From contig JAISGM010000002.1 in NCBI GenBank assembly GCA_031263085.1, positions 1-38,155 on the forward strand: a DNA stretch of 38,155 bases, given 5' to 3'. Positions 1 to 38,155 of this stretch are shown piece by piece. Every line of letters starts with the position of its first letter. The first letter of the stretch is position 1. This DNA comes from Coxiellaceae bacterium (GTDB lineage Bacteria > Pseudomonadota > Gammaproteobacteria > UBA9339). The notes under the pieces are model-generated. The model was not told the origin of the DNA and did not search any database. It worked only from the letters and a program-made list of their open reading frames with translations. A program made the position numbers and the translations under genes.

Positions 1-107
1 CTTTATCCTTACGTCGTTTTATCAGACCTATATTTAGAATTATCAAACAAGATAATTGGGAACTTAAAAATTGGGATCGTTGTCAAGAGAAGAAAAAAGA
101 TTCTTGA
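1..107 (+). CDS. C-terminal fragment of an unidentified protein (partial)
   Basis: An open frame entering from the left edge (first full codon at 3) ends at TGA 105-107. It encodes about 34 residues rich in Arg, Lys and Trp, with a charged tail. Family not recognised. Frame 1 is also open, to 144, so the reading frame is a judgement: I prefer frame 3 for its tryptophans and charged, protein-like composition. The neighbouring glycosyltransferase suggests it may belong to a polysaccharide cluster, but nothing in the fragment shows this. Confidence 0.35.
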   Translation, partial: LSLRRFIRPIFRIIKQDNWELKNWDRCQEKKKDS

Positions 108-246
108 TTACAATTTTATATGTTATTTTGTTATCGATTTTTAAAGTGTTATTAGTAAACAGTTATGTTAGAAATTGTTCGTATATTATGATAGTTACTA
201 CTTTATAGGTAAATTAATAAAAAATACAATAGCTGGAGGTTAAATA

Positions 247-1446
247 TTGAAGAATAAAATTCTAGTTTTCTCTGATCACTATTTACCTAGTTATGATGGA
301 TCAGCAAAAACATTATTTGGTATAATCAAATTATTATCCGAAGAGAATGATTTTTATATTGTTACTAGAGATAGAAACTATATCGTTAAAGAGGACACTT
401 CATGTTTAAATATTAAATGTAATGATGATTGGATTTTAGTTGAATGTTCAAATGTTTTGTATTTAGCCTCAAATGAAATTAAGTTACATAGAATGTATAA
501 TATTATTAAAGCTCAGAGATGGGATAAAATTTATCTTAATAGTTTTTTTTCTAAGGAGTTTTCCATATACATTATTTTATTAGTAAAGTTAATGCGTAAT
601 AAAATTCCAATTTTATTGTCTCCAAAAGGAGTATTCCATCCAGGAACTTTGTCTTCTAAGGGGATATTCCATCCAGGAACTTTGTTAATAAAATCAATAA
701 AAAAACATGTATATATATGGTTTGCTAAGTTATTCAGATTGTATAAGAATGTGATATGGCATTGTACCGATAATTTTGAATTATTATATGTAAGGAGAAT
801 TTTCGGTGAAAGCATAAAATACAAAATTGCCAGAGATCCAGTATTAGTAACCGGACATCCCCCCCCTTGTTTAATTAACAAAGAAAGTGGAATGTTGCGT
901 GTTTTATTTCTATCTAGAATTTCTAGCAAGAAAAACTTAAATATTTGTTTAAATGTTTTTGGTAAATTGGAGGATAATTTAAAACGAAATATTGTTTTTG
1001 ATATTTTTGGTCCAATTTCAACAAACGAAGATCGAAGTTATTGGAATTTTTGTCAGTCTTTAATTTCTCTAATTCCTAAAAATATTAGAATTAGATATTG
1101 TGGCGAAATAGCTCACAAACTTGTTTATGATACACTTTCTAAGTATCATTTACTTTTTTTGCCTACATCTGGAGAAAATTTTTGTCATGTAGTATTTGAA
1201 TCATTTTTGATGGGGCGTCCAGTATTAATTGGTAATGATACCCCATGGAGAAATTTAATGACGAAAGAACTTGGTGCTGATATAGATCCATATGATGTCG
1301 ATAGCTTCGTTAGAGAAATTAACAGATTTATTAATATGAATCAGTCAGATTTTACTAGAATATCTAAAAAATGCTACGATTACGCTGTTTCTATTAGTAA
1401 TGAGGATGAGCAAAAAGAGGTTATAAAAAAATTATTTATATTGTAG
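247..1446 (+). CDS. Family 4 glycosyltransferase (GT-B fold)
   Basis: Probable retaining glycosyltransferase that moves a sugar from a nucleotide donor onto a surface glycan at the cytoplasmic face. The N-terminus (KILVFSDHYLPSYDGSAKT) is the usual GT4 opening with a GSA-type loop. The second Rossmann half starts near residue 217 (LRVLFLSRIS) and carries the donor-site stretch SGENFCHVVFESF followed by GRPVLIGNDTPWRNL, typical of LPS and capsule GT4 enzymes. The start is TTG, chosen because a strong GGAGGT lies 7 bases upstream (235-240). At 399 residues it is full length. Two oddities: an 11-residue tandem duplication near residues 125-146, and a C8 tract encoding Pro-Pro-Pro near residue 206 that could switch the gene by slippage. 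Acceptor and sugar cannot be told from sequence. It faces nrdJ tail to tail. Confidence 0.85.
   Translation: MKNKILVFSDHYLPSYDGSAKTLFGIIKLLSEENDFYIVTRDRNYIVKEDTSCLNIKCNDDWILVECSNVLYLASNEIKLHRMYNIIKAQRWDKIYLNSFFSKEFSIYIILLVKLMRNKIPILLSPKGVFHPGTLSSKGIFHPGTLLIKSIKKHVYIWFAKLFRLYKNVIWHCTDNFELLYVRRIFGESIKYKIARDPVLVTGHPPPCLINKESGMLRVLFLSRISSKKNLNICLNVFGKLEDNLKRNIVFDIFGPISTNEDRSYWNFCQSLISLIPKNIRIRYCGEIAHKLVYDTLSKYHLLFLPTSGENFCHVVFESFLMGRPVLIGNDTPWRNLMTKELGADIDPYDVDSFVREINRFINMNQSDFTRISKKCYDYAVSISNEDEQKEVIKKLFIL
619..684 (+). repeat. 33-bp in-frame tandem duplication inside the glycosyltransferase gene
   Basis: Units 619-651 and 652-684 match at 28 of 33 positions and end in 18 identical bases. They encode SPKGVFHPGTL and SSKGIFHPGTL. 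Relatives of this GT4 group carry one such S-P-(K/R)-G motif, so one unit looks like an insertion that keeps the frame. Confidence 0.85.
859..866 (+). repeat. C8 homopolymer in the coding sequence (possible phase-variation tract)
   Basis: Eight consecutive C bases in a strongly AT-rich gene, read as CCC CCC CCT (Pro-Pro-Pro) after His-204. Gain or loss of one base would shift the frame halfway through the enzyme. As written, the frame is open (ON). Confidence 0.8.
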
Positions 1447-1518
1447 ATATTTTATACATTCACCAATAAACAATTTTATTATTATGGCATTATTTTATGC
1501 TTATGTGGAACGCAAAAT

Positions 1519-4500
1519 TTAACTACAACCTGTTGTTTCTCCACAAGTTACACACTTCAGACATGCACCATTTCGTACCAAGGTAAATTGATGACAGTTA
1601 GAACACTGTTCTCCTACATAACCCTTAATTTTTGCGTTGGTGATTATATCGTTATGATATAGTTTTTGTTCAACAGGTGTTAAATTGGTTGAAATTAATT
1701 TTTCTGGATTAGAATTGAGAGATTGTTTATTACTTGTTTCTAGTAAATTTCCTGAATTAACATGAGCAAGATCATGACGATTTAAATATGCTATAGCCAA
1801 TTCTCTAAATACGTAATCTATCACGGAAGTAGCCATTTTAATGCGATTATTACCTTGAACAATACCACTAGGTTCAAATTTGGTAAAAACAAAAGCCTCA
1901 ACGAATTCTTCAAGAGGCACACCATATTGTAAACCCAAAGACACGGCGATCGCAAAACAATTCATCAAGGATCTAAATGCAGCTCCTTCACGGTGCATGT
2001 CTAAAAATATTTCACCTAATTCTCCATTTTCATATTCTCCAGTCCTTAAATAGATAGTATTGCCAACAATCTTAGCTTTCTGAGTATAACCACCACGACG
2101 ATTTGGTAAGCGATGTCTTTTTGCGAAATAACTATTTTTTTCTACCACATAAGATACATCGTTATTTAGATTTAATGATTCGAAAATAGTGTTGCTAAGC
2201 GCTTGGCTTAATTTTGAGTTATCACGATAAATAGCAATAGCTTTAATACCTAATTTCCACGAGAGTAAGTAAGCTTGTTTAATATCTTCAATTGTAGCTT
2301 CACAAGCCATATTAATAGTTTTTGAGATTGCACCACTAAGAAATGATTGAGCTGCTGCCATCATATAAATATGAGATTCATATGATAAGTAACGTTGGCC
2401 ATAACGTCCGCATTTATTGGCGCAATCAAAAACTGACAAATGTTCATCTAGAATATGTGGAGCTCCTTCAATGGTCATACTGCCACAAATATGCTTATTT
2501 GTTTCTTGAATTTGTGTGGTAGTAAATCCAAGTTCAATTAGAAGATTAAATCCTGGATTTAATAATTTCTTTTCATCTATTTTTAGTACAGATGTTAATG
2601 TTTCTTTACTGAAGATCAAATGATTGATAACAAGATTAATATCAAATGCTGATGGCAATAAGCTTTCTAATTTAGAAAGCATCTCGTTGGTAAAGCCTTT
2701 GGAGCGTAAGTTATCAGTATTAATGTACGGACATTCTTTGAAAGATCTAGTACCATTAAGATAAATAAGTATATCGTTGATTTGTTTGACATTATATCCT
2801 AATTTTTTAAGAGCAATAGGAACTGATTGATTAGTTATTTTAAAATAACCACCGCCAGCAAGTTTTTTGAATTTTACTAAAGCAAAATCAGGTTCAATTC
2901 CCGTTGTATCACAATCCATCAGAAGACCAATAGTTCCTGTGGGAGCGAGTACAGTATGCTGCGCGTTGCGATATCCATATTGATTGCCAAGTTCTATTGC
3001 CTGATCTGCAATTCGGCGTGCTTGATGTAGTAAATAATCTGGACAATAATTATGATCAATACATAAAGGTTTAATGTGTAATTCTTCAAAAACATTGTTA
3101 TGATCAAAAAGCGCTTGATAATGATTATGCACCACTTTTGACATAGCATAGCGATTACTACTATATTTAGTAAATGGACCATGTTCTTTTGCCATTTCTG
3201 CTGAAGTAGCAAGTGAGGTAAAATGCATAATTGCAGTAATAGCTCCGCAGATTGCAATACCTCTTTTAGAATCATAGGGAATTCCATTTCTCATTAAGTA
3301 TGCTCCTAAATTTGCATACCCTAGTCCCAGTGTTCGGAATTCGTAAGAAAGTTTAGCAATGGTGTAACTAGGAAATTGCGCCATAACAATGCTAATTTCT
3401 AAAGTTAGAGTCCAAAGACGAACTGCATGTTTAAATAAATCTACAGTTAATTCACCATTATTATTCATAAATTTAATTAAATTAAGCGAAGCTAGGTTAC
3501 AAGCCGTATCATCTAAAAAATTATATTCAGAACAAGGATTTGAGGCATTAATTCGTCCATTTTCAGGACAGGTGTGCCAATCATTAATAGTAGTATCAAA
3601 CTGTATTCCGGGATCAGCACAAGACCATGAAGCATAACTAATTTGATCAAATAAATTTCGCGCTTTTATAGTTTTACACGGTTTGGATTTTCTTTTTTCA
3701 TGCATAGCTTTTATAATTTCTGTCCTCCAATATAAATTCCAATCACCGTCATTTAATATTGCTTGCATAAACTCATTACTAGCTCGTACTGAATTATTGG
3801 AATTTTGTCCGGAAACAGTATTATAAGCATCACTTTGCCAATCAATATTAAATTCTGGAAAATTAATAGAGTGTTTTCCTTGCTTATAGAGTTCAATAGA
3901 TCGTAGAATGTAATTTAAAGGAATGTTAACGCACTGAGCGCTAATGATAGCTTGTTTCAAACTATCATTTTTTCTAGGATCAATACTATCTGCGAATGAT
4001 AATTTTGACTCTAAACAAGATTGAATAATTTTATTTAAGTGGTAATTATTTAGTTTCGAGCCAGTTGCTAAAGATGCTACTTTTTGTTCTTCTAATACTT
4101 TCCAAGCAATAAATTCTTCGATATCTGGATGATCTAAATCTAATACTACCATCTTGGCAGCTCTTCTGGTAGTACCACCAGATTTAATCGATCCTGCAGC
4201 ACGATCACCGATTTTCAAAAATGACATTAAACCAGAAGATTCACCGCCACCGCTTAAAGGCTCTCCTGATCCCCGTAATTTTGAAAAATTAGTCCCAGTA
4301 CCAGAGCCATATTTAAACAAGCGAGCCTCTTTTAACCACATATCCATGATACCATCAGCGCCTACTAGATCATCCTTAACAGATAGAATGAAGCAGGCGT
4401 GCGGCTGTGGTCTACTGTAAGCATCTGTAGATTTTTTTATTTCACCGGTATTATTATCAGCGTAATAATGTCCTTGTTCGGAACCAGTAATACCATATGC

Positions 4501-4989
4501 CCAATTTAATCCAGTATTAAACCACTGCGGGGAATTAGGTGCAGCCATTTGATTAAGCAACATAAATATCATTTCGTTATAGTAAGATTTTGCATCATCT
4601 TCAGAATTAAAGTAATTATGACGCCATCCCCAATAAGTCCATGTTCCCGCTAGACGATGACATACCTCTTTTATGCTTGTCTCTCCACGATATTGTTTAT
4701 CTGGAGGCAGTTTAGCTAATTCTCTATTATCTGCTTCAGAACGTTGTAACCAATTAGGTACATTATTTTCAGATACTTTTTTAATTTTGACTGGTATTCC
4801 GCTTCTACGAAAGTATTTCTGCGCAATAATATCAGTAGCCATCTGAGACCAAAATTCTGGAATTTCTAAATTATTAATATAGTAATTTTCAATGCTATCT
4901 TGATCTTTGATTTTAGATGAACGTTTTACAAATTTAATTGCTGTAAATGGATCATTATGTGAGCCAGTAAAAAGACGTTCTATTTTCAT
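1519..4989 (-). CDS. nrdJ: Adenosylcobalamin-dependent (class II) ribonucleotide reductase
   Basis: Reduces ribonucleotides to deoxyribonucleotides using a thiyl radical made from adenosylcobalamin, so it needs neither oxygen nor an iron subunit. The active-site set is visible: redox Cys-199 (PHACF), then [14 protein letters not shown] at 484-497, giving Asn-484, thiyl Cys-486, Glu-488 and partner Cys-497 with the family's 11-residue spacing. [17 protein letters not shown] and [17 protein letters not shown] are further family signatures. The C-terminus is a cysteine-rich zinc-ribbon tail (CSNC...CLKCVTCG...C) that shuttles electrons. At 1156 residues it is near the usual length of the large NrdJ form. 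ATG start with AGGAT upstream. It lies 149 bp after nusB with its own promoter region and NrdR boxes. No class I or III reductase is in the window, so dependence on B12 is possible but not shown. Confidence 0.97.
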
Positions 4990-5012
4990 AGAGTTATCCT
5001 AAAAATTATTAG

Positions 5013-5060
5013 ATACATCATATAGTATATAAGACTAATAAAAAATACAATATATAGCAG
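5013..5060 (-). promoter_or_regulatory. Pair of NrdR boxes over the nrdJ promoter
   Basis: On the minus strand, CTGCTATATATTGTAT (5060-5045) and ATACTATATGATGTAT (5028-5013) resemble the NrdR consensus acaCwAtATcTwGtgt, matching 11 and 12 of 16 positions. The 10-base core is 9/10 in the first. Start-to-start spacing is 32 bp, about three helical turns, as in known NrdR pairs. A possible -35 (TTGTAT, 5050-5045) and -10 (TACTAT, 5027-5022), 17 bp apart, fall inside the two boxes, so bound NrdR would cover the promoter. An alternative -35 is TTGTCA (5074-5069). Confidence 0.7.
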
Positions 5061-5138
5061 AGAAAATTTGACAATCGATAGATTCATCGATTTTAAAAAA
5101 TTAACTAATAAATTAAAAATATTCTAGCGATTTGATTT

Positions 5139-5543
5139 CTAACGTAAATTATGTGCTATCTTGTCTAAGACGCCATTAATATATTTATATCCTTCGCTTG
5201 ATCCAAAAATTTTAGTTAACTCCAAAGCTTCATTAATAATGACTTTATACGGAACTTCCAATTGGTATTTTAATTCATAAGTTGCTAAACGTAATACCGC
5301 GAGTTCTACAAAATCTAATGCGTCTAATTTACGATCAAGATAAGGAGTTATAATTTCATCAATAATTTTTGCGTTGGTAATAATACCATTTAGTAAATTG
5401 TGAAAATACTTGCTATCGATTTTTTTGTTATTAAACTGTTTCTTGATATTATCTTCAGATTCGGTTGTCAATTGCCATTGATAAATTGCTTGGAGAGCTA
5501 AAGAACGAGTTTTACGACGAATACTTGGTTTAATTTTTTTCAT
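5139..5543 (-). CDS. nusB: Transcription antitermination factor NusB
   Basis: All-alpha RNA-binding protein that with NusE (ribosomal protein S10) binds boxA RNA and helps assemble the rRNA antitermination complex. At 134 residues it is normal length. Recognisable stretches are [18 protein letters not shown] at the N-terminus and the C-terminal bundle around [32 protein letters not shown] and [12 protein letters not shown]. The ATG at 5543 lies inside the end of nrdR (14-bp overlap), indicating translational coupling in a waaF-nrdR-nusB run. In many gammaproteobacteria nusB follows ribH, so the neighbourhood here is rearranged. Two likely partners, NusA and SuhB, are also in this window. Confidence 0.96.
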
Positions 5544-6021
5544 AAAAAATAGTTTGTTTTTTTGTTTGTCTAGTCCGCTGTAATTTTTTTATTTCAGTAT
5601 TGAAGGCCTCAACATCTTGGAAACTACGATAAATTGATGCAAACCTGACATAAGCAACCTGATCAATTTTTTTTAATTCTCCAATTACTATTTCACCAAT
5701 AACTTGTGAGGTAATCTCTCGTTCTCCAGTAGTATGTAGTTTGTGGATAATTCGTTGTATTGCTTCTTCGAATTGTTCAGTGCTTATTGGGCGTTTTTGC
5801 AATGCGTGTCTCATACCTTGTCGCAATTTCTCCTCATCAAAAGGTTGGCGTACTTGATTACGTTTGATTATTCGCGGCATAATAAGCTCTGCTACTTCGT
5901 ATGTAGTGAAGCGTTCATTACAAGAGGTACATTCACGTCTTCTTCGCACCTGTTTCCCTTCGCCAACTAAACGAGAATCAATTACCTTAGTATCACTTTT
6001 ACTGCAAAAAGGACAATACAT
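5530..6021 (-). CDS. nrdR: Ribonucleotide reductase transcriptional repressor NrdR
   Basis: Nucleotide-sensing repressor of ribonucleotide reductase genes; binds paired NrdR boxes when loaded with ATP/dATP. The N-terminal zinc ribbon has CPFC at residues 3-6 and CTSC at 31-34, with the basic DNA-contact segment RRRREC. The ATP-cone domain covers about 45-140 ([19 protein letters not shown] through [11 protein letters not shown]). At 163 residues it is slightly longer than usual, ending in a Lys/Gln/Arg-rich tail. The start ATG lies 2 bases after the waaF stop and the end overlaps nusB. Its likely target nrdJ is two genes downstream with a matching pair of boxes, so regulator and target are linked. 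Confidence 0.97.
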
Positions 6022-6023
6022 AT

Positions 6024-7052
6024 TTAATTTCTATCGGTAGTTATTATATTATTAATGGCCTGTAGCGCCATATCAGGTTTTAAATCATGCATACAGCGAT
6101 TAAACTGCAAAGGACACCACCGTTTCCTGCAGGGACTACAAGGTAAATTTAAATAAAGTATTTTGAATTTATTAATCGAAAGTGGCGGAGCAAATTCCGG
6201 AGAAGTTGGACCATAAATTGCAACCAGTGGTTTACTTAATGCTGCCGATATATGCATTAAACCAGAATCATTAGCTAATACCCCATTCGCTAATGATAAG
6301 AGATCAATTGCTTCTCCTAAATCAATTTTGCCAGTTAAATCTAAACAAACATTATGACATTTTTCCTGAATCTTTTGAGCTAATATTTGCTCCATATTGC
6401 TACCAAAAATCCATATTTCCCATCCCTCATTTTTTTTAATCTGAGCAATTTTGGCGAAATAATCGGTAGGCCACCTTTTAGCATCACCAAAAGATGATCC
6501 AGGACAGATTGCAAGAATTGGTTTATTAGATAATAATATATTCAAACGTTTCAGCGTAGCATCTCTCAATGAAGTAGATATTTGTAATTTCGGTAATAAA
6601 AAATTTCTGATTTCGTTCTTTTCATATCCTAAGGTGACATATTGCTCTATCATCGATAGAGTTTTTTTAGTAGTACATTTCATGTGATTCACTAAAAAAT
6701 ATCGCATTTCACCGCGCCATCCGATCCTATGAGTTATTCCTGCAAAAAAAGGTATTAATGCTGATTTAAAGGAATTAGGTAAAATATAGGCATGGGTATA
6801 GAAATTATTACGTAAACTTCTAGCGATTTTGAATCTTGTAATCAACCTTAACTCTCCGTGTTTAAAGGGGGAAATTAAGCAATTATCTACTTCAGGCATT
6901 CTTCGTAAAATTGGATGGAGAAAAGATGAAATAAAAACGTCGATCAAACATCCTGGATCTTTCGCTTTAATTAATCGCAACAATGCTTGAGATATTACCA
7001 AATCACCTACCCAAGAAGGAGCAATTACCAAAACTTTCTTACAATAATTCAT
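6024..7052 (-). CDS. waaF: LPS heptosyltransferase II (GT9)
   Basis: Transfers the second L-glycero-D-manno-heptose onto the inner core of lipopolysaccharide at the cytoplasmic face of the inner membrane. The N-terminal motif [17 protein letters not shown] is the GT9 acceptor-side signature with the catalytic Asp. [12 protein letters not shown] is typical of WaaF rather than WaaC. The donor domain has [17 protein letters not shown] and [18 protein letters not shown] chose ATG 7052, giving [14 protein letters not shown], because it best fits family N-termini. An upstream TTG at 7067, with AGG 9 bases before it, would add five residues. First gene of the waaF-nrdR-nusB run. Its presence implies a heptose-containing LPS core. 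Confidence 0.93.
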
Positions 7053-7070
7053 GGTATTAATCAACAAATG

Positions 7071-7102
7071 GACAAACCTATCTATAGGGTGTTTGTCTTT
7101 TT
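7071..7102. terminator. Hairpin between the OMP gene and waaF
   Basis: GACAAAC (7071-7077) and GTTTGTC (7091-7097) form a 7-bp stem with a 13-base loop, followed on the plus strand by TTTTT. No plus-strand gene precedes it. On the minus strand it lies between the OMP stop and the waaF start, without a clear U-run. It may be a weak OMP terminator or a waaF leader structure. Confidence 0.35.
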
Positions 7103-7122
7103 ATACAAAAAAATTATCTAAA

Positions 7123-7737
7123 TTAGAGGGTAATCTTGTATACAATTCCGAGAGCAAAAAAATCAGTAGTTGGTAGATCGCTAACAGGCATAGTTTTAGT
7201 ACAACCGATATCAATAGCTATGTTAGAAGCTAACCAATAGTTAATTCCCAAACCGCCAATTGGAACTAATTTACTATTAGCATTTTTGTCAGCAAAATGA
7301 CATCCGCATGGATGCAAGGAACTACGATGAATCCATGAAGCACCGCCTTTAGCATATAATCCAAAACAATAATTGATTGGCAAAGTGGCTTTCATTACCA
7401 AATCTACTCCATGTTGTAAAATATCCTGAGTATTACCATCTTCACTATTAAACTTTGGGTGCCCAAAATAATTATAACCCAATTCTGTAGAGATGTGTTG
7501 GTTAAAAGAGTAACCAAGATACCAACGAGTTGCAGGATTAGAGATATCATCATATCCGCTGTTGAGGTTAATATAATCAGATTCGTCATAATTAAGATTA
7601 GTAATACCAGCTTGACCCCCAAGATAAACTCCAGGATTAAAACCTGCAGCAGCAATATCTCTTTCAAAAAAACCACTGGCTAGTACTATATCACTTAAAC
7701 ATAGTATTATACCAATACTCAATAACCCCTTTCTCAT
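7123..7737 (-). CDS. OmpA-like outer membrane beta-barrel protein (OMP A)
   Basis: Secreted small barrel, probably eight-stranded. It has a signal peptide (MRKGLLSIGIILCLSDIVLA, then SG), a first strand with PGVYLGGQAG, and alternating polar/aromatic segments such as RWYLGYSFN, STELGYNYFG and FGLYAKGGASW, which recall the OmpA transmembrane domain. The C-terminus is FFALGIVYKITL. There is no OmpA peptidoglycan-binding domain. The frame is open from a GTG at 7746 with ATGs at 7743 and 7737. I chose 7737 because GGGGTG lies 6 bases before it and the signal peptide is then normal. It aligns throughout with the next gene upstream, so the two are paralogues. A Cys pair (HPCGCHF) in a loop is unusual for a barrel. 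Function beyond outer-membrane location is not known. Confidence 0.8.
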   Translation of the reverse strand: MRKGLLSIGIILCLSDIVLASGFFERDIAAAGFNPGVYLGGQAGITNLNYDESDYINLNSGYDDISNPATRWYLGYSFNQHISTELGYNYFGHPKFNSEDGNTQDILQHGVDLVMKATLPINYCFGLYAKGGASWIHRSSLHPCGCHFADKNANSKLVPIGGLGINYWLASNIAIDIGCTKTMPVSDLPTTDFFALGIVYKITL

Positions 7738-7811
7738 AATCATCACCCCAATTTAACATCGTCTAACAGTCTATACTAAGCATCGCAAAAATCAAGAAAA
7801 TTATAGGAACA

Positions 7812-7839
7812 AAAAAGGGACAGAAAACTGTCCCTTTTT
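7812..7839 (-). terminator. Rho-independent terminator of OMP B
   Basis: A 12-bp stem, AAAAAGGGACAG pairing with CTGTCCCTTTTT, with a 4-base loop. It starts 21 bp after the stop codon of the upstream barrel gene. The T-run is present on both strands, so it could act in both directions. Confidence 0.88.
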
Positions 7840-7860
7840 GAAGTTACGACCAAAACACAT

Positions 7861-8547
7861 TTAGACATTAAATTTATATCTTAAACCAAGCATAACAGCA
7901 TCAGCACCTGGCTGGTAATTACTGCTGCTAAACCTAGATCTACCATTAAAGTGTAACCATTCAACATTAGCCACAAAATTTGGGTTAACCATATAGTCTA
8001 AACCAGCACCATAAGTCAAACCTACATTTTTAGGATTTCTGTTAGGAATAGTCCTTCTGTTGTCGGTTTCATAAATCGAAACTAGATAACTAGTACCAAG
8101 TTTTGCATAAAGATCGAAATCATCAATAAGAGGAGCTTTAATTTTTCCCATCATATCGATTTCGCAAGTATACTTAATTCTAGTGTATTCTCTAAAGAAT
8201 TTTTTGTATTCTCTATCAACTTCAGCTAGAGGTTTGTTAAAAAAATGTGAATAACCACATTCTAAAGCAAGATATCTATTAATATCAAAACCTAAAAGTA
8301 TACGTGATACTGGACCATTATCTCTAGAAATCTGAACAATCTTCTTCTTGGTCGTATTCACAGAAGGAGTCTTGTCAATACTCTTCCAATCAGTTGTACC
8401 AAATCCTCCTTGGACACCGAGATAAAGACCAGTTTCCGGTGCAAAAGTACGGGACATCGGCATTTCTTCGGGAAGACCGTTAGCCAAGACTGTCGAACTT
8501 AAACTAAGTGCAGCAACTACATTTAAATACTTCTTCATAATAGCCAT
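7861..8547 (-). CDS. OmpA-like outer membrane beta-barrel protein (OMP B)
   Basis: Paralogue of the neighbouring barrel. Shared landmarks are PETGLYLGVQGGFG, RILLGFDINRYLALECGYSHF, DLYAKLGTSYL, LTYGAGLDYMVNPNF and a C-terminal strand ending GLRYKFNV with a late aromatic. The signal peptide is about residues 1-22 (ending STVLA, then NG). At 228 residues it is a bare eight-strand barrel. The start ATG 8547 has an excellent GAGGGG 4-5 bases upstream. It is probably well expressed, with a strong ribosome site, a strong terminator downstream, and a promoter-like repeat 46 bp upstream. The long charged loop near residues 50-75 is probably surface-exposed. Function is not determined. Confidence 0.85.
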   Translation of the reverse strand: MAIMKKYLNVVAALSLSSTVLANGLPEEMPMSRTFAPETGLYLGVQGGFGTTDWKSIDKTPSVNTTKKKIVQISRDNGPVSRILLGFDINRYLALECGYSHFFNKPLAEVDREYKKFFREYTRIKYTCEIDMMGKIKAPLIDDFDLYAKLGTSYLVSIYETDNRRTIPNRNPKNVGLTYGAGLDYMVNPNFVANVEWLHFNGRSRFSSSNYQPGADAVMLGLRYKFNV

Positions 8548-8592
8548 TTTCCCCTCTTTGTCAAAAAAAAATCAAATAAAAAAAACAACCTT

Positions 8593-8635
8593 GAACAGAA
8601 TATACGTTCTTTTTAAATAAAGCAACATTTATTTT
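8593..8635 (-). promoter_or_regulatory. Copy 1 of a 43-bp repeat; probable promoter/leader of OMP B
   Basis: Contains dyad GAAC-9-GTTC (8593-8609) and hairpin AAATAAA-gcaaca-TTTATTT (8615-8634). On the minus strand it offers TATATT (8604-8599) as a -10, preceded by TTGCTT at a short 15-base spacing, which would give a leader of about 43 nt. The match to copy 2 is 41 of 43. Confidence 0.55.
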
Positions 8636-8701
8636 AGAACATATCATCAATAATTAATATTCATTGATATTTTAACACAAGATACAAAACACTTTGAGTC
8701 C

Positions 8702-8744
8702 GGACAGAATATACGTCCTTTTTAAATAAAGCAACATTTATTTA
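8702..8744 (-). repeat. Copy 2 of the 43-bp repeat upstream of OMP B
   Basis: Lies 109 bp from copy 1 and is identical except for two bases. These turn GAAC/GTTC into GGAC/GTCC and so keep the dyad paired. The hairpin extends to TAAATAAA/TTTATTTA. Similarity continues a few bases beyond the unit (TAGAACAT versus TAGAGCAT). It may be a second promoter or operator copy, or the relic of a third tandem OMP gene. The rest of 8548-8967 has no gene I can support. Confidence 0.75.
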
Positions 8745-8892
8745 GAGCATCTTAAATATTTAGTGAAAACATCATCGGTTGAATGATTAACAGCATCCTT
8801 TAGAAGGAACAATGGAGATACAGAGAATTACGAATTAAGCTTTGATCAATCCAATAGAGATAGCTTCGATCATTGTGGTGTATATTTTAAGT

Positions 8893-8916
8893 ATTATACT
8901 TATCGATAAGTATAAT
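8893..8916. repeat. 24-bp perfect palindrome
   Basis: ATTATACTTATC followed by its exact reverse complement GATAAGTATAAT, with no loop, centred on ATCGAT. It lies 52 bp past the rpoZ stop and well upstream of the OMP B repeats. The form suits a dimeric DNA-binding protein better than a terminator, since there is no spacer and no T-run. Confidence 0.8.
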
Positions 8917-8948
8917 CAAAATATAAAACTCAGCTTTTATCTTGCTCC

Positions 8949-8971
8949 TTAGTTAATGACCTTTTAACTAA
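8949..8971 (-). terminator. Inverted repeat at the rpoZ stop codon
   Basis: TTAGTTAA (8949-8956) and TTAACTAA (8964-8971) form an 8-bp stem with a 7-base loop that includes the rpoZ stop codon. There is no G+C core and no U-run, so it is a weak terminator at best. It may instead protect the message end. Confidence 0.3.
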
Positions 8972-9237
8972 TGTTCAGTACTGATATTTGAAGGAGTTTC
9001 TTCGATTTCTTTATCAGTTACTTTAAGCAAAACTCGATGCTCTTCATCAATACTTTTGTTAATTAATCCATTAGCTATTTCTCGTAAAGCAATAACAGTC
9101 ACTTTATCTCCTTCCAGAGGTACTAATGGTTCTTTACCTTCCTTAGATAATTGTTTTGCTCGTTTACTTGCAACTAATACTAATTCAAAGCGATTATTAA
9201 CATATTTCAAACAATCTTCCACAGTTACTCGTGCCAT
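8968..9237 (-). CDS. rpoZ: RNA polymerase omega subunit
   Basis: Small subunit that helps assemble the beta' subunit into RNA polymerase and takes part in ppGpp response in proteobacteria. [20 protein letters not shown] followed by [10 protein letters not shown] is the conserved core. [14 protein letters not shown] is the second helix. The start at 9237 is preferred over an upstream ATG at 9273 because it gives the universal MARVTVEDC start and has GAGGTTATC in front. At 89 residues it is normal. The usual neighbours gmk and spoT are absent; it stands alone, divergent from radA. A TATAAT (9268-9263 on the minus strand) could be its -10, without a clear -35. Confidence 0.95.
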
Positions 9238-9467
9238 GATAACCTCTACCATATTAAAATTCATTATACTCAATTTTCGGCGTAATAATTCTTACTACGA
9301 AGCTAATAATTTTTACTATAAGAAAAAATTCAGTTTAGACATCATCCAACTTACCATTTATTGTAATATAGTCAAATTCTTTGTGGTAGCTATATTTAGT
9401 GATAAATGTTTTATAGAAGTTTTCTTGAGATTTCATTTTATCAATGACATATGCTACTATTTTTGAA

Positions 9468-10820
9468 ATGGTATCCAAAACTAAATTGATCTATATTTGT
9501 CAAAAATGTGGAACTGAATACTTAAAATGGACAGGACAATGTACTGATTGTGGTGCTTGGAATAGTATTACTGAAGAAGTCAGTATTAGAAGTAATTCAC
9601 GTTTCTCGGGATATACAGCAAATAACGAAGTAGCTTTGCTTTCTAAGGTAATTTTAGATACTACTCCTCGTTTATCAACTACAATTACAGAGCTCGATCG
9701 TGTATTAGGCGGAGGACTAGTGATTGGTTCAAGTATATTAGTTGGCGGGGATCCAGGAATAGGAAAATCAACACTGTTGCTTCAAGCGTTATGCAATCTA
9801 AGTCAAAACTATCGAGTGCTCTATATTACTGGTGAGGAATCAGCGCAACAAATTGCAATGCGAGCATGTCGTCTGGAATTACCGGTAGATAAATTATTAC
9901 TTCTTGCAGAAACTCAAATTGAAAAAATCATCACTACCGCTATTCAAGAAAATCCAGATATCATAGCCATTGATTCAATTCAAACTATGTATACCGAATC
10001 TATCCCATCTACTCCAGGTGGTGTTGGACAAATCAGAGACTGCACTGCTCAATTAGTTCGTTACGCTAAACAATCAAAAGCGGCATTATTTATTGTTGGT
10101 CATGTCACTAAAGAAGGAACTCTAGCTGGTCCTAAAATATTAGAACATATGGTTGATTGTGTATTATATTTTGAAGATGAGCGAGATAATCGTTTTCGTA
10201 TAATTCGTGCTACTAAAAATAGATTTGGAGCTATAAATGAGTTAGGAATATTTGCAATGACCGATAAAGGACTTAAGGAAATAACCAATCCCTCAGCAAT
10301 TTTTCTTGTAAATCACGATAGCGAAATCATTGGTAGTGCTATTATGGTAACTTGGGAGGGTAGTCGTCCATTATTAATTGAAGTACAAGCTTTAGTGGAT
10401 GAAAGTCATTTAACTACTTTACGTCGAGTAACTGTTGGATTTGATCCGAATAGGTTAGCGATCCTGCTCGCCGTTTTACATAGACATGGCGGAATATCAA
10501 CTTATAATCAGGATATTTTTATCAATGTTGTTGGTGGAGCTAAAATTACCGAAACTGCAATAGATCTGGCATTATTATTAGCTGTGATTTCTAGTATTCG
10601 CAATCGTTCACTAGCAAAGGATTTAGTGATATTTGGTGAAATAGGTCTAGCTGGTGAAATTAGGCCAGTACAATATGGACAAGAGAGAATAAAAGCTGCT
10701 GTAAAACACGGATTCAAAAAAATTATCCTTCCTAAAGCTAATGTTCCAAAGAAACCTATATTAGGAGCGGAGATTATAGCTGTTAAAAATTTAACCGAAG
10801 CATTACAAGCGGTTGAATAA
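9468..10820 (+). CDS. radA: DNA repair protein RadA (branch-migration ATPase)
   Basis: RecA-like ATPase that drives branch migration of recombination intermediates with RecA. It has a four-Cys zinc finger (CQKCG...CTDCG, residues 10-30), Walker A GGDPGIGKSTL near 92-102, Walker B in PDIIAIDSIQT, the RadA-specific KNRFG motif (near residue 248), and a C-terminal Lon-protease-like domain (from about 280). The start at 9468 (MVSKTKLIYICQKCG) matches RadA family N-termini. An in-frame ATG at 9444 would add eight residues. Neither has a good ribosome site. It converges with the AmpG-like gene 30 bp downstream, with no visible terminator between. Confidence 0.97.
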   Translation: MVSKTKLIYICQKCGTEYLKWTGQCTDCGAWNSITEEVSIRSNSRFSGYTANNEVALLSKVILDTTPRLSTTITELDRVLGGGLVIGSSILVGGDPGIGKSTLLLQALCNLSQNYRVLYITGEESAQQIAMRACRLELPVDKLLLLAETQIEKIITTAIQENPDIIAIDSIQTMYTESIPSTPGGVGQIRDCTAQLVRYAKQSKAALFIVGHVTKEGTLAGPKILEHMVDCVLYFEDERDNRFRIIRATKNRFGAINELGIFAMTDKGLKEITNPSAIFLVNHDSEIIGSAIMVTWEGSRPLLIEVQALVDESHLTTLRRVTVGFDPNRLAILLAVLHRHGGISTYNQDIFINVVGGAKITETAIDLALLLAVISSIRNRSLAKDLVIFGEIGLAGEIRPVQYGQERIKAAVKHGFKKIILPKANVPKKPILGAEIIAVKNLTEALQAVE

Positions 10821-10850
10821 TCATCAAAATTAATTAACTTGATAAATAAT

Positions 10851-12152
10851 CTAGCATTTCGGCCCAGTAATTTTTTCTCCAATAGCAAAACGTAATTTGT
10901 TTAATTTGATTATCGGTAAGATAAAAAGAGCACCAACTAAAGTAGCGTAAAAGAAAAATAGAGTCCAATTTGAATTTAACCAGCTAAAAATATAACCTGA
11001 ACTTATAGATAAAATAACTCTTGATATGGAATTGAAACAATATAGTATAGTATACCGAGTTGCTGAATGATTACCGTAACTTAGTGACGACAAATAAGTT
11101 ACCAAAATTATATTAGTTATACCGGTTACAAAACATTGCGCTCCTTGACTAAGGTAAAGTATACCTTCATTTTGTCCCAAATAACTAATGAATAATAGGA
11201 TCACTAATCCTAAATATTGAAAGATACCACCATATAAAATGTTTTTATAAATATTACTAACTTTAGTTGTCATTATTCCGCCTAAAAAAGCTCCCAGTGA
11301 TGTTAATATACCGCAAATAAATTTAGTATGCCCCAGATGAATCTTGGAAATCCCTAAATCCATAAAAAATAATTGACCCATAGAATGAGGGATAGCGTCA
11401 CTGATTTTAAGTAGGAAAATAAGTAGAATTACATAACGCCATTCTTTGTGTTTAGTGATTTTTATAAAGAAATTGATATCATTTTCAGAAGTATCTAATG
11501 TCTTCTCTAATCTAGAAGACACATTGGTTTCGTGGTCAGGATTTTTAGCAATTATTAATGCTATGGGACCTGTTAAAACCAATAACGATACAATAGTGTA
11601 TACTGTGTACCAGTCATATTTATAAGCTAAATAAATGCTACCGGCACCAGAAACTAGCATTCCAATCCTAAAACCAATACCGGAGAATGAGCTTCCTATA
11701 CCTAATTCCTCTTTTGTAAGACTGTCTATTCTATAACCATCAATCGCCATATCTTGAGTAGCAGCAAAAAATGATACTAAAAAAGCACAGATCAATATTA
11801 CAAACATATTTGATTGATAATTTATAAAATAAGTCATACAAATCATGGCAATAAATAAAAAAAATTGCGCGATTAATATCCATGATCTCCTTTGTCCTAA
11901 TTTACCAGTTAACCAGGGTATTTTAAATTGATCAATAAATGGAGCCCATAAAAATTTTAAACTATAAGGAATTGAAATTAAAAATATGTAACTGATTTGT
12001 TTTACATTGAAATTTAAGTCCTTAAGCCAAATTGGCATAGTGGATACTATCAACATGAATATCAATCCACTTGGGAAGCTTAAGCACATAAGCGAAAAAT
12101 TATGCTGTTTACCAATTTTCTCTAAAATAGTTTTACTAGATTTTCTGGACAT
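10851..12152 (-). CDS. ampG: AmpG-like MFS permease (muropeptide uptake)
   Basis: Major facilitator transporter of the AmpG group, which imports GlcNAc-anhydroMurNAc peptides across the inner membrane for cell-wall recycling. The diagnostic N-terminal region is present: SIPYSLKFLWAPFIDQFKIP, then LGQRRSWILIAQ. QDMAIDGYRIDSL, in the third to fourth helix region, is a further AmpG signature. About 12 hydrophobic helices fit in 433 residues, shorter than the E. coli protein with its extra C-terminal helices. Lineages with reduced genomes often carry several AmpG paralogues with other substrates, so the substrate is not certain. The ATG at 12152 has only a weak GATGG before it. No recycling enzymes are adjacent. 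Confidence 0.82.
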   Translation of the reverse strand: MSRKSSKTILEKIGKQHNFSLMCLSFPSGLIFMLIVSTMPIWLKDLNFNVKQISYIFLISIPYSLKFLWAPFIDQFKIPWLTGKLGQRRSWILIAQFFLFIAMICMTYFINYQSNMFVILICAFLVSFFAATQDMAIDGYRIDSLTKEELGIGSSFSGIGFRIGMLVSGAGSIYLAYKYDWYTVYTIVSLLVLTGPIALIIAKNPDHETNVSSRLEKTLDTSENDINFFIKITKHKEWRYVILLIFLLKISDAIPHSMGQLFFMDLGISKIHLGHTKFICGILTSLGAFLGGIMTTKVSNIYKNILYGGIFQYLGLVILLFISYLGQNEGILYLSQGAQCFVTGITNIILVTYLSSLSYGNHSATRYTILYCFNSISRVILSISSGYIFSWLNSNWTLFFFYATLVGALFILPIIKLNKLRFAIGEKITGPKC

Positions 12153-12291
12153 TCAATTAATTACCATCTAAAACAAATCATGATACACTTGATAAAATAA
12201 GGCAATATTTTTGTGATATTTAATCGCGAATTTAGTAGTATAGATACTAGTATTATAGATACTGAAATTGCTGTTTGATTGTGATGAGTAT

Positions 12292-12368
12292 GCGCCCGTA
12301 GCTCAATCGGATAGAGTATCTGGCTTCGAACCAGAGGGTAGGGAGTTCGAATCTCTCCGGGCGCGCCA
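12292..12368 (+). tRNA. tRNA-Arg (anticodon UCG)
   Basis: A 77-nt cloverleaf. Acceptor GCGCCCG pairs with CGGGCGC; D stem GCTC/GAGT; anticodon stem TCTGG/CCAGA with loop CTTCGAA (anticodon UCG, reading CGA); T stem GGGAG/CTCTC with loop TTCGAAT. Discriminator G73 and encoded CCA. A20 in the D-loop fits arginine identity. It lies 126 bp ahead of proS on the same strand with no terminator between, so cotranscription is possible. Confidence 0.96.
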
Positions 12369-12494
12369 GTTATATTCTATTAATTTTATTTGCTTGCAAT
12401 TGTAAAGAAATTTTGTTCAAGCTCTATTTAATTGGAATGGAGTTTATTTCGTGGTATTTATGGTCAGTATTTAAAATAGAAGATACTTTTAATT

Positions 12495-14204
12495 ATGCGT
12501 ACCTCAAATTTTTTACTTGCAACTTTACGCGAAAATCCTGCTGATGCTGAAATTGTTAGTCATCAATTAATGCTTAGATCCGGGATGATTAGGAAACTTT
12601 CTACTGGTATTTACACTTGGTTACCTCTTGGACTTATGGTATTGAAGAAAACAGAGAATATTATTCGCAGTGAAATGAATCGTATTGGCGCTATAGAGAT
12701 TTTGATGCCAACAATTCAGCCAGCAGAATTATGGAAAGAATCAGGACGATGGGACGATTTTGGAGACCAATTATTAAAAATTAAGGATCATAATCAACAC
12801 GATTTTTGTTTTGGCCCAACTCATGAAGAAATTGTTACCGATCTAATTAGGCGCGAGATTCGTAGCTACAAGCAGCTACCATTAATCGTTTATCAGATTC
12901 AAACTAAATTTAGAGATGAGATGCGTCCTCGTTTTGGTGTAATGCGAGGACGAGAATTTATCATGAAAGATGCTTATTCGTTTCATTTAAATGAAATATC
13001 GATGATTGAAACATATGATATTATGTATAGGGTTTATGAAAAGATTTTTTCGCGTCTTGGTTTGAAATTTTGTAGTGTGCTCGCTGATACCGGAAATATT
13101 GGAGGTAGTAAGTCGCATGAGTTTCAAGTTCTTGCTGATTCTGGAGAAGATCAAATAGTCTATAGTGATATGAGTAATTATGCAGCAAATATTGAGATGG
13201 CTACTTATTTAATTCAAACATCTACTAATATTCAAAAGCCTAACAATAAATTAGTGAAAGTCGTAACTCCAAAGGTAAAAACCATTGTTGAAGTAGCAAA
13301 ATTTTTAAAAGTTAGTATTAAACAAATTTTGAAGACTTTACTTGTTAAAGGGAAAGAAATTTCGTGCGTAGCTTTGGTGTTACGCGGTGATCATGAGCTT
13401 AATGAGATTAAAGCAAGTAAATTACCTGAGATTGCTCAACCCCTTACTTTTGTCGATCCGGAAAAATTTCGAGATATTTTGGGATGTAGCGTCGGTTTTA
13501 TTGGACCATTGGGTCTAAAATTTCCAATAATTGTTGACCATGATGCAGCTTTAGTTAACAATTTTATTTGTGGAGCAAATTCTGATGATGAGCATCTAAT
13601 TAACGTTAATTGGGGGCGAGATTTGCCGTTACCCAAAGTTGCTAATCTTCGTAAGGTAATCGATGGCGATTTAAGTCCTGATGGTAAAGGGAAATTAAAA
13701 TTCGCTCGTGGAATCGAGGTCGGACAAGTGTTTCAGCTAGGGCAAAAATATAGTAAAGCTATGCACGCTACAGTCTTAGATAATAATGGTCGTGCTATTC
13801 AAATGTTTATGGGTTGTTATGGTATCGGAGTAACACGTACCATTGCGGCCGCTATTGAGCAAAATCATGATGAGCGCGGAATTATTTGGCAAGAGGCGAT
13901 GGCTCCATTTCAAGTTGCTATTGTGCCTGTGGGATTATATAGATCTTATCTAGTACGTGAGTTTACTGATAAAATTTATCAAGAATTAATTAATCATGGT
14001 TTTGAAGTACTACTTGATGATAGAAGAGAGCGTCCAGGAGTTTTATTTGCAGATATGGATTTAATTGGAATTCCTCATAGAATTATTATCAATGAAGGTA
14101 GTTTAGATTCTGGAATGATAGAGTATAAGCATCGTGCTAATAATATTTCAGAAAATGTATGTATTGATAATTTGGTACTGTTTATCAGTAATAAAATTAA
14201 ATGA
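12495..14204 (+). CDS. proS: Prolyl-tRNA synthetase (bacterial type, with editing domain)
   Basis: Class II synthetase charging tRNA-Pro in the cytoplasm. The N-terminus (MRTSNFLLATLRENPADAE, then RKLSTGIYTWLPLG) is the bacterial ProS start. Motif 2 is at QIQTKFRDEMRPRFGVMRGREF (about 133-154). The inserted editing (INS) domain spans about 225-400, with SCVALVLRGDHELNE. Motif 3 is in CYGIGVTRTIAAAIEQ. The C-terminal anticodon-binding domain contains VLLDDRRERPGVLFADMDLIG. At 569 residues it matches the E. coli length. Upstream is tRNA-Arg; downstream suhB converges with 5 bp between stops. Confidence 0.98.
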   Translation: MRTSNFLLATLRENPADAEIVSHQLMLRSGMIRKLSTGIYTWLPLGLMVLKKTENIIRSEMNRIGAIEILMPTIQPAELWKESGRWDDFGDQLLKIKDHNQHDFCFGPTHEEIVTDLIRREIRSYKQLPLIVYQIQTKFRDEMRPRFGVMRGREFIMKDAYSFHLNEISMIETYDIMYRVYEKIFSRLGLKFCSVLADTGNIGGSKSHEFQVLADSGEDQIVYSDMSNYAANIEMATYLIQTSTNIQKPNNKLVKVVTPKVKTIVEVAKFLKVSIKQILKTLLVKGKEISCVALVLRGDHELNEIKASKLPEIAQPLTFVDPEKFRDILGCSVGFIGPLGLKFPIIVDHDAALVNNFICGANSDDEHLINVNWGRDLPLPKVANLRKVIDGDLSPDGKGKLKFARGIEVGQVFQLGQKYSKAMHATVLDNNGRAIQMFMGCYGIGVTRTIAAAIEQNHDERGIIWQEAMAPFQVAIVPVGLYRSYLVREFTDKIYQELINHGFEVLLDDRRERPGVLFADMDLIGIPHRIIINEGSLDSGMIEYKHRANNISENVCIDNLVLFISNKIK

Positions 14205-14209
14205 CAAAT

Positions 14210-14983
14210 TTAAAATCTGTTTTGTATTATTTGCAAAATAGATTTAGTGGCGCTTATGTTTCCGGCGATTATTTCTCCAGTAGTTAGATAGGAGTGATTA
14301 TTATTGAAGTCAGTAATAGTGCCTCCAGCTTCTTGAATTATTAGAATTCCTGCCGCCATATCCCATGGTGTAAGATTTAATCCAAACATACCATCAAGAC
14401 GACCACAAGCAACGTAAGCGAAATCAAGAGCAACTGAACCACCATAACGAATACAAGCTATTCGAGGAATAATTGACGTTAATATTTGTAAATAGTTTGT
14501 AGTGTTTTTGATGTCTTTGTTACCAAGATTCGAAGAAACAATCGCTTTAGGAAACTGTTTTTGTTGAGCTATTCTAATTCTACGTTCATTCAAAAAGGCT
14601 CCTGAACCGTTGGTTGCTATAAATAATTCATGACGCAGCGGATCGTAAATTACCCCGTGCTCTATTCTATTTTTGTATTGAATGCCGATAGAAATACAAA
14701 AATGTGGGTTGCCATGAATAAAATTAGTCATTCCATCTATTGGGTTAACAATCCATGTATAATTGTTGGTACTTTTATTTTCTCCAAAAATAGCATGAGT
14801 AGGGTATGATTCGTGAATAATTCTAATAATTTCTTGTTCTGCTTGTTGATTTATCACAGTAACAAAATCATTATCGCTTTTTTCTTCAACGTGAATCATA
14901 TCTAAACGATCTATAGCGTGCAAAATTATTTTGCTAGCACTACGGACTGCTTTTATAGCAATATTAATTAATGGGTGCTGCAT
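14210..14983 (-). CDS. suhB: SuhB-type inositol-monophosphatase-fold protein with degenerate active site
   Basis: In gammaproteobacteria SuhB is both an inositol monophosphatase and, independently of that activity, a Nus factor that binds NusA-AR2 in rRNA antitermination. The start MQHPLINIAIKAVRSASKII and the length (257) fit SuhB. The Asp of the third metal motif is kept (TPWDMAAG, Asp-208), as are GGSVALDFAYVACGRLDG and Glu-68. The others are altered: VT-x-x-D reads VTVIN (Asn-45), GEE reads GEN (Asn-69), and DPxDGTTNF reads NPIDGMTNF (Asn-80, Met-85). These correspond to human IMPA1 Asp-47, Glu-71, Asp-90 and Thr-95. I infer that phosphatase activity is lost or very weak and the Nus role kept. 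Its start overlaps the CDF gene by 16 bp in a sohB-CDF-suhB run. Confidence 0.93.
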   Translation of the reverse strand: MQHPLINIAIKAVRSASKIILHAIDRLDMIHVEEKSDNDFVTVINQQAEQEIIRIIHESYPTHAIFGENKSTNNYTWIVNPIDGMTNFIHGNPHFCISIGIQYKNRIEHGVIYDPLRHELFIATNGSGAFLNERRIRIAQQKQFPKAIVSSNLGNKDIKNTTNYLQILTSIIPRIACIRYGGSVALDFAYVACGRLDGMFGLNLTPWDMAAGILIIQEAGGTITDFNNNHSYLTTGEIIAGNISATKSILQIIQNRF

Positions 14984-15858
14984 ATATTTTCAGTGATTTG
15001 TTTTTGAGTTTCAATTTGAACTGTGGAATGAGTAATATTAAAGTTTTTTCTAATAACTGTACGCACATCATCAATAATTTGTTCCCAAGATGCATGTTTA
15101 TATACTACTATATGGACAGTTAATAGTACGATATTAGAGGTTATGGTCCAGATATGCAAATCATGAATATTATCTACTCCTACAATATTTTCAATTATTG
15201 ATTTTACTTGGTTGTAATCAATATGTTTGGGGGTGGTTTCCATTAGCACTAACCATAATTCTTTTAATAAACGTATGACGGCAGTTGTAATTAGAATACA
15301 AATAAACAACGAAATAATAGAATCAATAAACGTCCAATTAGTAAAATAAATTATAGTACCTGATATCAAAACCGCAATAGAACTAATAGCATCTCCTAAA
15401 ACATGTAAAAGAGCAGTATGTATATTTAAAGTCATCTCTCCTTGGCATAAAATCCAGGCAGTTATAATATTAATAATCAAACTGATGATTGCTATAATAA
15501 TCACAACTTCGCTGACAATATTAGATGGAGTATATAAGTGGTGAATAGCTTCGTTAGCGGTATTGATGGTAATCATTAGTAAGATAATACAACTTAACCA
15601 TGATACTAAAATTTCGATCCGACCAAAACCGTAAGTGTATTTTTTTGTTGCTCTTTTTTGTTTAAACCAAGAAGCGAATGCTGACAGAATCAGCGTCAAG
15701 GCGTCTATCCATGAATGTCCTGCATCACTTAATAGAGCAAGTGATCCTGATCGCTGACTAGCCAAAATTTCAACACAACCAAATAAAGCTATAAAAAGTG
15801 CTGCATACAACGCAGTATTTTTTGATAACAGGTGATAATGTTTGTGAGAACTGGTCAT
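14968..15858 (-). CDS. Cation diffusion facilitator (zinc-type metal/proton antiporter)
   Basis: Six-helix inner-membrane exporter that exchanges Zn2+ or a similar ion for protons. The intramembrane site is visible as H48-x3-D52 in SDAGHSWID (helix 2) and H152-x3-D156 in HVLGDAISS (helix 5). A His at both positions points to Zn/Cd rather than Mn or Fe. KKYTYGFGRIEIL is the conserved helix 2-3 linker. The C-terminal cytoplasmic domain (from about 210) has VDNIHDLHIWTI, the usual metal-sensing fold. The His-rich N-terminus of ZitB is reduced to a few residues (SSHKHYH). It starts 3 bases after the sohB stop and overlaps suhB, so it is coexpressed with both. The exact metal is inferred. Confidence 0.92.
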   Translation of the reverse strand: MTSSHKHYHLLSKNTALYAALFIALFGCVEILASQRSGSLALLSDAGHSWIDALTLILSAFASWFKQKRATKKYTYGFGRIEILVSWLSCIILLMITINTANEAIHHLYTPSNIVSEVVIIIAIISLIINIITAWILCQGEMTLNIHTALLHVLGDAISSIAVLISGTIIYFTNWTFIDSIISLFICILITTAVIRLLKELWLVLMETTPKHIDYNQVKSIIENIVGVDNIHDLHIWTITSNIVLLTVHIVVYKHASWEQIIDDVRTVIRKNFNITHSTVQIETQKQITENICSTH

Positions 15859-15861
15859 TAA

Positions 15862-16854
15862 TTATTGCTTTAATATTTTAGAGATATTGTTTTGAATAAA
15901 GAGACTGAAGCGTTCAGTCAAACTATTTCTAATAGTACACTTGACCTTAAAAATACGAGACTTTTTACTCCTATTCAATAAGTAATCATCACTAGTAATA
16001 ATATTATCTATTAGATTTAACTCTTTAGCTTTGGTACCATACCATATTTCTCCAGTAGCTATTTTTGATATATCAATGTTTGGTCGATTAAGCGAGACAA
16101 AATTCTTAAATAAAGTGTGAGCCTCCTCTACATCTTGTTGTGTTTTTTCTTTTCCTTCTCTGGTATTTTTAGCAAATAAAGATAAAGTACGTTTATACTT
16201 GCCAGCAACTAATTGCTCAAAATCAATCCCGTTCTTTTTTAAGAAACGATTAAAATTTGGTAATTGGGCAATTACCCCAATAGAGCCGATAATAGCAAAA
16301 GGAGCTGCAAAAATGCGATCTGCTACACAAGCCATCAGATAACCACCGCTAGCTGCTACTTTATCAATGACGACTGTTAGTGGAATTTTTCGATCTCGAA
16401 TTCGTTTTAATTGAGAAGCGGCTAAACCATAACCATGAATTATACCTCCAGAACTTTCAATCTTGATTAGTACTTCATCATCATGTGTAATTGTTGTTAA
16501 AATTGCTGTAATTTCTTTTCTGAGATTTTCTACAGCTGATGCTTTGGTGTCACCATTAAATTCTAAAACAAAAGTTCTTGATTTTAGGGAAGTATTTTTA
16601 CTCAATTTTTTTTGAGCGGCTTTAGTTTGTTGCTCTTTTTTTTGTAATTTTTTAAATTCACTTTTTATGAGTGTTTTTCGATTAAGTAATTCTTTTATTT
16701 CTTGATATTTCTTATTAAGGTTTGTTATTTCAATTCTTTCTTTATCTCTATTTTTTCCAGTAATAACGGCTATGCTACTGCAAGTAGCAATAATTGCTAT
16801 TACTATAGTTAAGCTTTGCGCTAAAAATAGTCCGTACTCTGATAGAAAATTCAT
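15862..16854 (-). CDS. sohB: Inner-membrane serine peptidase SohB (family S49)
   Basis: Signal-peptide-peptidase-like protease anchored by an N-terminal helix (about 8-32), with the catalytic domain in the periplasm. A charged, probably coiled linker (35-90) is followed by the S49 domain: IKIESSGGIIHGYGLAA, nucleophile Ser-169 in KVAASGGYLMACVAD, AIIGSIGV, and the general-base Lys in AGKYKRTLSLF (219-225). GEIWYGTKAKELNLID is the C-terminal family signature. At 330 residues it is near the E. coli length. The start is supported by GAGGAAT about 9 bases upstream. First gene of a tight sohB-CDF-suhB run on the minus strand. Confidence 0.95.
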   Translation of the reverse strand: MNFLSEYGLFLAQSLTIVIAIIATCSSIAVITGKNRDKERIEITNLNKKYQEIKELLNRKTLIKSEFKKLQKKEQQTKAAQKKLSKNTSLKSRTFVLEFNGDTKASAVENLRKEITAILTTITHDDEVLIKIESSGGIIHGYGLAASQLKRIRDRKIPLTVVIDKVAASGGYLMACVADRIFAAPFAIIGSIGVIAQLPNFNRFLKKNGIDFEQLVAGKYKRTLSLFAKNTREGKEKTQQDVEEAHTLFKNFVSLNRPNIDISKIATGEIWYGTKAKELNLIDNIITSDDYLLNRSKKSRIFKVKCTIRNSLTERFSLFIQNNISKILKQ

Positions 16855-17070
16855 TATCGTATTCCTCGTAGTATTTAACCCCTTTTCAGTTGTGTAATTT
16901 TAGCATTAATAACGACGTGAACGTTAGTATTTAATTGTTATTTGGTTATAAAATTATTACTGTAATTATTTTTTTTGCTGACAAGATTAGTTTTATCTAT
17001 ACTTTCTTTTTGATATAAATTAGATTTGCATGGGTCTAAATGTAATATCGAGTATAAACTTGTATAAATT

Positions 17071-18129
17071 ATGAATAAGATTATAACAACTTGGTTTAAA
17101 CGCTATTTATCTCACCCAGAGGCTATTACTATAGTGATTATCTGCATTTCATTTTTAATAGTTTTTAAAATCATGGAACAAATTCTAGTACCGATTATAC
17201 TAAGTATAGTTATAACATATTTATTATTCGGTTTGTTAAAGCAATTAGAACGTTGGCACTGTCCTCATCTATTAGCGTTAAGCGTAGTATTTTTATTGTT
17301 TATAAGTTTATTATTGCTGGCTCTTTTATGGTTATTACCTATGTTATGGGAGGAAACTATAGGACTTATAACTGAAATTCCTACCCTATTAAGGGAAATG
17401 AAAATCATGATCTTAGAGTTGCATAATTATTTGCCGGACTTGATCCCGATATCTCTAGTAGAGCAAGTAGTTACTAATATTATTAGTTGTTTAGCTAATT
17501 TTAGTAAAGAGATAGTAGTGTTTTCATTGGCTTCTTTATTCGGAATTGTCACAGTTATCATTTATTTAATTTTAGTGCCATTATTAGTGTTTTTTTTTCT
17601 TAAGGATGGTCAAAATATCATATCTTGGATGACTAGTTTTTTGCCGCAAAAAAGGCAAATATTGCGTGAAGTGTGTGGCGAAATGCATGAAAAAATTCAT
17701 CGTTATATTTTAGGAAAAATTATTGAGATCGTAATCATTGCTGTTAGCACTATTGCGATATTTGAATTCCTAGGTTTGCGGTATGCAGTATTATTGGGAG
17801 CACTAGTGGGGTTGTCGGTGATGATTCCTTATATCGGTATTACAATAGTTACTATACCTATAGTAATAGTTGGAATAATGCAATGGGGAATAACAGAACA
17901 TTTTTGTTATGTTATGATAGCGCATATCGTCATCAGTGTTTTAGATGCTAACTTTTTAGTGCCAATGTTATTTTCTGAAATTATGAATTTACATCCATTA
18001 GAGATCATTTTGTCGGTGTTAGTTTTTGGTAATCTGCTTGGTTTTTGGGGGGTATTTTTTGCTATTCCTTTAATGACGTTGGCAAATGTTGTAATGAAAT
18101 CTTGGCCAAAAGAAAACTCTAATGATTGA
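17071..18129 (+). CDS. perM: PerM-type AI-2E/TqsA superfamily permease
   Basis: Polytopic inner-membrane protein with about eight hydrophobic helices. The N-terminus (WFKRYLSHPEAITI) and length (352) match PerM of gammaproteobacteria. The conserved regions are LVPLLVFFFLKDGQNIISWM, HEKIHRYILGKI, LGALVGLSVMIPYIG and GNLLGFWGVFFAIPLM. The physiological substrate of PerM is unsettled; AI-2 export is shown only for the relative TqsA. The next gene, 61 bp downstream on the same strand, is a BamC-like lipoprotein. No Shine-Dalgarno is obvious before the ATG. Confidence 0.92.
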   Translation: MNKIITTWFKRYLSHPEAITIVIICISFLIVFKIMEQILVPIILSIVITYLLFGLLKQLERWHCPHLLALSVVFLLFISLLLLALLWLLPMLWEETIGLITEIPTLLREMKIMILELHNYLPDLIPISLVEQVVTNIISCLANFSKEIVVFSLASLFGIVTVIIYLILVPLLVFFFLKDGQNIISWMTSFLPQKRQILREVCGEMHEKIHRYILGKIIEIVIIAVSTIAIFEFLGLRYAVLLGALVGLSVMIPYIGITIVTIPIVIVGIMQWGITEHFCYVMIAHIVISVLDANFLVPMLFSEIMNLHPLEIILSVLVFGNLLGFWGVFFAIPLMTLANVVMKSWPKENSND

Positions 18130-18190
18130 TTATTAGTAGACTATTTACTTTTTTGATATAATTGCCTCTAAGCTATTATCAGGTATAAAT

Positions 18191-18415
18191 ATGAAATTTG
18201 TAAAAATTTGCATCTTAGCATCAGTTGCTATAGCGATATTGGGTTGTAGTATATCCAATAAATTAGATAAATCTAAAATAGACGATAAACCCTTGGTTTT
18301 GCCGAGCGATATCGATGATAATTTCATTGAAAACCATTATCCAATTCCAAAATCTATGAATAACGATAGGAACTCAACTAAAGTTTCACTTTTGCCGCCG
18401 GGGAGTAGAATTTAA
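18191..18415 (+). CDS. Short lipoprotein resembling only the N-terminal segment of BamC
   Basis: 74 residues. A lipoprotein signal (KFVKICILASVAIAILG, lipobox ILGC, Cys-19) is followed by an extended polar stretch without predicted helices. The order 'DKPLVLPSD...HYPIPKS...LLPPGSR' resembles the BamC N-terminal segment (short basic stretch, P-L-x-x-P, Y-x-I-P, then L-x-P-x-x-R), which in E. coli lies along BamD in the outer-membrane assembly complex. The two helix-grip domains of BamC are absent, and there is no room for them: the stop at 18413-18415 is 10 bp from the converging nuclease gene. The ATG is preceded by CAGGTATAA. The BamC assignment rests on a short pattern and could be wrong; lipoprotein status is secure. 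Confidence 0.75.
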   Translation: MKFVKICILASVAIAILGCSISNKLDKSKIDDKPLVLPSDIDDNFIENHYPIPKSMNNDRNSTKVSLLPPGSRI

Positions 18416-18425
18416 AAAAACAAAA

Positions 18426-20807
18426 TTAAGTTTTGATTCTGCATATTGGATCAAAATTACATTGTCTACATATTTCTCGAGAGAGCGGCTCTGGAGTGGC
18501 CTTACCAGAAACAAATTCATTAGCTATTTTGTCAAGAGTGGCTTTCCAATACTTTATTAATTCGCTCCAAGTTTTGATATCATTTTTTGATTTATTAGAG
18601 CATAAATTTGAAAATAACTCATCTAGGTTTAGTTCTCTAAATTTCATCGATTCATTATTAATGTGAGCAAATGCTAATCCTGTTATTGATTTAATAGCAA
18701 GTATATAAAGTAATAGTTGCGGATATTGTGGTCGTTCTTCAAACAAATTAATAGCAAAAGGGAAATTTCCTCCGGTTTTATAGTCGATTAGTATCGTTTT
18801 ATGATTAGCAATTCGATCGATACGGTCAATTCGTAATTTTATGGTTAAAGAAGATAGTTTAATTTGTGTTGATTTTTCTATAGCTACTACTTCAAAAGGT
18901 TGGCGTTTTTTTTCTACCTCGAGCCATTTAATTAATAGGGTAGTTAGCCATTGTTTTTCAAGTTTATATAAAGTTCTGATATATGGTTGATCATGGCATG
19001 AAATAAGATTATGGAGATCTTTGATGTTTTTTTGGATTACGCTTTGTATTTCATTTTGGTTTAAAGTTTGTAAATTTTTCTGTGTTTTGATTTGACGCCA
19101 AAAATGTTCCAAAATACTATGAATAATAATTCCCCGGTCAATCTTGCTTATGCCAAAACATATTTTTTGTGGTGGCTGTATCGCGAGACGGAATTCCATG
19201 AATGCCCGAAATGGGCATGATGCTTGGAGTTCAATTAAGCGACTAGAAGCGCGAATTGTCTCTTGATACTCTAATATAGGAGCAAAGTTATCTTCTAGTA
19301 TTTCTAGTTTTTTGCTGTTAAAAATTTTTTGTGGTAACAGTAATGATTGTTCTAGCTTCAAATTTTCAATAGTTATTTCCGGAACATCTAAAATTAACGA
19401 ACTTGCTTCCACACCGTCTTGTTTAATGTAGCTAAAAATAATCTTTTTAGCACTTCGTTGGTATCTCTTTGTAATGATTTTCGCGAAATATAGTTCACGT
19501 TCGTAAGAAGAATGAGGAAGAGAGAGTTTTTTTTGAAGAGTGATCGGAATGAATGGGTTTGGTTCTGGAGATTTTGGCCAATGCTCTTGATCCATATTCA
19601 TAATCCATAAATAATTAAAGTTAATACCTATAGCTTCAAGAGTACCAATAATATTAATCTGGGAATCATGATTTGATTTCAAGGTAACAGTAATTTCATT
19701 TAGCATATCATGAAAGATATTTAATGCTTCGGTGTATGATACTTGATTAAGTATATGGTCAATTGTTGCAAATTCTTGCAAAGCTTTGATAAAATGTTTA
19801 ATAGCGATAGTTTCAATATCAGTTAAATTATTTGTTCCAGGCCAACCTAAAAGTTCGAGGATTTTTGTAAAGAATAACATCCATTCCGAGCAATATCGTT
19901 TACTAGTATTTATCGATGCTGCAAGAGTTTGCCATTCTAGCTTATTTAATTGCTTTATTGCTGTGTATGGCGATGGCGAAAATTGGGTAAATTTAATTGG
20001 TAATGATTTGATCATAGAGAATCCTTTTAAGGCAAAATTTATGATTGGCAGGGTATTTAATGGAATACCTTCAGAAATATTAATTCCAGTATTTTTCCCT
20101 AAGATTTCGTTAAAAATTTGCATAATTTTACGGCGCAATATAACTAAATCTGGAACTACAATACCTATTATTGCTTCGGGGTTACTCTCAATGATTTTTT
20201 TAGTCCAAGTTGCACAACAAATTATTTCCTCTGAGTTATCATTGAAACCAATACGTTTTTGAATAGATAGTTGATGATTCGGATCTGATTTTATAATTTT
20301 ACATCCTTGTTTTATGAAAAATTCCATAAGTGTTTGTAGTTGTGGATAGTATTCATCGAAACCGACTAAGGTTATTCTTTTGAATGTATAATTGGTAAGA
20401 TAGGGAATTAATTCGTGTGGCAATTCATGAATTGTAATAAAATTATTATCGCGACAGTATTTGATAAATTTATTATAGATATCTTTAAAGCTGTTGTTTT
20501 GTTCTTTAATTTGCCAGCAATTAACTAATTTATGAAAGTTTATCGCTGAATCAACAAAATACGCTGATACCTCTTTTAGGTTTTCCGTAATTATTTTTCT
20601 CCATAACAATTTTTCTTGTATATTTGTTAGTAGTATTCTTGAATCTGGAGATTCCCGCCATAGGGTTGCTAACCAAGTTTTAACAGGTAATATTTTTTTA
20701 CTTGGCCAAGTAATTTTATTATGTTTAGCTTGTTTGATACTGAACTGTTTTTGTAAGTACCTTGCAAGTCGTTTATTTGGTGTTAACGTTACCGATTCTT
20801 CTTGCAT
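18426..20807 (-). CDS. AddB-like PD-(D/E)XK nuclease ('probable DNA repair protein')
   Basis: Large protein related to the AddB/RecB nuclease superfamily. The N-terminal part is a degenerate helicase-like region beginning VTLTPNKRLARYLQKQF. The C-terminal nuclease has RLRIDRIDRI, ILIDYKTG (PD-(D/E)XK core near residue 690) and the QYPQLLLYILA helix (the Q-x3-Y type motif). Four cysteines, one in ASCPFRAF (about 535) and C-x2-C-x5-C near the end (CRQCNFDPIC, 780-789), match the 4Fe-4S staple of AddB nucleases. Walker A is not evident. The frame also allows GTG at 20816; I use ATG 20807. No AddA/UvrD partner is in the window. It probably processes DNA ends in recombination repair, which is inferred from family. 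Confidence 0.86.
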   Translation of the reverse strand: MQEESVTLTPNKRLARYLQKQFSIKQAKHNKITWPSKKILPVKTWLATLWRESPDSRILLTNIQEKLLWRKIITENLKEVSAYFVDSAINFHKLVNCWQIKEQNNSFKDIYNKFIKYCRDNNFITIHELPHELIPYLTNYTFKRITLVGFDEYYPQLQTLMEFFIKQGCKIIKSDPNHQLSIQKRIGFNDNSEEIICCATWTKKIIESNPEAIIGIVVPDLVILRRKIMQIFNEILGKNTGINISEGIPLNTLPIINFALKGFSMIKSLPIKFTQFSPSPYTAIKQLNKLEWQTLAASINTSKRYCSEWMLFFTKILELLGWPGTNNLTDIETIAIKHFIKALQEFATIDHILNQVSYTEALNIFHDMLNEITVTLKSNHDSQINIIGTLEAIGINFNYLWIMNMDQEHWPKSPEPNPFIPITLQKKLSLPHSSYERELYFAKIITKRYQRSAKKIIFSYIKQDGVEASSLILDVPEITIENLKLEQSLLLPQKIFNSKKLEILEDNFAPILEYQETIRASSRLIELQASCPFRAFMEFRLAIQPPQKICFGISKIDRGIIIHSILEHFWRQIKTQKNLQTLNQNEIQSVIQKNIKDLHNLISCHDQPYIRTLYKLEKQWLTTLLIKWLEVEKKRQPFEVVAIEKSTQIKLSSLTIKLRIDRIDRIANHKTILIDYKTGGNFPFAINLFEERPQYPQLLLYILAIKSITGLAFAHINNESMKFRELNLDELFSNLCSNKSKNDIKTWSELIKYWKATLDKIANEFVSGKATPEPLSREICRQCNFDPICRIKT

Positions 20808-21308
20808 TTTTTGCACAGGTTTAAAATTTTCTAAAAATTTAAAACTTTTTTACTTTCAACACAATGATTTTTTAATGCATTATGTTAAGTGCATGAAAAT
20901 AAACAATTTTTTATAGATCAAATTTTGCACAATTTGTATAGAGGCCACGATTTTCGGTATTTGACGAGTAAGATTTTTGAAATATTCACAAAGTTATCCC
21001 CAGATTTTGTGAACAATTTTTTAAAAATATCGTATGTTACGGATAGTAATGAGTTTTTAAATATTTCGATCTTCTGTTGAGGGAATCATCAGTACGTATT
21101 TCAATATATCGAGAAGAGATTTTAGTTCGAGTTAATAATTTAAAGATATTGTTCGACATATAAACTACTTGATTTTTATAATGAAATGCTTTATGAATAA
21201 CTGGTTATGTGAGGTTAATTTAACATAGCATATGTGTTGTAACGCTACAATTATTTAGGGTGTTTGTCTTAGGCAGACGTTTTTATAATTATAAGTAAGG
21301 TAAATAAA
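20808..21308. other. 500-bp non-coding gap with DnaA-box-like motifs
   Basis: No convincing gene. It holds matches to the DnaA box TTWTNCACA: TTTTGCACA at 20809-20817 and 20923-20931 (exact), ATATTCACA at 20982-20990, TTATCCCCA at 20994-21002, and TTGTTCACA on the minus strand at 21016-21008 (one mismatch each). TTCACAAA (20985-20992) and TTTGTGAA (21006-21013) form an inverted repeat around TTATCCCCA. An AT-only stretch lies at about 20820-20855. It could be a DnaA-binding regulatory region or an origin; unproven. Confidence 0.4.
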
Positions 21309-21500
21309 ATGAAAAAAATGTTCCCAGTTGTTTTGATCACTACTGTTTTTGGATTGATTGGTTGTGCCGCTAATGAAAAGGCTAATGTAACTACTCAGAA
21401 TGAATATACTACTGTTACTGGTATGCAGAAGTCTAAAGGCAAGAAATGCCGTCATCATGGTAAATTTGGAGTAGAAAAAGTAGCAAAAGATGTTAAGTAG
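21309..21500 (+). CDS. Small lipoprotein of unknown function
   Basis: 63 residues: a lipoprotein signal peptide (MKKMFPVVLITTVFGLIG, lipobox LIGC, Cys-19) followed by a Thr/Asn-rich linker and a basic end (KSKGKKCRHHGKFGVEKV). The Ala-Ala after the Cys would favour outer-membrane sorting. The ATG has AAGG 8 bases upstream. A perfect 12-bp hairpin follows the stop. The Lys/His-rich tail, with a second Cys, could bind metal or the cell wall, but no family is recognised and no function is proposed. Confidence 0.72.
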   Translation: MKKMFPVVLITTVFGLIGCAANEKANVTTQNEYTTVTGMQKSKGKKCRHHGKFGVEKVAKDVK

Positions 21501-21516
21501 GGTTGTTTTAGAACAA

Positions 21517-21548
21517 TGAGAAAGCTAGGTATTTATCTAGCTTTCTCA
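21517..21548. terminator. Hairpin between the small lipoprotein and rmuC
   Basis: TGAGAAAGCTAG (21517-21528) pairs perfectly with CTAGCTTTCTCA (21537-21548), with an 8-base loop. It sits between convergent genes and probably serves both. It lacks a strong T-run on either side, so it may act as a boundary or stabilising hairpin rather than a classic intrinsic terminator. Confidence 0.6.
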
Positions 21549-21564
21549 GAGTTTATCTTTGATA

Positions 21565-22686
21565 TTATTCTTTGTTAATAATCTCGACTTTCTCTATGCT
21601 GTTAAATCTACTGGATATTTTTTTTGCGGATTTATTTGCATCTTCGGCATCAGCGTAAGCTTGTGATATATGTTTGGTAAGATTTTCCATTCTGTTTTGA
21701 AAACGTCCAAAATCTTTGCTAAGTGCTATCAAATGTTCTTGGATAATGTGAATCTGTTTGCGTGTGGCGGAGTCTTTAATGACTGCACGGGCAGTAGTTA
21801 AGATTGCCATTAAAGTAGTTGGCGATGCTAGCCATACTTTAGAACGATAAGAAAATTCTACCAATTCTGGATAATGACCATGGATTTCGGCAAAGATCGC
21901 TTCTGCTGGAATAAACATCATAGCTCCATCGGCGGTTTCTCCAGGTATAATATATTTTTCAGATATATCTTGAATATGTTTGCGGATATCTAGGCGAAAT
22001 TGTTGTTGTGCTACTTTTCTTTCTATTTCGCTTAAATATGGATTTGCTAGTTTCTGATAGCTTTCTAATGGAAATTTAGCATCAATTGGTATATTACCAG
22101 TTGGTTCTGGTAAAAATAAAATACAATCAACGCGTCTATTATTAGTTAATGTATGTTGGAGAGCAAAATTTTCTGTAGGTAAGATGTTGCGTAATAATGC
22201 TGATAATTGAAATTCCCCGAAAGCCCCTCTTGCTCTTTTATCAGTTAATATTTCTTGTAAATCAATTATGTTATCTGACAATTCAGTAATTTTCTTTTGA
22301 GCATTGTCTATTAAGGCCAATCGTTTAATTACATCAGTAAAAGTGGTAGCGGTTTTTTCAAAACCTTCTGATAGTCGTCTATCTACCTGATTAGTAATTT
22401 CTAATAGTTTTTTGTTTGTTGTCTCAGTTAATTTTTCAATTCTTTGATTGAGTTCCGAAGAATGATTATTAAGGGAGGTAGTAATTTGAATACGCGCATC
22501 ATTTAGGTTAGATTGTAAGCTCTCGGTAATAGTCCTAAAACTATCTAACAACAAGCGAACGATACTATCACGAAGATCGTTATCAAATCTATTTCTTTCC
22601 TTGGTAGGATTTTTATTGAAAACCAATAAGCCAACTATAATTAGAAAAAGCGTATTAATAAATATTACGATAATTATGTGATTCAT
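21565..22686 (-). CDS. rmuC: DNA recombination protein RmuC
   Basis: Membrane-anchored protein of the RmuC family, linked in E. coli to limiting inversions at short inverted repeats. An N-terminal helix (about 3-23) anchors it. Residues about 40-155 are a long coiled coil (repeated Leu/Ile heptads through LTETTNKKLLEITNQVDRRL). The conserved domain follows: RARGAFGEFQLSALLRNILP, RRVDCILFLPE, IPIDAKFPLE, ADGAMMFIPAEAIFAEI and VWLASPTTLMAILTTARAV. The core has the restriction-endonuclease-like D...DAK pattern. 373 residues, somewhat shorter than E. coli RmuC at the C-terminus. Divergent from wbpE with 66 bp between starts. Confidence 0.95.
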   Translation of the reverse strand: MNHIIIVIFINTLFLIIVGLLVFNKNPTKERNRFDNDLRDSIVRLLLDSFRTITESLQSNLNDARIQITTSLNNHSSELNQRIEKLTETTNKKLLEITNQVDRRLSEGFEKTATTFTDVIKRLALIDNAQKKITELSDNIIDLQEILTDKRARGAFGEFQLSALLRNILPTENFALQHTLTNNRRVDCILFLPEPTGNIPIDAKFPLESYQKLANPYLSEIERKVAQQQFRLDIRKHIQDISEKYIIPGETADGAMMFIPAEAIFAEIHGHYPELVEFSYRSKVWLASPTTLMAILTTARAVIKDSATRKQIHIIQEHLIALSKDFGRFQNRMENLTKHISQAYADAEDANKSAKKISSRFNSIEKVEIINKE

Positions 22687-22752
22687 TTACTAAATTCTAT
22701 CATAAGATTGTTTAGGTTGCTTTTAGATAATAATTGTGCCATATATAACTCC

Positions 22753-23853
22753 ATGTTATTTGTGGATTTAAATCGTCAGTATAAGAAAATCAGAAGCGGT
22801 ATTCATCGTAGAATTAGGCAAGTTTTGAATCATGGCTCGTATATTATGGGTCCTGAGATCAAGGAGCTAGAAGATAGATTGACTAATCTTATTGGAGTTA
22901 AGCACTGTATAGCGGTGTCTAGTGGTACTGACGCTTTATTAATTGCCATGATGGCTCTCGGTATAGGTAAGGGTGATGAAATAATTACTACGCCATTCAC
23001 ATTTATATCTACTGCAGAAACGATAGCTATTTTAGGAGCTATACCAGTATTTGTTGATATTGATTCTCGTACATATAATATTGATCCTGCAAAGATAGAA
23101 TCTGCGATTACTATAAAAACTAAGGCTATCATGGCGGTTTCCATTTTCGGCCAGTGTGCTGATTATGATTTAATTAATGCTATCGCGAAAAAATATAAAA
23201 TTTTGGTAATTGAGGATGGCGCTCAAAGTTTTGGTGCAATTTATAAAGGCAGGAATTCATGTAACCTTACTACTATTGGATGCACTAGTTTCTTTCCATC
23301 CAAACCTTTGGGTTGCTATGGGGATGGCGGCGCTTGTTTTACTAATGATGATTATTTGGCGAAATGTATGAGAGAAATTATGACGCATGGTCAAGACAAG
23401 AGATATCATCATGTCCGTCTAGGAGTTAACGGCAGGATGGATACCATGCAGGCAGCAATTTTATTGGTAAAATTAGAAATATTTTCAAACGAAATCAAGT
23501 TGCGCCAAAAAATAGGTGCACGATATACTGAACTATTAAAAGATAGCGTTATAACGCCTCACATTGAGTGTTTTAATACTAGTGTATATGCGCAATATAC
23601 CATACAGTTAAGTCACAGGAATAACATTATGGAAAAATTAAAGCAAGTTGGAATTCCTACAGCAGTGCATTATCCTATTCCTTTACATAAGCAGCCAATT
23701 TTTTCCTGTTATAATGATTATAATTTTCCAATTGCAGAAGCAGTATCCAATAAAGTTTTAAGTTTACCGATGTACCCATATTTAATGAAACAGGAAATAG
23801 ATTTTATCGCAAATGAAGTAATTACTAATTCAAAAAAAGGAGAAGTATTATGA
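22753..23853 (+). CDS. wbpE: UDP-3-keto-GlcNAcA aminotransferase (DegT/DnrJ/EryC1 family)
   Basis: PLP enzyme that aminates the C3 ketone of UDP-2-acetamido-3-keto glucuronic acid, giving UDP-GlcNAc(3NH2)A. MLFVDLNRQYKKI, NHGSYIMGPEIKELE, SSGTDALLIAMMALG and TTPFTFISTAETIA closely follow the WbpE/WlbC pattern. The PLP lysine is Lys-184 in FFPSKPLGCYGDGGA; Asp-155 in VIEDGAQSFGA holds the pyridine nitrogen. The frame is open from 22678, but that start would overlap rmuC and add a non-homologous leader, so I use ATG 22753 (no clear ribosome site). The stop overlaps the wbpB start by 4 bp. First gene of the polysaccharide operon. Confidence 0.93.
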   Translation: MLFVDLNRQYKKIRSGIHRRIRQVLNHGSYIMGPEIKELEDRLTNLIGVKHCIAVSSGTDALLIAMMALGIGKGDEIITTPFTFISTAETIAILGAIPVFVDIDSRTYNIDPAKIESAITIKTKAIMAVSIFGQCADYDLINAIAKKYKILVIEDGAQSFGAIYKGRNSCNLTTIGCTSFFPSKPLGCYGDGGACFTNDDYLAKCMREIMTHGQDKRYHHVRLGVNGRMDTMQAAILLVKLEIFSNEIKLRQKIGARYTELLKDSVITPHIECFNTSVYAQYTIQLSHRNNIMEKLKQVGIPTAVHYPIPLHKQPIFSCYNDYNFPIAEAVSNKVLSLPMYPYLMKQEIDFIANEVITNSKKGEVL

Positions 23854-24923
23854 ACAACAATAAACAAAAAACACCTTGCATTATAAAAGATAGAAAGATC
23901 AAGATTGCCTTAGCTGGATGCGGAAGAATTGCTTATAATCACTTTGAAGCAATAGCTAAACATCATGAAAATCTAGTTTTGGAAGGAGTGTGCGATATGA
24001 ATCAGGAAGCTCTTAAAAAAGCCACGGAGATTACTGGAAGTAAGGGATATCGTTATTTAGAAGAATTATTAGAAAATTCAGACGCTGATATAATAAGTCT
24101 TTGTACTCCTAGTGGTTTACATGCTTCCCAAGTTTGTCGAATTGCTAATGCTGGTAGACATATAATAACAGAGAAACCTATGGCAACACGTTGGCAAGAT
24201 GGATTGACCATGGTAAAAGCATGTGATGAGGCGGGAGTGAAATTGTTTGTAGTTAAACAAAATCGCATGAACGCCACCCTGAGATTATTGAAACGTGCAA
24301 TAGATAATTGTCGTTTTGGTCGTATATATCTAGTTAATATTAATGTGTTGTGGTCACGTCCACAAAGTTATTATGATGGAGCTGATTGGCGTGGAACTTG
24401 GGAATTCGACGGTGGTGTTTTGATGAATCAAGCTAGTCATTATATTGATTTATTGAATTGGCTATTTGGTCCCGTAGAGTCAATACAGGCTATGACTGCA
24501 ACTCTAGCACGCAATATTCAAACTGAAGATACTGGAGTACTTAATGTTAAATGGCGTTCTGGAACTTTAGGATCAGTTAATGTTACAACCTTGGTTGATA
24601 AGCAAAATTTTGAAGGTTCGGTTACTATTATAGGAGAGAAGGGTACGGTACGTATTGGTGGTATAGCAGTTAACGAAATTCAGCATTGGGAGTTCAGGGA
24701 TAAATTACCAGAAGATATCGATGTTCAGAAAGTAAATTATAATACTACTTCGGTTTATGGGTTTGGGCATTTCAGATATTATGAAAATATAGTAGAAGTA
24801 TTACGCGGAAATGCTAAACCAGAAACCGATGGAAGAGAAGGTTTAAAATCTCTGGAGATTTTAATTGCTACTTATCTTTCAGCGCGTGATGGATGCAAGA
24901 TATCTTTACCTCTTGAATATTAA
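23850..24923 (+). CDS. wbpB: UDP-GlcNAcA 3-dehydrogenase (Gfo/Idh/MocA family)
   Basis: NAD-dependent oxidation of UDP-GlcNAcA at C3, supplying the substrate of WbpE; in the family the two act as a coupled pair. Rossmann motif [11 protein letters not shown] (21-31), EKPMAT with the catalytic Lys-109, then the WbpB/WlbA-specific run [38 protein letters not shown] and [40 protein letters not shown] closes the domain. 357 residues, normal. The ATG overlaps the wbpE stop (ATGA) with AAAGGAG upstream, so translation is coupled. UDP-GlcNAc 6-dehydrogenase (WbpA), needed for the substrate, is not in this window. Confidence 0.94.
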
Positions 24924-24927
24924 TTTC

Positions 24928-25509
24928 ATGAATTATATTAAGCATGAAACTGCAATAATTGATTGTGGCGCTAAAATTGGCAATAACACTCGTGTTTGGC
25001 ATTGGACCCATATTTGTTCAGGAGCTAAAATAGGAAATGAGTGCTCTATAGGACAAAATGTTTTTATAGGGAATAAAGTTGTTATTGGGAATAATGTTAA
25101 AATTCAAAATAATGTTTCGGTTTATGATAATGTTATTTTAGAAGATGATGTTTTTTGTGGTCCCAGTATAGTTTTTACTAACGTTTATAATCCCAGATCT
25201 GCTATTTCTCGCAAAGATCAATATCGCGATACAATAGTAAGGACCGGAGCTACTTTAGGAGCTAATTGTACTATTGTATGTGGAGTAACTATTGGTAAAT
25301 ACGCCTTTATTGGTGCTGGAGCTGTCATAAATAAAGATGTTTTGGATTATGCATTAATGGTAGGAGTGCCAGCTAAGCAAATTGGTTGGATGAGTGAATA
25401 TGGAGAACGTCTAGTTCTTCCATTGTATGGAAGTGGTGATGAATTTGAATGTCAGAATACTAATGTTAGATACAAAATTGTCGATAATAAATGCATTAAG
25501 TTAGTTTAG
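24928..25509 (+). CDS. wbpD: UDP-GlcNAc(3NH2)A 3-N-acetyltransferase (left-handed beta-helix)
   Basis: Acetyl-CoA-dependent acetylation of the C3 amino group, giving UDP-GlcNAc(3NAc)A. The hexapeptide-repeat helix runs almost throughout ([33 protein letters not shown]), with the WbpD/WlbB segment [17 protein letters not shown], and a C-terminal [16 protein letters not shown] typical of the family. The frame is open from 24865, but the ATG at 24928, just after the wbpB stop, gives the family N-terminus ([12 protein letters not shown]). 193 residues. With wbpE and wbpB it completes three consecutive pathway steps in one operon. Conversion to the manno form would need WbpI, absent here. Confidence 0.93.
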
Positions 25510-25526
25510 CGCATATAGGTTTAACA

Positions 25527-26549
25527 ATGACATATATAGTTTTTACGTTTGTATCTTGCTTAGTATCGATAATATCTGTGATTGGTGGATTTTTTTATCC
25601 AAAATTAGCTATTAGATGTAGTGCTATTGCAGTACCTAATACCAGAAGTTTGCATGTAAAAATTACCCCAAGAGGAGGAGGTATTATTATTGCAATAAGT
25701 ACACTTCTGGGTTTACTGGTATTAAGTATTTTTCAGATAATTAATTTTTATCAATATTTACCCATTTTGATAGGCGGGGTGATTGTATCTGTTATAGGTT
25801 TTGCTGATGATTGTTTTGAGTTATCTGCAAAATTACGTCTCTTGATGCAATTTGGTATTGCTACAGGATTATGTATTTTGTTCGCTGGAAAAGATACTCT
25901 AAATGTTGGTTTTGTTATTGTTACCATTGGATGGTTTAAATTTCCTTTAACTATATTTTTGTTATGCTGGTTTTACAATTTGTTTAATTTTATCGATGGT
26001 TCAGATGGAATGGCATCTTCTGCGGTTGTATATATTACTATATTATTTTCAATCATGGCATTTATTGAGCATCAGCCGACATCATTATTAATAATGATGT
26101 TATTGGGATCAGCAACTATTAGTTTTTTAATATTTAATTGGCCGCCAGCAAAAATTTTTTTAGGAGATGCCGGAACAAATTTCTGCGCTTATATGATATC
26201 TATAGTCGCAATGCTTAATATTTGGCAAGATGGTTTTAATGTATGGGTTTGGGTTAATGCTCTTGGTTTTTATATATCTGATACGACATTTACAACTTTA
26301 ATACGTATTGTTAAATTTCCTAGAACTTGGTATCAGCCGCATCGTAGTCATGCTTATCAGAACTTGGTATATTCTTTCGGCCATCTGAAAGTATTACTAT
26401 TAGTGTGGATATTTAATCTGTTATGGTTTTTACCGTTTGCTCTATTAGCTTATTTCTTTCCAAGATATAGTTTGTTATTTTTTGTAATTTCTTATGGGGT
26501 AATTTCCCCTTTTATTTTAAAGTATGGACCGTTGTTTAAAATGAGTTAA
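25527..26549 (+). CDS. wbpL: Initiating sugar-1-phosphate transferase to undecaprenyl phosphate (WecA/WbpL family)
   Basis: Polytopic inner-membrane enzyme of the MraY/WecA superfamily that starts O-antigen assembly by moving an N-acetyl-sugar phosphate from UDP to undecaprenyl phosphate. About ten helices. Family sites are PNTRSLHVKITPRGGG (loop 1), IGFADDCFELSAKLRL, the Mg2+ motif NLFNFIDGSDGMA, the catalytic FLGDAGTNF, and the basic cytoplasmic HRSHAYQNL (sugar recognition). The overall pattern is closer to WbpL than to WecA or MraY. 340 residues. It follows wbpD by 17 bp in the same operon. Donor sugar unknown; UDP-FucNAc, UDP-QuiNAc or UDP-GlcNAc are the usual choices. Confidence 0.92.
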   Translation: MTYIVFTFVSCLVSIISVIGGFFYPKLAIRCSAIAVPNTRSLHVKITPRGGGIIIAISTLLGLLVLSIFQIINFYQYLPILIGGVIVSVIGFADDCFELSAKLRLLMQFGIATGLCILFAGKDTLNVGFVIVTIGWFKFPLTIFLLCWFYNLFNFIDGSDGMASSAVVYITILFSIMAFIEHQPTSLLIMMLLGSATISFLIFNWPPAKIFLGDAGTNFCAYMISIVAMLNIWQDGFNVWVWVNALGFYISDTTFTTLIRIVKFPRTWYQPHRSHAYQNLVYSFGHLKVLLLVWIFNLLWFLPFALLAYFFPRYSLLFFVISYGVISPFILKYGPLFKMS

Positions 26550-26556
26550 ATGATAA

Positions 26557-27534
26557 ATGAAAATTTCAAAGCCATTAGGTATAGCTATTTGGGGATTAGG
26601 TAGTCATGTATGGAAGAATATTTTACCAGCTATATCAGCTTCTGATGTAGTTGAATTAGTGGGAGTTCATACAAGAAATACTACAAAAGCAGAACGAGTG
26701 ATTAGTAATTTTGGTGGTAAATTTTGGTCAACTACTGAACATATGCTGAGTGATCCTTTGGTGGACATTGTTTATGTTGCAACTCCAACTGGATTACATT
26801 TTGAGCATGGTATGATGGTATTAGGGGCTAATAAAAATCTCTTATGTGAAAAATCATTAACACATGATTCTAGTAAATCTTTGTGTCTAATTAATTGTGC
26901 TAAATCAAAAGATTTAATTATACTTGAGGCTTTCATGTATCTATATCATCCTCAATTTTTAACTGCATTAAATATTGTAACTAATCCTGATTTTGGAAAA
27001 ATATTACACATATCAAGTAATTTCGGTATTCCTAGAATACCTAAATCTAGTTTTAGGACATCAAAAAAACTTGGTGGTGGAGCATTTTTGGATGTTGGTT
27101 GTTATCCTATATCTATTGCTGTATCTTTGGTTCAGAAATTACCTAAAGTGCTACAATTCATAAAAACTAAAGATATAATGGATGATATTGATATTTCAGG
27201 GGTGGCAACTCTATTTTTCCCTTCTAATATTACTGCTCATCTTGGATGGGGGTATTATCGTGCTTATCGTGCTGAATTAATGGTATGGGGAGAAAAACAA
27301 TCCTTTTATGTGAATTATATTTTTTCGAAGCCAGATACTTATGAATCTCAAGTATTATTAAGCGATAAATATGGTAATATTGTCCCGATCATAATAAATC
27401 CTGCTAACAGTTTCGTTGAAATGTTTAAAGTTCTTAAGCTATCATTTACTTCAGAAAATGAGAGAAAACGCCTTTGGAATCTTGCTACATTGCAGGCAAA
27501 AACAATGGGACTATTCCAAGATGATAGATTATAG
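26557..27534 (+). CDS. Second Gfo/Idh/MocA oxidoreductase, probable NDP-sugar ketoreductase
   Basis: NAD(P)-dependent reductase of the glucose-fructose oxidoreductase family. Rossmann motif IAIWGLGSHVWKNILPA (about 9-25), cofactor/catalytic CEKSLT (the usual EKP carries Ser for Pro), and the signature ILEAFMYLYHPQF. LGGGAFLDVGCYPISIAV is the conserved C-terminal domain entry. Enzymes with this EAFMYxxHPQ pattern include deoxysugar 3-ketoreductases and trans-dihydrodiol dehydrogenase-like proteins. It is distinct from wbpB. It sits 7 bp after wbpL and overlaps the next gene by 14 bp. Context suggests reduction of a keto-sugar nucleotide, possibly after the WbpM dehydratase; this is inferred. 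Confidence 0.85.
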   Translation: MKISKPLGIAIWGLGSHVWKNILPAISASDVVELVGVHTRNTTKAERVISNFGGKFWSTTEHMLSDPLVDIVYVATPTGLHFEHGMMVLGANKNLLCEKSLTHDSSKSLCLINCAKSKDLIILEAFMYLYHPQFLTALNIVTNPDFGKILHISSNFGIPRIPKSSFRTSKKLGGGAFLDVGCYPISIAVSLVQKLPKVLQFIKTKDIMDDIDISGVATLFFPSNITAHLGWGYYRAYRAELMVWGEKQSFYVNYIFSKPDTYESQVLLSDKYGNIVPIIINPANSFVEMFKVLKLSFTSENERKRLWNLATLQAKTMGLFQDDRL

Positions 27535-28177
27535 AAATAATCAAGTAAAACATATTTTACGTATGGTATCTAATGGTCTGCATGTTATAGATCCTAGTAG
27601 GATTGACGTTCGTGGAAATTTAGAATTTGGTAATAACGTTTTTATTGATATTAATGTTATCTTTATTGGTGTTGTGATTTTAGGAAATAATGTAAAAATT
27701 GGGCCAGGATGCATTATAAATAATACCGTTATTCACGAGAACACGTATGTAAAAGAATATTCCGGAATAGAGGGATCAATGATAGGGAAAAAATGTATTA
27801 TTGGTCCATATGCAAGAATTAGACCATCTTCTAATATAGGGGATATTTCACAAATTGGTAATTTCGTTGAAATTAAGGATTCCATTATAGGAAGTAATTG
27901 TAAAATTAATCATCATAGCTTTATTGGTAATGCTATTATAGGAGCAGATGCGATAATTGGTGCAGGATGTATTACTTGTAATTTTGATGGACAAAAAGCA
28001 GTTCAAACAATCATCGGCAATAAGGCTTATATTGGCGCTGGAGTACAATTGGTGGCACCTATTAATATAGGTGAAAATTCTACTATAGGAGCAGGATCAG
28101 TAATAACAGAAGATGTAGTTGAATATTCTAAGGTATTAGCAAGATCTAGACAGGTTACAATTAAGCAAAGGAATTAA
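27521..28177 (+). CDS. Free-standing GlmU C-terminal-type acetyltransferase (left-handed beta-helix)
   Basis: Aligns by eye with the acetyltransferase half of GlmU over its whole length: IDVRGNLEFGNNVFIDINV, then IIGPYARIRPSS, QIGNFVEIKDSIIGS, KINHHSFIGNAIIG (the His matches the GlmU catalytic histidine), IIGAGCITCNFDGQ and LVAPINIGENSTIGAGSVIT. The uridylyltransferase domain (LxxGxGTRM) is absent; upstream sequence is the end of the reductase gene in another frame. ATG 27521 keeps the GlmU linker helix before the beta-helix; the frame is open further upstream but within the reductase gene. 218 residues. It is probably an N-acetyl- or acyltransferase acting on an amino sugar of this pathway, opposite the PIG-L deacetylase encoded next door. 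It ends 4 bp inside that convergent gene. Confidence 0.87.
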   Translation: MIDYRNNQVKHILRMVSNGLHVIDPSRIDVRGNLEFGNNVFIDINVIFIGVVILGNNVKIGPGCIINNTVIHENTYVKEYSGIEGSMIGKKCIIGPYARIRPSSNIGDISQIGNFVEIKDSIIGSNCKINHHSFIGNAIIGADAIIGAGCITCNFDGQKAVQTIIGNKAYIGAGVQLVAPINIGENSTIGAGSVITEDVVEYSKVLARSRQVTIKQRN

Positions 28178-28845
28178 GAGCATTTCCTTATAATCTGAAA
28201 GGCCTCTCCATATGCAAAGCCTGCTTGAGTCCCCCTGAATTTACTAAGAGCAATTATCGCTTCAATCGAGCGTGGATTAGGAAAGGGAGAAATTTGTGAT
28301 TGATAACACTCTAGAGATGCAATCTTTACATCTATGTATCCCGTTATATCTATAATCCAATTGGGTACGAAATTAGATTCTATATGCGGTGCATTCCAAT
28401 GAGTTTCCGACAAAGTTTCGTAAGCGGCAATCATATCAATAAATTTGCCTTTTTTAATTGGCCTTGTTGCTACCATAGCGCTTTCAAAGACTATCCGATG
28501 ATCTATATGTCTATCTGGATATGGGCAGAATACTATATTTGGTTCTATTTCATAAACAATATCACATATTTTAGCATTAAATTGATATGTAGGTATCTCT
28601 TTCAAAGTTGTTGCAGGAAAATCTAAAAAGATAGATCTTTTAATATTGGCTTTTTTATGCGCTAACTTGGATTCTTTAACAGTTTGTTGATAAATATCTT
28701 CTGAATATAAAGGTGGTCTATGTCCAGCAATCGTGAGTACGGTAACATCGTATCCAATCGCAGCATATTTAGCTGCACTTCCACCAACACCAAGAATTTC
28801 ATCATCAGGATGGGGCGCAATGATAAGTATTTTCTTTTTCATCAT
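28174..28845 (-). CDS. PIG-L/LmbE-family zinc N-deacetylase
   Basis: Zn-dependent removal of an N-acetyl (or similar) group from a sugar. The family motif APHPDDEILGVGG (His-12, Asp-15) and the third metal ligand region DRHIDHR (His pair near 115-118) are intact, so it should be active. 223 residues, single domain, no signal or membrane segment, so it works in the cytoplasm on a nucleotide sugar or lipid-linked sugar. Last gene of the minus-strand set cupin-methyltransferase-PIG-L, 15 bp after the methyltransferase, and convergent with the GlmU-like gene (4-bp overlap of ends). A deacetylase beside an acetyltransferase suggests exchange of the N-acyl group; the substrate is unknown. Confidence 0.9.
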   Translation of the reverse strand: MMKKKILIIAPHPDDEILGVGGSAAKYAAIGYDVTVLTIAGHRPPLYSEDIYQQTVKESKLAHKKANIKRSIFLDFPATTLKEIPTYQFNAKICDIVYEIEPNIVFCPYPDRHIDHRIVFESAMVATRPIKKGKFIDMIAAYETLSETHWNAPHIESNFVPNWIIDITGYIDVKIASLECYQSQISPFPNPRSIEAIIALSKFRGTQAGFAYGEAFQIIRKCS

Positions 28846-28860
28846 AAACTTAAATCAATA

Positions 28861-30123
28861 CTAAAATATTTTTACCTCTGGCATTGGTACAATGAAGTTT
28901 CCACCTGAACTCTTATATTTTTGATGTTTTTTCATTATATCTTCGGCAAAATTCCATGCAAGAATAACAAGATAGTCAGGTTGACGCTTATACAATACAT
29001 CGGTCCCATATACTGGAATATGATGTCCAGGGCTATATAGTCCTTGTTTTAGTTTATTATCATCTATTAGGAAATCTAATTTATCTCCAAGACCAAAGTG
29101 AGTCAGTAGAGTAGTGGCTTTAGTAGGGGCGCCATAACCAGCTATTGTTTTATTTTTTTGCTTGATTTCTTTAATTAAAGTTACTAATTCTAGTTTCACT
29201 TTGTGAATTTTCTTTTCAAAGTTTTGGAAAATGGTATATTGATTCATACCGCTTAGTTTTTCTAAGTTTAGAATCTCAGCTACTGATGTATCTATTGAAT
29301 AAGGCCCATTATTTTTTTGAGCAATAATACGAATTGATCCTCCCTGAGGAGAAATTCTCTTTACAGAGATAATTTGCATATTTTTGCTCTTAAAAAATGA
29401 CACTAATGGAAATAGCGAATGATAATCTAAATGTTCATGGTAGATGGTATCAAACCAAGTATGTTCTATAACATCAAATAAATATCCAACCTCCATAACG
29501 AACAGACCATCATCATTCAACCAATATTTTACGCCTTCAATTACATCAGGTAAATCATCAATATGTGCGCAAGTGTTATGAGAATTAATTAGTTGAGCTT
29601 TACCATATTTAGATACATATCGTTTCGCTACATTTGAAGAAAAAAACTCACATAGAGTTTCAATACCATTTTTATTAGCTTCCGCTACAATTTCAGTTGC
29701 TGGATCTATTCCTAGTGTTCTGTATCCTCTTCTTTTGAAGAAGCTTAATGACGTTCCATCGTTGGAACCGATATCTAAAATTAAGCTGTTTTTTTTAATT
29801 TGATACCGCGATAGAATTTCCTGAGAATATCTTTCAAGGTGGTCAACAAATACTAAAGAAGTGCTGGAAACGTACGAATATTTTTGTTGATATAGAATTT
29901 CTGGATCAACAACATATACTAATTGAACATGTTTGCAATCATCGCAAAAATTAAGTTCTAAGGGGTAATTTTTTTGATGTCGATCGATTAGTGGTTCAGT
30001 TACAAAATGATTACCAATAGCAGTCGGGGTTAATTTTAAAACAGAAATTAATTTAGTACTTTGACACAATCTGCATTTAATTTTTTTATAGTAGTCCATA
30101 AAATTATGGAATGTTTTTATCAT
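28861..30123 (-). CDS. SAM-dependent sugar C-methyltransferase (TylC3/NovU type)
   Basis: Three-part enzyme of the deoxysugar C-methyltransferase family. The N-terminal zinc domain has Cys pairs near 17/20 and 60/63 (CRLC...CDDC). The SAM-binding domain has LILDIGSNDGTSLSFF (about 114-129) and VMEVGYLFDVIEHTWFDTIYHEH. The C-terminal Rossmann-like domain starts about 325 (IAGYGAPTKATTLL, then LDFLIDDNKLKQG). In known members the methyl goes to C3 or C5 of a 4-keto-NDP-sugar, giving branched sugars such as mycarose or virenose. ATG 30123 overlaps the cupin gene end by 20 bp; a later ATG (30099) is possible. 420 residues, full length. Confidence 0.92.
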   Translation of the reverse strand: MIKTFHNFMDYYKKIKCRLCQSTKLISVLKLTPTAIGNHFVTEPLIDRHQKNYPLELNFCDDCKHVQLVYVVDPEILYQQKYSYVSSTSLVFVDHLERYSQEILSRYQIKKNSLILDIGSNDGTSLSFFKRRGYRTLGIDPATEIVAEANKNGIETLCEFFSSNVAKRYVSKYGKAQLINSHNTCAHIDDLPDVIEGVKYWLNDDGLFVMEVGYLFDVIEHTWFDTIYHEHLDYHSLFPLVSFFKSKNMQIISVKRISPQGGSIRIIAQKNNGPYSIDTSVAEILNLEKLSGMNQYTIFQNFEKKIHKVKLELVTLIKEIKQKNKTIAGYGAPTKATTLLTHFGLGDKLDFLIDDNKLKQGLYSPGHHIPVYGTDVLYKRQPDYLVILAWNFAEDIMKKHQKYKSSGGNFIVPMPEVKIF

Positions 30124-30553
30124 CAATTAAGGTAACTCTTACAACATCATTCTCATAGCTTTCTTGGTCACGAAGATTTCTACTAATTGCTAGTAGAGAA
30201 GTATCCTCCAGAAATACTGTAGTATGATCTTCCATAGGTGGTGTAAAAATTAAATCACCTTGTTTAACAAAAATCTCCATTGGAGATAGATTGCTGCCTG
30301 TTGGTCGATGATAGTATTTTATTTTTCCAGAAAGTATGTACATGTAGTGCCAATCAGTTTTATGATAATGATTGGAGCGCACACTTCCTTTTTTAGAAGT
30401 AATTAAAGTTACATTTTTTACCGGAAGATTTACTATACCTTGAATACTACCACGCTTATCTATATGCGGTGTGGATAGTGAAACTAGGGTACTTTTAGGC
30501 CATAATTTCTTTTCATCAAGCTCCATAACTTTCCAATTAAGTTCATTAGACAT
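30104..30553 (-). CDS. Cupin-domain protein of a sugar-modification operon
   Basis: Single cupin barrel of 149 residues. Motif 1 lies around HYHKTDWHYMYILSGKIKY (metal-binding His candidates), motif 2 in GDLIFTPPMEDHTTVF. It opens with DKRGSIQGIVN, a pattern shared with dTDP-sugar isomerase/epimerase-like cupins, and ends EDTSLLAISRNLRDQESYENDVVRV. It heads the minus-strand operon with the C-methyltransferase and PIG-L deacetylase. It is probably an isomerase or epimerase on a keto-sugar nucleotide, or a metal-dependent helper enzyme. The reaction cannot be read from sequence. The start ATG follows GAGATATAGATT. Confidence 0.8.
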   Translation of the reverse strand: MSNELNWKVMELDEKKLWPKSTLVSLSTPHIDKRGSIQGIVNLPVKNVTLITSKKGSVRSNHYHKTDWHYMYILSGKIKYYHRPTGSNLSPMEIFVKQGDLIFTPPMEDHTTVFLEDTSLLAISRNLRDQESYENDVVRVTLIDDKNIP

Positions 30554-30621
30554 AATCTATATCTCGCTATGTATGGTAATTAATAATAAAATAAAGTATA
30601 AAGATACCTATCTATTTAGTC

Positions 30622-30627
30622 TATAAT
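30622..30627 (+). promoter_or_regulatory. Possible -10 element of wbpM (leaderless start)
   Basis: A perfect TATAAT ends 9 bases before the wbpM ATG (30637), which would start the message at or next to the initiation codon. There is no Shine-Dalgarno in the gap, which fits a leaderless mRNA. No good -35 is present, so confidence is low. Confidence 0.3.
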
Positions 30628-30636
30628 CTTTTTATT

Positions 30637-32484
30637 ATGAAAGATACTTTATTACGGAAAATATCTACTTTATTGAGATGGCGTCTCATATCAACATTAA
30701 TTGATTTATGTGCCATAGTAGCTGCTTGGTACGGCTCTTACTGGCTTAGATTTAATCTTGGAGTTATTCCCAAACAAGAATTTTTACATGCGTCATACTT
30801 GCTTCCGTTTTTAATGTTAGTGCAATCTTTAGTATCTTGGCTTCTAGGATTAGATCGTGGTATTTGGAGATTCGCATCATTGTCAGATCTGATGCGTATC
30901 TTAAAGGTAGTTTTAGTTGGTGCAATTATTTCTTTAGCTGGATTGTTTTTTGTTCCTTTCAGCATTCCCCGTTCTATTATTCCTATTTATGTTTGGTTGT
31001 CAGTAAGTATATTGGGTGGTGCGAGATTATTTTATCGTTGGCTCAAAAATTATCGTGGTGGTTTTAAAGAAGGGAAGAAAGCATTGATAGTAGGAGCTGG
31101 TCAAGTTGCAGAGTTATTATTGCGTGAACTTACGAGGGACCATTACTTTAATGATTATAATGTTGTGGCTATGATTGATGATGATTTATTGAAAAAAGGA
31201 TGCGAAATTCATGGCATAAGAGTTATTGGAAATCTAGATGATATTCCTATGGTTGTTGATAAATATGAAGTTGAATTAATAATTATAGCTATAAGTTCTG
31301 CAAAATCAGAAATTATTAATAAAATTATTGATTGTTGTAAGAAATTAAAAATTGAATCACGTATAGTACCAAGTTTGCATGGTTTTTTTAGTGGTAGCGC
31401 AGCTATTAACACTTTGCGTGAGATTTCTGTTGAGGATTTATTAGGACGTAACGAAGTAAATTCGGATTGGGATAAAATAGCTAGAATGATAAATGGCAAA
31501 AAAATTATTGTTAGTGGTGGTGGAGGATCTATTGGTTCAGAGCTTTGTCGGCAAATAGCTTATCTGGCGCCATCGTTGTTAGTAGTTATCGATAATAGTG
31601 AATATAATTTATATACTATTGATAAGGAGTTACGAGAAAAATTTCCTCAACTACAATTGATTACTCTTTTAATAGATATTACTGACTATATATCAGTCCA
31701 AAATATTATGAAGCAATATTCTCTAGATATTGTTTTTCATGCTGCGGCATATAAACATGTACCTCTTTTAGAATATCAAGTGCGTGCTGCTATGAGAAAT
31801 AATATATTAGGGACTTTTAATATTGCTAAAGCTTCAGTTGATAATGAAATTAAAACTTTTGTTTTAATTTCAACTGATAAGGCAGTGAATCCAGCAAATA
31901 TAATGGGAGCTACTAAAAGAGCGGCGGAAATAATTTGTCAGAATATGAACGAATCAAATACTACCAGTTTTATTACAGTTCGTTTTGGTAATGTTCTTGG
32001 TTCTTCTGGAAGTGTAATTCCCCTGTTTAAAGAACAATTAATAAATGGTAAAGATTTAACTGTTACCCATCCAGATGTTACCAGATATTTTATGACTATA
32101 CCTGAAGCAACGCAATTGATTTTACAGGCTACTATTTTAGGTAAATCCGGAGAAATACTTGTATTAGACATGGGAAAACCTGTAAAAATTAAGGAATTGG
32201 CAGAGCAAATTATTTATCTTTCTGGTAAAAAAATTGGAAAAAATATAAATATAAAATATATAGGACTTCGTTCCGGAGAAAAATTATATGAAGAGCTATT
32301 TTATAATTCTGAAGAATTGTTGTCTACGTCTCATGTAAAGATCAAACATGCCAAATATCAAGTATTAGATAGGAAAATAACGCCCCATCATATCGATAGA
32401 TTGCAAGCAATGTTTGATGCTAACGAAAGTGAAGAAAAATTTAAGGAATTACTGATACAGATGGTTCCAGAATATAAAGCATAG
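30637..32484 (+). CDS. wbpM: Membrane-bound NDP-sugar 4,6-dehydratase (WbpM/PglF/CapD family)
   Basis: Converts UDP-GlcNAc to a UDP-4-keto-6-deoxy-hexosamine, the entry to FucNAc, QuiNAc and bacillosamine-type sugars. Four N-terminal helices (about 15-130) anchor it. A first Rossmann-like domain has IVGAGQVAELLLREL (151-165). The catalytic SDR domain has SGGGGSIGSELCRQI (293-307) and ISTDKAVNPANIMGATKR (411-428), where Met-423 replaces the usual SDR tyrosine and Lys-427 is kept, as in this subfamily. RSGEKLYEELF follows near the C-terminus. 615 residues, normal for the long form. In Pseudomonas the gene closes the O-antigen locus, as here. Its stop is 1 bp from the convergent infB stop. Confidence 0.93.
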   Translation: MKDTLLRKISTLLRWRLISTLIDLCAIVAAWYGSYWLRFNLGVIPKQEFLHASYLLPFLMLVQSLVSWLLGLDRGIWRFASLSDLMRILKVVLVGAIISLAGLFFVPFSIPRSIIPIYVWLSVSILGGARLFYRWLKNYRGGFKEGKKALIVGAGQVAELLLRELTRDHYFNDYNVVAMIDDDLLKKGCEIHGIRVIGNLDDIPMVVDKYEVELIIIAISSAKSEIINKIIDCCKKLKIESRIVPSLHGFFSGSAAINTLREISVEDLLGRNEVNSDWDKIARMINGKKIIVSGGGGSIGSELCRQIAYLAPSLLVVIDNSEYNLYTIDKELREKFPQLQLITLLIDITDYISVQNIMKQYSLDIVFHAAAYKHVPLLEYQVRAAMRNNILGTFNIAKASVDNEIKTFVLISTDKAVNPANIMGATKRAAEIICQNMNESNTTSFITVRFGNVLGSSGSVIPLFKEQLINGKDLTVTHPDVTRYFMTIPEATQLILQATILGKSGEILVLDMGKPVKIKELAEQIIYLSGKKIGKNINIKYIGLRSGEKLYEELFYNSEELLSTSHVKIKHAKYQVLDRKITPHHIDRLQAMFDANESEEKFKELLIQMVPEYKA

Positions 32485-32485
32485 T

Positions 32486-34765
32486 TTATGATTCCAGTGT
32501 ACGTTTAATTGTAATTGTCTTGTAAATTTCGATCTGGTCACCAGCTTTAATATCATTGAAACTTTTAATCCCGATGCCGCATTCCATTCCTTGACGTACC
32601 TCTGAAACATCATCTTTGAATCTACGCAAAGATTCTAATTCTCCATGATAAATAACTATATTATCGCGAATAACCCTAATAGGATTTCCTCTTTTTATTG
32701 TACCCTCTGCCACCATACAGCCAGCAATAATACCAAATTTTGAAGAGCGAAACACATTTCGTACCTCGGCAAGCCCAATAATTTGCTCCTCATGCCTAGG
32801 GGAAAGCATCTCAGTCAAAGCAATCTTTATATCATCGATTAATTTATAAATGACACTATAATATCGTATATCTATTCCTTCTTTCTCGGCTAAAGTTTTG
32901 GCGACACTATCTGCGCGCACATTGAATCCAATAATAATACCTTCAGATACTAAAGCTAAATTAACATCTGATTCAGTAATTCTGCCAACACCGTTCGAGA
33001 TTACTTTAATTTTAACTTCATCAATATCAATTTTATTAAGTGTATTAATAATTGCTTCCGAGGAACCATGAACATCTGTTTTCAAGACAATATTCAGAAT
33101 CTTAATTTTTTTATCATGTATTCCAGATAGAATATCCTCTAATTTAGTAGTTTGTTGTTTCGCTAATTTAGCATCACGATATTTGTTTTGACGAAGTAAG
33201 GTTATTTCCCTTGCCATTTTTTCATTAGCAACTACAACGGCTTCATCTCCAGCATTCGGTACACCAGATAGCCCTAATATTTCAACAGGTATTGATGGTC
33301 CAGCATCGATGATTTTTTTACCTGCATCATCAAACATAGCTCTTATTTTTCCATAATATAGCCCGGCTATTAAAATGTCTCCTTGATGTAAAATACCTCG
33401 TTGTATTAATACGGATGCTACTGGACCATATCCTTTGTCTAAATGTGCTTCTATTACTATACCACGCGCAAAACATTTAACCGGGGCTTTTAATTCTTGA
33501 ATTTCAGCCAGAACTGAGATAGATTCTAGAAGATTATCAATACCTTCACCTGTTTTTGCAGAAATTTTCTGAAAAATAGTATCTCCACCCCATTCTTCAG
33601 AAAGGACATTATATTTGGTTAGTTCTGTTTTAATTCGCTCCAAGTCACTGTCGAGTTTATCTATTTTATTAATGGCTACAATTAATGGCACTTTAGCAGC
33701 TTGAGCATGGTGAATTGCTTCAATAGTCTGTGGTTTAACTCCATCATCTGCTGCTATTATTAGAACTATAATATCAGTGCATTTTGCCCCCCTAGCGCGC
33801 ATAGCGGTAAACGCTTCGTGTCCTGGGGTATCTAAAAAAGTAATTATTCCTTTTTTAGTATTAACGTGATAAGCGCCAATATGCTGGGTAATGCCACCGG
33901 CTTCTCGAAGTGCAACTTTAGTACGTCTAATATAATCCAAAAGAGAAGTTTTACCGTGATCTACGTGTCCCATAATAGTTACTACAGGGGCTCTTGGTAA
34001 TAATTCACAAAGATTCACATCTTCTATCAATGCTAAACTATCTTCTAATTCAGTTTTTTTAGATAGTTTAGTTTTAAATCCCATCTCTTCAGCAACTAGA
34101 ACAGCTGTATCTTGATCAATTGCTTGATTAATAACAGCTATTATTCCCATTTTCATCATACTTTTGATTAACTCCGTGGCTTTAATTGCCATTTTTTGAG
34201 CCAATTCCATTACCGTTAAGGTTTCGGGGATAGTAATTTCTTTTACTATTGTTGTCTCTAGTTTTTCAAAACTTTCAACTTCATATTTTTTTTTAACTAC
34301 TGTAGCTCTAGTTGTTTTTTTAAGAGTTTGTTTAATTTCAGTATGAACATGCTTTTTGGATTTAACTGTTGTGGTTGTAATTTCTTTAGTTCTTATTTTA
34401 TCTGATTGATTCTTAGAGGGCATAACACGAACTGTCTCTAAATCTGTTACTTTAGCTTCATTCTCAGGTGCTGATTTCTTAAAATCATGATACATACGAC
34501 GCTTACGCACTGTAACATTAATCACGTTACGAGTTGGAGCAACAGAATTGCCAATGATTGGTTTTTTAAGTTTTAGGGTTGCGGCAACTTCAGGTTGTGT
34601 AATATGAAGAGATTTAATGTAATCTAGGAGAAGTTGTTTTTGGTTGTCTGAAATTTTTTGATTAGAATCATTTATCGTAATACCAGCATCTTTCAAGCGG
34701 AGTAAGAGTTGATTAGAAGATATTCCTACCATTTTAGCTAATTGTTCTACTGTAATATTCGACAT
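32486..34765 (-). CDS. infB: Translation initiation factor IF-2
   Basis: GTPase that brings initiator tRNA to the ribosome and promotes subunit joining. The N-terminal IF2_N repeat ([20 protein letters not shown]) is followed by a basic linker and a second IF2_N-like segment (about 185-235, [20 protein letters not shown]). G domain: GHVDHGKT (266-273), [16 protein letters not shown]. Domains II-IV follow through to [10 protein letters not shown]. 759 residues, shorter than E. coli IF-2 in the linker. I start at ATG 34765, one base after the nusA stop, rather than TTG 34774; the close stop/start implies coupling with nusA. Its cargo tRNA gene is upstream in the same arrangement. Confidence 0.98.
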
Positions 34766-34766
34766 A

Positions 34767-36254
34767 TTATTCAAACCATGGTTTACGTGCCACCATAATT
34801 AACTTTGCCGCATCTTCTTGATTTAGTTCTTTAATACTATCCAAATCGTCTGTAGCCTGTTCAGCTAAATCCTCTCTAGTAATTATCCCTTTACTAGCTA
34901 ACACATAGGCTAAATGTCTCGTCATTCCTTCTAATTCTAGTAAATCTTGAGCCGGCTCTACCGCACCAGCATCGCTAGTTCCAGATAAAACTAACTCTAA
35001 AAGAGAATCACGTGCGCGATTGCGCAATGTCTCTGCAAGATCTTTGTCAAATCCTTCGATGGATAATAGTTCTTCAAGAGGGGCATAAGCCACGTCCTCA
35101 AGAGTTCTAAATCCTTCTTGTACTAAAATATTTGCCAAATCATTGTCAACAGCTAAATTTTCGATAAATATCGAACCTACATTTTTTTCTTCAGTTTTGC
35201 TTTTGCGTTCCGCTTCTTCAACGCCAATAACATTTAACTTCCAACCTGATAATTCGCTAGCTAATTTGACATTTTGACCATTACGTCCAATAGCAAGCGC
35301 TAATTGATCTTCGCGCACAGCTATATCCATAGCCTTTTTGTCTTCGTCAACCACAATAGAGACAATTTCAGCAGGAGACATGGCATTTACTACTAATTGT
35401 GCCGGATCATCATCCCATAAAATCACATCAATTCGTTCCCCGCTTAATTCATTAGAAACATTTTGCACTCGTGAGCCACGAATACCAATACAGGCGCCAA
35501 TAGGATCGATACGACCATCATTAGTTTTTACCGCTATTTTAGATCGTAATCCATGATCCCTGGCTACAGCTTTAATATTAATTATACCTTCAATGATTTC
35601 TGGAACTTCTAATTTAAATAATTCAATAAGCATCTTAGGTACGGTTCTGCTCATAACTAACAATGGCCCTTTGGAAGAATCACTGCGGACATTGACTAGT
35701 ATGCCTCGTATTCTATCATGTAAACGCAGAGCTTCTTTTGGTAGCATACCATCTCGCAAAATTATGGCTTCTACGCCACTACCCATATCTAAAATGACAT
35801 TATCACGATTAACTTTTTTAACTACTCCCATCATCAAAGTATCAACTAATTTCATATAACGTTTAATAATGTCTTCTCTTTCGGCATTACGAATCTCTCT
35901 CATAATAACTTGTTTAGCAAGCTGTGCCGATATGCGACCAAACTCAACAGATTCGATCGATTCTTCAATAATATCTCCAATCTCAATTTCCTTATTAAGT
36001 TTAAGCGCTTGAGTGAGAGTTATCTGTTTTTCCGGAAATTCTAAATTATCATTATCATTTAATACCGTCCAACAACGAGAAGTTTCGTAGTCTCCAGTTT
36101 TGCGATTAATAACAACCTTAATGTTAACTTCCTCTAGATAACGTTTTGCAGTAACAGCTTCTAAAGCTCGCTCAATCGCGTTAAAGATCACCTCTTTTCC
36201 CATATCTTTTTCATTAGATACCGAATCTACAACTAATAATATTTCCTTGTTCAC
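34767..36254 (-). CDS. nusA: Transcription termination/antitermination factor NusA
   Basis: RNA-polymerase-associated factor controlling pausing, termination and antitermination. In order: N-terminal RNAP-binding domain (1-125), S1 domain (about 132-200), KH1-KH2 (200-345; [19 protein letters not shown], then [19 protein letters not shown]), and two acidic repeats AR1 (about 360-425) and AR2 (about 430-495) typical of gammaproteobacteria. GTG 36254 gives [16 protein letters not shown], nearly the E. coli start, and has AAGGTG at good spacing; a GTG three codons upstream lacks this. 495 residues. rimP, normally just upstream, is not here. AR2 is the SuhB contact in E. coli. Confidence 0.97.
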
Positions 36255-36339
36255 GTCTTTCACCTTAGCGATCTGAAGTTAATTTACTTCTTAGGTTTGT
36301 TAATCCAATATATCAATCATTAATTTTTATATTACCGCA

Positions 36340-36594
36340 TTACCTAAGATCCTGTGACTTTATCGACAAAATCACGTTTCTTGTTTTTGGTCTAAATAAT
36401 GATACAAGCGCAACACGCTCTGAAAACACTCTAAATTGTGCAGTAAGAGACATAATTCTAACTAAAATTTCTGAGAAATAGCCTCTAAAGTAAGAGACCG
36501 AATCTAGTAACTTTCTAATCAAGTTACCACCGGTATTATCTACCTTTTTAACTGTAGATATTAAATTCTCTATTTTATGATAGGCAATTTTCAT
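36340..36594 (-). CDS. Small uncharacterised protein in the rimP position
   Basis: An 84-residue frame (MKIAYHKIENLISTVKKVDN...) between initiator tRNA and nusA. It is basic with amphipathic helical stretches (LIRKLLDSVSYFRGYFSEIL, then VRIMSLTAQFRVFSERVALV). It shares no recognisable motif with RimP, which would be about 150 residues. An upstream ATG at 36630 falls inside the tRNA terminator hairpin, so the ATG at 36594 is more plausible, though no Shine-Dalgarno is visible. It could be a spurious frame; against that, its base use is similar to real genes here and it is open over most of the gap. Function unknown. Confidence 0.4.
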   Translation of the reverse strand: MKIAYHKIENLISTVKKVDNTGGNLIRKLLDSVSYFRGYFSEILVRIMSLTAQFRVFSERVALVSLFRPKTRNVILSIKSQDLR

Positions 36595-36608
36595 AATTAA
36601 CAAATATA

Positions 36609-36632
36609 AAATGGGCACAACAACGCCCATTT
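36609..36632 (-). terminator. Rho-independent terminator after initiator tRNA
   Basis: AAATGGGC / GCCCATTT, an 8-bp stem with an 8-base loop (36617-36624), followed on the minus strand by TTATATTTG. It lies 78 bp past the tRNA 3' end and would end a monocistronic tRNA transcript before nusA. Confidence 0.75.
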
Positions 36633-36710
36633 CAAAATTTGACTACACAATCTATAATACTAAGCTATAAAATCATATCACACTAATATCAAAATGATTC
36701 ATCCTTACTT

Positions 36711-36787
<77 letters not shown>

Positions 36788-36797
36788 ATTAAGTTCA

Positions 36798-36826
36798 TTA
36801 TATAGTCTAAGACTGTGTAAATTCAA
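36798..36826 (-). promoter_or_regulatory. Sigma70-type promoter of initiator tRNA
   Basis: On the minus strand, TTGAAT (36826-36821), a 17-bp spacer, and a perfect TATAAT (36803-36798). The -10 ends 10 bases before the mature tRNA 5' end at 36787, leaving a very short leader. Confidence 0.8.
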
Positions 36827-37036
36827 GGAATAATATTGAATATATAAAAAAACATATATTAATCTATTCAAAGATTAATTAATCACGATGTTTGAATATC
36901 ATATCCTCAACTAAGCTGCTTTACTTAATCAATGTGATTATAAGGTTATAATATTTGAATAGAAAATTAATGAAGTCTTGAGAGATCTGGTTTTTTATTG
37001 TAAGTTCATATATTATTCTCGTATCGAAGTAGATTT

Positions 37037-38038
37037 ATGTATCTTAATTGGAAATTAATAAAATCTTTAGTTAAACGTATAGTTAAAAGCTGTGAGATGT
37101 TCGTTGATTTTATTTTTCTGGTGCTTGTTACTCCAGCTACATATCTATTTTGGATTTATCGTAGACTTAAGTGGAGCGGAATAATTCTACCAAGAACTAC
37201 AACACTTTTAAAGAAAAGTGGCGTATTTCCTATAATATCTCATTATTTTGAACCATTGTTTGATAATAGGCTACTTTTGTTTCCATTAGATCGTGATCGA
37301 TATTTGCCAGGAATTGACTTTAATAAATATAAGCAAATTGATTTTTTGAATAAACTTTGTTATCAAAAAGAGCTAGAAGATTTGACTCTAAATCAAGATT
37401 TAAATACCGCCGAATCTTTTTATATCAATAATGGAGTCTTTGAAGCTGGTGATGCGGAATTTCTATATCAATTTTTACGATTCTTAAAACCCCATAATAT
37501 TATTGAAATAGGAAGCGGAAATTCAACAAAAATAGCTCGCCTAGCATTAAAAAAAAACAAAAATGAGTCTGGAGACAATTATAGACATATTTGTATCGAA
37601 CCATACGAACAGCCCTGGCTTGATAATTTAAATGGAGTTAATGTTATTAGAAGACGTGTTGAGGAGTGTAAATTAGATTGGAGTTCCATGCTTTGCGCTG
37701 GTGATTTGTTGTTTATTGACTCTTCGCATATAATTAGACCTCAGGGGGACGTCTTAAAAGAATATTTGGAGATTTTCCCTCAGCTTCAGTCTGGTGTGTT
37801 TATCCATGTCCATGATATTTTTACACCAAAGGATTATCCAAAATCTTGGTTGGTGGATGATGTTAAGTTTTGGAATGAGCAGTATTTGCTAGAAGCTTTG
37901 TTAACAAATACCAGTCGTTATGAGATTGTAGCAGCGTTAAATTATCTAAAGAATAACTATTATAGCGTTTTGTGTAAAATATGTCCTTATCTTATGATGA
38001 AGCACGAACCTAGCTCATTCTATTTTAAAGTAATTTAA
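37037..38038 (+). CDS. Class I SAM-dependent methyltransferase with N-terminal hydrophobic segment
   Basis: 333 residues. The SAM site is IIEIGSGNSTKIARLAL (about 156-172), followed by HICIEPYEQPWLDNL (acidic residue for the ribose) and DLLFIDSSHIIRPQGDVL (about 228-245), the pattern of the Methyltransf_24 group found in polysaccharide and secondary-metabolite clusters. VFIHVHDIFTPKDYP carries the conserved His-x-His-Asp. An N-terminal hydrophobic stretch (VDFIFLVLVTPATYLFWIYR) suggests membrane association. ATG 37037 has only GAAG-like sequence upstream. The next gene starts like a glycosyltransferase, so this is probably a sugar O-methyltransferase of a second polysaccharide segment; the substrate is unknown. 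Confidence 0.83.
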   Translation: MYLNWKLIKSLVKRIVKSCEMFVDFIFLVLVTPATYLFWIYRRLKWSGIILPRTTTLLKKSGVFPIISHYFEPLFDNRLLLFPLDRDRYLPGIDFNKYKQIDFLNKLCYQKELEDLTLNQDLNTAESFYINNGVFEAGDAEFLYQFLRFLKPHNIIEIGSGNSTKIARLALKKNKNESGDNYRHICIEPYEQPWLDNLNGVNVIRRRVEECKLDWSSMLCAGDLLFIDSSHIIRPQGDVLKEYLEIFPQLQSGVFIHVHDIFTPKDYPKSWLVDDVKFWNEQYLLEALLTNTSRYEIVAALNYLKNNYYSVLCKICPYLMMKHEPSSFYFKVI

Positions 38039-38101
38039 AGTAAAAAGTTAGTTTTTAAATCTTAATTTAAATAAAATGCTATACTTTGTATTAATGTAGA
38101 T

Positions 38102-38155
38102 ATGTATAATTTGTTATTACTTTGCAATCGTCCAGTTAAAGGATCTTATGCTGAT
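38102..38155 (+). CDS. N-terminus of a probable glycosyltransferase (partial)
   Basis: ATG at 38102 opens a frame to the window edge reading MYNLLLLCNRPVKGSYADT up to the penultimate codons visible here. The pattern 'LLLCNRP' with a following small-residue loop is the usual start of one GT-B glycosyltransferase group in polysaccharide clusters. Eighteen codons only, so the assignment is tentative. Confidence 0.5.
   Translation, partial: MYNLLLLCNRPVKGSYAD

Follow-up and report, generated by a model that had tools for sequence, protein, structure and literature searches.

The suhB gene of the window, by which we mean the whole 38,155-nucleotide stretch of DNA analysed here, encodes an inositol-monophosphatase-fold protein whose catalytic residues have been lost, and the sequence evidence makes it likely that this protein is a maintained pseudoenzyme, kept as a Nus/rRNA factor. 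With somewhat less confidence, we favor the broader view that phosphatase-dead SuhB forms a recurrent, selection-maintained class in Gammaproteobacteria, present in at least seven lineages and acting as a dedicated factor for rRNA transcription and assembly, and that genomes without SuhB can drop the AR2 domain of NusA too.

The window is an entire contig (G000:C5) of a six-contig, 427 kb assembly that is approximately 70% complete, with a genomic G+C content of roughly 32%. Since the genomes of same-genus relatives are 1.0-1.9 Mb in size, that of the window is probably reduced, and its source bacterium is symbiont-like in character. A surface-polysaccharide gene cluster has been retained at 22678-32484 despite the small genome; it encodes a DegT aminotransferase, two MocA-type oxidoreductases, hexapeptide transferases, a glycosyltransferase 4, a PIG-L deacetylase, a C-methyltransferase and a 4,6-dehydratase. 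The window also encodes a vitamin B12-dependent class II ribonucleotide reductase (1519-4989), with the gene for the NrdR repressor close by (5530-6021).

Identity of the window SuhB and state of its catalytic site

The suhB gene (14210..14983, minus strand) reads as one uninterrupted frame of 257 codons, with an ATG start and a terminal stop. Over its full length the product matches Pfam Inositol_P (PF00459) with 197 bits, the cut-off being 27, and among the NCBIfam models the SuhB equivalog PRK10757 fits it best. The equivalog cut-off of 332 bits is not reached by the window protein (243 bits), nor is it reached by the catalytically intact sister L003 (269 bits), so that this cut-off is uninformative in the order concerned. 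The top PDB matches of an AlphaFold2 model (pLDDT 81) are the P. aeruginosa SuhB and the E. coli SuhB-NusA AR2 complex. The protein clusters with the same-genus SuhBs on a quick tree, each relative has a single SuhB orthologue, and the gene order proS/suhB/CDF/sohB is common to the window and the sister genome G010. In the window suhB closes a compact gene set that starts with the sohB protease gene (15862..16854, minus strand; NCBIfam PRK11778 above cut-off) and continues with a CDF cation-efflux transporter gene (14968..15858, minus strand; Pfam Cation_efflux and ZT_dimer), which is directly upstream of suhB and overlaps it by 16 bases. The set is convergent with proS (12495..14204, plus strand; NCBIfam proline--tRNA ligase), which adjoins suhB in G010 too and which we used both as an orthology anchor and as a selection control. 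In a protein scan of named genomes the window SuhB query returned no matches, while an intact sister SuhB query returned ten named loci.

The four substitutions that an earlier note had reported in this gene are all present, and their codons were confirmed by comparison with four same-genus relatives. On the minus strand, Asn-45 (AAT, 14849..14851) stands in place of E. coli Asp44 and IMPA1 Asp47, a position encoded by GAY in the relatives and occupied by Asp in 97 of 97 intact reference SuhBs; Asn-69 (AAT, 14777..14779) in place of Glu68 and Glu71 (GAR in the relatives); Asn-80 (AAC, 14744..14746) in place of Asp84 and Asp90 (GAY); and Met-85 (ATG, 14729..14731) in place of Thr89 and Thr95 (ACN). 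The site of Asn-45 is the one concerned with water activation. The metal ligands of the inositol monophosphatase family are E70, D90, D93 and D220, the second of which is the Asn-80 site, and residue h_95, the site of Met-85, makes a phosphate contact (PMC2080633). The earlier note had missed an in-frame deletion of three codons straight after Asn-69, in the metal-binding loop, where the relatives have SGx, as well as the retention of Glu-68, Asp-83 and Trp207-Asp208 (IMPA1 E70, D93 and W219-D220). At the level of motifs, VTxxD, GEE and DPxDGT are broken and WD is intact. Taken together, these residues strongly argue that the window SuhB has lost its phosphatase activity.

The four window codons differ from those of the relatives by at least six nucleotide changes, and these changes, along with the clean 9-base deletion, rule out sequencing error. 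Whether the substitutions are shared by close relatives was a question raised by the earlier note, and they are not: the four same-genus relatives are catalytically intact, and the changes are unique to the window genome within its genus and derived on the window's own lineage. The loss in the window could thus have happened more recently than its branch arose, and it is chiefly the other lineages that attest to the persistence of dead SuhBs. A separate change is common to the whole genus, all five members (L002-L006) having Gly in place of the inositol-contacting Glu (E. coli E205, IMPA1 E213), even where the catalytic residues are intact; substrate recognition may therefore have been weakened in the genus ahead of the loss of catalysis.

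The changes are concentrated at the catalytic site. An alignment of 97 intact SuhBs from across Gammaproteobacteria provides 36 columns with a conservation of 95% or more. Nine of these are catalytic, and the window SuhB is changed at four of the nine, whereas it is unchanged at all 27 of the others (Fisher p=0.0021). This contrast should be read with the reference set having been selected as intact, which leaves most catalytic columns fixed at 100%. With a threshold of 90% the figures are 4 of 7 catalytic and 3 of 52 other columns (p=0.0024), and p values under other thresholds run from 0.0006 to 0.011. Among the columns invariant in seven family relatives there are ten changes in the window SuhB, eight of which fall within active-site segments. 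Outside these segments the erosion of SuhB is no greater than that of proS and nusA, and with these two controls a loss of catalytic residues throughout the genome is rejected as an explanation.

Selection acting on the window gene

A codon model was applied to five same-genus sequences, with the window branch set against the background. The omega values for the window branch and the background were 0.14 and 0.083 for suhB, 0.089 and 0.063 for proS, and 0.065 and 0.038 for nusA, corresponding to rises of 1.7-fold, 1.4-fold and 1.7-fold, respectively. The similar rise in proS and nusA means that the increase is genome-wide and that suhB is not in obvious decay. Because dS on the window branch is about 1 and thus near saturation, the omega of suhB is an approximate value; its profile interval extends from about 0.075 to 0.28 (approximate 95%), and omega=1 is rejected (2dlnL 15.4). 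A pseudogene would be recognized by a broken frame or an omega near 1, whereas the window gene has an intact frame along with its omega of 0.14. The estimate is a branch average and is also compatible with a recent onset of decay at the tip. Within the limits set by a saturated dS, these codon data show that the rest of the window SuhB is under purifying selection.

Nus partners and catalytic loss in other lineages

Two partners of SuhB are encoded inside the window, as the earlier note had claimed. The nusA gene (34767..36263, minus strand; NCBIfam NusA and nusA_Cterm_rpt) has both AR1 and AR2 by alignment to the C-terminus of E. coli NusA, and nusB (5139..5543, minus strand) was recognized by Pfam NusB with 114 bits. 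The window SuhB has equivalents of the AR2-contact residues K251 and L254 (TKSIL), the double mutation of which in E. coli makes the affinity for AR2 approximately 1500-fold lower (PMC6614801). Since roughly half of intact SuhBs lack K251, its retention carries little weight. At four positions that do not vary among family relatives, the AR2 of the window NusA is substituted (S/D, D/S, E/K and K/Q); these positions lie near the AR2 C-terminal helices, in or near the SuhB-facing region. In the E. coli complex the recruitment of SuhB is RNA-dependent rather than AR2-dependent, and AR2 has a second partner in the polymerase alpha subunit (PMC6614801). On the RNA side, a 16S model detected rRNA genes in none of 11 genomes of the order, and a search of the order for boxA gave no match in the roughly 70% complete assembly of the window genome; the exact boxA matches in relatives fall within sequence that seems to be unrelated. 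A second PF00459 protein, the inositol-monophosphatase paralogue that the earlier note had suggested looking for, was not found in that same partial assembly.

SuhB-like proteins were detected in 363 of the 369 genomes of the class that were surveyed. Sequences from about 110 genomes, with low scorers and small genomes deliberately included, were inspected, and a SuhB was called dead when it lacked three or more of the six core residues. The phosphatase site is conserved in nearly every SuhB sequence sampled, and the high-scoring SuhBs are all intact. Dead SuhBs are present in the window genome (G000) and in G005, G269, G261, G291, G033 and G151/G358, which amounts to at least six lineages besides the window. 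G005 is from the same order as the window and a different genus, and family-mates of G269 and G261 (G158 and G356, respectively) have an intact SuhB. The tree behind these counts is a quick tree, on which the dead label requires seven changes by parsimony, and well-supported branches make four of these unavoidable. In two other sequences, L058 (G182) and L134 (G234), SuhB has a single metal-ligand change of Asp212 to Asn or Glu, and these are possible early stages of the same catalytic loss.

SuhB is still the top NCBIfam match for the six dead copies tested. The dead suhB genes of G005, G261, G291, G033 and G151/G358 adjoin trmJ, secF or isc genes, and secDF/suhB/trmJ/isc is the typical suhB neighborhood in the class. 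That the wrong paralogue had been picked up is ruled out by this locus, which also holds most of the copies in f142, the family of G151/G358, and by the separate position of the CysQ-like proteins of relatives (L013 and L014). Small genome size as the sole cause is likewise ruled out, as many genomes of 0.9-2 Mb have an intact SuhB. We found no description of natural SuhB pseudoenzymes in the literature searched, the scope of which excluded most subscription journals.

The family f142 comprises 25 Gammaproteobacteria genomes of about 0.7-1.2 Mb, and a search of it recovered 19 SuhBs (L177-L195), located beside secF, trmJ or iscR, none of which retains Asp84 or Thr89. In their low G+C and their size of about 1 Mb these genomes are reminiscent of marine SAR86. 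Comparisons between pairs of species that both have a dead SuhB gave omega values of 0.03-0.07, including pairs with an unsaturated dS of 0.13-0.66, and these values are comparable to those of trmJ and secF. The top PDB matches of an f142 SuhB structure model are again SuhBs. In g220, a genus of f142, the SuhB C-terminus is shortened, which leaves the retention of the AR2 contact doubtful. Two of the f142 homologues at the conserved locus, L195 and L184, are unrecognized by Pfam or below its cut-off and would probably carry the annotation 'hypothetical protein'. The f142 SuhBs resemble that of the window in having lost catalytic residues while the gene, mostly at secDF/suhB/trmJ/isc, is kept under purifying selection; however, they are older and more deeply diverged, and several are near or below Pfam detection, whereas the window protein is otherwise very close to an intact SuhB.

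Two f19 family genomes of 300-400 kb, G177 and G284, have no detectable SuhB, and in both (L172 and L174) NusA stops just after AR1 and AR2 is missing; the nusA copy of G284 has an internal stop as well. Another f19 genome, G028, gave no NusA match at all. A coupled loss of SuhB and its docking domain on NusA is suggestive only, because G073 and G338, which are 85% and 94% complete, keep AR2 and have no SuhB match, and because AR2 has another partner. Calls of SuhB absence in tiny genomes are provisional in any case, since G263 was without SuhB by profile search and a family-specific query then recovered a dead SuhB. The NusA proteins L170 (G016) and L176 (G139) are without the conserved C-terminal AR-x-x-W-F motif, and the only PF00459 match in each of these genomes looks CysQ-like or fragmentary.

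Proposed role, alternative explanations and significance

The earlier note concluded that selection has kept only the transcription role of SuhB. The parts of this claim that can be read from the genome stood, namely the loss of catalytic ligands with the rest conserved and purifying selection on the window's own branch, together with the single PF00459 protein, the retained AR2, NusB, K251 and L254, and the recurrence of the loss under strong constraint; the exclusive transcription role itself we would put as likely. The protein has kept the IMPase fold but no longer has the metal and water ligands that correspond to IMPA1 Asp47, Glu71, Asp90 and Thr95, nor some of the metal-binding loop, and the comparison of sequences shows that this loss postdates the split from the nearest sampled relative. 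According to the proposal, what keeps the protein would be the known non-catalytic role of SuhB, in which it docks on NusA AR2 and on the leader signal of the rRNA and joins NusB/NusE in aiding RNA polymerase in the transcription and folding of rRNA. The Nus role is proposed because of the work on E. coli, the retention of K251/L254, AR2 and NusB, and the occurrence of the same loss elsewhere.

One alternative is that suhB is an early pseudogene, whose function has just been lost in a shrinking genome and whose active-site changes are the first neutral hits. The confinement of the changes to the window genome within its genus would fit this explanation, as would an assembly that, even at about 70% completeness, is much smaller than the genomes of its relatives, and an omega that is somewhat raised. 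We nevertheless consider it improbable in view of the intact frame, the lack of any change at the 27 other conserved columns and an omega that rejects neutrality and whose rise equals that of proS and nusA; moreover, the analogous dead SuhBs of f142 are strongly constrained and have lasted from one species to another. It also seems doubtful to us that SuhB is kept for some non-catalytic role besides the Nus role, for example binding RNA polymerase directly, acting in assembly or as an RNA chaperone, or binding a small molecule without hydrolyzing it, as AR2 of NusA is kept in all the dead-SuhB genomes tested and the literature searched yielded no further widely conserved non-catalytic role for SuhB. 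Such a role would nonetheless accommodate the AR2-contact residues not being kept in the dead SuhBs of G269, G261 and G033, the shortened C-terminus in g220, the local changes in AR2 of the window NusA and the dependence of E. coli SuhB recruitment on RNA instead of AR2 (PMC6614801).

The retention of Glu68, Asp83 and Asp208, which leaves a single metal-ligand side chain out of four missing, could be taken to mean that the window SuhB is still a phosphatase, with an altered use of metal or an altered substrate. This is very unlikely, however, because Asp90, the Asp47/Thr95 pair, Glu71 and part of the loop have been lost together, and the replacements occur in none of the 97 intact homologues, a set that was chosen as intact. 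Mutations of the metal ligands in M. tuberculosis SuhB also led to a dramatic fall in activity (PMC2080633).

Among known systems the window SuhB is close to the E. coli protein, an inositol-1-monophosphatase and Nus factor (PDB 2qfl, 6ib7, 6ib8 and 6tqn), with which it shares the fold (TM-score 0.85-0.91 to the E. coli chains), the orthologous family, K251/L254, and NusA AR2 and NusB in the genome. Unlike the E. coli protein, which is an active phosphatase, it is without D44, E68, D84, T89 and three loop residues. By analogy it may be compared with the IMPase-defective SuhB mutants of E. coli, which are without the growth defect of suhB loss and thus keep the growth-related function when catalysis is lost (Chen and Roberts 2000; Wang et al. 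2007, cited in PMC4807359 and PMC6614801). Those mutants were engineered, whereas the window SuhB has lost several catalytic residues naturally and its form has been maintained.

The consequences of these observations reach beyond the single window genome. SuhB is a textbook two-function protein, and E. coli can do without the phosphatase activity. Since this activity is nevertheless conserved in almost all of the sequences sampled, whether catalysis or substrate binding has a part in the Nus role is a question, and the repeated natural loss of catalysis under selection offers a direct answer to it from multiple lineages. The dead SuhBs would be ready-made separation-of-function reagents, and SuhB together with NusA AR2 would provide an evolutionary test for the antitermination complex in reduced genomes.
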